DNA of 64,000 nt from Aphrophora alni (Eukaryota; Arthropoda; Insecta; Hemiptera; Aphrophoridae): NCBI GenBank assembly GCA_963513935.1, contig OY740767.1, positions 82,448,060 to 82,512,059 of the forward strand. The letters run 5' to 3'. Made by a program: the position numbers and the translations under genes. Below, one piece after another: positions 1 through 64,000 of this stretch; within the stretch, counting starts at the first letter, position 1; each line of letters begins with the position of its first letter. The notes beneath the pieces were generated by a model, which saw only the letters and a program-made list of their open reading frames with translations, did not search any database and was not told where the DNA came from.

Positions 1-179
1 GAGACGGGAGTGGTTGGAGAGCTATAATACAAATGGCGGATCCGGAGAGACAAAATGGACGAAATTTAAGGTATCGAAAGAAGAAAGTTAAATTCAAAAA
101 TTCTACGAAGTGTAAGATGAAAGAATGGAGGCCCGAAGGGAAAGTAATATTTAAATGTGAAGGACTAAGGAGATATTAA
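1..179 (+). CDS. C-terminal end of the retropepsin ORF from an upstream LTR-element unit (partial)
   Basis: The first 179 bases carry the last part of the same reading frame that ends at 6861, and match 6683-6861 base for base as far as I can compare. The encoded tail is lysine- and arginine-rich and ends in a TAA at 177-179. It shows that the window opens inside a further copy of the retroelement, whose Gag and protease core lie to the left of base 1. No function is recognised for this basic tail; nucleic-acid binding is only a guess from its charge. Confidence 0.8.
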   Translation, partial: DGSGWRAIIQMADPERQNGRNLRYRKKKVKFKNSTKCKMKEWRPEGKVIFKCEGLRRY

Positions 180-1246
180 TAGAACGTAAGAAATTTCATA
201 AATAAATTGTATAAGTTGTAATGTTTAAAAGTTGTAATATGTAAAGGGTAGAAACGAGTGAGGTAAAAGGGAAATAACGGACTGTCAGCTGAATTAAAAG
301 AATGTAGCCTAGGTCAGTGAATAACAGGATAAAGCTTCAATATATTCCTAAGTGTACAAGGTCAGGAGCCTAGCGGTAACACGCATCTGCAAGCCGCACC
401 TGAATAAACAAAGTATAGACGAGGAGGTGAAGGGAAGAACCGGACGTCGATTAAACAAATATTGAACGACAACTTGTCAAGAAAATTAGCAGAGGGGTGA
501 TTGGAATGAATGGATGTTTAAATGTGTACTGTTTTGTTTTTTATTAATGAGAGATTTCGATAGATTAAATTTTTTCTTTTTAACTGCAAATAGGATACTC
601 ACCGTTGTAGTTACCAAGTATTTTATATATATATGTAGCCATAAGTTTAAACTCAACCAAAGCAGATAATTATAATCATATAAGACGAATTATTCCTTAT
701 ATAAATGTAATATGTTTTGTGTGTGATAATGTGTTTAGTTACAGCAAGGACGTTTAGATGAAACGGCTGTAATGGACTAGAAAGAACGATTAAACAAATT
801 TGTATGTATATCATAATAAATAACATGTGTTTTGAATATATAAATATTATACTATAATGAATAAAATGTGATTTGAGCATAAATATATGAAATGATGGAG
901 GAGAGGTTTTTTTTTTTTTTTAAATATAAATGTATATGTTTATGTATATTGCTAGGTTAAGATGTCAAATTTTATGATGATGATAAATGAAGATGAAATA
1001 TAGAGATGATTTTGAATAAGATGTTGTAAAATATATATGAAGATCAATGCAAAATAATACATTTTTGATATATATGTTAGTAATGTAAAATGATGAAAGA
1101 GTTAATGAAGATAACCATTAATAAATAGTTAATATGAAATGTAATATGTCGAAAAAGGGGTTTAATACTAAAATTTTAGTTTTTTAAAAAATGAAAAATA
1201 GGAATTTTTCATTTTAACCGAAAATTTTAGTTCAAAGGGGGGATTT
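180..1246 (+). other. Non-coding 3' internal region of the upstream LTR-element unit
   Basis: This stretch matches 6862-7930 with only a few differences, such as G/A near 293, a shorter T-run near 908 and G/T near 1009. It has no long open frame. In a complete element the RT, RNase H and integrase genes would be expected between the protease and this point, and none is seen. It ends in a purine-rich run just before the LTR. Confidence 0.75.
1234..1246 (+). other. Polypurine tract of the upstream unit
   Basis: A short A then G run (AAAGGGGGGATTT) sits directly before TGAGACGG, the inferred start of the LTR. A polypurine tract at this position primes plus-strand synthesis in LTR elements. The same sequence recurs at 7918-7930 before the second LTR, which supports the boundary. 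Confidence 0.65.
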
Positions 1247-3818
1247 TGAGACGGTTTGGAAAAAGCCAAACGTCTCAAGTCCATTTAAAACAAGTTAAAT
1301 TCCCGCGATAAACCTAGTAGATGAGAGACGAAGGGGGACGGTGACGTCACGCCAACAGGTGCTAGACACTGCATGTTGGATCGTGTACAAGTCGTTCTGT
1401 CTTGTTTCTTATTTTATTAAAATACTAAATTATTAAAATAAATTAATGTTCAGTAGAATCAACCGATTAAGAATATCGAAAAATAAATTTAAAAGCAATT
1501 AAAACAAAAAAGTTATTCAAGTTTTTATAGGGGCTCAAAAACCTAAAATTTGGAAAAAACTTAAATTCAAAATTCAAAAAACGTAGAGTCATAACTCAAA
1601 GGGGAACTAATAATAATCATAAATAAAAAATATGAATTAATAATAACTAACAGGTGAGAATGGACTTAGAAAGTCATTCTTGGGGAGTTTTTTGGAAATT
1701 TTGAGTTGAAGGGGGGATCATTTAAAAAATAATAATCAGTACTATTGTAGAGACCACAATAGGGCACAATAATAAGTACTTAGAATCAAATTTGAAAATA
1801 AAATAAGGGAGATATAATAATAACAAAACGTAAAACTTCAAAGCCCAAAAGCGGGTAAATAAAACGTTAAAAGGGTAAAGTAACGTGATAATTATATGTA
1901 TCTAGCCTGTAGAATTGTAACACACCAAAGCAGAAGTAATAATACATAATGGGGGGGTTTTTATGAACATAAACTCATACGACACAAATTTAAGGACTTC
2001 AAAGGCGAATAACTCAACAACCAAACGAGTTATGTAAAAAGTAAAAACATAGTATTTCGTCGTAGTAGAAGAGGAACAAGATTTCGTCAAAAGAATTTTG
2101 AGAAAGGACTTATCTCAAAATTTGAAAAGAGGAAAAATCAAGTTTAGGGAAAAGGGCGATAACTCGCGAACGAAGCGTAGTAGAGCGATGAATCAAGTTC
2201 CACAAGACCCACAAGATGGAAAGGAAGAAGAATCCGAAAGGAACTTTAAAATCGGTTCGAGCGTTCGAAAGTTACAGCGAGTTAAACGAAAAAACGTCAA
2301 AAGTAGAGATTTTCATGCAAAAACATGAAAAGTGGCGCGCGCATCTTCAAGCTGAGTCTAAAGTCGGAAACATCATACTGCCAACATGGATCAAAGATAA
2401 CGTTAAAGAAAAAATACTATAAATTATTAATTAAAAGGTGTTTTAATTAATAATTAAGGAAGAAAACTATTCATTAGTCAAGAAATAGGACTAATAAAAC
2501 ATATAGTGTAAATATTTCAGACCAAAAGGGCCTGAAAACACATAATATATGGAAAATACCTTTTTCCCAAAAAGGGAGAAAAATTGGCTCCAGAAAAGTG
2601 GATTAATTCCCACTGACAGGGAGACCGAGCTTTAATCGTCGAAAGACGGTTACTTTTGATTTGGAATCGACGCGAATAAGACGTTTCTTCTGCAACCGAC
2701 TGTGAGCTGAGAGGAAGATTCAACTGTCACTCTACTAATTGGACTTAGAATAATTTCAACTTTAATCGATCTTCAAGGCGACTTAGAAGAATTCGATACC
2801 AGCATTCAACTACATAGCAGCTTACAGACTCTGGATAGAAAACATCACATCACCATCATCCTAATAATACAACAAATTCCAAATCCAACTAGAACTTCTA
2901 TTAAAGTGTGAAGGTATCTTATAAATTAAGGAATAATTCGCAAATATTAACTTCTTTTCAAATATAACGTCATTAGGGGAATTATTACAAATTAAATTCA
3001 TTTTAAACCTCTGCTTTGGTGTTGATAATAATTAATAATTTAAATACGACTTTTTCAGTACAGGAAAAACTGTTTGTGGTTCTGTCTGGAAAGTCAAGCG
3101 CTTTTATTTTGTTTAATATATAGGTAATATTACATTAATTAATGTTGTTAAATAAATAGTTGTGTTATTGTTCAATTAAATTGTTTTGTGTGATTAAAAA
3201 AGTTTTGAATATAAAATTTTTCTGTGCAAAAGAGGAAATAATATACAAATAATTCATTTCTAAATTTTGTTGTGTTTTTAATATAAATCCATTCTGTGTA
3301 TGCTATTAACTTTGTTTTAACATAAATTTTATATATATGTGCTCTGGTAATATAATTTGAAAATTTTAATAGTTATCATCAGAACTTAAGAGCCGATTTC
3401 TCCCAAAAGGCACGACCTTGGAGAGAGAGAGAGTTAATCTTAAAAGAGTTAAATAATCGAGCATTGAGATAAAATTCAGGGAATTTTGCGTTAATTAAAA
3501 TTTAGTAAGTTTATGAGGACAAGCTCATACTTATTAGAGCCAAGAGTTGCAAAATCTTTGATTTAAAAAAGTAAAAGTGAGCATCTTGGCCTTGCCCGCG
3601 CCTGCTCTGAAAAGAAAGGTGGTTCGCCCAGTCGGTGGTGATCGTACAGCGAGTTTAAGAGTTCGTGATAATAGTGTTCCAAAAAAGGGAACAAGAATCT
3701 TAAATTCGCGTCGAAGTCGCACAGACTAGCAGCGTGGCAAGTGGCGGCCCAACGTGGGGCAAGAAGAACCCTACTCGAACTCACCACTAACACGAAAGGA
3801 GAGAAGCGCAGCGCGGCA
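1247..3818 (+). mobile_element. Long terminal repeat, left copy (about 2.57 kb)
   Basis: Bases 1247-3818 match 7931-10502 with only three substitutions that I spotted (near 1648, 3371 and 3814). The repeat follows a polypurine tract, starts TGAGACGG and is followed two bases later by a tRNA-lysine-like primer site, so it behaves as an LTR. It is long for an LTR. Its small open frames show no recognisable domain and are not called as genes. The first 31 bases form an imperfect hairpin. Because it also follows an internal 3' end on its left, it is shared between two units of a tandem array. Confidence 0.75.
3743..3761 (+). other. Primer-binding-site-like sequence inside the LTR end
   Basis: TGGCGGCCCAACGTGGGGC differs by one extra G from the complement of the 3' end of tRNA-Lys, the standard primer site of many retroelements. 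It lies about 78 bases before the site at the actual repeat edge and is also present in the right LTR at 10427-10445, so it is now inside the repeated sequence. Confidence 0.55.
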
Positions 3819-3820
3819 AG

Positions 3821-3841
3821 TGGCGCCCAATAGCGTGGAGC
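3821..3841 (+). other. Primer binding site (tRNA-Lys type, imperfect)
   Basis: TGGCGCCCAATAGCGTGGAGC begins two bases after the LTR ends. Its first ten bases match the complement of the tRNA-Lys 3' end; the rest matches if a TAG insertion is allowed, with one further A/G difference. It is present only at the left LTR, as expected for a primer site: the right LTR runs into (CA)n instead. Confidence 0.6.
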
Positions 3842-4090
3842 ACGAAAAAGCAAAGTTTTGGAACAAATTTTCAAAATTTTGAATTTTTTAGTGTTTCATA
3901 CGAACGAGAATATCTTAAGTTCTGATATAATTTATATGTACATGTGTGTTAGTAATAAGTTGTGCTGGTAATTACAACGACAAATATACTAAATTGCAAG
4001 AATAATAATAATTAAAAGTAGAGTCCAAATTAAACCGAAATTTAAATTTTTTAACTAATCAAATAAATCAAGTGAATAAGTGAAGTGAAA

Positions 4091-5599
4091 ATGGGACCAG
4101 CGAAAGATCCAGCAAAACCGGAAGGTTCAAAAGAACAGGAAACGGAGATGCAGAAAATGGTGAGGTACCTGAACCAAATGGAGGATAGAAGGAAGCAAGA
4201 GAGAGAACAGGACAAAGCAGAACAACAGAGAAAAGAAAAGGAGAAGGAAGACGAGGACAAATTAAGAAGATTGGAAGAAAGAATCGAGAGAAACCAGGAG
4301 AAAGAAGAGATGGAGGCCAAGCGGAGACAGGAGAAGGAGGAGATGGAGGCCAAATGGAGCAAGAGAGATGAAGAATTGGAAAACAAAAGGAAGCAAGAGA
4401 AGGAGGATATGGAAGCCAAATGGATCCAAGTGGAGGTATTGCGGAAACAGGAAAAAGAAGAAATGGAAGCCAAAAGGAAGCAAGAAAAGTTGGAGATGGA
4501 AGCCAAGCAGAAACAGGAGAGGGAAGAAATGGAAGCAAGATGGAAGCAGGAGAGAGAAGAGAGGATGAAGAGAGAGGAAGAAATGGAGACAAAACGGATC
4601 CAAAGAGAAGAAGCTCGAAAACAGGAAATAGGGAAATATATGGAGGAAATTAAGGAATCGATAGATAGTAATATGGCCGAAAATACGAGGCGAATAGAAA
4701 CTTGTGAAGAAAAAGTGGAAGAGTGCGTAGGGGAAATTAAAAAAATGACGGACAGTTTAAAGGAACAGGGAAAGTCGACTATAGAAATTGGGGAGAAAGT
4801 TAAAAAATTAGAAGTTAAAATTAGGGAAGTTGCCAAAATTAAAGAAACCGGTGGTAATGCTAAAAATATAATTTATTTAGATAGGGCAAATTTAGAGTCA
4901 AAAACTATAGAATTTTGGGGAAATTCAAGAGATAATCCTGTGCAATTTTTGAAACAAATTGAGGAGGTATTCCAAGAAATAAATCCCGTCATGGAAGAAA
5001 GTGATAAATTGAAAGTAGTGGAGAAAAAATTGAAAGGAGCTGCCATGGAGTGGTGGGAAATAATCAAGCGAGATACAGAAGAATATAGCCAGTTTAAATT
5101 GTTATTTTTAGAGCATTATTGTGGTTATCAAACGCAACAAGTAGTTAGGAATCAGATAGAAAACCATAGATATAATCCTAACGGAAATATGAGTAGGGTT
5201 GATTATTTTTGTAAAATGGTGCGAAAGGCCGAATATTTGGAACCCAAAATTCCGGAAGAGTTCCTTATATACCAACTAATGAGGCATTTCGACCAAAAAG
5301 TTCAATTAGCGTGTATTGGTAGGGCTAGTGAGCATTTGGAGGACGCTATCAAGTTTTTGAGGACCATTGAAAACGTAGACGGAATGACGAGAGAAGTTCG
5401 CCGACCAGATAGTTTCGAAAGGAGGGACGGACCACAAAGAGATCAAAATTACAGGCAAAGGAATCAAGACTACTCAAAACCATCCCAAAACCCTAACCCT
5501 CGATCCTATGGTCAAACCCAGAATAAACCTCAACCACAGATACCTCAAAACCCTGGTCCTTCAAACCAAAAATTCCCGCCCAAGGTCACAAAAAACTAA
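4091..5599 (+). CDS. Gag-like polyprotein of the LTR retroelement
   Basis: The open frame of about 502 residues is read from the first ATG (4091); an upstream in-frame GTG at 4085 is not needed. Residues about 25-185 are extremely rich in E, K, R and Q with repeated units like KQEKEEMEAK, predicting a long coiled coil. About residues 260-430 resemble the capsid-type region of Ty3/gypsy-like Gags, with the WGNSRDNP, WW, FLEHY and YF-x-KM features and a helical pattern. The C-terminal 60 residues are rich in P, Q, N and R and could bind RNA, but I see no CCHC zinc knuckle. Its role would be particle assembly. It is intact, downstream of the LTR and primer site, and followed by the protease ORF 158 bases later (counting to that ORF's ATG) in another frame. 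Confidence 0.8.
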   Translation: MGPAKDPAKPEGSKEQETEMQKMVRYLNQMEDRRKQEREQDKAEQQRKEKEKEDEDKLRRLEERIERNQEKEEMEAKRRQEKEEMEAKWSKRDEELENKRKQEKEDMEAKWIQVEVLRKQEKEEMEAKRKQEKLEMEAKQKQEREEMEARWKQEREERMKREEEMETKRIQREEARKQEIGKYMEEIKESIDSNMAENTRRIETCEEKVEECVGEIKKMTDSLKEQGKSTIEIGEKVKKLEVKIREVAKIKETGGNAKNIIYLDRANLESKTIEFWGNSRDNPVQFLKQIEEVFQEINPVMEESDKLKVVEKKLKGAAMEWWEIIKRDTEEYSQFKLLFLEHYCGYQTQQVVRNQIENHRYNPNGNMSRVDYFCKMVRKAEYLEPKIPEEFLIYQLMRHFDQKVQLACIGRASEHLEDAIKFLRTIENVDGMTREVRRPDSFERRDGPQRDQNYRQRNQDYSKPSQNPNPRSYGQTQNKPQPQIPQNPGPSNQKFPPKVTKN

Positions 5600-5757
5600 A
5601 ATACGAGATCTCAAGGCAAAATTTTTGGCAGAAAAAGGATAATACAAACGGAATTGAGATCGACGATAAAACCAAATTTAGCAAACATAAAAGGGGGGAT
5701 CTGAAAATAAATAAAATCAAATTGGGGATTTTAAACACAGAAATTAAGAAAGATTTA

Positions 5758-6861
5758 ATGGAGGAAAGAGATAATAAAATTTTAAATAGTGAAGTTTACG
5801 AAAAATGTCCGGAAATAGGGATAGAAATCGAAAATATAAAAGTAAATATGTCCATTGACACTGGAGCTCAAATGTCCTGTGTTCAAGAGGATTTTTATAA
5901 ACATGTGCTTAAAAGTAGGAACGATAAAATCATGGAATTACCAGTTGTAAATACGGAAATGGTGACAGCGATAAAAAGCCAACGACAGAAGATTAAATTA
6001 CAGGCATTATTGGAGATTAGAATAAATAACCAATCAATAAGAGGGGTATTTATGGTGGTACCAAAGCTGGAAAGCAAAATAATAATGGGTTGTGATTTAA
6101 TGTGCAAATATCGAAGTCGAATTAATATGGAAAAGGGTTTCCTACAACTGGTAAAGGAAAATGAATTTATTGTTGTAGATTTTCTTAAAGAGAATGGGAG
6201 TTTAAGATTGAGCAATAGAGACGCGCTGACCGAACATCAAAATGGCGGCGAAACCGGTAAAATGGTAGAGTCGTCAACAGCGAATAATGGAGGCTCAAAT
6301 TCGCACAAGCGAGCAAAAGGGGCTTGTGTGTTGGCCGTTAAAATGCCTACGGACCTAAAACAAAAAGCAAAGGACGTGTCTAGACCGAGTAGTGACAAAT
6401 CAGAAAGTGGTCAAAAGCGAGGAAGCAAGTTAAGTGCAAGGAAGGAATCGGCGAAGAGGAAAAATGCAAATTTTAACAATGATGAAGTGCTGTTAAAAGC
6501 GTGGGATAAAGGTAACCAAGTAATTAATAAAGATGAAGGGCTGAAAGGAGCGGAGAATAAAGGAAATAAAAATGTGCCAAAGGCAATAATCGACGAAAAT
6601 AATAAAATAATAAAATACGACGAAAATTTGCAAAATAACTCTGAAAACGATTCGGAACTTACACAAGACAGATTCGACGCCAGAGACGGGAGTGGTTGGA
6701 GAGCTATAATACAAATGGCGGATCCGGAGAGACAAAATGGACGAAATTTAAGGTATCGAAAGAAGAAAGTTAAATTCAAAAATTCTACGAAGTGTAAGAT
6801 GAAAGAATGGAGGCCCGAAGGGAAAGTAATATTTAAATGTGAAGGACTAAGGAGATATTAA
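5758..6861 (+). CDS. Retropepsin-like aspartic protease ORF of the LTR retroelement
   Basis: The frame opens at a TTG (5722), but the first ATG is at 5758, giving about 367 residues. The catalytic DTGA triad with the hydrophobic lead-in (MSIDTGAQMSC) lies near residue 37, and the second conserved block IIMGCDLM follows about 85 residues later, as in retroviral-type proteases, which act as dimers to cleave Gag. The C-terminal 200 residues are a basic, asparagine- and lysine-rich tail with no domain I know. In normal elements the reading would continue into RT, RNase H and integrase; here it stops at 6861 with none. The frame differs from gag, so expression would need a frameshift, splicing or reinitiation. 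Confidence 0.75.
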   Translation: MEERDNKILNSEVYEKCPEIGIEIENIKVNMSIDTGAQMSCVQEDFYKHVLKSRNDKIMELPVVNTEMVTAIKSQRQKIKLQALLEIRINNQSIRGVFMVVPKLESKIIMGCDLMCKYRSRINMEKGFLQLVKENEFIVVDFLKENGSLRLSNRDALTEHQNGGETGKMVESSTANNGGSNSHKRAKGACVLAVKMPTDLKQKAKDVSRPSSDKSESGQKRGSKLSARKESAKRKNANFNNDEVLLKAWDKGNQVINKDEGLKGAENKGNKNVPKAIIDENNKIIKYDENLQNNSENDSELTQDRFDARDGSGWRAIIQMADPERQNGRNLRYRKKKVKFKNSTKCKMKEWRPEGKVIFKCEGLRRY

Positions 6862-7917
6862 TAGAACGTAAGAAATTTCATAAATAAATTGTATAAGTTG
6901 TAATGTTTAAAAGTTGTAATATGTAAAGGGTAGAAACGAGTGAGGTAAAAGGGAAATAACGGACTGTCAGCTAAATTAAAAGAATGTAGCCTAGGTCAGT
7001 GAATAACAGGATAAAGCTTCAATATATTCCTAAGTGTACAAGGTCAGGAGCCTAGCGGTAACACGCATCTGCAAGCCGCACCTGAATAAACAAAGTATAG
7101 ACGAGGAGGTGAAGGGAAGAACCGGACGTCGATTAAACAAATATTGAACGACAACTTGTCAAGAAAATTAGCAGAGGGGTGATTGGAATGAATGGATGTT
7201 TAAATGTGTACTGTTTTGTTTTTTATTAATGAGAGATTTCGATAGATTAAATTTTTTCTTTTTAACTGCAAATAGGATACTCACCGTTGTAGTTACCAAG
7301 TATTTTATATATATATGTAGCCATAAGTTTAAACTCAACCAAAGCAGATAATTATAATCATATAAGACGAATTATTCCTTATATAAATGTAATATGTTTT
7401 GTGTGTGATAATGTGTTTAGTTACAGCAAGGACGTTTAGATGAAACGGCTGTAATGGACTAGAAAGAACGATTAAACAAATTTGTATGTATATCATAATA
7501 AATAACATGTGTTTTGAATATATAAATATTATACTATAATGAATAAAATGTGATTTGAGCATAAATATATGAAATGATGGAGGAGAGGTTTTTTTTTTTT
7601 TTTTTAAATATAAATGTATATGTTTATGTATATTGCTAGGTTAAGATGTCAAATTTTATGATGATGATAAATGAAGATGAAATATAGAGATTATTTTGAA
7701 TAAGATGTTGTAAAATATATATGAAGATCAATGCAAAATAATACATTTTTGATATATATGTTAGTAATGTAAAATGATGAAAGAGTTAATGAAGATAACC
7801 ATTAATAAATAGTTAATATGAAATGTAATATGTCGAAAAAGGGGTTTAATACTAAAATTTTAGTTTTTTAAAAAATGAAAAATAGGAATTTTTCATTTTA
7901 ACCGAAAATTTTAGTTC
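6862..7917 (+). other. Non-coding 3' internal region of the LTR element
   Basis: About 1.06 kb between the protease ORF and the polypurine tract, with no long open frame and no pol remnant that I can recognise in any frame. It is almost identical to 180-1233. The space where pol belongs is therefore absent rather than decayed. Confidence 0.7.
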
Positions 7918-7930
7918 AAAGGGGGGATTT
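7918..7930 (+). other. Polypurine tract
   Basis: The same AAAGGGGGGATTT run as at 1234-1246, placed directly before the right LTR. Confidence 0.65.
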
Positions 7931-10501
7931 TGAGACGGTTTGGAAAAAGCCAAACGTCTCAAGTCCATTTAAAACAAGTTAAATTCCCGCGATAAACCTA
8001 GTAGATGAGAGACGAAGGGGGACGGTGACGTCACGCCAACAGGTGCTAGACACTGCATGTTGGATCGTGTACAAGTCGTTCTGTCTTGTTTCTTATTTTA
8101 TTAAAATACTAAATTATTAAAATAAATTAATGTTCAGTAGAATCAACCGATTAAGAATATCGAAAAATAAATTTAAAAGCAATTAAAACAAAAAAGTTAT
8201 TCAAGTTTTTATAGGGGCTCAAAAACCTAAAATTTGGAAAAAACTTAAATTCAAAATTCAAAAAACGTAGAGTCATAACTCAAAGGGGAACTAATAATAA
8301 TCATAAATAAAAAATATGAATTAATAATAACTTACAGGTGAGAATGGACTTAGAAAGTCATTCTTGGGGAGTTTTTTGGAAATTTTGAGTTGAAGGGGGG
8401 ATCATTTAAAAAATAATAATCAGTACTATTGTAGAGACCACAATAGGGCACAATAATAAGTACTTAGAATCAAATTTGAAAATAAAATAAGGGAGATATA
8501 ATAATAACAAAACGTAAAACTTCAAAGCCCAAAAGCGGGTAAATAAAACGTTAAAAGGGTAAAGTAACGTGATAATTATATGTATCTAGCCTGTAGAATT
8601 GTAACACACCAAAGCAGAAGTAATAATACATAATGGGGGGGTTTTTATGAACATAAACTCATACGACACAAATTTAAGGACTTCAAAGGCGAATAACTCA
8701 ACAACCAAACGAGTTATGTAAAAAGTAAAAACATAGTATTTCGTCGTAGTAGAAGAGGAACAAGATTTCGTCAAAAGAATTTTGAGAAAGGACTTATCTC
8801 AAAATTTGAAAAGAGGAAAAATCAAGTTTAGGGAAAAGGGCGATAACTCGCGAACGAAGCGTAGTAGAGCGATGAATCAAGTTCCACAAGACCCACAAGA
8901 TGGAAAGGAAGAAGAATCCGAAAGGAACTTTAAAATCGGTTCGAGCGTTCGAAAGTTACAGCGAGTTAAACGAAAAAACGTCAAAAGTAGAGATTTTCAT
9001 GCAAAAACATGAAAAGTGGCGCGCGCATCTTCAAGCTGAGTCTAAAGTCGGAAACATCATACTGCCAACATGGATCAAAGATAACGTTAAAGAAAAAATA
9101 CTATAAATTATTAATTAAAAGGTGTTTTAATTAATAATTAAGGAAGAAAACTATTCATTAGTCAAGAAATAGGACTAATAAAACATATAGTGTAAATATT
9201 TCAGACCAAAAGGGCCTGAAAACACATAATATATGGAAAATACCTTTTTCCCAAAAAGGGAGAAAAATTGGCTCCAGAAAAGTGGATTAATTCCCACTGA
9301 CAGGGAGACCGAGCTTTAATCGTCGAAAGACGGTTACTTTTGATTTGGAATCGACGCGAATAAGACGTTTCTTCTGCAACCGACTGTGAGCTGAGAGGAA
9401 GATTCAACTGTCACTCTACTAATTGGACTTAGAATAATTTCAACTTTAATCGATCTTCAAGGCGACTTAGAAGAATTCGATACCAGCATTCAACTACATA
9501 GCAGCTTACAGACTCTGGATAGAAAACATCACATCACCATCATCCTAATAATACAACAAATTCCAAATCCAACTAGAACTTCTATTAAAGTGTGAAGGTA
9601 TCTTATAAATTAAGGAATAATTCGCAAATATTAACTTCTTTTCAAATATAACGTCATTAGGGGAATTATTACAAATTAAATTCATTTTAAACCTCTGCTT
9701 TGGTGTTGATAATAATTAATAATTTAAATACGACTTTTTCAGTACAGGAAAAACTGTTTGTGGTTCTGTCTGGAAAGTCAAGCGCTTTTATTTTGTTTAA
9801 TATATAGGTAATATTACATTAATTAATGTTGTTAAATAAATAGTTGTGTTATTGTTCAATTAAATTGTTTTGTGTGATTAAAAAAGTTTTGAATATAAAA
9901 TTTTTCTGTGCAAAAGAGGAAATAATATACAAATAATTCATTTCTAAATTTTGTTGTGTTTTTAATATAAATCCATTCTGTGTATGCTATTAACTTTGTT
10001 TTAACATAAATTTTATATATATGTGCTCTGGTAATATAATTTGAAAATTTTAAAAGTTATCATCAGAACTTAAGAGCCGATTTCTCCCAAAAGGCACGAC
10101 CTTGGAGAGAGAGAGAGTTAATCTTAAAAGAGTTAAATAATCGAGCATTGAGATAAAATTCAGGGAATTTTGCGTTAATTAAAATTTAGTAAGTTTATGA
10201 GGACAAGCTCATACTTATTAGAGCCAAGAGTTGCAAAATCTTTGATTTAAAAAAGTAAAAGTGAGCATCTTGGCCTTGCCCGCGCCTGCTCTGAAAAGAA
10301 AGGTGGTTCGCCCAGTCGGTGGTGATCGTACAGCGAGTTTAAGAGTTCGTGATAATAGTGTTCCAAAAAAGGGAACAAGAATCTTAAATTCGCGTCGAAG
10401 TCGCACAGACTAGCAGCGTGGCAAGTGGCGGCCCAACGTGGGGCAAGAAGAACCCTACTCGAACTCACCACTAACACGAAAGGAGAGAAGCGCAGCGTGG
10501 C

Positions 10502-10502
<1 letters not shown>
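7931..10502 (+). mobile_element. Long terminal repeat, right copy
   Basis: Matches 1247-3818 at an offset of 6684 bases. The match ends at 10502/10503, where the sequence passes directly into a (CA)n run instead of a primer site, so this is the right-hand edge of the array. The left flank of the array is outside the window, so no target-site duplication can be tested. Confidence 0.75.

Positions 10503-10577
<75 letters not shown>
10503..10577. repeat. (CA)n microsatellite at the LTR edge
   Basis: About 37 CA units start at the exact base where the two LTR copies stop matching. Either the element inserted into a CA run or the run expanded from its terminal CAACA. Confidence 0.95.
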
Positions 10578-10579
<2 letters not shown>

Positions 10580-12569
10580 TAAACACACATATTTATAAAC
10601 TTTTGTAATGATATTAATTTGTGGCCGTCTGTTGATGTTGACAATATATGTCTGTTTTTTTTATAAATATGTTAGTAACAATTGAGATAAAGTGGGATCC
10701 AAGTAAATCCTCGAGAATGCTTATTCATTGAGCAGTGAAACATGTGTCATAGAAAGCAAGAAGAGTATGGATTGTTGAATTACAATTAATCTACAACTTA
10801 ACTAGTATTTCTGACAATATACATTTCATAATACAATCACAATGTATTGGAGTACTATCAATAAACTGAACGACTCTAAAAAAATTACATACTCAGTTCG
10901 CTTGAGTCTTTACATATTCACAGTCCACAATGAAGATCGACAGGTTTTGTTCTTTTTAAGCGATGCACTTCTTCGTCGTTTTTAAAAGAATTATTTCTAG
11001 ATTTTTATGTTGAAAAATCTGCATTTATGCTTCTCCGCATATCTATTGATCTCTTTTGATTCACAGAAGAGAAACATGTCGGATATATAAAGCAAAAAGA
11101 CTACATGGATTTTTTAAATATTTTATAATAAATTTCAACTAAGCTTGACTAAGCTTGTCTATTAATGCTCACTATACAGAGTGTCCCACAACTCTCTGGA
11201 CACAGGTATATTGCATTATGCCTTGGGTTAGGCAAACACATTTACCATTTGAACATGGGTCTCCCGTGCCTATTTGTCCATCTGTCTATCTGTTTATGTG
11301 TTTTACTTTAATGTCCATATTTTAAAAAGTACTGAGCCGAATTCAATTAAACTTGAGTCAACTGTTTATGGTGATAGGATCTATCATCCCCAAAGTTATG
11401 GTGTAATTATGTCTCACAAATGTCTCGTAATTATGAGAATTGAAAAAATTATGATGAAGTTTGAATCCTGGACAATGTTATGGTGGAGTCACTCCAAGCG
11501 TGGATAGCAGCAAAATAAATATGCTTTGATAGCAGAGTATAGCAATACTTTATTGCTCCATAACCTTTTTCCTATGCATCTACAAAACCAGAAAGTCAAA
11601 AGTTTGTGGTACTAGTTAATTTTGAGAAGCAAGAAATTTGAATATTCTGCAAAGCAGGCAGTTCATTTATAAATCTCGTCCAGTGTTTATACAGTTTCCT
11701 AGGTATAGGATCGTCTCATCTGAAGTCTATAATTGTTATATAAAACATTTTACCCAAAATATGATTGGAGCTAGAAAACTGCATAGGTCATAAATTTGAG
11801 CAGTAATAGACATAACAGCATAGTTGAACCCTGCTCCTGAGATCAGAGCAGCAGGCAGACATTTAACTGAATAACAGTACCAGTACCTAGGCTCCAGAAT
11901 ATTGAATGATGTAAGTTAACTATATTTTTATGCAAATACCACCTTACGAAAGCGAAATATTTATATTTCACATTTATAACTTCATTTTTTTCGATCGAGC
12001 TGTGAAATATGTCGATCATATAAAGTCAAAAGATTATGGAGTGTTTAAATTTGTACCTAAATTTGTGTCTAAACTATACCTATTTTTATGCAAATAATAT
12101 CTCATGAAAACAATATATTTGTGTTTTCTCATATATCACTTTACATTTTTTCAATGCTGGTTGTAACAATAGGATACTTTGGTGGTTGGCCTACGATTGA
12201 CTATATACTTTGGAAATCGCATGACCCCTAACCCACATAGGTCATCATTTCCCTTATACCCCTGACCATTCACCATCGTGGGAGCCAGCTATCGATGAAG
12301 TTAAATACTAATTAGTCATAATTAGAACTATATTAACATTCACTAATCACTGTACTTATGTCATAACTATTTGGCATGGATTGAATAGGTCTATAGCCTA
12401 TTGCTACTGACCAGTTATAATATTATTCATGGTATGTTTGGGTTATTTGGCCTTTCTGAAATACTCGCTTGGGTCATTTCCCAACATATATTAACCGGCC
12501 ATTGCGAATTTGGGATAATTTATAAATTAGAAAATTAAGAAAAAAACTAGTGACACTGATCAAATAGTT

Positions 12570-12601
<32 letters not shown>

Positions 12602-13101
12602 CAATTTTTGTCAGGAATGGGTGGGCACAGTTTTTAAATCATGAGGCATCTTTATCACTCACTATAGTTTTTGTCTTGTTTTTTTTTTGTTAATTAAGAA
12701 GTAACACACTTATATGATAACTTAACTGTATATATCTAAGACAGTTTTCTTTCTTTTTTCCCTTTCCCTTTTTTCTTCTTTAGGTTTAACACTAAAGAAT
12801 ACTATTGTACTCGTAGTTGAGTATTTCATTATTATATTATCTAAGGTTATATTTGTTAATATTTTACGAACATATATGTTCCTATTCTAATAAAATACTA
12901 TTATTGTTTTTGTAAGTTTTTCCTTATTAGTAACTAAAGAAGGATATATTGATGGGAAATCAACTATATATTTTTTTATTGTTTATTGAAATCAACTATA
13001 TTATGAGTCTATTGTTTCTGTAAGAATTATATGTGGTTCTGATGTATTTATTATAGCTGGATGTAGGGTTTGTATTTTGGCTGCTCTCATCATGTTAATT
13101 T
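10578..13101. other. Intergenic DNA with diverged repeats, no gene seen
   Basis: No coding frame with recognisable domains. There are related blocks around 11068-11105 and 12000-12040 (both with a cATGTCG then ATATAAAG core) and around 11930 and 12080 (TATGCAAATA), which suggests old dispersed repeats. A GTGTCCCACAACTC motif at 11182 is typical of transposon ends in insects. A T-run of about 30 bases lies at 12571-12600. Confidence 0.45.
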
Positions 13102-13625
13102 TTATAATACTGATTCGATTTTATTCTCTTTTAGAATGTCTTTTAAAATAATTAGGGGTTTCCAATTTTCAAGTCTTAGCTTATTATACATTTGTATTCT
13201 TTGTGATTTGTAATTGGGACAATCAAATATTATGTGTTGTAGGGTCTCTATTATATTTAATGAACATTGTAAGCATTTAGGTGTTAAATATTCCTTGATT
13301 AAATATAGTTTTTTGTTTCTTTCGGCATGACCTAATCTTAGTCTCCATGTTGTTATAATATCTGAATTACTTATTTTACTTTTTACCATGTTACCAGTTC
13401 CAGTTGTTTATTTAAATATTTGTACCAAGATGATTTATTTGTATAGTTAACTGTTTGGTTAAATTGTTTGATTTTATCTTTCTTTGATATTTTTACATAA
13501 TCATTAATCGATATAGTGAAATTATAACATAAGTTTTTATTTAGTGTAGCTCTGTGAGCCAATTTATCTACTAGTTCATTGTCTCTAATGCCTATAAAAA
13601 TTAATTCACATCCTATAAAGTAGTA
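13102..13625 (-). pseudogene. LINE ORF2 C-terminal remnant (RNase H end plus zinc-binding tail)
   Basis: Read on the minus strand, the segment from about 13625 to 13430 has the RNase H ending IRDNELVDKLAHRA, followed after a frame change by a tail at 13389-13102 with RLRLGHAE and a C-x2-C...H-x4-C pattern (CLQCSLN and HIIFDCPNY). This is the usual ending of RNase H-bearing LINEs such as the I, R1, LOA and Jockey groups. Stops and the frame break show that it is dead. The upstream RT is not seen. Confidence 0.65.
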
Positions 13626-13981
13626 CCGTTACAACAATAATTTTTCATTAAATTAACAAAAGTGGAGTTAAAAGAAAATGAGAATAATTTTGTCTTTACA
13701 ATCACATTTAAAAACAAATTATTATTAGATCTCCAAAGTTAGATAGTTCTCACTAAGAAGTAAACCAAAGAAACCAAAATAAGGATTTCTGAAATTTGAA
13801 AATAATGGTTAATTAAAGAAATTAAACATATACTGTTTTTAAAGGATATTCACAATATATTTCATGCAATATATATAAACATACAAAGAAATATATTTCA
13901 TCTAAAACATACAATGATTTCTGTAAAAATGAATTCACTTTCAATAACTTTCATAAATGCAAAACAAGTGTGATACCATTA

Positions 13982-14100
13982 TCAAAATGGTAGTAACTGG
14001 TGAGCAACACTTTCTGCAAGTTTGGAATTATCCATGTGGTTTAAAATAGAAAGTGCAAATTCCATAGATTTACCTGAATACCTATTTGTCACAAGCTTAC
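13982..14100 (-). CDS. DJ-1 paralogue B, coding exon 5
   Basis: Starts after a TGTTTCAG acceptor and completes the GGT codon; ends in TGA at 13984-13982. GKLVTNRYSGKSMEFALSIL is the counterpart of the family's LTSRGPGT-FEFAL block, with the glycine-rich part altered. Confidence 0.9.
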
Positions 14101-14426
14101 CTGAAACAAACAATTCCACATATTTAGTCAATGAGTAAACTTACGAGTAAATTGAAATTACAACTTGGTATCTTGAAGGTATTTAAAACATTAATATAAG
14201 AAAGTCAACATATGAAAGCTTCAATTTGACAGTTTTCATCTATGGTGCATATGCACCTATAATGGTTTTGTTTCATCTAAAAGAGTTCCCATATATTTTT
14301 ATTAAAAAATGTTAGCTTGTCTGAATGTGTATGTGAGTGACTGTATGTATGTGGTATTTATATATTGATGTACGTGTGGTTCATGCATGCATCTCCACCC
14401 TATGTGTGTGTATTTGTGTCTGTATA

Positions 14427-14470
<44 letters not shown>

Positions 14471-17400
14471 TGAAGTATGTCTGTACCGGTATCTATATGT
14501 TTGTGTCTATAAGACTGTCTTAATGTATCTTTTAGCAACTGTATGTTTATACAAGTGGTTTATATTGATAACTATATGTGAATGAAAATGTCTGAATGAT
14601 TGTTTTTATGTATATAAGAGCGACTCTTTGTCTTTGTAAGGGGCTGTACATAACTTTCAAAGGCATTTTTAAGAAAACCTTTGGAGAGACTTGTCTACAA
14701 TTTGGTTATTTGTATAACTTAATAAAGTGTAGTGAATTAAAATTTGATTTTCTTCATGAGGATGAAACATATAAATCACTTGATCACATCTGATTGAATT
14801 ATATAGCTACTAGAGTTCCAAATATGTTGTTTGATCTATTCTTAAACTAGACTGTATGCTGACTAACTGACAGTTTGACAGATTTAAAATAACACAAAGA
14901 CCAAATTGTCACTTGTAACAAAAAAGTACTTCCTGAGAACCCGTCACCATGTTTTGTTTTAAGTAAAAACATGTTAATGTTTTAAGTAAAAAAAGCCTCA
15001 AAATGAGTTTTTGAAGTTTTATTCAGAACTTTATTTTCATTGATTTACTTTGCCCTAATCTGCAACAGAGGGGATTGTGCTCCCTAGCTGGTGAATTTAT
15101 TCTGAAAATACATCCTCACAAACTTCACTGGTTCCATGTTCCTTACAGGCGAAAACCTTAGCTCCTTGTAAAAAACAGTAATATTTTAACACACCTTTTT
15201 GAACAACTAACTAAGTAGTATCAGCCAGTATGCTCAATTGTAATTTACATAAACCTTAACTATCACATAGATTATTATAAATAAAGCTATTATAAATAAA
15301 GCAACTATAACAAATGTAACATAAAAATTAATTTAACATGATCACATTTTGATCAAAACAAAGATTCAATTTAAGAAATTTTTAGTTATGGTAAGGGTAA
15401 ACAAAGAATATACTCAGAATTTACACCTACAGGACCAACAAAAAAATTCATTGTAGTTGAAATTTTTAAACAGTAGGCTACATTGTGTATTATGTTCATG
15501 GAGAAATTTGCAAGTTGTTTGTCAAATTTGAAACAAAATATAACTGAATTGAAGTATCCAAGATTGAATAATTGTGAAGATTCTGTTCCAAGGAGTAAAA
15601 CTTTAAAAGAAGAGGGAAACATTTAAAGTACTGATTTCAAATATTGACTACAGAGATGTCAACTAGAGGAATGTGAGGAATCAACAAACATGAATTTAAA
15701 GTGGAGAATAAATCAATTTGTATAAGTATCTATAAATAATCCTAATTTTAACAAAATGTTTAAAAATAAATATTTAATTATTGAACATTATTTTTTTAGA
15801 GAATAAAAATATAAGAATTTATATTTTTATATTAAAATTCAAAATTTATTATAAGTTATTTATAAGAAATTGATCAAAATATTTGTACCTACTTTAAAAG
15901 TTATTAGATTGACCATATCTGTAATGTTACTTAAAATTAAAATTATTATATTTCAACTAGAACATAACAATAATTTTATCAAGTACCCTACAAATGTCTG
16001 AAATTTTTAGTTTGGTTTTAATATTTTTTCAGTTGACAAGTAATTACATTATAAAACTTTATCTTTACTCAAAACGTTTTGAAACCGGAACTCCTTAAAA
16101 ATGTGTAAACTGAAGAAGTTAGTGAGATGAAATAAGAATAATAGAATATTCTACTCAGTATAATATCTAAAGTTCATACTTGGAAAAATATTATTCAACC
16201 AAAACTCATTACAATTTTCACTCAGCCTTCAATGTATTGTAGATGCAGTTTTTTATCTAACAAAATTAATAAATTGATTCAATTTAATATAATCATAATG
16301 AATATATAAATAAACAATAAGTAATGAAAAGTGACAAAAATTTAAGGGTATGGCTAAATTGTCATAATCACATAACAGAACATGTTATAACAAACTGTGC
16401 AGAATAAAAAAACTTCCATAATTAGGTGAAGGTCTTCTGGTATCGGACACCTTAACTTTTTTTAGTCTGTGAAGCTGAAAGATAGCTATATCCAATTACT
16501 TCATACACAAAATGATACCCTGCTATCTTATACACAACTTATTAAAGATGATTTGACAGGTAAAAACTAATAATATACATATTTCTAAAAAGTCAAAGTT
16601 AACATAAATTAGAGTCCTTCAAAAGTGGAGGGTGGTGGTATCAGACACACATAAAACTATAGAGAATTGATCTTTTGAGATAATTCCTCATTGGGGGATG
16701 TTTAATTTTCTGCTTATCTGCGTTACTTTTATGAGCTTTGTCTTTTTCCTTCTTTATTTTCTGTTTTATCTCCCTTATCTCAATTCTTTGTTCTGCTTTA
16801 GCTTTCTTCTCTTCGATAATGGCTTTTTTCTCCATAAACATATTTTTGTAGGGCGTAGATGTTATTATTTCACTCTTCTCTTAATTTGTATTTTACACTT
16901 GAAGCGCTTGGTAGTGGTGAAATTTGTTGCCAATATCTGTTGAGTACTCCGTGACACCAAAGTAGCTACTTCTTGGCGTTGGACACAAGTTTGGTTTGGA
17001 GACTCAAGCAAGTTGAAAGCGTTAGAGGGTTCCGCTTTTGAAGGCTGGTTGAGCATTGGGCTTTGATCAAATGGATTGTCTGAATTATGTTCATACTTAT
17101 CATGCAAGTTTGGAACATCAGCTGACCAATGGAACTCCTCTTGATGAGGATTGGGCGACGTCTGAACTTGAGTTTTTGGTCTCTCTTCTGGTTCCAGAGT
17201 TATTATAAAGATGTTGGTTCATAAACTCTTAATAAAAATATTTTCCAGTCATAAATGTTTTTTTATTGAAGCGATGTTTGATTTTTAGTTTTTCATCAAG
17301 TTTGTAAGCTAGTTTTAAAAATTCTGGTTTTCTTAGTGGTTGACTTAGTTGACTATCCAAAGCCTTTACATGATTGTCAAGTATTTCCTCTTGGCCACGA

Positions 17401-20400
17401 TCAAACGTTGTACTAAATGTGCCTTTGTTATACGAGCAGCAAGGCTTAGCTGTTACCTCTTTCCCTTCTAACAGGTTTCTGACACGATCTCCTTAATTAC
17501 TCTTAAGAACATCATATCTAGCACTGGCTGCATGTACTGCCATTGTTTTGCAAATAAGTGCCATGGCCAACTTCATATATTCTGCATCCCAATTGCCACC
17601 CCATGGTTTCCTGGAAAACCCAGAAACTATTAAATAAACTTGAAGTTTATTTACCAGTGTTATGTAAGATACCACCCGTTTCCACTTTGTCCCATACTAG
17701 CAGAACGACTTGCAACATATTAGTAGCTATCTACGGGCTTGTAACAACACGAATGAAACTATACGCCTAAATTATAAAATATTTTGTAAAAATTGCTTCC
17801 ACACAAAACTATCACTGTGCACCAGATAAATCGTGAAAATACAAAAAACTCAAAGCACAAATAGAACAAATCTGTTCATAGGACACAGTTCATAGGACAA
17901 ATCCAATATGGTGTGGGCTTGGCTAGTTCATTATGACCAACTCACTATATGCTTGACAGGTGCTATCTCAAGTAGAAAAATAATGAAAACTGCTTTTGTC
18001 CCATACTACCCGCTGTCTGATACCAAACGACTTTCTCCTATTTCTTTAATTAACCATATTTATACAATACCGGTCTTTAATTTTGAAAACTGAAGACAAG
18101 TGTTTCCACACATATGTACAAAGTCTATTTAAGCAAGATATATTACAAATGATCAAACTAATGTAATAATTCCCGCCCATAAATTTTATCAATAACTATA
18201 AAATTTCTACTAACCATCCACTACAATATCAGACTCTTTATACTTATAATGCTCTGATAATTGTTTCTTATATTGTGGTGCAGAAGTGATGTATTTCATA
18301 TATCCAATTTCATGAGCATCTAATACAATTACACCTGGAAAAGTAAATAGAAGTTATATAGGTAAAAGAAAATGCAATTACTTATATCATATTCAAATGT
18401 CAAGTTGTTAAAAATTATTATTTTAAACTAGATTAGTTTATGATTTCCACTGAATACTTAAAATTAAGCAAATATAATAATATTTTTAAAAGTCATCAAA
18501 CACAAATTACACAATAAGATGTACAAAATTCTGTTTGAAATCATATCTGTAAAACAGAATCTTGCCTTTGGTCATTGAAATACTTATAAGTTTGCAGTTT
18601 TTATATTTATTTGTTTAATTAATGTACTTGTTTACTGATTATGGTATCCTCTTAAGGATGAACTATAATTTCTAGTAAAATTTAAATAGCATTGGCAAAA
18701 CATGGAGACTATATTTTAATACTCTGTACAAGCAAATTACTGTACTCTCTAAGTAATGTGAATTATTATTATGAATTGTTAAATTCAAGACAATTTGAAT
18801 TATACTTTGAAATTATAAAAATGAATGGCTTACCAGACCCAGAAGTAGCAATATAACGCCTTTTGTATTCATGTTCTTTTAACAAAATTCCAACTGATTC
18901 TGACTAAAATATAAAATAAAATGTTAACATAGAATATAATAACGTTTCCTTTCATGCAAGATTAAATTTTTGTTTTCTTTTGTGAATATTTTGTATATTT
19001 TGCCAATAATCCTTACGTAGCATGTGCAATATTGTCCTTACATAAATATAATAAGTAATGTAACACCCTTAATCCATGCATACTTCTTTTGTAATAAAAA
19101 TTGTCATCTAAATGAGAAAAATCTACAATATTTTCTGAACAACAGTCACTTAAATTTAAATGGACAAATCAGATGTGCAGTGTATTATGATCACCTTGAT
19201 AGACTTCATTGTTTAAAGCCTTGAAAGTAAAAAAAAGTTTATGAATATATTTTTTGAGCTTTCTAAGGCTTTTGATTGTGTGGATTTTGTAACCTTGTTT
19301 GTTAATTTAGAAAGAAAGTAAATGACCTACCACTTTCATGGATAAATCCTTTATGAGTTGTAATAGGACTCAAAGGGTTCAGGCAGCAGAGAGGCCATCA
19401 AATCGGTTCAAGTAAAGTGCAGGAATTCCACAAAGATCTGTCCTTGGACCTGTTTTATTTATTTTTTATATTCTGGATTTATCATCATGTAAAAACACGT
19501 GGAGTAACCTTGTTTGATGATTCTTCAAGAATTCAAACAGTTTTACATTTCCAACTTTATACATTTTTAAGACCATTATATATAATTAGATGAAATGTAG
19601 TAAACCAGTTTATAGCAAAGATTTTAATGATTATAACACCAGAGGAAGAAAACATTTACGGTGTCAGCCTCTTAGACTAATGTTTTCAGAAAGTTTGACT
19701 CACAGGCTGGTGTACCATTTATTAACAAACTTCCAGACCACTTAAGACTAAAAGAAATGTTTTTAAAATTGTTTAACCGCCTAAGAAACGTTTATTGTGT
19801 GAGTCCTATTACTCTGTGAGTGAATTAAGTAGCCATTTATGTTATCCAAAAACTTTCAATTCGTCAGTGCAGTCTATTTTTAGTGTGACAATTATCATTT
19901 TAAAATTCAATTAGCATTCTGTTAATTTGTAATTACTAATTTATTGTTAAATGTATTGAATTAATGTAATTGTATTGAAATGAAAAGTAACTATGGTCAT
20001 ACAAATGTAGTTTTCTCATAGACTGCAAAAAATAAAATTTTCTGTATGTACATTTGTTATTAAAAAACTAATAACGTAATGCATTGTATTTTTGTTATGA
20101 AATAAGTCAGCAACTTTTTTGTATCAATCTTCAAACATAATTAAAGTCAAAACAAGTCATCAAATTTTTATTTACCCCTAGTCAGCGCCAAATGAAGCAC
20201 AATATCTTTACACCTAGATACTAAATGTTTATTTCAATCCATTAACCCATTAGTTTTTAGAGAACTCACAAATGTACTTAATACAAGTACAATCAAATTA
20301 GGGATAAAAATAATATATTAAGATTGTTAAAAAATCTCAAAGTGTAATCATGCATTTCTCACAAATTTGTCAAAATTAATTTCGAGATCTATCAAAATGT

Positions 20401-21457
20401 TAATTATAGATCAAAATCTGGGGACAGATTTCTAACATAGCCACTACACTTTCCTTATGTACAAGTTTGTTGTTTAGAAAATAAATATAGTAAAAGTAAA
20501 GTAATTTATTGTTAAGTGTATTTATGATACTATTCTTAGATCTAAGATGATGTCACCAACATAGAAGCAATTGACTTCTATACCGAAAATTTATCTTAAA
20601 AAAATGTTGTTAGACATACTTGTTAAGCAAATAAAGTTCTTTATTCGTTTGACTCTTATCGGTTCATCACAAAAAATAAATCTATTAACAAATTTGCTTA
20701 CAAAGATGAAAGTGTGGTTGGATAAATGGTTGTTTGTGCCCATTCCATAAATTTACAATCCCTAAAATTAACGTATATCATCATGAAAACAGACAGTAAG
20801 TACCTAATGTTTAAATGGGTTTAATAAACTACTTCAATATGTAAACAGTCAACAAAAATGTTCATAATATCTGTCAAAATGACGTTTTAAAATTTCTCCT
20901 TTGATTTTCAAATTCCTAGCTGAAAAAAAAATACAGTTGTGCTAGAATAGACTATAAAGTTTATGTGTACTCTTTATGGAGTATTTACCTCTTTTAATAG
21001 CTTAGATGCTTTCTCACCATCTACAAAGACTACAGCATCAAATGGAGTTTGTTGTGATGCAACTTCAAGACTCAAGTCTGGTTTAATAACAACACCATTA
21101 GCACAAGAAACAGATTCATTTCCATCTAGACCTGCTACAACCACTTGAAGCTAAAATGAAAGAATAGACTACATAAATTGTTTATAAATGTTTAATTGGA
21201 CAGTTTAAATAACTATTTGATAGATGTAAAAACAAAAACAAGAAGAACACTACAATAAAAAAGAATATTCATAATTACTTTTTAGTTCAACTTATGAATT
21301 TAGAACAAAATGATCCATAAAAGAAGGTAATTTTATTTGACATTTATTTTTTGTGTACTGGTGTAATTTTAGTCTACAATTTTGCTATACAGTGAACTCA
21401 GGATGGTATATTCAATGTCTAAAACAGACTCGTTAAATTATTTAAGAATTGTTCGTT

Positions 21458-21509
<52 letters not shown>

Positions 21510-23608
21510 TAAAGCATAGACCTGAATCAAAGTAGAAAACTTTACCATTACATTCACTCACTGAAATTAGTTTTCCAGGTTCACGTGTATTTACCAAGTT
21601 TGAATTGAATGGAATTTTTAATGCACAGCCCACATAATTTACATCACCCTTTTGGATTGTGTCACCAACAAATTAATTTCAGTTGACAATCTCCAGTTTC
21701 AACCTTTACACCCAGGGCTCTGTATGGTTGGACGATTATGTCAATAGCTACTCATGGGACTTTTTATGAACTCAACAAAACCAGAAATAGTAGTTGACAT
21801 TGTGAAGCTTGGAATACAATTCAAGGAGAAGTGACCAGATGGAAGTGGAGGAAATAGGAGCTGAGAATGACCAGATGGAATCTACTCTTCAACCTCTCCA
21901 TCAGCACATAGGCACTCAGGGAGTGCCGAAATATCCTGTTGTAGAGGAAATCTCCAATCCAAAGAAGCATGAGGGTAGTTCAAGCAAACCTTCATTATAG
22001 TAAGGCGGCAACCACTGTCTTACAGAGGCTGATTGATCAACAACAAGTTGATGTCACCCTAATAAAAGAACCATTGGTCACTGGTGGCAGAATTACAGGG
22101 CCATTCATCAATGGAGATAAGTTAGTACATGATAAAAATCTACTAATAAACCTAGAACCTTATAGTAGTTAGGAATAACTTTGAGATATTTGTGTTATCT
22201 TCTTTATATTCCAGAGATATATCACTGGTAAGCACTGACCTATATGTGGGCTCAAGAAATCGGAAGCTGATTTTCACTTACGGTTACTTCCCACACGATC
22301 TAGCTAACAATCCACCACCCGTCAACTTCAAGAAGGTGGTGGAGCATTGTATGCATGAAAACATTGAACTCCTGGTGGGAGTAGATGCCAATAGACATCA
22401 CACAGTGTGGAGAAGCAGTGATACATACAATAGAAGTGAGTCTTTACTTCCTTATATTGTAGCATCTAATCTTTATATTTTAATATAGGAAATACATCTA
22501 CCTTTGTTACTAAGGCTAGAAGGGAGGTTTTAGATCTATCACTTGGAACCAATGGTATATACAATGCTGTAGGTAAATGGTATGTATCAGATGGACTGCC
22601 TATGTCAGATCACAGACACATTATTATAGAACTCCAAGTACATAATAGATCAGTTAACATTTTACAAAATCTCAGGAACACCAAATGGGGGGTGTATGAG
22701 GAAAACCTCAAAATTAACTTTCAAACGTTTGGGAGATTTATTGGTAATTCACAAGAATTTAAGATTACAAGAAGCAGGTTGACTAATATAGTTGTGGACT
22801 CCTTTCATGAAAATTGTCCTCTTACATAGAGAGAGTGAATATGGGTCAAGCCATATTTTGAGTGGTGGACTCAATCACTTTCTGATCAAAGGAGGCAGGT
22901 CAGGTGGTTGTTTAATATAAAACTTACCAAACTTTATGCTAGATGGGAGGTCTTATAAACAATCCCTCACTGAGTATAACAAAAACATTATAAAACCAAG
23001 ACTTGAATTTAATAGGAGCTTCTGTGGGGAATTATATTGCAGTGCCCAAGGAGAATGACTTCATAAGATCCTTGCCTCCAATCCCTTAAATCTAATGGGC
23101 AGTCTTATAGGCTCAAGTGGTAAGTTTACAGAAACCAGGACGGAAACGGTTGAAGTTGTACTGAGGACACACTTTCCTTACTTGGTTATCAAGAGAATGG
23201 ATGGGGCGTGAGGGTCAGATATTCCCTTCATAGTTCCAATTAGGGAAACCTGGCGTATCAAAAATCTAATAGTAAATATTGACCAAATTTTTGGTGGGCT
23301 ATTAATTTTTTTTATCCATTTCAAGTCACTGGGCCCAGATGGGATTTTTCCGGTTCTACTGCAGAAAGGGGAAATATACATTAACTCCATCCTGTGCAGA
23401 CTGTTCCAGGTTAGTCTAGCCACCCGGTACGTACCTCAAATGTGGAAGGCAGCCAGAGGAGTGTTCATGCTTAAAACAGGATGCAGCTCTTATTAGACTT
23501 CTATTATTCTGAAGACACCAGAAAAACTGGTAAATAAACATATACATGGGGTCACGATTCCTTTGCATATAAGTCAACATGCATACCAGTCAGGTAAAGA
23601 ATATATAT

Positions 23609-23686
<78 letters not shown>

Positions 23687-25555
23687 AGGCTGCAATATTG
23701 CACTTGCAGGCACTAAAAAAAAATCTAGTCTGGTATGGGAATGCTAAGCGAACCTCAAGAATGTTTATTCTAGGAAAGCTGGGTAACATTGCAATGGGTG
23801 CTGAGGCATAAGGGAGTTGATGGTAATGATAGGCAGACAATCTGGCTAAACTCTGCATCAGAGTTTGTAGGACCTGAACCAGCTGCAGGATCCATGTGGC
23901 CGGCCAAGATAGACATAAACAGGTGGGTTAATGCAAAACACCAGCAATGATGGGGAAGCCTTAAGGGGCACTCCCATATTAAATCATTACTTAGTCCTGA
24001 AAGGGCGATAATGACCCAAGGTAGGGGACAACTCTGACAAATAAAGGACTTATTACGGGACACTGTGGTCTGAGAGTGCACTTGCACAGGGTTTTAGAGC
24101 TTATCATGGCGAAACTGTGTGAAGACTTTCTGGGAAAGGTAAGGAGACCGCAGACCACATAATTTTCAATTGTGAGGTCCTGACCAATAAAGAGGCGAAA
24201 GGTTTTTGGATTTCAAATTCCTGGGGAATTATAATTGGACGTGCTAGTTAGTGGATTATTCAAACTAGAAAGGGGAACAAATCTGCTAAGCTAGAATGAC
24301 AAGACTTTTGGTTACAAAATAGGCTATCAGTCTTGATATTAGGGCTGGTTAATAAAAAACCCTTTAAACTCCAAATTAAATCAATAATTAATCAATCAAT
24401 TATTCGTGCAAAATTGTGATGGTAAGTCAAAATTACCATAGTTAACTTATAGTATAGTATAGTTTTGAGATATAGGGTTTCTGTCATTTCTCTTTCAAGC
24501 CTCTACCAAGTGAGTTCTACACACTTTCTTCATTCCACTACAATAAGGATGGTATATAAATAAATTTAAACAAAGTCTATTTTAGGAAGTAATTCAATGA
24601 GTGTTTTCTCCATCTGTTATGGTGGGGGAAATTATTGTTATTATCAACTATTCATAACAACAATGAAGGGCATAAACATTAAGATAGTCACTTAAAATTT
24701 GGATCTCTAAATTCTTATTTTACGTAGAAATTTATACATATAAGAATAGTAGAAATTTGTTTTTAATCCAATCCAAAATGTAAAAATTACAGCAATTTAA
24801 AATAATTTTTACTTAATTGTTTTGCATACTACATACGACATACAAGATACTAAATTAGGCACAATTATTGTCAGATTCTAAAATTACAAGACATATTCTG
24901 CATCTTCAATTAACGTTGTTATAAATAATAATATAATTCCAATAATACAAATTCGATCTCTGGATTTTGCAAGAAAGTTTGATATTGCCAAGTTTTGAAA
25001 ACAATTGTAAGATTTGGAGGCTGCTTTAGCATACTTTTTACATAATTGCTGTAATATGCTATATTATTTATAGTAACATAGCAAATTCAGATTTGAAATA
25101 TAAGTTTACCATAAACATTAACTTTAAACCATTAAAACATTTTTCTTGTCATACCGATAACCAACTAATTGTCATAGCAAAATCTAAACATTGAAATATA
25201 TATAATAATTATTAAAAGCTATGTTTAACTACTTATTGCATTCAAAATACTAAATTTGATTACATTCAAAAATGTATTATTGAAACTATTTACAATTTTT
25301 AAATTACTTTTTAGATAAGTCTATTATAGAAATAATTGTAATTATCTTCTAAGTAATTATTTGTAAATTTACCCCAGCAAGTCTTAGTACACATATTGTT
25401 GTAACAGCTTCTAATTCATTTGTACCTTCTGCAAGCAAGAAAATTACACTTAGGTTTTTAGCATTACAGAAGTAAATAACAGCACACAAAATAAAAACAT
25501 CTTTCAAGCTTACTAATGACCACACTGTAATACTAGATTTAGTTGTACGAATCAT
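13982..25555 (-). CDS. DJ-1/PARK7-like paralogue B, catalytic cysteine missing (five coding exons)
   Basis: Coding exons on the minus strand are 25555-25373, 21150-20989, 18903-18834, 18334-18215 and 14100-13982, about 217 residues. All introns have GT-AG ends, and the phases fit without a stop. The fold is clear: VIFLLAEGTNELEAV (strand 1, glutamate equivalent to Glu18 kept), LQVVVAGLDG, VVIKPDLSLE, DAHEIGY. Family members are small stress-protective or deglycase/chaperone-type proteins that depend on Cys106. Here the nucleophile elbow reads IATSGSG instead of AAICAG, so the cysteine is glycine; the PGG loop is VDG, and the TSRGPGT block is TNRYSGK. The open frame argues for a retained but non-catalytic protein. 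The first exon's start is uncertain: an upstream exon could replace the 30-residue hydrophobic lead. Confidence 0.8.
14101..16640 (-). other. Lower part of intron 4 of DJ-1 paralogue B
   Basis: AT-rich non-coding DNA with a (TA)n run at 14432-14467. Apart from the microsatellite I see no gene or transposon domain in it. Confidence 0.6.
14432..14467. repeat. (TA)n microsatellite
   Basis: About 18 TA units flanked by TG-rich sequence; the open frames over it are artefacts of the repeat. Confidence 0.95.
16641..17675 (-). pseudogene. Tigger/pogo-like transposase remnant lacking its DDE core
   Basis: On the minus strand, about 17675-17220 encodes, across frames, pieces typical of the DNA-binding half of Tigger/jerky-type transposases: the segment LRKPEFLKLAYKLDEKLKIK, then HRFNKKTF, equivalent to the family's LAYQ..EKN.IKHPFNKE block. 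About 16940-16641 resembles the C-terminal tail, with a TPYKN-like start and a long run of E, K and I (EKKAIIEEKKAKAEQRIE). The catalytic DDE domain between them is absent, and several stops are present. It lies in intron 4 of DJ-1 copy B. The assignment rests on short motif matches. Confidence 0.5.
18215..18334 (-). CDS. DJ-1 paralogue B, coding exon 4
   Basis: 120 nt with a split codon at each end, acceptor TTTCCAG and donor GTTAGT. DAHEIGYMKYITSAPQYKK aligns with the human LAHEIGFGSKVTTHPLAKD segment; the family histidine (His126 in human) is alanine here. Same size as exon 4 of copy A. Confidence 0.9.
18834..18903 (-). CDS. DJ-1 paralogue B, coding exon 3 (mutated nucleophile elbow)
   Basis: 70 nt, ending in phase 1, acceptor ATTTTAG and donor GTAAGC. 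It reads SESVGILLKEHEYKRR and then IATSGS, where the family has AAICAG. The cysteine position is glycine. Length and phase equal exon 3 of copy A. Confidence 0.9.
19240..19850 (+). pseudogene. Jockey/CR1-type LINE reverse transcriptase remnant
   Basis: Plus-strand pieces read LSKAFDCVD (the RT palm motif A with its catalytic D), then NRTQRVQ, then GIPQRSVLGPVLFIFY (motif B region, usually GVPQGSVLGP), and further down the tail signature YNTRGRK and KLPDHLR. Stops and frame changes break it. The YADD core is missing between 19500 and 19620. It lies antisense in intron 2 of DJ-1 copy B. Confidence 0.75.
19851..20988. other. Intron 2 of DJ-1 paralogue B, upper part
   Basis: AT-rich, no coding domain or structured repeat recognised. 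Confidence 0.5.
20989..21150 (-). CDS. DJ-1 paralogue B, coding exon 2
   Basis: 162 nt, 54 codons, phase 0 at both ends, acceptor TTTTAG and donor GTAAAT. It covers the segment that holds Cys46 and Cys53 in the human protein: the first is kept (VSCANG), the second is lysine (VVIKPD). It has exactly the same length as exon 2 of copy A. Confidence 0.9.
21461..21510. repeat. (AT)n(AC)n compound microsatellite
   Basis: An AT run passes directly into an AC run in intron 1 of DJ-1 copy B. Confidence 0.95.
21809..24340 (+). pseudogene. R1/LOA-like LINE with endonuclease, RT, RNase H and zinc-tail remnants
   Basis: A decayed LINE runs left to right. The endonuclease starts at 21969 (MRVVQANLHYSKAATTVLQR), continues with VGVDANRHHTVW and REVLDLSL near 22380-22540, and has the catalytic SDHRH at about 22605-22620. 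RT pieces appear near 23320-23600 (SLGPDGIFPVLLQKG, TPEKLVNK). RNase H pieces lie at 23780-23900 (WVLRHKGVDGN, SEFVGPEPAAG). The tail near 24140-24200 reads ETADHIIFNCE. The order and RNase H place it with the R1/LOA/I-type LINEs. Many frameshifts and stops, plus a GA microsatellite at 23612, show that it is dead. It lies antisense in intron 1 of DJ-1 copy B. Confidence 0.85.
23612..23684. repeat. (GA)n microsatellite inside the LINE
   Basis: About 36 AG units interrupt the LINE between its RT and RNase H parts. Confidence 0.95.
24341..25372. other. Intron 1 of DJ-1 paralogue B, upper part
   Basis: AT-rich, no gene, repeat or transposon domain recognised. Confidence 0.5.
25373..25555 (-). 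CDS. DJ-1 paralogue B, coding exon 1
   Basis: ATG at 25555 gives 61 residues ending RLAG before a GTAAAT donor, phase 0. The conserved part starts at LSVIFLLAEG. The preceding 32 residues include a hydrophobic run (VFILCAVIYFC) that could be a signal peptide or membrane anchor, or could be non-coding if an acceptor such as CCTAAG is used. Confidence 0.7.
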
Positions 25556-26242
25556 TGTGAGAAGATAGTTAATACCAGTTCAACTGATAAACTGATTAAG
25601 AAGATTAGAAATTTATGTAACAGTGGTTTAACTTTTCATTAAACATGAACATTTACTGTAAATATAATTTGGATTTTGAATCAGAACATGACTTAAACAG
25701 TAAAACTGAGATAAATTAAATTAAATTTCTGTAAGAGTGATACATTTTCCTACATTAATATAGATTCCTTGTATACAGAAATCACAGGTATACAGTACCA
25801 GGAAAACCATAAATTGAAACAAGAAATTCGACTACAGTATATATTTTAATTTATTTCTATTTTTCAGAGTTGCAGAGATTTGAAAAGTTGGTATTAGAAT
25901 TTAAAAGTTTCCATTCACTGATCTGAAAATAGCATACGGTACTTGAAAATTTTGATTCTGTAAGATAATGAAACAAAGCACATTATAACAGGATAATTTC
26001 TAAATTCTACAAAAATATGTTTGTAAAATAAAAACTATTTTATATTTTGTAGACTATTTTCTAAATGTATTGATCGGACTAAAGTATTTTTCTCTGGAGT
26101 TGTTCAAAAGCACTTAACTACTAAAATGAAGAAATGTTCACGCCTCCTGTTGCCCCGAAATGATTTTATGGCACTCCCATTTCATCAACTTGAAAACTTC
26201 TACTTAGATTTTCCATTTCCACCTCAAATAAAACATTATTTA

Positions 26243-26551
26243 TTAACTTCTGGCCAAACATGTTTTGTAGTTTGTTACAGATCGGAGCTTGTTAGCTATG
26301 TGTTTTCCAAAGATATCAAAAGAATCTTCCTGAGGTATAGAATTTAATTTTTTCCCAACCAGCTCCATTACCTCATTTGTCTTCTGATCATCTTGGGATA
26401 GCTTCCTCCTTCTTGATGCTGATTGTGGGCGAGATATATTGAATGAAAATGAATTTCCTCCTCGAGTCGAAGTAGATGAAACAGGTTTAACAGGAGCGGA
26501 GAGACTATCACCGTTCATGTCGTTCATGTTGTGACTTGTCTCATCTTCATT
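26243..26551 (-). CDS. MADF gene, coding exon 3
   Basis: 309 nt after a TTTTTCAG acceptor, beginning NEDETSHN and ending in a stop at 26245-26243. The DSFDIFGKHIANKLR motif is shared with the BESS-like C termini of insect MADF proteins. Confidence 0.7.
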   Translation of the reverse strand, partial: NEDETSHNMNDMNGDSLSAPVKPVSSTSTRGGNSFSFNISRPQSASRRRKLSQDDQKTNEVMELVGKKLNSIPQEDSFDIFGKHIANKLRSVTNYKTCLARS

Positions 26552-29500
26552 CTGAAAAATGTTAAGGAGACAAATGTTAGAGGGATAGTATAGTCTAATT
26601 TATTATTTTTAGCTATCCGCACAAAATAATAAGAAAAGTGAGAGGAACTTTTTTTCTGTTTCAGTTTCCAAAAACTGAGGAAGACTGGTTAGAAATTGCC
26701 GCTGGTTTTAAAAAGAAATGGCAGTTTCCTCACTACTTAGGTGCTATTGACTGAAAGCACGTTAGAATTATACCACCAAAAGGAAGTGGATCTTACTTTA
26801 ACAAATATAAGAAGTCACACAATGTAGTGCTTATGGCTATTGCAAATACCAACTGATAGTTTGTGTATTGCGATGTAGGCACAAACGGAAGAGTATCCGA
26901 CGGAGGAGTCATAAATAATACTACATTTCATGAAAAACTTTTGACGAGTTCTCTAAATATTCCCGGACCTCGGTCCCTTCCTAATTCAAAAACAGTTCTT
27001 GGACATGTTTTTGTTGGTGATGAAGCTTTTGCGATGCACAAGCATCTCATCAAACCGTACCCTCCTGAAACATTGGATAAAGATCAACGAATTTTCAACG
27101 ATCGACTATCAAGAGCTCATTGTGTTGTAGAAAATACTTTTGGGATTCTAGCACCTAAATTTAGAATATTCCACTTAGCAATTCATTTGGTTAGAAAATA
27201 TAGATACTGTAGTGCTTGCTTGTTGTGCGTTACATAATTATTTACGCAAAACTTCCCCTCAAACTTACACACCACCAATGAGTATGGATCGTAAAATTTT
27301 GATGAAGGTTCTATTGAACTTGGTGAAAGATGCGACCCAGAATGTATGCATGATCATCAGCGAGTAACGAAAGGAAAAATTGTTAATAGTGCTAAGGTTG
27401 TTAGAGATAAATTCAAAGAATATTTCAATAAAGATGGGTGTGTACCTTGGCAAGATAAGTTTACAACTTTGTGATCCTAAGAACTGTATAAATATAGTAA
27501 AAACAGTACAAAGTCTATTATTTAAAATAAAATTTAACATAATTTAAATATGAATATACCAACTGAAATACACTGTGTAGAAATTTCAACATAAAATCTA
27601 TAAATAAGTTTTACTACAAGATGTAGAGCCAAAACAAATATAAATAAAACACCATTAAAAGAAAAATGCTGTGGTTAATTTATAATACCCTTGAAATATC
27701 CTATAATAAATATAAAATCTCTTACCTCCTGAATGACTTCTTCTTCCCAGTCTTCATCCATGGTGTTTTTCGACTCCCTTGGAGATACATGATCACTTAA
27801 AAATCCGAATAAATCGAAATACCATAATGTCGGCTTATACACTTCTTCTTCTCCAGCTCCTGAACGATTAGATATGTTTGATTTTGCCAACTCTTTTCGA
27901 TAAACAATCCTAAGAGAATTGATTTTCTTTGTTACCATTTCTCTGTTGGCCATGGCATCAATCTCTTTATCACTTTGACTGCCATATGTATAAAATTTAT
28001 ACACAAACTAACTTTCAGATTAAGCCATGTGTATAACTTTAATACAGAGAGAATCTGGTTCACAGGCCATAGACTCTAAAGAAAATTTTTTGTACAAGCC
28101 ACTTTGTTTTTTCCTCTTATTATAATAGTAGAATTTGTTATTTCCATGTAGAATCTGATACTCACTTCTATAAATGCGTTGTAAAACAAAATATAATCAC
28201 TGTGCATAAAAATGATACACATGGCTCTGGAGGAAGGTATAAAATAATTAAAAACAAAATAACATGAGAAATAATAAGACTGTAATGTTTGAAGAAGTAT
28301 GAAATTGTGTTATACATTTCAAAATAAAATTATCTTTGACATAAAATTAAAATAAAACCTAGTGGGTATGACAATAACACAAAGATTTGTTTATTATTAC
28401 ATAAAATATGGCTTCTAATTTTAACTAATTTGGATGTACGTCTTTGATTCATATTTGTAGAAGTTATTCACTTTACTTTTTCATCTGACAAGTTTGTTTT
28501 TCAAAAAAACATTTTAGACACATGTAAACCCGATCTGGACAACCCACACAACTGGTTGCGTTTTTAGCAGCAACGGCTCTACCTTGATGTTCTGCAAGTT
28601 TGTTGTAACATACAGTACAACAGCCTCTTTTGCGTCCATTCTCTTGCAGTTCATGTTTTTGGTTTTTAGTACGTCTTGGAGTGTCATCGTTTTCTGTTGC
28701 ATTTCCATATATTAATGCCATGGCCAGCTTTTCCTGAAATTCGGTAATTTTGACTTTTGTGTTGGTTGCGCTGCATATTTTGTTATAAATAGCATGAGTG
28801 ATTACTACTGATGTGTTGGTAAGGAGCTCAATGCCTACCTTCCGGTACCATTTCACATCTTTCCGAAGAATTGTACCATAAGCTGCCATTTGATTGGAGA
28901 CATCAATGTAAGATTTGACACTATTATATTCCAAAATTGTGGAAGGTTTCAGCTTGATTCCACATTGAGTGTTCACTTCTGTCATTACTGGGACATCCTT
29001 TGAGGTCAAAAAAGGACATCACTTTTGTCCTTCCATTTGCAGATGATAGATTTTTTTGTTACTTTGCAGAGCGATCATCTGGCCTCTTGATAACTTTGTA
29101 GAAATAACAGGTCGTGGGTTGTGTTTTCTTTTTTTCTTCAAAGTTCCAATAATGTAGGTTTTGTTCTGATTAAGTAAATATGCCAGTTCCACACTAGTAT
29201 AAAAATTGTCTGTTACTAGAGTACGACCTGTATTCAGCAAAGGGGCCATTAATTCCATCACAACCTCTTTTGAGTGATTTCCTCAAACCACTTCATTCTT
29301 GCCAGAATATAATTTTAAATTCCAGTATAACCTCCTTGAATACAGAGTTTATAGAGCTTCAAACCATATTTGTGCCTCTTGTTAGAAATGTATTGTCTTT
29401 TTAGTAATCTACCCCGAAAAGGGATCATTGTTTTGTCTATACAGACTTGTTCTTCAGGTACGTAAGTTTTTTGAAATCTTTCATTCAAGATGTCGATAAG

Positions 29501-32500
29501 GACTTGAATCTTGTATAACTTAGTTCTTTCATCGTCAGGGGTCTCATTGTCAAAAAAATGGAAATTGCTTAGCAACAATTCAAAACGGTTTCGTGACATC
29601 ATTTTGCTAATCTTATTTTCATACAGAGGAATTTGAGACCAATACTTGTAATGATGGTTTTTTATCAAAACCTATCCACAAGAGTATTCCCAAAAAATTT
29701 CTAAGTTCCTCTCGATTTGTATCTTCCCAAAGGAAGAGACTAGAGTGTTGGCCTGCACTTTCATTTACAATAGTACGTATGATAGACTGGTCTGCGTAGC
29801 GGTTAGTCTCTAGGACTAAGTAGTCAATGAAGAAATCATCTACAAATAAATTATAGCACTGTAATTCGGTAAGGGGACCATGAAACTGGTCATAGACATG
29901 TTCATTTAGACTAGAGGTGTGCTAAACTGTTATTTTTAAACAAATGTTTAGTATACAACAGTTGACGACAGACAACAGTTTAATTAAACAGTTTAGACCT
30001 GATCAATTCAATATTGTTCCCAGTTGTACTTCACACTTTTAGTTGTTATTATGTCCGTTTTCTTGCACAACAGTTTATTTTAACTGTTTTTTAAGAATTA
30101 GATATTTTAAAAAAATGATTATCTTTTCTACCTGCAACTAACCCTTTATATATATTTCACAGTAGAAAAGGCTTTTTAAAATCAAACATTAACTGAACAG
30201 CATAACAAAGTGTTAGCAGCATTAGAGTGTAAAATAAAGTAGTCACAAATACAGTTATGATAATAGTATATTTATTAAGTCTATTTAATTACTAGAACTA
30301 CTATGTAAAAAGTGAACCCTTAATAGCTAAAACAAAATTTATAAAAATTATACAATATTTTCCACAATAGATGACTTGATTAACAGTCTATTTTTTTGAA
30401 TTTGCATTTAAAAAAATTAGTTGTCTAACCTTGCTTGGTTTTAGCCTTGATCGTCTTTCACTTATTATGTTTCTGGTTTTTGAAAAGATGCGTTCACAAG
30501 GGACCGATGTCGCAACCATAGCGAACCTAAATTTCACTAATTTCACAAGTAAAGGAAATGCATGTTGATTCTTGGCCCACCGTTTCAAAGGATCTTCTTT
30601 CCGAGATTTTGGTTGGGTATTTAAATATCTATCGATTTCCACAATTGCACTTGAGGTAGGATTTCCCTGAGTTTGCACATTTTTTATCACACTGTCAATA
30701 TGTCCCCATACAGAAAAGTCATCATGCTTTTTGCTATCTGTCACCGACACATCATTTACATTCTCTGCAGCAACATTTCGCCTATCTTTGTTATATTCCT
30801 TCGTTACAAGCTCAGTCACATGGTCTTTCACAGATTTTTTTGACGTTTCTGAAGAGAACGCGTATAACTTAAAACGTGGGTCCAAAAATGTACAAACACT
30901 TGCAGTTCTACTAAATTCAATGTTAATGTATCTTTTTGCTACACCGTCCGTAAGTTCTTTAACAACCTTTAAAGTTTTTTCATCAAAGCTTTCTTTTTGT
31001 AGCTTTGCGCACACATTCAAAAGTCCTGAAGTTAAAACTATAATTTGACTACCAGTAACAAACCCCTCTGCACTCATTTGCCGTGTCACCTCCTCAAAAG
31101 GTTTTAAAACTGTGCATATTTCTGCAAACCCTCCACTCTTCAGAAGTAAGATTGAGTTCGTCCCTCTCACTAAGGGCTAGAGATGTTTTAATAGCATCCT
31201 GTAGTAACGTCAGTCTTTGAATCATGTAGTAGGTAGAGTTCCACCTGGTAGGGCAATCCTGCAATATTTTTTTGGGATTTGTAACTCCAGTGTCCTTTTG
31301 GTACTTTAATAACTTTCCTGTAGCAATAGTTATTACTTTTTTTAAAAAAGGTCACAATATTTTTCAATTTATCTTGAAGTGGCCGAATAGTTTCCAATGC
31401 ATCCTGCACAACCAAATTAAGTTTATGGGCATAGCACCCAAAATGTTTCCATTTTAATTCTTTAATAACAGCACTTACTATGTTTGCAGCGTTGTCACTT
31501 ACGACAATTAACACTTTCTCTGATAAACCAAAAGTATCGGTTATTTTTTTAATTTCAGTGGCTAGGTTTTTCACTGTATGTGAACATTCAATTAGGACAC
31601 AATCAAGTAAAAATGACTCGAGTTTAAATTGATCATTTATATAATGGGCAGTTAATGCTAGATAGCTTTCATTAACTGAAGATGACCAGCAATCAGTTGT
31701 TAAACAGACTTGTGTCACATTTTTCAATTTTCGGATTATTTCATTTTTACACTCTTCATAAGCTGCTGGTAAGAAATTGTTAGAAATAACTTTTCTGCTA
31801 GGAATTTCATATGAAGGATTAAGTGCAGTGATAAATGACCTAAAACCACTATCTCCAACAAGAGAAAATGGCTGGAAATCCAGTGTAAATAGTTGAAGTA
31901 AGAGTTTATTAAGTTTCTTTTTTTCAATAACATTCATCTTTTTAGGTAAATAAAAAGAAATATTTGTCTGTTTAACAGAATCAGTTGTCATAGATCGTTG
32001 TATTAAAATTCTATCATCAGTCTGAGCAGCTTCAATATTTAGACCATCGCTACTAGTAGTTCCTGGCAATGGCAAAAGTTCATTATTGAAATTAGCCATA
32101 TTAGCATTAACATTATTACCAGCAAGTACCGGTAGATTTGATCCAACGATATTAGACGGACATATTTGTTTTTCTAGATTTAGATTTATGTTAACATGCT
32201 TTTTTGTCAAAGGTGTCCTTAAATTTGTTATTGTTGCCCGGAAAGACATTTTCTGTCCACACAAATCACACTGGGCTATTTTGTTGTTTACGTCCGAAAC
32301 CGTAAAATAAGACCACAAAGGACTGGTTTTACAACGCTTAGCACTCATTTTAAAATAAAATAACACAACAGTTTCAGTTCACAAACAGTTTAAAAACCAA
32401 ACACAATTGACACAACGTACTAACGGATGGACAACAGTTTTCATATAAACCGTATTAAACACTACACTACACAGAAAACAGTTTAATACAGAGCGGTATG

Positions 32501-33673
32501 AACTAGGATAGCAATAACTGTAAACTAAACAACTAAACACCTTCTTCACTGTTGTCATTGCCACTGAGCCGATGAGTCACTGACGTTGCCACATTGTGCA
32601 ACTAAACAGGTTAACAGGTACAATATGACAACAGTTTAGTTTCACAACAATTTAGCTTGCAAAACAGTTTCGAATAAACTGTTACTGTTGTTTTCAGCCA
32701 CCTCTAATTTAGACCTCCAACTACATTATACATAAAATTATTGAGGTTACCCGACACTACATTCCAACTCACTGTACATTCATCAGCTTGGTTAGGTTGA
32801 TTTCCATTAGTTGAGCTGCTGTGTTAAAACTGGTAGAAGGTCCAAATATAGGTTGAGAAGCTTCAGGAAGCTGGTTTGCAGTTTCCTGTTGATTTGTCTT
32901 TGTCTGAAGTGTATAGTTGTGTTCAGAATTTACATTTCTGTCTTTTTATAGGTACTGTATCTACAAAACTATCATCACTCTCTTCATTGGAAATAGTATA
33001 CTTGGGATCATCACTATCACTCAAGTTGCGAAAACAACTCAGTTCACCATTTTCTTCACTATCAATATCTTCATAAATATAGTCTCTAATTTTATCAGTG
33101 TTTACCATTACAACAACCCCTCTATAACCTTACTAGATCAACTATTTCAAAGTATTGAAGTCAGGTAAACAAGATTTCCCACCTAAAATAACAAGAAATC
33201 ATATGGAGCGCAGGGCTACCAATATAACTTAATTTCAAAAACCAATGTCATTTTCCTAATCCTACAGGCCGTGGCTAAATGGCAAGACATGTTATTTGAT
33301 AGATATTGTGCATCTAAACTATACACAGGTCTCAAAACATGACAAACTTATGTGTCATGTATCAATGGAGGTTTTCTCCACAGGCCATGTGTATCAATGA
33401 TACACATGGCCTGTGGAGAAAACCTTCTGTACACTAGCAGCAGCTAGTACAGGACACTTTTTTTATAAACAATTTGATTCTGTAAAGGATTTGACAAAAA
33501 ACAGTCTTGGCAGTCAAAGTGTTATACTTTTTCACGAAAGTGTCATAAGCCAGATTTTTTTTGTCCCGGTCACTATACTCCTTTGACTTCACACGCCATA
33601 AGCACAGAAAACTTTTGTATAGTTCAATAAACTCTGTTAAAAACTCATTAGAACATTGACGAAGATCTGCCAT
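26243..33673 (-). CDS. MADF-domain protein, Harbinger-accessory type (three coding exons)
   Basis: Three minus-strand exons, 33673-33528, 27978-27726 and 26551-26243, join in phase to about 235 residues with no stop. Exon 1 gives the N-terminal half of a MADF domain (FLTEFIELYKSFLCLW, then KNLAYDTF). Exon 2 gives the second half (VTKKINSLRIVYRKEL, then SGAGEEEVYKPTLWYF). Exon 3 has a serine-rich linker and a BESS-like end (DSFDIFGKHIANKLRSV). MADF proteins bind DNA; this type is encoded beside the transposase in PIF/Harbinger elements and also as host genes. Donors GTATAA (weak) and GTAAGA, acceptors GGCAG and TTTTTCAG. Intron 1 (5.5 kb) contains a piggyBac with a hAT inside it, and intron 2 an antisense Harbinger transposase. 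Domestication or a host origin are both possible. Confidence 0.65.
26665..27474 (+). pseudogene. PIF/Harbinger (HARBI1-like) transposase, inactivated
   Basis: After a polypyrimidine-AG acceptor at 26663-26664 the frame reads FPKTEEDWLEIAAGFKKKW and HYLGAID, the first catalytic aspartate, followed at once by a TGA where the family has a residue before KHV. Two more stops precede FVYCDVG. Then come GDEAFAMHKHLIKPYP (second D), RLSRAHCVVENTFG (catalytic E) and a frame change before LHNYLR. The element's usual ending, with FKEYFNKDG and VPWQ, closes at a stop near 27474. An exon upstream would hold the N terminus but is not found. It lies antisense in intron 2 of the MADF gene. It could not make active transposase. 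Confidence 0.85.
27726..27978 (-). CDS. MADF gene, coding exon 2
   Basis: 253 nt, begins after ATATGGCAG with one base of a split codon and ends phase 0 at GAG|GTAAGA. Encodes the most conserved part of the MADF domain, including KKINSLR and PTLWYFD. The piggyBac edge lies only about 40 bases upstream of its acceptor. Confidence 0.75.
29904..29911. repeat. 8-bp target-site duplication of the hAT element, left
   Basis: ATTTAGAC directly before TAGAGGTG; the same eight bases follow the other end of the element at 32707-32714. Confidence 0.9.
29912..32706 (-). mobile_element. hAT transposon (2795 bp) with intact ends and target duplication
   Basis: The left end reads TAGAGGTGTGCTAAACTGTT; the right end read inward is TAGAGGTGGCTGAAAACA, giving short imperfect terminal repeats typical of hAT. 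Both ends abut ATTTAGAC, an 8-bp duplication, the hallmark of hAT insertion. Removing the element rejoins the piggyBac reading frame. It carries one transposase pseudogene on the minus strand. The piggyBac was therefore there first. Confidence 0.9.
30388..32348 (-). pseudogene. hAT transposase (ZBED type), two frameshifts
   Basis: Starts at ATG 32348 (MSAKRC); an upstream GTG is not needed. Residues 12-60 form a BED zinc finger (SPLWSYFTV, CDLCGQ, then a histidine pair near KKHVN). Then follow the DDE-type core with TTDCWSS and VSDNAAN, the WNSTYYM segment in another frame near 31240, and the hAT dimerisation end SVPCERIFSKTRNIISERRS (near 30470). One frame change lies in an A/T run near 31340, another near 31140. 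The lesions are few, so decay is recent or, less likely, they are sequence errors. Confidence 0.85.
32707..32714. repeat. 8-bp target-site duplication of the hAT element, right
   Basis: ATTTAGAC, the partner of 29904-29911. In the piggyBac frame it encodes part of GLN. Confidence 0.9.
33370..33424. repeat. Perfect 27+27 palindrome with one-base spacer
   Basis: The left arm begins GGTTTTCTCCACAGGCCATG and the right arm is its exact reverse complement, separated by a single A. The inner part GATACACATGGC also occurs near 28210 and resembles the piggyBac left edge at 28024. Confidence 0.95.
33528..33673 (-). CDS. MADF gene, coding exon 1
   Basis: ATG at 33673 (MADLRQCSNEF) leads straight into the MADF helix 1. 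The exon of 146 nt ends two bases into a codon at the weak donor GTATAA. Reading further upstream in frame would cross the fold-back repeat at 33831-33896 and is rejected. Confidence 0.65.
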
Positions 33674-33830
33674 CACGGTGTGTGTAGTCAATGCGATGCA
33701 CGAAAAATAACAGAAAATTACTGAGGTTTGTAGCGAAGTTTGAACTGGAGCGTCCACACGCAACGGCTTGTGCAAAAATTTTATGCTCTTTACCTCAAAC
33801 CACTCCAATGTCTGTACAGTCCTCAGTTTT

Positions 33831-33896
33831 CCGGTCCACACGCACCGACTTGTCTGCGCAAACATTTGTGCAGACAAGTTGGTACGTGTGGACCGG
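33831..33896. repeat. 32+32 fold-back, Harbinger-terminus-like
   Basis: CCGGTCCACACGCACCGACT opens the left arm; the right arm at 33865-33896 is its reverse complement with three mismatches, separated by two bases. GGCCGGTCCACACG-type ends are common in Harbinger elements. A partial third copy lies near 33752-33773. It sits between the MADF start and the start of DJ-1 copy A. Confidence 0.8.
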
Positions 33897-34169
33897 CCTT
33901 TTGCCCATATGACCAGTCCAAGCCTGGCTTATAGGTTTTTATAATAATATATGTGGTTCTAAACCACAAATAAATTTGTACCACAAGTATTTTTTTCTCA
34001 ATGGGAACGTCACCAACTTTACTGAAGTAAATTTGTTTGTAAATTTTAATCGTAAAGAATGAAATTATTCCAATTTTACACAACAGTTTTTCTTTAACGA
34101 GTCTGTCATACAAATTTGAAACATATATAATGTGTGTTATTAGATAATAAAACAATTTTCGTACTCAAG

Positions 34170-34400
34170 ATGGCTTTGATAGAGGGCTTGAATAAGTTTT
34201 ACTTTTTTCTTGGTTCTTTGAAGCCGGTAAAGAAGTTGCTTATTCCCGTTGTTAATGTTAATAATATTTTGAATTTGAACATTTCTTACGTTAGGCATAA
34301 CAGTTATACAATGGCCAATAAATCTGCTCTCATTTTAATTGCTGATGGAACTGAGGAAATGGAGTGCATTATCGCAGTTGACGTTCTTCGCAGAGCAAAG
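34170..34400 (+). CDS. DJ-1: DJ-1 A, coding exon 1 with two candidate starts
   Basis: ATG at 34170 (AAGATGG) and ATG at 34311 (ACAATGG) both have A at -3 and G at +4. The later one matches the usual DJ-1 start (MANKSALI). The frame also opens upstream at a GTG (34134), which is not used here. Donor GTTAGT after RRAK, phase 0. Confidence 0.88.
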
Positions 34401-35187
34401 GTTAGTTTTACAAATTGATCTTATAACTGAATAATAAATAAATATATTAGATTAGGTAATTATGTAATGGACCTCTTTCCGAATTTTAGTGACTAATTAT
34501 GAAATCTTAGACTATCTTCCTTGTTTTTAATTAATGAGATCTTTTTGACAAAGGAAGACAATTTTCAAGTCTCTAAATCCATTAATATTGTAGAAAATAA
34601 CAATTCTAAAAACAAGAAATCCAGGTTGATTTATGTTAGACCTAGTATGTATATATGTATCTTAATCAGTGGTAAATATGTAGTGTTCATGTCTTTGATA
34701 TTTTCTCGCTAAATTTATGCAGTTAGTAGGCTACACTTCTTATGTTTCATAATACATTATTTCATTTCAAAATTGAGCATTTCGGTAAATATCGGTTCTA
34801 GATCATCCTTCGATTTTTCTATAACAAAATCATGAAAACAAAGCAGGCCTATTTACCTTCTAATGAAAGGATCAGATCATATTTTGTGGCGCAATATACA
34901 ATACAAGTCCCAAAATGCATTTCTTCACTGTTAAATAACACAGAAAACAAGAGAATCAGCTGTTAGGTTAAAGTCTAATTAATGAAAGCGAATGTTGATA
35001 TGTATGACTAGGTTAGTGTATTTGTTATGACTAGCCTACTTTATTTTAAAACAATTAGATCATTTTAAATTTCGTAAGATACTTTAAAAGTCAGAAAATG
35101 CATTATTTTATTAGAAAATAGGAATATTAAAGTATTGAAATCGACTTCACAATTAGTAGCGTAATTTACGTCCCATTATATATATAT

Positions 35188-35245
<58 letters not shown>

Positions 35246-38200
35246 CTGTCAATCTAATAAAGACAAATTATATAACACGAGGTCAAGTCAGGTGGATATA
35301 TATAATAATAATAATAATAATAGACATGATTCTTCAATCATACAACGTAATAATAATAATAATAATAATGTATAATACGCATGCGTAATAAACATATTGA
35401 GTCACCTAGCAGAGTTAATAGAACAAGCGATCATAGATGCAGTGGCTTGTATGAATGTAGTCATTAGTATTAACTTTGGCATTCATAACCTATGAATCTG
35501 AAATTCATACTTTTGTAGATATCATTTTATATTAAAGAAATGCATTTTCAGACTTGAAATGTTTATTACCCCACATAATATTATCTGTTCCTTTCATTTG
35601 AAGGTAAATACTTTATGTTTTCATGATTTTTATAGAAAAATCAAAGGACAGTCTAGAACCGATATTTGCCAGGATTTCTTGACATTCTAAACTACGAAAT
35701 TGAGCTATGCATAGTCTAGGTTTCATAGATTACGCATATTAAAATCAGTTGTGTGGCGCATGCACACTACAATCAATTTCACAGGTTCATATTACTACGC
35801 TTCTATGATTTAAGACTCATGAGAACTAGGTCTCGGAAGGTTATATATATATATATATAAGTTATATATTTTGACCTTCCTAGACCTATACTGGTTATGT
35901 AACTAGGTCTTGTTAGGTTGACAGTAATTGACATCTAGATTGACAGTTCTTTAAACAGACCTATTTTCACAGATGAACATAAACATCGTGGGATGAGACA
36001 TTAGATTGACTCATGAGTTGTCATACGTAGTAACGTAAAGAGTCGAACTAACCTCTAAAGGCCATCAAATCATCATTTTAAAATAGCTTGTTTTCGACAG
36101 AAATAATGGATTTCAGTAGGCTAATTTAAAAGTTAAATGTGAGTAAAAGATAATATAATTGTTGCAAAAGGAAGTAGGAAGAACACGATTTGGCTACATT
36201 TATCTAGTAAATAGCAACGACAGGAACACTACATATTTACCTACTGGAACTGCCACTTCATAACTGGTTGGCCTTTTGGAGTGTAGTTTGCAGCATTAAT
36301 CTCTGCTTGAGCAGCCCTTTAAAATGATTTAAGCCTACATCTTAACCTATGCTTATGTCTAAGATTTTCTTCAGATTTTTTGTGGGCCATCCCCAATTAG
36401 AGATGAATGGTGACAGAGCACCCTTATAAATAGCTTTTAAAGTTCAATACTTCTTTGTGAAGTTTTAAGTTTCCAGCCCATGTCTAGAACAAGTATTCAG
36501 CAATCCTACAGCTATTTAACACATTATTTTGAAAATCTTTGAACAACCGGCATTATACAACGATCAACCCTTTTGAAGTACTGTTTGCGGCATATATCTC
36601 TGCTTGATGAGGGCTTTAAAATGATGTAGGTACTTATCAACCTATGCTTACTTTTAAGATTCTCTACTGACCCCTTGGGGGCATCCCCTATTGGAGGTGA
36701 AGCGCCTGTAAGAGCCTTAGAATATAGTTGTTGAGCTACCAAATGGATTTGTAGTTTTACTGTTCTTGCCAAATTGATATAAAAGATATTAAGCCATCTC
36801 CAGACATTTCAGCACCCCTGTGTATAGGTTCTACAACTAAACACCTCTTCCACCACATTCCCTTTTGCCATAATCTCTTATTCGGATTTCGATTATCTCT
36901 TGCATAGACCATCTCACCAACTTCAAAAAAATCTCTCTTTATCATGGTTTCTAATTATTTTACAACCTAGATTGACCTTTTTAAACATCAAGTCTACTTC
37001 TTATTTTTCTGTTTCTATATGAAGGTAATTCATATAGCCAAGTGTGGTATATTTCTATAACTAAACAAATATCTATCTTACTAACTTTCTATAAATAAGA
37101 TACACATTTCTATTTTTATATCAGAAATTAATTTTAACAATGCATAGGCCTACACAGCATTTTATGTTGTAGGCCTACCATTTGTTGCAGGGAGAACGGG
37201 AGCAGAAGTTAAATGTTTAATATTATTATTTTGACAAATTCTTCTGATGTAAATTGTGGTCTAATACTGTACTGTTTTAGGAATCCCAATCAGGCAAATA
37301 TTTCTCTAAGCTTCTCAATAGTTAGCTGAGTATCTATTCTAGATGGTAATTGTTTACTGTAACTAACCATAACTGGGTTTTTTGGCAATTAAAAAAAAAA
37401 AAAATCATGTTCTACTTACCTTTTTTAATTAAAATAAGTTTTTACCGCAGAACTAACTTTTTCATGGAAAGAAAACATAAATTCAACTTTTGTAGGTTAA
37501 GGCCCATTAATTGAATTATTCGTTAAAATAGTTTTGTACCCAAATTTTTACCTTATAAGGTATAAGTACCTGACCTAAGCGTATATTTGAAAAAAAAAGA
37601 AGAAACTATTTGTGTGTTCCCAAGTGGTCATATATCCATGTACCCTCAATGTTGCCTGACTTTGATGATATATACATTGAATTTTGTAGTTTTGAAATCA
37701 TGATTTTTCAGTGAAAAAGTTAGCTCCGTGTGAAAACTTATTTTATTATTATATTAACAATATCTCGACTACTTTATACAACAACAGTATTGGAACGTAA
37801 GGTCTTTATTTTATGATTTTTTTTGTAAGACAATGATGATGTGAGGGTTTTGCCTTTACACAACAAAGAAAACATCAAATAATATGAAGTCCTCAATTAT
37901 GTAAATTGCGCATAATATTTAGGTTGGTAATTGTCAAAGATGCAATTTTATTGGAGGCGGAATCTTTGAAAGAAGAAAAGTAGTATACTACTTACTTTAC
38001 TTAATCGGTCCTCTTCTATCGTTAGGTGTCGAGGTTTCACAGAGGGATCTCCATCCTTTTCTATGTTGGACCTTGATTTCGAGCTGCTGTCCTTTGGATG
38101 CCTCTTGTTTTAAGACTTGTTACAATGTTGTCCGCCCACTTGGTGCATGGCGGTCCTCTGGTTCTGGGACCCTCACTTCTGGCCTGCCATACCCGCTATG

Positions 38201-41200
38201 GTAGATGTGTAGATGTGTTTCGGGCATAAGCGCGACATGGCCATACCAGCTCAGTTGGGCTCTCTATGGTTGATACCAGAGGTATTACACCAAGCGTTCC
38301 CATTTATTCCTCTGACATTCCATATTCCCAATTTCGTTGTCCTTAATCCGCGCCAGTTTGTCGTCTTCTTGATCAGTCCGGTTTTCTCTGTGTGTTTATT
38401 TTTAGTACAAGTGGTTTCGGAATAGCAAGTAACTGGCCTACTGATTCCTAGCCTGGTGGGAGGGCTGCTCCCTTCTGACATCCAGGCTTACCATCGGGTT
38501 GCTTCTCTGTCAAGATGTTTTCTGTCAGTTACTTCCTGAGCCAGGTAATTTGTCTAGCCCCTCTCAGACACATCCCAGAATCCCTCCTCCTTTCTCAACA
38601 CGGGCTTGGGATCGGCTATAGCGGAGTTAGAAAAGTAGTATGTCTATGCTGAAAACTAAATTAACACTATTTAAAAATTAATTTATGTTTAGAGGGGAAA
38701 AATATTAAAAAATATTTTACCAGTAGATGTAAAGAAGAGAAAAACTTGATTCAGTTTTCAAAATCTGTAAAAATATAACTAGGCCTATATTCAATAGAAA
38801 ATATCAAACTAATTTTAACACTTTAACCGAAACACCGGTCATTTTGATCGAAGGTGTATTTCATTTGTCGATATTGGCAACACTGCGTTGACTCACTATG
38901 CATAGCTACTCAGTACCTCTCCCCCAACCCCACCCCCAACTGTCAAACCTGTTTTCGTTCAGTCTGTCTGCAGTAGTGGAGTGGCATAGTTAAATGTTTG
39001 AAACTGGTGCGGTCATTTTGACCCTGTGTTTCTAGCTACGTTCGTTGTGCGGTGGTAAATATTACCGGATGTTTCGGTTTATGTTTCTTTTTACTGAACT
39101 TGAATAGTTGTTTGATTTTTATTTTCTCTGAAAGCTTTAATCGAAATCAGTGTTACTTAAGTATAGTTTTATAAAGATATTTTGGTGTTTTTGTTTGCAA
39201 TTTACGATGGATTTGCGCCAACAACATCTCGTGGGACTGGTCATTTTCGGTCTAGGCCCCTTCGTGAACTGAATGTTTTAGCAGATAATTTTACTTTGAG
39301 AATGAATACAATGCTCAATGAATTATTTCGAGATAGTGACAGTGAAAGTGAAGGCACAGACGACACAGATGCCGACCCAGACTTTGTGTTACCTAATGAT
39401 GAAGTTCATGAGGACATCATCAACACCCAAGAGAGTGAAGATTATGATGAAGAGGTAATGGCAGAAGAGGGAAACAGAGGTGAGCCAAATGAATATGACT
39501 TTTCATCTGATAATGAAGCTTTACCCCTAACTCAACAACCTAACATTGAAGAACAGATTCCAGATATTTTTTTTTGTAGGCAGAGAAAAAATAAATTAGG
39601 ACCCCCTTATTGGTGGGCCACTACCCAGCCACCAGTGAATGTTCGAACCCCTTCTACAAATATTGTTCGAGGAGGACTACCGGGTTTGACTCGAGTTTCT
39701 AGAGTATTGGGAAATAGGCTAGTCCTACAAAGGTTGCAGTTTGGGATTAGTTGTTTGATAAAAATATGGTTGAGTCTATAGTTACACATACGAACCAAAA
39801 GATCGAAATAAAAAGAAACTCTTTGGGGGAATCAACTAACAAAGTAAATTATTGACCAACAAACTCAGTAGAAATTAATGCCTATATTGGTTTGCAGTTA
39901 TTGTCAAGTATTTTGAAAGCTAGCCGAAAGGATATGACATCTCTTTTTTCAAAAGATGTTACCGGCCGACCATATTTCACTGCCACGATGTCGTGTAAAC
40001 GTTTTGAGATACTAACATCATGCTTACGATTTGATGATCACAACACACGGATGCAACGAAGAACCACGGATAAGGTGGCCGCAATAACAGAATTATTTTC
40101 TAAGTTTGTGTTAAATTCACAAAAAGCTTATTGTTTGACCGAGTATGTGACTATTGACGAAATGTTGGTTCCATTTTGCGGACGATGTTCTTTCAAAGTC
40201 TATATGCCGAAGAAACCGCACAAGTATGGCATAAAAATTCAGTGTTTATGTGATGCTAAAACTTCATACCTCTTCAACGCTTATATATATACTGGAAAAG
40301 ACTCAGATGGAGTAGGACTGACACAAAAAGACTTACAACTACAGAAACCCACACAAACTGTTTTAAGCTTGTGTAAACCAATACAAAACACAAACAGGAA
40401 TGTTACATCCGATAACTATTTTACTTCCATTGAGTCTGTGGACGTATTGAGTCAAATTGGGTTGACACAAGTTGGTACTGTGCGAAAAGACAAACTTGTA
40501 ATTCCACAAGAATTCCTACAAAATAAAAGACGTCTACCTGGTTCTTCAATTCATGGGTTCCACAACCAGTTCACGCTTGTTTCCTACGTACCTCAGAAAA
40601 ATAAGGCAGTTGTTCTGATCTCCAGTATGCACCATTCGGCAGCTGTAAATGCAGAGAAACAGAAGCCTGAAATCATCTGTTTTTACAACGAGACAAAGTG
40701 TGGAGTAGATCTCATAGATATGAAGTGTGCAATCTACACCTCCAACAGAAGAACTCGTCGGTGGCCGCTAGCCATGTTCTACAGAATCTCGAATGTATGC
40801 ATTGTCAACTCATACATTATCTTCCTGAGCTACAGGGACTTGCCTGTTATTACAAGATATGAGTTTATCAAGGAACTGTCAAAGGAGCTAATCAAACCGC
40901 ATTTAGGGCAACGTCTCTCAACTCCAAACCTCCCTCGAGATTTGCAACAAGTCATCAAAAAAGCACTTGGTATAGAACCTCAACCGGCAGGTCAACAAGA
41001 AGGGGTCCCGGAGGATAAACTAGAGAAGAGGAAAACATGCCGCAAATGCCCAGCCTACAAAGAAAGAAAAGCTGGGCATAAATGTATCAAGTGCTCTGAA
41101 CCAATCTGTGCTGAATGTAGCAGAAGAGTGTGCACAGACTGTGCAAAGATGTGTGTGTAACTTCTCCTATCGTAAGAACTAAGTATATTGTAGTGATTGT

Positions 41201-44200
41201 TTTTATTTATAATTTATACAATTAAATGTAATTTATATACAAAATTATTTTTTATTGCCTGTTATTGTTAAATGTTGTACTATATATTTTGATTTCAGAA
41301 CAAACACACAACAAAAACTTTGAAATTAGGTGAACCGGTCAAAATGACCGGATGTTTCTGATAACGTATTTATTTTTATGTTTCGGTTAAAGTGTTAAAG
41401 CGAGACTTATAGTCTAAGTCCATTGATGTTGTCCTGGAGTGTATGTCTTGTATGAGTCTGCACAGATGGTGACTATATATAAATTATGTCATCATATTTA
41501 GGAACTGATGGCTTGATTCAATTTGTAGATGACACTACACTTACAAAGTGTTTCGGTTAAAGTGTTAAAGCAGATTCTACACAAAATTTGGAAATACAAT
41601 CTCGTATTGAAACAAATTTTGCATGTAAATTTTTTGCTGAAAAAAACTTGCACATAAATGCAGATAAGACCAAAATACTGAATTTTAACCTAAACCAAAA
41701 AAAATAACAGCATTGGTCCAGTTGTTACATTGGGCGAGAAAGTTATTGTAGAAGTGCAATCATCAAAGTTTCTTGGCCTGTTAATTGACAATCATTAAAC
41801 TGGTTGGTACATAATGACCTCATATTCAGAAAATTATCATCAAATATATATTTGTTGATGGCAGTGAAAACATTTGGCATTGTTAGTACCCTGCATATGG
41901 CCTTCTACGGGAATATTTTTCTATACCTAAATAATGAAAATCCTTTGTGGGATAATTCAACAATTAAAAACGTATCTCGAGTATTTACACTACAAAAAAA
42001 GAGTAGTAAGACTGATAACTGGCCTGGGTCAAATAGAATCCTGCAAATTGGCTTTTAAAGGCCTTTCTGTACTTTGGTCTTCATTTGTTATAAAATTGTT
42101 TGAGAATTAAGATATTATGACAAAAACAATTGCTATTTTAAACCTTATGATAAATTTATTTAAGATTAATGGGCCTTATAAAAAATGTAGGACTACCCCT
42201 ATACCAAAGTGTGTATTTGTTTTAATACATAAATAATACATAAACATTGTTCATACAAATTGAATATTTTAAATGTTTATTTATGATCAATGTTTTGTAA
42301 ATGTTTTAAAACATGATCAATAAACACTATTGAAATTAAATACTGTGTAAATTTGTAGGTGTTCAATCATATTTTACAATTCAATAAATTATGAGTTAGT
42401 TTAGATTGAAGAATAATGGACTTATTAAAATGTGCACTCTTAAAAGAGAGATTTTTGTATCTAATTAATTTTCTTGTTAATTATTTTATATTTATTGGTG
42501 TTGATAAGATTACAATATTAATTGGCGAGTAGAACTATCATTATAATGTTGTGTATGTTTGTCAAGATTTAATTGTTAACTATTATTTCTTGTCTAAGTA
42601 TGAACTAAATCAAAGTTCTGTATCACTAAAATAATCCTAAATTCTTTAGTTATAGATATAATATAGAGCTACCATTCGTAACAACCCATTGACAATTTAG
42701 TTGTGGAATTTAAATAAAAATACTGTTATTACAGTTTTCCATTAGGGTAATGATCTCATATTGATAAATTTAATAATGTATGTTTAAAGTTCTCTTAAAA
42801 ATTTGAACTCAGTGTACATATGAAGTTCTGTTTGTTTTGACTAACCCAACAGAGTCTCACCAATATCATACAGACAGAAATTGAACTGATGGTCTCTATG
42901 TAATAAGAAACTATAATTAATTTTAAAAAATATCGAAAGTTTTGGTTTTCATATCAATTGTCTATCTATTTCTCTCCACTACCAGCCAAAATTGGGTTTA
43001 CAGTGTGCACCAATATTCACTCGATTAGAGCCCAATGCTGTGTGGTTGCCCCCAAATTGGATAAGCTACAAATTATTGACTAATTGAAGGTTCAAGTTTT
43101 TCCATGGTATTTAATATATGTGATAGCAATGCAGTATAAATAACAACTTTCAGGTTTATAGTACTCATGAAGTTAATCTTGTAGTTAAGCCTGAAATGCC
43201 TGTGACTTGGTGTTAGCAGGATGTAACTTATTTCTTACTTCTTAGAGCTTGAGTCTAGCAGTCAGGTAATGCCGATATCACGATGCATACTGTACAATTG
43301 CTCAGCAATGACCATTAGAAATTGGCAACTCTGTATTGTCTGGACATTGTTGTAAAGGTTTCTCCTTGTCTTGCAGGGTCTTCTTTATTATATCACTGTT
43401 AGGGCAGTTTTTCTACTCACAATCTATAATCACATTTGACAGAGATTCTGTCCTTGAGCACCCTTGACTGGAAAGTGATGAAGAACAATTTTAACTTTTG
43501 GAAATTCAACTATTCTAGAATTAGGGTGTGCTGAATTTTACAGCCTATATGAAGAATTTGGTACTAACAAGTAGCACTAGCTAGCTCTAAACAGAAAGTT
43601 TCTAGTTGCTGTGGAATAAAAAGATTGGATTATGAGTCCATATATAATTGTCTATTTGTTTTGAAGATTTGATTTTCTGACTAAGAGTGTTAGTATTACA
43701 GTAATTGGATGTAGATAATCTCGTTAGTATCTAGTATCTCGAAATTGAAATAGTTAAAAAATAAGACTTTTTAAATTATGTAAGTCTATATTTAAGTATC
43801 AGTTTAATATTTAAGAACATTTTTGAGTTGTATAAATGCCATAAACAAAAGTCCTTTTTTGTTTTCTAGGTATCAGTTACACTGGCTGGTGTAAATGGAA
43901 CCCAACAAGTAACATGCAGCCGACAAGTAGTTGTTATGCCTGACTTAAGTCTTTCTGATGCAATAAAGAAAGGACCTTATGATGCTGTGGTCTTGCCTGG
44001 AGGCTTAGGAGGAGCAAAGACTTTTGCTGAAGTATAAAACATTTCAAAAATATAATTTTTTAAAAAATATAAATTTTAGGGAGTATATATATCAAGATTT
44101 CAATTATTTGGCCCTTCCACAATACTGGGTAACCAAATATAGTGGATTATCAAATGACTTATTTATATAAATCCTTTGTTAACTAAACCTTTGAACTAAG

Positions 44201-47200
44201 CTTAAGAAACATAAGACACTATGTAATGCAGATTAACAACCTACAGTATATTCACATTGCACAAAGGTGGCGTGGTAGGATCTAGAAACTGCTGCAAATA
44301 GAACAGGAAAAATAGAAGCCACTAACTGATCTAGTGGTTAGCATTCTTGCTTAGTGAGAGATTTCGGGTTCAATTCCTATAAAGACTTAACCCCCGACCT
44401 GGCAGACTGTCCGGTTTTAACAAATGACCGGGTCGTGGCAACTGTCATGGCTCACTTCACCAACTATAAAACACGTATTTTGCAATTCAACGTTACGCCC
44501 ACTTAGAATTGTCGTATCGCAATAAATAAAATACCGTTGGAAAGCTAATGTTTCGTAGATGCGTAATCATGCAAAAAAAATACCACAAAACGTTATAAAT
44601 AATATTCCAAAAATTGGTGAAGTTCGCTTATTTTTCATGCGTAAAATCGTAAATTTAAACTCTGCACTTTTTCGTAAAACGCGCCGCCATTTTTCCCGAT
44701 ATGATTACAACTCTATTTATCTGTCATTTAAGTCAACTAAAACACTGTTCTATAGATCACATGTTTCTCTTTCTAACCGTAGATTACAAATTTTTCTGCA
44801 TCTAACAGATCCAGAGATAACAAACCTAACAACGCGAAATTCATTTGGCATTCGGTGCACTTTACGAAATGACGAAATTCTTTTTCATGTCAGAAAAATG
44901 ACTTGTTCTTTACAGTATGTTGTAGGGGAAATTTCATTCTATAAATTGGTACCACTTGATATAGGCAAATACTTACTAAGAAGGTTTTGTTTTGATGTCC
45001 AAACGTAGCAATTGTGTGACGTAAAAACTGAACAAATGGCGTAGCGCATATTGGTTTTGGGGTTAGATATTTGTTATTTTGAAGGTTTGTGTATATTCTA
45101 AAAAATATTTTAAACATAAAATACCAGTCATATAAAAAATACCAGAATTTTTTTAGGCTATTCAAACACTTACACTAAATGTAGTATATAGTTGTGAAGA
45201 TAAATCTGTATCAACAAAACATAATAAATAAATTACAATAAATTAAAAAATAATAAATTAACAAAAGAATAATTAATATACATTAAATTTGACACAGTGT
45301 CAGCATGTAAAATGCTTATCTCGGTCAGTGAGAAAAACAAACTAATTCCATCTGGGAAGCTCAACTTTGAAGGTACAATACTACCAAAATATTTCCCCCA
45401 TAGAAACGTAGAATATTTTCCACTAAACCTACAAACGTCCTCTTTTCAATGATATATAGATTGTCACAAAATTGAAATATTACCAATTGATATTTGATAT
45501 AGAGTGGCATTGTCGCAAATGGCATTGGAACTAATCGTTTTAATCATGATGTTTTAAAAGTCTGTATTCACTAGTTATGAGAATGACGATAATTTGGGAC
45601 ATTTGAAAAGATTCTTCTTTTATTAAGACCTTTAAAAATAGTTGTCAGCCAATGGAGTTTTACATTTAAGATTTTTAGCTGCCTCTTTAGTTTCATCTTG
45701 TACGTTGTTTATAAAATTGTGCATTTATAATTTTCTAATGAGAATGAAAAAACTTGTCATGTATTTGAGAAGTAAAAGATAACTCAAATCAAAGGTAATT
45801 ATATAAACTAAAATTCACATTTTAAATTTAAGTATTATTTAGTTTTCATGTTTACAGCCAAAAACTGAGGATGCATTTCATGTTTGTCATGTGGGTTTTA
45901 TAATTCTCCACCTCAATAATTACATCTTCTACAATTATATTTTGTAGAATGAAATAAAAAGAAGCAAAACAAATTGAAAGTAAAATGCTTAAAGGTGTAA
46001 GCTTTAAAAATATATGTTTTGAAGATGTTTGGGAAAAACCCGTGTCTGATCCAACTCTCAGCTCTAGACAGTTTCTTAAAGTGTAAGTGTTATATAACCT
46101 CTATGTAAATTTGTTTGACTAAAGTTTTTCATTAAAATATCTATTTTTACTATATTATAAGATACCCACTATACATATTTTTCAAGTCTCCAGCTTCTGT
46201 CGAAGGATGTGGATTATATGTTAGATTTTATTGTTAGTGATTTAAATCTGTTTTATAATTTAACTAGGTATAGTACTTTTTAAATTAAAAGATTTGTTCT
46301 ATATCATTATTAAATACAGTAATGCATAATATACATATATTTAACAGAAATAATTACTCTCTTAGATTTTGTGCTCAATTAATGTATATAGTGTAAATCA
46401 TATAATACTATGCAGCTTCCCTACATCTCTTAATGATGTTTTAAATCTCTGATTTAATTGAATTCAAAAAAACATTGTGCAACTGCTGGGATTAACTACA
46501 AGGCATGTTTAATTAATATTCGGTTTGTATTTGCCGTTTATATACTTTTAGCAAACAGATAGTGCTAGCGTTGCATGTTTACATGAATCAATACTTAGCT
46601 GTTAGGAATAATGACCTATAGCCTCAAATTATTACTTATAAGGCTTATCTATCTCCTAGCGACTATTTTATCTTTCTTCACCTTAAACTCTGGCTTGCAT
46701 CAGAGAGGTTTGACGATGATCGACGGTTTAAATTGCAGGAGGCAAAATTTTTCAAAGAGGGAATAAAGAAGTTAGTGAAACACTATGCAAAATGTGTTCA
46801 AGTCGAAACTATGTAGAAAAATAGGCAAATAAATGTAGTTGTTATTTGTAATAATAAAGATTTTTTATATTTTCCATTTTAATTTTATTTCAAACTGAAC
46901 CATACTGAAAATACATTTTTGTTTGTATTTTGAGTGCAGAGAGTTTACTCAAAGAAAGTATGGTCCTTAAATAAAGTAATTGCTCTGCCGTTCTGCAGAA
47001 TCGTGAATGTTTATTTCATTATAAAGCAGATTACCAATATTTCTAGAATTTTCATCCTGAAATGTGACAAAATAGGTTTGCAATGTATGAAGATTCTGTT
47101 TCATCATTTTACTTTATCAATCCACTGTATCAATCTGTTTTAATTAACTTACAATTTTAACACTACTTAATTATGTGTAAGATAAATAATTTGTTTAGTA

Positions 47201-47329
47201 AAAATTCTAACACATATATTGTCATAAATTTCCTATTAATGATATTTTATATTTGTTTAAGAATGCAGCAGTTGGAGCTTTGCTGAAGGAACAAGAGAAA
47301 TCAGGTCGCATAGTTGCAGCTATTTGTGC

Positions 47330-47388
<59 letters not shown>

Positions 47389-50300
47389 TAATTTTTGCCA
47401 CTACTAAGGTCAAATCATACAAATATTGTGTGCTTGTCACATGTTGATTGTACTTTAATAATTCATGCTAGTGACATAATGTTAAGTTGTTGATACATTT
47501 AAAAATGAAATGTAGTTATTGTAGTTGTGTCATGTTGAGACCTAGGCCCCGGACCATGAAATTTGTATCAATCTTATGTCCATAAAAAAGTTGTATGTGT
47601 TTTTTCAATTGAAAACATGTTAAGGAAAAAATATTATTGGTTTTTTAAATAATGATTTGTATACTTGATTTCAAATACGTAATTAAAATGTTTGATTTTG
47701 CCATATAACTTCCATATATTTTGTATTCAAGAATTAACCTGGTCACATTCTTGGAACAATTGGAATTATATTTTAATTAACAAATTTATCTAAAATATGG
47801 ACTCGGTAAAGGTTAAAGCATAATGGACTTAGGTATTGTAAGGTAAGTATATGTTAAGTGCCAAGCAGTTTTCGAGAAATTAACTCCAGAAAATTTTGAT
47901 TCATATAAATTTTTTGTCAGTATGCCATAGCGACCAAATGAGCCATCTTGTGGAACAGTTTGCTGCCTACTAGAAGTGGTTGTTTTATTTCCTGTGGTAA
48001 ATCATTCCTGTTCTTCCTAATTGTTCCAGTGAAAAATGTTTTGCTGTTATATAAAAAACTTGTCAGAGGAAGACCAGACAAAAATTGTCTGTAACAAATG
48101 GTACCCCTTATTTAGTAAATTACAAAATGATAATAATTTTTTCTCTACACTAAATACAAGGCCATTTTTCCTTTATTTCTCTAGCATTTTCATCAGATCT
48201 TGACCTTTTATAACAATAGTAACTCATGCAATATTTTGAGACTGAATCACACAGCACCCACAATTTCATACCCCACCTATTATAGTGCTTATTTGGGAGA
48301 TATTGCATCAACTGTGAGTGGCTCTTATACCAATAAGACTTTCATCCAAGATATTTGCTGATGCAGTGTATATCAATTTTTTGAAGTTCTATAAGCATGG
48401 TCCAGTAATGTTTGAAATTTTTGCCATGACTCATATCCAGGTTCGGTGTGTTTTATGGTAACCTGTTGTTATTTAATATGAAAACAAAAATTAGTTCAAA
48501 CCGTGCACGAGATAACATTTTACGAAACCAGAGTGTGGTTTGTGAAGTTGTAGTGAACCAGTAAGATTTTAGTGTTGGTTTGTTTATTAGGGCCATATTC
48601 AAAATAACAATTATAAAACATAACATCTCGTTTACCGTCATTGGTTTCCAAAGTTTAAAATTCTTTGAAGGAGAAATATTTTGTCCTTTTAATAAAAATT
48701 GTATCATCAGCATACCGGTTTGTTTCTTTTACAAATGATTCTAATAATGAATCAGTAAAAAAAAGTTTTAACTAATGATGGGTATGAATTTGGGGTGGGG
48801 CAATTTTTTTGGCCTAGGTGTTTCATTGAAAGAAAAGCTTGTATTATTTTAAAATGATCTTCCACTTTACTCCAGATATCACTATCATCATCTCCATCAC
48901 TTGATTCATCATTTATATGAGAATTATCACTCAAAACCTGTCTATTAATGTTGGAAACTGTAGGCCTATCAGTGTTTGATTGCTAACCTCACTGTCACTG
49001 TCAATAATAGTCGACAATCTCAAATTACCCAGAAATGATTATGTTTGGGGTCTGTTGGGATCATAAGTTGGGTCTTCATCTGAATCGTCAAAAATATCTA
49101 CTTCATTTTTCCTACATAAATTCAAATCAACATCCATTAACCTATCAACATCTCTTGATCCAACAAATTCATTGTCACCACTCACTTTGAAGAAAAATAA
49201 AACCCATACCTAGAAAGTAAAACTTAGTGCTGGAAGTAAAATATAACAGTAAAATAACCACCAAACAAATTAAAACTTGAATAACTATATATTGCAGTCT
49301 AAATACGCAGTTTTTTACAACTAAACTAAGAGACACTACATACTACTCTTATAGAATTCTTAGGCCTAGACAGCTGATCGCCACAGATGACCAGAACATT
49401 TACACAGTTTGTTTATTTATTTTAATATTGTGTTATAATATTTTGTTATTATTTATAATTCACATTATTATTTAATAATAATTATTATATTCATTATAAA
49501 TTACATTATTACTCTTCAAAAATAGTAATTTCATTACTTTTACTCATTTACGGTGAAATTTTTCACAACTGATGAAATATCATCAAGTGGTCCTTTACAC
49601 ATCGAAATAATTTGACGATATTTTGTTAGATGGTCTTTTTCAGTGATGAAATATCGTTAGATGATCTCAAAAGGGTTAACTAAACTATTCGTAAGGAATA
49701 ATTTGAATAAGTAAACAAATAATTAAATAGTTTAGTTTATTTTAGGTAACATAACATAAAATTTAGCGATTAGATAATTCAATTTATTAAGTATTTAATA
49801 TTGATTCATTTTATTTTATAACTTTACTGATTATTGTATAATACATAGAAGGATGCAAAAGTTGTAAAATCATTGAATTTTAGAAGAGAATTCAGACTAG
49901 CTGCACATAAACGAAAGGGTGGTATCACTCATGTGGACCTATACACACGGAAGAAGTTCACTAATATAATTTTTAGTAACCTTCTTTAATTTTTCGTTAT
50001 AAGCCATACAAGTATAGGTTTGCTTGTATTTGAAATCCAAAAGTAAAAGCGCTGATCTGTATATCCTGGGTTCATAAGAAGAAAACCTTCTTTGATTTAT
50101 GAAAACCATGGTCTATCACATTGGTTTGTATGTAAACTCATCTTGTTTTAAACAGTTCGTCTGCTGATATTGACCTGAAGTTTCATTTATTTTAGTTTCT
50201 TCCGTTTCTTGAGATGGTCTTCATCTGTTTGCTTAGAGATCCTGGCTTTTATGTGTGTGTGATTCATTCATTTCAACTATATATTTTGTCTTTACTACAT

Positions 50301-51344
50301 TTAATTATAATATTGTCTCAAATATTTATTAAATTTATTTATTTTGTTTTTAGCTCCAACTGCATTGAAAGCCCATGGAATTAGCTTTGGTAAAAAGCTG
50401 ACATCTTACCCGTCAGTAAAAGATGATTTAGTTAAAGATTACAATTACAGTGAAGACATTGTTGTGATTGATGGTAAATATTTATTGATTTAACTTATGT
50501 GTAATATCCACTGCTAGAGCAGTGTATTTGATAATAATGTTTTACACAAAAGTCCCTTGACTAATGTTGAACTTAAATCTAAATTTTGTTTTAAACAGGG
50601 TTGTCTAATATAAGTACTATAAGAGATTCAATTTACTGTCGTTCTCACTTGTCTCACTATTTAGTTCACTTTCATACTCTCACACTTTTGCATATCATTA
50701 AAATAAAACTTGAACACAATTTTTCACAAATAATATGAGATAGTTTGATTATTCTAGCTCAAGTATCACTGAAGCGTGTTTAATTTTGTTGTTAAAACAC
50801 GCTTGATTTAATAAACATATAATTTATGAAAAATTGTATTCAATTTATATTTTAATTTTAAAACATCTCAAGTAAGCTACAAGTCAAGTAAGCTGAATAT
50901 GTATTCATTCTGCATATAACGTCAGTATTTATATATGTGCATTTACTTACAAATTGTCTTTATATAGAAATTCATAGCAAAATCTAGAATATTTTGTTTT
51001 CTCATTCCAAAGTTTGTAAATTGTGTTTCAAATTTTCAAAAAAGGAAAGATAACTTTTCATTCAAATCTATCTATACAAATAAATCTGTAGGGGGGGGGG
51101 GGGGAGGGCCACATTTGTCCTCTCATATTTTAAAAACTATTAAACTAATTATAATGAGAAATTCAAAAACAAAAGGAAGGCTTTAATGTTGAGTTTTTTC
51201 GATATCTCAATAGTGCCACACTATATTACTATCAGGTGCTGCATTCTATCGGACAATTTAGAAACTTCTTGGAACCTTGACAAAATAGATAATCTCTCAA
51301 TGCATTGAACCATCCTGACATATGACTTTTATAATAATAATAAT

Positions 51345-51399
<55 letters not shown>

Positions 51400-54300
51400 A
51401 AACTATTTGAAAATTTTGAAAAATTATGTTGTTAGTTGAAAGGTTCAAAATGTAGGAATTTTATCATTTCAATGAGTTTTTTGCTTTGTGAAACATTTGA
51501 GACGACCTTAAAGGGTTTATTTCCTCCAACCGTGAGTGCTAAAATTGTCAAATCAGCTGACAGTATTTCTAACTCACTCACTTTTACCAAGCTTTTTCTG
51601 TCAACACTAACAATGTTTAGAAACCATAATTTGTTAGGAGTTTATGATATTTGTAGGCCCAAAAAGGATAAGCTTGATGATATTACTTTTAGGCATTGCT
51701 GTGCATTGCCTGAATGAAAACTGTTTTATTGATTTTCACAAAAATAAGTTCCTTCAAGTGACTGCTCCCCCTAGTTATAGTTAACCTTTTGCTGAGTTTT
51801 TATAGAATTGTTTGCCAAATTTATATATATATATTTAAATTTTATTTTGTTATTATTATTTTTTAATATTTCCAAAAATTAATATGTTTAAAATTTTTGT
51901 AATTATATCATAAATATATTGTGTTGGGGTATAGTAATGAGTAGTTCTCATTTTTTCTTTCCTTTATTCCCAAGAAAAGGGTGGGAAAATTAAATTAAAG
52001 CACCACACATGAGGGAATAGTCCCCTGTAGAGAACGATCCAGAACTCAAATTTTCTAAAAGCTAAAAAATTAAAATAAAATAAAAAATTATAAATAAATG
52101 TATTTAACCCTCAAACTGCATTTCGACACTTTTGTGTTGAAACACTATTGCACTGTGTTGGTATCAACACAAAAAAAAGAAGATTTTTGCAATTCAAGAT
52201 TTCTCCCACTTTGAAACATCTTACCACAATAAATAAAATACTGTTGTAAAGCTAATGTTCCATAGATGCATATCATGCAAAAAACCATAAAACTTTATTT
52301 CATAATCATGTAAACCAAAAATTATATACAGCAAAAGGTAAAAATTAAAGAATTCAATCAAGTTGGAGTGTTTTGCCACAAGAGAACAGCACTGCACGGT
52401 TCTTTGCAATATAAGAAAATGTTAACTTCATATAATTTTTATAAATTATAATATTAGGTAATTCTTGTCCAAATACCACAAGTTGACAATATTTTATAGT
52501 ATTTGTCTTTTTCTTTCGAACTATAAATTTCAAATTATCCTAACTATAATAGTTTTTGAGATATATTACATTCTACGAAGTAGTAACCAAAACGAACTAG
52601 ACTCATTTTGTTTTCGGTGTGGTTACAAAATGTGAAATATCGATTACTTACATAGATATTTTGTAACCGTTCTGAATACCTTTAGGAAGATGAAATTTAG
52701 ATCTTTCAGTTGGTACAATCCATTACATCATAGCACTAATTTTAGATATGCATTCTAAGCTGAAGTTCCCTTTTCTCGCCCATGACTTTTCCCAATATTT
52801 GTGCATAGTAAGTAGTCTTATAATTTAAGTAAGTTTATTATAATTTGTTTATACAAGTTATAATTATGTGTGTTATTTAATGTTTTAAATACAAACACCA
52901 TATTTTTATTACATTTTATTTTTTATATGTAAATATTATTAGAACATATTATTTTATGACACTTTTCTTCGTTGGTATTTTTCTCTAAACGCAGTTGTTT
53001 CAGAGCTATGGGCTGTCATGTGTAAAAACTATTACCACCATATGATTTTAATGGAAATTAACGTAATGTATTGCGTAACTTGTTGGAATACATAATTTTA
53101 AAACTAAAAGTAAATACAGTATAAAATTAAGACCTTGATCTTTAACAAGGTTGTTTTATTAATTATTGCTTTCATCAGTGAGAATTTCCAATGCTAATTA
53201 TAATAGATTTTCAAACTGTCCCCCATCAGTGTAAATGCAAGCAGTCACTCTTATGAAAACATCATTAACAGATTTCAACAATGTGTTGTGTAAAATCTCT
53301 TCTACCTTAATTGACATTTGTTCTACAGAAGCATAGCGAAATTTATACAACTGGTCTTTTATGTAACCCCACAGAAAGTAATTTAACGGAGAAAGATCTC
53401 GACTTCTTGCTGGCCTTGATTAGCTGGCAATCCACTTATTATGGAAATGACCGTTTAAAAATCCCTTACCTGCCAAACTTGTGTATGGGAGCTCCATCTT
53501 GTTGAAAATAAATTGCATTCGCTTACTCAAAGGCAATTCATCAATAGATGGCAGCAGAATATCTTCCAGCAATTTACAGTATCGAGCATCCGTAAGAGTT
53601 CTCTCATAGAAGTGCACAGCTAAAATTTGATTGTTTATGATAGTGCACCAGCTATTGAAAATCTGACTTGATTTTGCCTTTCTTTAACAATTAACCAATT
53701 TTCTTTTAACCAGTAATGGTTGTTTTTCAGATTGCATATTCCGTTATTGGAGAAATTTGTTTCATCTGACTATATAATGTTACACAAAATTAGGATAATT
53801 CACAACTTGTTATATAATCCAATTGCTGAATTCAAGGTTTCTTTTTTATCACCGGGTATCATAGTGTGAGTCTACATAGGTTTAAATGCATGGTATTTGT
53901 GCTTCTGCAATACACCTGCTATTGAGCCCTAAGATACTGGAAACAATCGTATTGCTTTCCTTATGGAGGCTGCAGGATGTGCTTCAAAGAAAGCTAGTAT
54001 ATCAATCTCAATATCTTCCATAACTACTCGAGTCTGGCAATGGAGTTTTTTCTGAAATGATCCAGCTATCCGTAATTGTCAACAAATTTTTTAATAATTT
54101 ACGATGAGGTGGGTGTCTATCAGAGTAACGGTGTATGTACATATTTACAGCTAATATGAAATTTCTATTACTTAAAAAATAAATTTCTAGCATATCCACT
54201 TTTTCATTATTATAAATTTGGATTATTTTAATAAAAATTAAACAAAGAGGTGATAGTTGATCACTTAAAAAACAAATAAAACAATATTAAAGACGGAAAT

Positions 54301-57300
54301 GTTACACATCCAGTGTTAAATTAAAGCAGTTTTCCAACAATGCAAAGTAGCAACTGATTGATAAATACATTACATTACAGTTTTTACACATGACAGGCCG
54401 TAGCCCCGTAACAGCTGTATTTAGAGAAAAATATCAAAGAACAAAAGTGTCATAAAATAGTATGTTCTATCAAGAAATGTAATAAAAATATAGTGTTTGT
54501 ATTTAAAAAATAAAGATTGTGCCCATATTGGAAAAATGGTGAAGACTAAAAATATGGCAACACCGTAATTTTAATGTATGTATAAATCCAGGGAAGCTTC
54601 CCAATTTAAAGTTTTTTGAGAAACTGATAGTTTTTGAGATCCCAATGGTGGCCATCATGAGTTGATCACCCTGTATAATTTATCTATTTTAATCTGTTTA
54701 CGTTGACAACCTGATCCAGTACTCAGATGACACAACCCAGCTTTGTCTGGATTTAGGTTACATGTGGTACTGGTTGTGATAATCATCCTTTGGCTGTAAC
54801 AAAATTTATATCTCTTCTGTTTTGTTTTGTTCTTCTGGTCATGCTCTTTTAACTTAGTGACATGACTATTACTGTTGGTAACCTCCTTGGTGTGGGATTT
54901 TTGAGGCCATCTCTTACTGTGGTTTTAATACCTTTATTTCTAGACAGAAATTATACAAAAGCATAATTTTAGTTGAAGTTGTTACAGAGAGAATGTGAGT
55001 GTAGCAGGAGTATTTGAAGGGTGTGAATATGTCTCTTTATAGTACCAGATAGTTTTTCCTTCAGGAGTAGTAAGAGAGCATTTGATCTGCTGTATAAACA
55101 CCTTTCATAAAAAGATTTTATTTTATTATGGGAAGTGGCATTTTACATGTGCACCTTGTTTTGTCGATTCAATCTACCATCTTATTAAGGAATTCAGAGA
55201 AAATGTATGTATTTTCTTATCCATCCATTTCCTAACCATGATACTTTCACCATAGTTAGCTATAGTCTTGACTACTTGTGCTGCATTTAAAAAAATAAAA
55301 ACAAAGAGGGTTCCTGTACAGTATATTTTTTGGGATAAAAGTTTAGCAGTGAGTGAATAACTTATTATACAAATTTTCCATATTGTCTAAATGGCCATTA
55401 CCCAATTTCACCTTCTTGATATTCATAACTACTTTTTTTTAGTAATCTCAATCCCCTTGCTCGTCACCGACTCTACATTACACCATAAACTTCAGAAGTG
55501 AACCTTCATGGGTAACCTTTAAACAAATTATTTGTGTTGTTTTTCTTTTTGTGTTGCTTGAGAAAGAGACTCCTCCTCCAAAGAACCATTGCCTTATCCA
55601 ATGTGGCAGTTAATAGCTCTTTGTGGATAGAATGTACAATAGTGTGGATATTACTAAGGAAGTGGCATACTACCATAAGTCTAACGTTTCCAATTGATCC
55701 AATGGAAGTTTTTCTAAGCAAGCACTTGTTTGGGAGTGCTTACTAGACCAAAATATGGCAACCTTTGAATCTGGTACATTGATGTGAGCTTGATCTTTTT
55801 GATATAATTAAAAATAATTAGATTTGATTGTTGGAGGACTTTCTTACAGCCCTGTAATAATGTATTTCATTGTCTACTTAATTTTATCATTATTAACTCG
55901 TTGATGGTCACTTTATAGCCCTGTTAATGTTGTGGTTTCTTATAACTAGGATTAGTGTTGTTAAATCTTCTATGTTATTGTTAATTAATTTGTAGTTTGA
56001 TTGTTTAGTATTTTGTTAAGGATTTGTTTAGTCGATGATGAGTCCAGTGGTTTTTTGCCAATATCAAAAACCAAATCTGGATTTAAATTATTTTGTGAAT
56101 CATAATTTTGTTTAAATTATAAACAGCTATATACAAAATTGGTGTTCTTGCCAATTATAGTTTTAGTCTTAAAATAGGAGTTGAGTGTTTCTAGAATTTA
56201 GAAATGAGGAAAATATAATTTATGATTTTAATATAAAGTAACACAATAACTTTAATTATATTCTATTATTGTAAGATTACTTTTATAACAGTCAAAATAT
56301 AATTAAAACTATTATTATATATTGGAACATTATTTTAACTGCCAGGTCTTCATATTTAGTGATTATTCATTACATGTACACTTCAACGCTCCAGACTAAT
56401 TAAAAGATTGTTATCACTTTTACTAGTGCACTGAGCTATCTTGGTCCATTTCTGCTTGAATACACAACTTTTATTCTTGTCTGCTTGTTCATATTTTGTT
56501 ACAATTAGGGTAAAAAATTATTGATAATTAAACATGTTTAATACTGCCATACACTTACTATAGAAAGGCACTTGGAGAGAGAAAGTATAATACAAATGTA
56601 TATTCTATTACAATTCTTAACCTCAATTTTGTTTTTCACAATTATTATACATTCTAAGATGAATGAAATATACATATTTTAAATATAATTAAATTAAGGT
56701 ATATCACAATTTTTAATTGTTTTATATTCTGATTGAAATAATTTAATAAAAGGGGGAACTACTTTTGCTAACTAATTACCACACGTTGGTGCACCAATTG
56801 AAATAATTCAATAAAAAATAAATATTTATATTTATAAAAGTACAAACATTTGGAATAATTAATAGAAGAATAAAGTTTGTGTATTTGATGTTATTGGGCG
56901 CCAGGTAATGCTCATTACCAAATTTAATGAATTTAATTATAAAATTTAATTTACAGTCTCTCGAGGTCAAAGGTTCTTTTTAAGATGTACTTTGCAATAG
57001 GCGATAATTAAGAAATTCAAAATCTTGTTCTGCTGAAATTGTACACAAAATATTTATTAGGATAATATTTCATATTACAAAAATCAGAAACATAAATGAT
57101 CATATATTCTACTTTAAAATATTAGTTAAATCTTTTATATAAGTCAACTTCTTTATATTGAAATCAAAATGTTACTTTTTCTGTATATCTGACTTAACAT
57201 TATAATGTTGCAACAAAAAGAATTTTAATGATTTAAAAAGAAATATTCTGTGTCTCAAAAGGAGACTTATTTATATAAAAAAATTAATTATTTTGAATTT

Positions 57301-59266
57301 ATTTTGAAAAATATAAAAACACAAATACATCCATTAAAAATCATAATTCATTCATAATACACATAACTAAATTGATAAATTGTTTATGATGTCTATACCA
57401 CGACATCTAATATATAAAAAAAAAATTCGTAGAAGTGAATCCCATTCCTCTGTGATTCCAGGAATGCCTCCAAACAGTAGATCCTCCAATGCTCACGCAG
57501 GCTCCAATTTCTGATACACACCGACATGAAAATCCCTTATAAAGATTTGAATAAATATTCATTATATATTAAAACAGTTCTGCATTGTTCATTTTGAAAA
57601 TCATAGAAAACTTGGAAGTAACACTTCTCTAATTATTCTGAACAAAACATTTTTTATGTTGACTCGCACAATACGTCTTAATTATTTCAAAAGTTCTCTG
57701 TCCACTCTTATTAATGTCCGAACAGAAAACTAAATATCTTTATATGTTTCCACACTCAGTTCTACACTCACACACATGTTCAAATTCCACCTTTCATTGT
57801 TCTACTAAAACCTCAATCACATCACATACGTCTTACCAGGATGAAGGTTCCTGGCCTGAAGTGTTATTAATGTCCGAAAACAAAAATACTTATTTTTTAT
57901 ATGTTTTTTACACTCTGTTCTTAACTCAAACACATGTTTAAATTTTACTTTTCATTGTTCTACTAAAACTTCAATCATATCACATACGTCCTACTAGGAT
58001 GAACATTCCTGGCCAACTCTACTGTTTCTTTTTAATGTCCGAAAACAAAATTACACATCTTTATATGTTTCCACTCAGTTCTTCACTCAAACACACGTTT
58101 AAATTTTACTTTTCTTTGTTCTACTAAAATTTTAATCACATCACATACGTCTTACCAGATTGAACATTCCTTGCCAACTGAACTGTTTCTTTCCCTCTCA
58201 AACCTAAGCGTCCTTTTACAGATCTACTAACACAGCATATTTCATTTAATTAAGTTCATGTACGCACTTATATAAAAATATGCCAAAATATTGATTATAA
58301 ATTCATTCTAAACCTATTTATATTACAATATTATCTTCTTGGATGTTTTTAGTCAAAAATTTACAGCTTTTAAATTGATTTACAGCATTTCCCAAAAGCT
58401 CTAACAACCAATCAAAATCTTTGACCTATTTGTGCTTGGTCCAATCACATGTCTTCATTAAAACTGTACAATATTCAAATATTTCATATATTACATGATG
58501 CCAGGTGTCTCCCAACACATTATAATATATTATTTAATTTGTATTAGTATTTGTTACTGTAAAGAAAATCAGTAACATTAATCATTCACAGTTTATCTCT
58601 TTGTTTATTTATAACTATATATACAGTTAAAAAATAATAATTATCGGCTGTGAGCACATTTGTGGCGATTGTTTTATAATTTTCATTAAAGTATCTAATT
58701 TAAGGAAAATTACAATTTTTAAACAATATTTTACTATAAATTTAAAACGTAATGCTAAAAAAAACTGTTTGATAATAAATATTTAAAAGAAAAGGAACAT
58801 TAATTTGTTTTTGAAGTGTGTTAAACATAATTTGAAGGGGGAGGAGGGGGGGTATGCTTAAATATGAGTTGATTACATTTTGATTTTTAGCTATATTTGG
58901 TTGATTTTAGTTCAAGAAAAGATGTTTTTAAAGAAGGATTAAATAATATCTTATATTAATAACCTTTCTTATATTTTGTTTATCGTAGAAGAAATAAAAT
59001 TCAACATTTTTAAACACATCACAACATACTATTTTGATATGGTATACACATTTTTTATATATAATATGTAGTTGTTTTTTCACTGTTAATGATATATTAT
59101 TTCGTTTAATTTTTTACTTTGTAAATTTGTTTTTTGTAATTTTCATTCAGGTACACTAATTACAAGTCGAGGGCCAGGCACAGCATTTGATTTTGCATTG
59201 AAACTAGTAGAAGTACTTACTGACAAAGATAATATGGGAAGTGTCAAGAAAGGAATGCTGTTGTAG
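34170..59266 (+). CDS. DJ-1: DJ-1/PARK7 homologue A (five coding exons)
   Basis: Exons 34170-34400, 43870-44031, 47262-47331, 50354-50473 and 59151-59266 join in phase with GT-AG introns; the product is 232 residues from 34170 or 185 from the ATG at 34311 (human DJ-1: 189). The core is typical: [16 protein letters not shown] (catalytic Glu18 equivalent), [20 protein letters not shown], the nucleophile elbow VAAICA (Cys106 equivalent), PTALKAHGI and [15 protein letters not shown]. Family members are cytosolic and mitochondrial oxidative-stress proteins reported to act as chaperone, glyoxalase or deglycase. The optional N-terminal 47 residues are basic and hydrophobic, like a mitochondrial presequence. 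The gene spans 25 kb because its introns are full of transposons. All key residues are kept except human His126, which is tyrosine. Confidence 0.93.
34401..34769 (+). other. Start of intron 1 of DJ-1 A
   Basis: Non-coding, AT-rich; nothing recognised before the fold-back repeat. Confidence 0.5.
35177..35242. repeat. (TA)n microsatellite
   Basis: TA run with a short CACACA interruption, inside the fold-back loop. Confidence 0.95.
35303..35370. repeat. Two (TAA)n microsatellites
   Basis: TAA runs at about 35303-35321 and 35350-35369, separated by about 28 bases. Confidence 0.9.
36245..36740. repeat. Diverged direct duplication of about 200 bases
   Basis: Blocks at about 36265-36450 and 36563-36740 share CTCTGCTTGA, CTTTAAAATGAT, AACCTATGCTTA and the GCATCCCC/CCATCCCC-AATT/TATT-AGA/GGA order, about 300 bases apart. 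Antisense open frames over the second block continue toward the integrase-like piece at 36757, so both may derive from an LTR element. Confidence 0.5.
36757..36945 (-). pseudogene. Ty3/gypsy-type integrase C-terminal scrap
   Basis: The minus strand reads [20 protein letters not shown], then WQKG, which matches the small domain near the end of gypsy-type integrases (F-x-VGD-x-V-x-ARDYR...W-x-x-G). Only about 60 residues remain, in intron 1 of DJ-1 A. No LTR or RT was recognised beside it. Confidence 0.55.
36960..38000. other. Intron 1 of DJ-1 A, no feature recognised
   Basis: AT-rich DNA with short A-runs; no coding domain seen. Confidence 0.5.
38010..38620 (-). mobile_element. Head-plus-tail LINE remnant (RTE-like), internally deleted
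   Basis: This GC-richer island reads on the minus strand. Near 38350-38330 there is [12 protein letters not shown], like the first strand of an apurinic-type endonuclease, and near 38160-38040 there is [10 protein letters not shown], followed in another frame by [11 protein letters not shown], like the very end of an RTE-type RT. Nearly the whole endonuclease and RT between them are missing. The leading 38620-38480 segment has the conserved non-coding look of a LINE 5' end. Confidence 0.5.
38819..41394 (+). mobile_element. piggyBac element 2 with both termini and TTAA duplications (2576 bp)
   Basis: TTAA at 38815-38818 is followed by CACTTTAACCGAAACA; the exact reverse complement TGTTTCGGTTAAAGTG ends at 41394 and is followed by TTAA (41395-41398). 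This gives 16-bp perfect terminal repeats with the TTAA duplication that defines piggyBac. Subterminal CCGGTCATTTTGA blocks also occur inverted near each end. It carries a transposase pseudogene. Confidence 0.92.
39182..41160 (+). pseudogene. piggyBac transposase 2, one frameshift and one stop
   Basis: The first part (39182-39781) opens at a TTG; the first in-frame ATG is at 39302. It has the acidic N terminus ([17 protein letters not shown]). The frame shifts near 39755 and a TGA stands at 39853-39855. The second part (39892-41160) is open for 422 residues: [24 protein letters not shown] (catalytic D), [11 protein letters not shown] (second D), [20 protein letters not shown] (third D) and a cysteine-rich C terminus ([20 protein letters not shown]) like piggyBac's DNA-binding tail. 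Few lesions and perfect ends point to recent inactivation. Confidence 0.88.
41480..42110 (+). pseudogene. Jockey/CR1-type LINE RT C-terminal remnant
   Basis: Plus-strand pieces read [10 protein letters not shown] (the YADD-type catalytic motif), then a TIR-like insertion, then [23 protein letters not shown], and further LQKKSSK/LQKRVVRLI with [12 protein letters not shown], the thumb and tail pattern of Jockey/CR1-type RTs. Stops and frame changes throughout. It starts about 85 bases after piggyBac 2. Confidence 0.75.
41549..41571 (+). repeat. Stray copy of the piggyBac 2 terminal repeat
   Basis: GTGTTTCGGTTAAAGTGTTA and the following AAGC repeat the piggyBac 2 right end and its flank (41378-41401), but here inside the LINE RT directly after the VDDTTL motif, with no element attached. 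Confidence 0.8.
42111..43869. other. End of intron 1 of DJ-1 A
   Basis: AT-rich, no coding domain. A short hairpin (ATGATCAATGTTTT paired with AAAACATGATCAAT) lies near 42283-42325. Confidence 0.45.
43870..44031 (+). CDS. DJ-1: DJ-1 A, coding exon 2
   Basis: 162 nt, phase 0 at both ends, acceptor TTTTCTAG, donor GTATAA. Encodes [10 protein letters not shown] through [13 protein letters not shown], the family's second strand and glycine loop. Cys46 equivalent kept (VTCSRQ); Cys53 is methionine. Confidence 0.95.
44325..44400 (+). repeat. tRNA-derived SINE head
   Basis: TAGTGGTTAGCA resembles an RNA polymerase III A box, and GGGTTCAATTCC at about 44367 is a good B box at the right spacing. The folding arms are poor, so it is a SINE head rather than a tRNA gene. 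It introduces the repeat block that follows. Confidence 0.6.
44514..44610. repeat. Dispersed repeat, copy 1
   Basis: CGCAATAAATAAAATACCGT and the following bases through ATCATGCAAAAAA match 52205-52285 with about eight differences. Confidence 0.7.
44559..45008 (+). CDS. Hypothetical 149-residue ORF inside a repeat
   Basis: A true ATG and an open frame of 149 residues, basic, with no domain I recognise. It starts inside the dispersed repeat of 44514-44610 and lies in intron 2 of DJ-1 A. No splice or translation signal supports it. It may be chance coding in a non-autonomous repeat. Confidence 0.2.
   Translation: MRNHAKKIPQNVINNIPKIGEVRLFFMRKIVNLNSALFRKTRRHFSRYDYNSIYLSFKSTKTLFYRSHVSLSNRRLQIFLHLTDPEITNLTTRNSFGIRCTLRNDEILFHVRKMTCSLQYVVGEISFYKLVPLDIGKYLLRRFCFDVQT
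45009..47261. other. Intron 2 of DJ-1 A, later part
   Basis: AT-rich; no gene or transposon domain seen. Confidence 0.5.
47262..47331 (+). CDS. DJ-1: DJ-1 A, coding exon 3 (nucleophile cysteine)
   Basis: 70 nt, ends in phase 1. [20 protein letters not shown] is followed by ICA, with the catalytic cysteine. Donor GTATAT is the first unit of a TA microsatellite. Confidence 0.95.
47332..47384. repeat. (TA)n microsatellite beginning at the splice donor
   Basis: After the exon's last G, GTATATATA... runs for about 26 TA units, so the 5' splice site is part of the repeat. Confidence 0.95.
47890..49675 (-). pseudogene. piggyBac transposase 3, decayed, with one terminal repeat
   Basis: The right end CCCTTTTGAGATCATCTAAC (read inward from 49675) is followed outward by TTAA (49676-49679), a normal piggyBac edge. 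Inward on the minus strand: an acidic N terminus with [11 protein letters not shown] near 49060, [15 protein letters not shown] and [13 protein letters not shown] (48640-48480), DESLIGIR near 48345, [15 protein letters not shown] pieces near 48250 and [13 protein letters not shown] near 48020. Many stops and frame changes. The left end with its TTAA was not found. It lies in intron 3 of DJ-1 A. Confidence 0.75.
50354..50473 (+). CDS. DJ-1: DJ-1 A, coding exon 4
   Basis: 120 nt with split codons at both ends, acceptor TTTTTAG, donor [26 protein letters not shown] follows the cysteine elbow; tyrosine replaces human His126. Confidence 0.95.
50474..52194. other. Intron 4 of DJ-1 A, first part
   Basis: Non-coding, with a G-run at 51091-51105 and a TA run at 51349-51396. 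A short hairpin (AAGCGTGTTTAA/AAAACACGCTT) lies near 50774-50805. No domain recognised. Confidence 0.5.
51349..51396. repeat. (TA)n microsatellite
   Basis: About 24 TA units after a TAA-rich lead. Confidence 0.95.
52198..52300. repeat. Dispersed repeat, copy 2
   Basis: CACAATAAATAAAATACTGT and following bases match 44514-44600 in the same orientation. Confidence 0.7.
52884..54507 (-). mobile_element. mariner-like transposon with long inverted ends
   Basis: About 52884-53030 and 54370-54507 are inverted copies of each other: both have TTTAAATACAAACAC/ACT, then ATATTTTTATTACATTT, TATTTTATGACACTTTT and, at the inner end, TGTCATGTGTAAAAACT. The left copy has extra bases near 52917. The ends are far longer than the usual 20-30 bases of mariner. 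They enclose a transposase pseudogene on the minus strand. Exact outer ends and TA duplications were not resolved. Confidence 0.65.
53159..54199 (-). pseudogene. mariner-like transposase, decayed
   Basis: On the minus strand: [13 protein letters not shown] and [18 protein letters not shown] (helix-turn-helix start, 54199-54050), then [11 protein letters not shown] near 53930, [13 protein letters not shown] sequence, WLKENW near 53690, then [20 protein letters not shown] (53617-53550), [10 protein letters not shown], a [24 protein letters not shown] block near 53400-53340 and an end at about 53159. This order matches insect mariner-type transposases whose last acidic residue follows the SPDLTPLDFFLWG block. 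Frame changes and stops throughout. Confidence 0.75.
54508..57712. other. Intron 4 of DJ-1 A, middle part
   Basis: AT-rich. The sequence near 54610-54675, ending GATCACCCTGTATAA, looks like a transposon end. A frame near 54700 with [11 protein letters not shown] hints at a tiny RT scrap but is too short to call. Nothing else recognised. Confidence 0.4.
57713..58200. repeat. Three-unit tandem repeat (about 156-165 bp each)
   Basis: Units start at 57713, 57869 and 58034, each opening AATGTCCGAA and containing TTGTTCTACTAAAA, CATATCACATACGTC-like and GGATGAA/GATTGAAC blocks in the same order. They are diverged by roughly 15-20%. No open frame runs through all units. Confidence 0.85.
58201..59150. 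other. End of intron 4 of DJ-1 A
   Basis: AT-rich, no feature recognised. Confidence 0.5.
59151..59266 (+). CDS. DJ-1: DJ-1 A, coding exon 5
   Basis: Follows a TTTTCATTCAG acceptor; [20 protein letters not shown] is the conserved last block. Stop TAG at 59264-59266. An ATTAAA at 59443-59448 could serve as polyadenylation signal. Confidence 0.95.
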
Positions 59267-60179
59267 AAGATTTATCTCTATTGATATTGAAGGGAAAATT
59301 ATATAAAATTTGGTTAGGAAATCTGTGATATGGTTACAATTAGCTGTAATAACTTTTTGGTGTATAAACAAACAAATATTGTAAATTGTAATTATATGTA
59401 ATATAAATTGGTTATATAATATGTGAAACAATACAGTCTATAATTAAATTATTTAAATTTTTGTAGGTTCAATTTATCTTCCTTATCACATTGTGAACGA
59501 GGCATCTCCCATATGTTATACCCCATGTGGATAGTTGTTTTTGGTTTAATACGTTTTATTGTGTAAAGGTTCTATTTTTATAGGTTTTGTTTTTTTCAAT
59601 TGATTTAAAAAAATTGCATTGTGATTAAAAGAAATTTATTTTATGGTATATTAGCCTGAGTCAACCATATTCTTTTTTTCTTTCTTTTTGTCATTAGACT
59701 TGTTGTTGGTTAAAATATACAAGTTGATTCAAAGTTGCAATATTTCGGAGCTAAAAATAAGATAAACAAGTTTAAAAAAATGTAAACAGTGGTCTGGAAT
59801 AGAAGTAAATAAGATATTGAGTAAAGATTTGGTATACACCTTATTTATGTAACATTTTACCACATTTTTTACATACATTTATGTAACATTTTTTAGTATC
59901 AGAAAAACCAAGAGTATTTTTTAGACATTTGAAATGTTTAATGTTGAATATCTCAAAAATCTTTGACATTGCAAAATATTTACATGAATCTAAAGATATT
60001 CCCCTTTTCATGAATTGATTTTATATATTTTTGTAGGTCAAAGGAGTTATCAACAAAAAACTAATAACATGATTTATTTGTAATCTTCAACACTTTTCTA
60101 ATTATTAGACATTTTTGAATAATGAGAAAAAGTTAATTATTGTCTCAATCTAGTTGGTGAGAACAAATTCATTTCTTGG
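59267..60179. other. 3' flank of DJ-1 A
   Basis: Presumed 3' UTR to about 59465, then AT-rich DNA with no recognised gene. Confidence 0.5.
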
Positions 60180-60254
60180 ATGTATTTTTATCGATTCTGC
60201 TACAAATTTCTTGATATTTTTTTGAAGTATTTAAGATTTATTCATGTAGTTCAA

Positions 60255-60699
60255 TTATTGTATTGCAATCATGTATACTCAAAGATAGATACAATTAAAA
60301 CTGATTTGTATAGCCTCATTAAAATTTATAATCCTAGATATAAGACGTACGAAATAGATATTATAATGGAAAAACGAGGTCACAATGTATTGTGGTTACC
60401 CCCTTATCACCCAGACCTTAATCCAATCGAGATGGTATGGAGTTCACTTAAAGACCATTTTGGCAAATATAATGTCAATTATAATTTCAATGATGTAAAT
60501 GAATGTTTAATGCTAACGATTGGAAATCTCGCTGCAAACATGTGATGAAAATTGAAAATGAACTGAGGGAAAAGGAGCATCTCATAGATGAAGCTATCGA
60601 TTCTATAATTATTAATTTGATTGATGATGATTATAGTGATTGTGATACGGAAGAAAATTCTTCTGATATTGATGTTAGTGGAATTGAAGAGTTAACTTA
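60255..60699 (+). pseudogene. Tc1/mariner (IS630-type) transposase C-terminal remnant
   Basis: The frame from about 60255 reads LYSLIKIYNPRYKTYEID, GHNVLWLPPYHPDLNPIEMV and WSSLKDHFGKY, the region carrying the last catalytic glutamate (PIE). After a frame change near 60510 the usual ending follows: NDWKSRCKHVMKIENELREK and an acidic tail (DDDYSDCDTEENSSD, then GIEEL) to the stop near 60699. The first two catalytic residues lie upstream and were not found. It is a different family from the mariner at 52884. Confidence 0.8.
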
Positions 60700-61482
60700 A
60701 TATTAGTATTAACTTTAATTAATTCTCACTTTGATTAGCTATATTTTACACAATGATATTAAACTAACTTTCTGAAAAAGGGGAGTTTAATAATTTAATA
60801 GAAACTATTATTTTACATAAGGATATTATGTAAATTATTTTCATTATCTCATTATACACAAAATATATGGTCCTTTTGCTCAAACCACAAAGATATAATG
60901 TATATTGTATAATATATTTTTTGTAGGTATACTTTTGAAGAAAGTCAATGTGAAATCATAATCAATTCCACATAAATCAATGCAATACAATATTCAAAAT
61001 GATTTAATTTAATGTAACACAAGACAATACAACACAGCCAGTCCATCAGAACACAACACTGTGCAATTATTCAATGCAGGGTAACACAATTGGTTACAAT
61101 ACAAGGCAATTTAGTACAGACTCCTGTTCAGTACAATATAATACATCCAATGCAGTACAACACAGTCCAATGGGCAATGAAACACAGCATGCATCATTAA
61201 ATGTAATAGGAAAACAATTCACCTAAATAATATAAAATTAAGTAGAATATAACATAATTAAATTCAATTATAAATCACTAAATTATAACTTAATTCAATG
61301 TAATAAAATACAATAAAATTTGTTTCATATTATTACCTATAGTTATCATAAAACAATTCCAATTCTACAGATATGCATTTGCCATTTATGTTTTTCTCTT
61401 TTTTTCAAAAGCTGTTCCACAGATCACACTCTTTTTTTTTTTTTTTACATTTTCATTGAAATCTACTACTGCAAACAGTAAA
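60700..61482. other. Intergenic, no gene seen
   Basis: AT-rich with an irregular CAATACAA/CACAG-rich stretch around 60980-61190 that hints at short degenerate repeats. Confidence 0.45.
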
Positions 61483-63300
61483 TTAGTATGTAAGACCTTT
61501 TTCTTTTAAATTACAGAACACAGGGAAAGATGGGCATATGTGTTGTACAATTTTATTTATCAGCAATTTGGCATCATTATCTAATATATCTTGTTTATTT
61601 TGTCTATATAACACCTCACAGTACCAAATCAAGGGAAAAAATTCACTGCTTGGTTTCTTTAGATCATCCAAGTTTAAATTGTACAAATTAAATATATAAG
61701 TTTCATCACTGTGGTCTTAATTTAAAACTGTTTGCATTTTTATCACATACATTTTTTTTTTTTAACATTGCATTTGATGTACTAACCTATACTAAATATT
61801 TTTTTTTTCCATATGTCGTCAATTGTAAATCTTCCAACTGTACAATATGAAAACTGAATTCAGGAACTTTGCCATTAAAGGCAGAAACACAAATAGAAGA
61901 CATAACTAATGAAGAAGGAGGTAAACTAAAATAATTTGATGCCAAAAGGTCATTATCTTTTGCAGTTAATGTAGAAGATGTGGCAAATTCTTTGCAAGAG
62001 GACACAGTTGAGACATGAACTGTTTTAAAGTAGAAGTAGTTACAGTAATAGTATTCCTAACCTAACCATCCTCTTTTGGAATGTTCTGGAAAGTTTCTAC
62101 AAACCTGAAAAGATATTCGAACTTAGATTTAGTTTTTTCCAGTAATACGAACTTTGGAAATTTTAGAACAACATATTGAAAACCATTGTTCCAATAATTT
62201 AAAGAAATATGCTGTAGGTAATGATTTTAATTTCACAGCTAGTTCCGAGCTGCTACTGTTTTCATAGAAAATAAACTAACAGCTGAGCCAACATTCATTC
62301 TGTTAAAGTGACTTGTTTTCACATCATCTCCCTTAATGGTGCAAAAATCTTAATTCTTTATCTTTCTCCATTTCAGAATGCCTAAGTTGTACAATATATT
62401 TACCTGAGACAAAGTTACTTGGGAGATCTTCATTTTTTACAAGCGACTTTGGAAGATAAAAACCAACATTTAAGATAGTAATTTTCTTATTTTTAATTAA
62501 ATGTCATATATCTGGGACAACATGATGTTACTGTCCACAGTAAAGTGTATATTTCTTTTATTTTAATTACTTGTTACTTCGACACCAAAAGTGCTCCACA
62601 TAGCTCTATTATTATTTCCCGTACCTGATGAGAGACAAAACAAAGTCCACACAACTCTGCAAACTTTACACATTTTTCAATTACCTGATTGTGTAAGATC
62701 CTTTTGTTGATAGGCCAGTCACTTCACTGGATTAACCTGTTTCCAGGCAGTTTTCACACCCATAATTAGTATTACAGTGATGTGGTTTACTATTGTTTGA
62801 GAGTCACCAAGTGTAATGTTTCCACAAAATGAATTTTTATATTTATCAAATTCAATTGATCTACTCACCTCCAAATCAATTGACATAGTACAGACACTGT
62901 CTAAAGGATCAAGACTTTGTAGTACGCGTTTTAGAACTTCAAAAGAGTTTCAAAAACACCAAATATCATTTCTAAGTTCCTGAGTCTCTTATTCAGAGTA
63001 CTGTATGATAGCAATGGATAGCAAGAAATTGGTTTCACTACTCCATGTTGTAGGTTTGGTTTTTAGAACAGAAATCTTTTCTTCGGCGAGGAAACTTCTC
63101 ATTAATCCATTCTGTTGTTCCAGTTGACATTTTAATGATTTGATCTCTTCTTGTAACTTTATTTTTTAAACAATCTTTTCTTCATTTGATAAGCAGCTTT
63201 CATTGCATAATTAACCTTAAACATAGCCTCAGATTTTTTACCTTGACTATTTGAAACCTGAAAAAGTAAAATATTTATAAGTAATGAAAAATTCCACATA
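61483..63300 (-). pseudogene. P-element/THAP9-like transposase, decayed
   Basis: Right to left on the minus strand, across many frame breaks: a coiled start (EAMFKVNYAMKAAYQMKK, 63230-63170), SLKCQLEQQNGLMRSFLAEE (near 63120), CTMSIDLEVSRSI near 62880, ILIMGVKTAWKQVN near 62750, FYLPKSLVKNEDLPSNFVSG near 62440, then HFNRMNVGSAVSLFSMKT near 62290, SLPTAYFFKLLEQWFSI near 62210 and a C-terminal frame 61686-61483 (LKKPSSEFFPLIWYCEVLY). The block order, especially LPSN-VS...HF-x-RMNV, fits P-element and THAP9 transposases. The N-terminal THAP zinc finger is not seen. Confidence 0.65.
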
Positions 63301-63359
63301 AACAGTAGCAGGTCGTGGTACACCATACCCAATATTTTGTTGTTGCTAAAATTCACAAA

Positions 63360-64000
63360 TAAAAAAAAAATCTTTCTTTGTAATAAAATATTTTATTCCC
63401 TCATAATGTAATTAATGTTTTACGATCTGGAGTGTATATATATTTTTATTCTAGACGGTTTTATTGAATATTACTTTAAAAGAAGTATGATAAAAAATGA
63501 GGTTATTTTCAACAAGCCCAACATTGTAACTTTAAACCCTGCCATTTTGTATCGGGTGAACCTTTTGAGGTTGGATTTGCTGCACTGTATTCTCCCAACA
63601 AGAGACCTTTTATTTGATATAAAATGACTTGTGCTCTTATTTAAGATTTTTTTCTCACTCCCTGTGGGAAGGTGATAAAAAAATTGATAGTCGTTTCAAA
63701 AAGTACATTTTAAGGTATAGTATTGATGTGCTAAGTTTTATTGCTTAAATAATTCGCAATGGTTAAAAAATATAAGACTGTTCAAACACTATTTGGACAC
63801 TCTATAAAAATATGTATTTACTCTGTATAGACCTATATATAAAAAATCATTTATAATGTTTAATACCATAATAATGTTTTGAGAGTTAAGTTTTATTTTT
63901 GTATGTCAATCACACAGTAAGTTATGTATCACTATTTAGAAGAACTACTTGTAATTTCAAGATAAATTTTAAGCTTTCAGTTGTCACAACACCTTGAAGT
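63360..64000. other. Right edge of window, no gene seen
   Basis: A short open frame at 63415-63627 shows no known domain; TTGGACACTCTATAAAAATA near 63793 hints at a transposon end. Confidence 0.35.

Follow-up and report, generated by a model that had tools for sequence, protein, structure and literature searches.

The locus described here raises the question of whether a DJ-1 gene without the catalytic cysteine of its family, but with an open reading frame, is a gene in decay or one maintained for something other than chemistry. The gene, referred to below as copy B, is the second DJ-1 gene of the hemipteran insect Aphrophora alni and lies on the minus strand (25555-13982) of the window, a stretch of 64,000 nucleotides that corresponds to positions 82,448,060 to 82,512,059 of contig OY740767.1 (assembly GCA_963513935.1). 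It is composed of five exons. These exons and their four junctions (25373/21150, 20989/18903, 18834/18334 and 18215/14100) had been proposed in an earlier note on this DNA and proved to be correct: they join in phase into a spliced frame of 217 amino acids, with a length divisible by three and a single, terminal stop codon. All four introns are of the GT-AG type, with all eight splice dinucleotides intact. With its introns retained, and with neither a premature stop nor a frameshift, copy B does not classify as a processed or decayed pseudogene. Its features are as follows (the 80 canonical sequences are defined below):

25373..25555, minus strand: exon 1, 183 nt; Met1, leader, first strand and the helix with the Glu18 equivalent; donor GTAAAT
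25457..25555, minus strand: N-terminal leader, residues 1-33, with hydrophobic VFILCAVIYFC and a charge of +3
25409..25411, minus strand: Glu49, the retained Glu18 equivalent; Glu in all 80 canonical sequences
25391..25393, minus strand: Cys55, a new cysteine at the Asp24 equivalent; Asp in all 80 canonical sequences
20989..21150, minus strand: exon 2, 162 nt, the length of copy A exon 2; holds the R48 to Asn79 change
21016..21024, minus strand: VDG replacing PGG
18834..18903, minus strand: exon 3, 70 nt, the length of copy A exon 3
18834..18849, minus strand: former nucleophile elbow ATSGS-G, the codon of the last G being split by intron 3; Gly137, the Cys106 equivalent, at 18840-18838
18215..18334, minus strand: exon 4, 120 nt, the length of copy A exon 4; Ala157 at the column of human His126 and insect Tyr
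13982..14100, minus strand: exon 5, 119 nt, stop codon included
14069..14086, minus strand: NRYSGK replacing SRGPGT; the Arg156 equivalent is kept as Arg185

Judged from Pfam and PDB matches and from the introns that it has in common with copy A, copy B is a member of the DJ-1 family beyond chance. DJ-1_PfpI (PF01965) is the sole Pfam family detected in either copy at E ≤ 0.001, and copy B matches it with an E value of 1.5e-29 and 103.4 bits (gathering cut-off 26.6). PDB chains named DJ-1/PARK7 align with residues 37-211 of copy B with an E value of about 1e-33 and one 2-residue gap. In the TIGR01383 model (DJ-1 family glyoxalase III equivalog, cut-off 131.25 bits), copy B scores below the cut-off (106.2 bits) and copy A above it (202.8 bits). 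Among the features of a catalytic DJ-1, copy B has the Glu18 equivalent and lacks the elbow cysteine, the PGG loop and the SRGPGT loop.

Copy A, on the plus strand (34170-59266), is a canonical DJ-1 (PARK7) gene that encodes 232 amino acids in five exons:

34170..34400, plus strand: exon 1, with a leader and the internal start MANKSAL
43870..44031, plus strand: exon 2, 162 nt, with the PGG loop
47262..47331, plus strand: exon 3, 70 nt, with AAICA and the Cys106 equivalent present
50354..50473, plus strand: exon 4, 120 nt
59151..59266, plus strand: exon 5, with SRGPGT and the stop codon

The two genes are arranged head to head and point apart, with their start codons ∼8.6 kb from each other. 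Matches to DDE_Tnp_4 (harbinger-type) and hAT are found in the interval between the start codons, and the GC content of the window is 31%. The four intron positions and their phases (0, 0, 1, 1) coincide in A and B, and exons 2-4 are of equal length. The retained introns show that copy B is the product of a DNA-level duplication. At the protein level 69 of 183 aligned residues are identical, and ∼49% of nucleotides differ over the 183 aligned codons (51, 33 and 63% at first, second and third codon positions). The alignment contains one in-frame gap of one codon and no frameshift.

The best matches of copy A, among the named proteins listed, are Clastoptera (a spittlebug; 68% identity over 84%), followed by an assassin bug (63%) and Homalodisca (a sharpshooter; 68% over 82%). 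In a tree built from both copies and 37 of the remaining 79 canonical sequences, copy A groups with Clastoptera and two other sequences (99/91). The terminal branch of copy B is 6.6 long, and its best position, next to a termite sequence (94/29), is not reliable; approximately unbiased tests do not reject its grouping with A (p = 0.25), with the four auchenorrhynchan sequences (p = 0.29) and with A and Clastoptera (p = 0.26). Copy A differs at 61 sites from the consensus of the sequences that carry no hemipteran name; at 22 of these sites B shows the consensus state, at 7 the state of A and at 32 some other state. Since B keeps the consensus more often than it has the state of A, and the arms of A and B have no similarity detectable by blastn at E 1e-3, the evidence leans towards an old duplication, one that would predate much of the divergence of A itself. 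Two further counts are too small to date the duplication: the four auchenorrhynchan sequences have 20 typical sites, and here B agrees with the outside state 9 times, with the auchenorrhynchan state 4 times and with neither 7 times; for 15 hemipteran-typical sites the corresponding counts are 6, 4 and 5. A search for orthologues with the whole B protein gave 416 candidates with three matches at E ≤ 0.001, all three of which keep the elbow cysteine, and a search with residues 34-137 gave 153 candidates and none at E ≤ 0.01. Both searches require exact shared words of five residues, and their power is low, as copy A itself has no match above 68% identity among the best 120 of 6192; a protein resembling B may be present among the matches beyond these 120.

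The sites at which copy B departs from the family were analyzed in an alignment with 80 canonical sequences, comprising copy A and 79 proteins of 180-250 residues from the best 120 of 6192 matches to copy A; the remaining 41 matches, which fell outside this length range and included many plant proteins with two domains, were left out. As the sequences were chosen by similarity to A, the set leans towards cysteine-bearing proteins. Human residue numbers were transferred through the PDB DJ-1 chain matched to copy B. At 52 columns conserved to at least 95%, A keeps the conserved residue at all 52 and B at 26. The losses are concentrated in the pocket, elbow and charge columns: B is changed at 19 of these 22 columns and at 7 of the remaining 30 (Fisher p = 1.3e-5, for a grouping drawn up after the alignment). 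The 22 columns comprise EEME (E15 to E18, four columns), D24, R28, S47, R48, the PGG loop, which we take to be the oxyanion loop (four), the elbow AICAAP (six) and SxGPxT (four). One of the 19 losses, an Ala to Gly change beside the elbow, is a state also present in 2 of the 80 canonical sequences.

The residue equivalent to Cys106, a cysteine in all 80 canonical sequences, is Gly137 in copy B, as the earlier note had read from ATSGSG at the elbow; its readings of VDG for PGG, of NRYSGK for SRGPGT and of a retained Glu18 equivalent likewise agree with the translation and alignment. The note had also counted the replacement of human His126 by alanine among the losses. The alanine is present (Ala157), but of the 80 sequences 73 have Tyr at this column, 6 have His and 1 has Phe, so that B departs from Tyr and not from a conserved His; with Tyr in copy A as well, the argument from His should be dropped. 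Four further charges are lost in copy B (E15 to N, D24 to C, R28 to L and R48 to N), each at a column with the same residue in 79 or all 80 canonical sequences. All four fall within the segments that form the human DJ-1 dimer interface (15-29 and 47-56), which is described in PMC11508141 as containing inter-subunit E15-R28 salt bridges, with R28 near R48. The cysteines of copy B are residues 24, 30, 55 and 77; the core contains two of these, including Cys55.

The earlier note stated that selection has preserved the fold of copy B and given up its chemistry; this is supported by the open frame, by the profile score, by a low omega and by the concentration of losses in the pocket motifs. Neutral evolution was simulated 1000 times, with the family consensus as the starting sequence, stop codons forbidden and each run halted at the identity of B to the consensus (83/184); the score against a profile from which A and B had been omitted was 108.3 ± 11.3 bits with a maximum of 141.4, compared with 167.6 bits for copy B. 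On average 10.5 stop mutations were rejected per run, and no run had fewer than 2. An earlier simulation had used copy A as its starting sequence (mean 64.0 and maximum 97.1 bits over 300 runs, versus 167.4 for B); since A is a derived sequence in its own right, this was not a fair comparison, and the consensus-started simulation takes its place. A dN/dS check had also been suggested, and it was carried out for the A/B pair only: the pairwise codon model gave an omega of about 0.04, which is an average over both branches with saturated dS, and omega = 1 was rejected (worse by 28 log units; omega = 0.2 was worse by 3.5). GC contents at the three codon positions, a weaker sign of selection, are 48, 34 and 19% for B and 51, 37 and 30% for A, with 31% in the introns of B. 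Overall, neutral decay fits copy B badly.

A control for the rate of frame loss was provided by an intronless processed pseudogene of copy A on another contig (C9), which is 69% identical to A with gaps counted and has 53 substitutions at 371 ungapped positions and 17 gaps, 14 of them frame-breaking. A corresponding retrocopy of B would have been proof of expression and splicing, but none turned up among the best candidates of a genome search. At the rate of the C9 pseudogene, the absence of frameshifts in copy B allows ∼11 neutral substitutions, or ∼2% of sites (at 3 expected events, and subject to the counting of gaps in one pseudogene). Since this is fewer than the 26 changed conserved residues, most of the change in B would have taken place under a maintained frame.

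The same control bears on the possibility that copy B was functional for a long time and has lately lost its constraint, its frame remaining open by inertia. The loss of the pocket motifs agrees with a dead gene, as does the failure of the low-power searches to find an orthologue, and a very recent death would leave no mark in a single genome; as far as stops alone are concerned, 5% neutral substitutions per site leave the frame open in 30% of 300 simulated runs. A loss of constraint confined to the latest couple of percent of divergence would be compatible with all the selection tests. However, the 26 changed residues cannot all be fitted into a neutral phase of ∼2%, and the splice dinucleotides are intact. 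We therefore regard a recently dead gene as unlikely.

The best explanation, to which we assign a probability of about two in three (0.66), is that copy B is a functional, fast-evolving insect DJ-1 paralogue that has turned pseudoenzyme. Such a protein would fold as a DJ-1 domain, would be incapable of any glyoxalase, deglycase or redox-sensing reaction that depends on Cys106, and would act by binding a partner or a ligand, either as a monomer or as its own dimer. Relative to animal DJ-1/PARK7 proteins (insect dj-1beta and copy A), it is alike in its PF01965 fold family, the nearly gap-free alignment with PDB chains, the Glu18 equivalent and the intron positions, and differs in lacking Cys106, PGG, SRGPGT, E15, D24, R28, R48 and the internal start Met. 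In Drosophila, which like A. alni has a pair of DJ-1 genes in one insect, the DJ-1alpha and DJ-1beta proteins both keep the cysteine, unlike copy B. Expression of the two Drosophila genes is divided, with DJ-1alpha enriched in testis, according to PMC11012351; a tissue-restricted role for B would be a guess by analogy. A precedent for the loss of the cysteine is Arabidopsis AtDJ1C, which is described in PMC3160306 as lacking the conserved cysteine in both of its domains and yet being functional and needed for viability. AtDJ1C, compared here by description only, is a plant protein with two tandem DJ-1 domains that is required for chloroplast development, whereas copy B is a single-domain insect paralogue matched along one DJ-1_PfpI stretch.

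The N-terminus of this putative pseudoenzyme differs from that of copy A, which has an upstream Met in addition to the canonical internal start MANKSAL. In copy B the internal start Met is replaced. The Met at 25555 is the sole in-frame Met of exon 1, with an in-frame TGA upstream at 25582-25580, and the next in-frame Met after Met1 is residue 151. As the internal start that canonical DJ-1 can use has been lost, B would be made only in a leader-bearing form. The leader, which comprises the first 33 residues and is not alignable to A, could be a signal peptide, a membrane anchor or a mitochondrial presequence, and an upstream exon is possible. These features can be combined into a bolder proposal, in which copy B is an animal counterpart of AtDJ1C: a DJ-1 pseudoenzyme that is old and present throughout a lineage of sap-feeding insects. 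Having lost the internal, cytosolic start, it would occur solely as a binding protein that its leader directs to secretion, to a membrane or to mitochondria, and in which Cys55 and Glu49 face a rebuilt pocket. Taken as a whole, this proposal is speculative and quite unlikely to hold in full.

As a special case of the pseudoenzyme, copy B might partner copy A and tune or poison it, a heterodimer that the earlier note had already raised. The fold signature is kept, the two genes adjoin, and according to PMC11508141 the human protein is active as a dimer. The changes of E15, D24, R28 and R48 in B speak mildly against a canonical A:B dimer, and with E15 and R28 both lost, the inter-subunit bridge of the human type (as described there) could not form canonically with A. 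We consider a heterodimer improbable. The dominant role that had been put forward along with it finds no support in this analysis.

Alternatively, copy B could still be an enzyme if Glu49, which is retained, formed a relocated thiol site together with the newly gained Cys55 of the neighboring subunit. In human DJ-1, E15, E16, E18 and D24' make up a computed functional site (as given in PMC1782040), and Cys55, at the D24 column, is a core cysteine. However, the PGG and SRGPGT loops are gone, E15 is lost and none of the 80 canonical sequences has a cysteine at the Cys55 column, which makes a relocated site very improbable. An artefact, with exons joined from different copies or copy B as a contaminant, is hardly credible: nothing speaks for it directly (the unalignable first 33 residues could be mis-modelled), and the five exons lie in order on a 156.6 Mb contig, where they span less than 12 kb, the introns match those of A and the best-scoring candidates of a genome search included no further copy of B.

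Cysteine-less DJ-1 proteins are already known from plants, and what appears to be new here is a cysteine-less, selected animal DJ-1 beside a canonical gene, an arrangement for which no report was found among the papers listed from an open-licence library. If the preferred reading of copy B as a functional pseudoenzyme is correct, a selected cysteine-less paralogue would mean that the DJ-1 fold has a cysteine-independent use in animals, as it has in plants in the form of AtDJ1C, and copy B would be a natural mutant for separating binding from chemistry.

The neutral control in this analysis was a processed pseudogene of copy A, the canonical DJ-1 gene, located on contig C9 of the same assembly. 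It spans approximately CDS positions 234–688 of copy A and contains 14 frame-breaking gaps:

C9:72216049-72216423, minus strand: processed pseudogene derived from copy A, with no introns and a broken reading frame (loci L008 and L021)

In the window, the DJ-1 pair is accompanied by DNA transposon pieces and by an LTR-like element:

1-10660: LTR-like element, direct repeats flanking two ORFs
26860-27237, plus strand: DDE_Tnp_4 (harbinger-type) piece near the pair, domain match
30388-32378, minus strand: hAT pieces near the pair, domain matches to the BED finger and to the C-terminal dimerisation region
39856-41160, plus strand: open piggyBac-type transposase of 434 aa within the first intron of copy A (DDE_Tnp_1_7, E 3e-69)
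60126-60545, plus strand: DDE_3 (Tc1/mariner-type) piece near the pair, domain match

The direct repeats of the LTR-like element are spaced by ∼6684 bases, two 300-nt stretches of them are 100% identical, and an identical ORF tail occurs twice within them (3563–3895 and 10247–10660). From its sequence, it resembles an LTR element of very recent origin whose terminal repeats are unusually long. Of the two ORFs between the repeats (507 and 444 aa), the second matched a retroviral-type aspartyl protease, and neither had a reverse transcriptase match. The coding content of the element appears to be gag-protease and little else.

In the introns of copy B, the Cys-less paralogue, a decayed transposase-like reading of pogo/jerky-like type (16700–17650, minus strand, intron 4) and LINE-endonuclease-like fragments (22156–22829, plus strand, intron 1) were noted by eye only; a Pfam search with the 22470–22829 piece of the latter gave no match.

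The two copies also differ in their potential translation starts. Copy A retains two, the leader Met and the internal MANK (34170–34340), whereas copy B has the leader Met only (25457–25555), which suggests that only copy A can have both a short and a long protein form.
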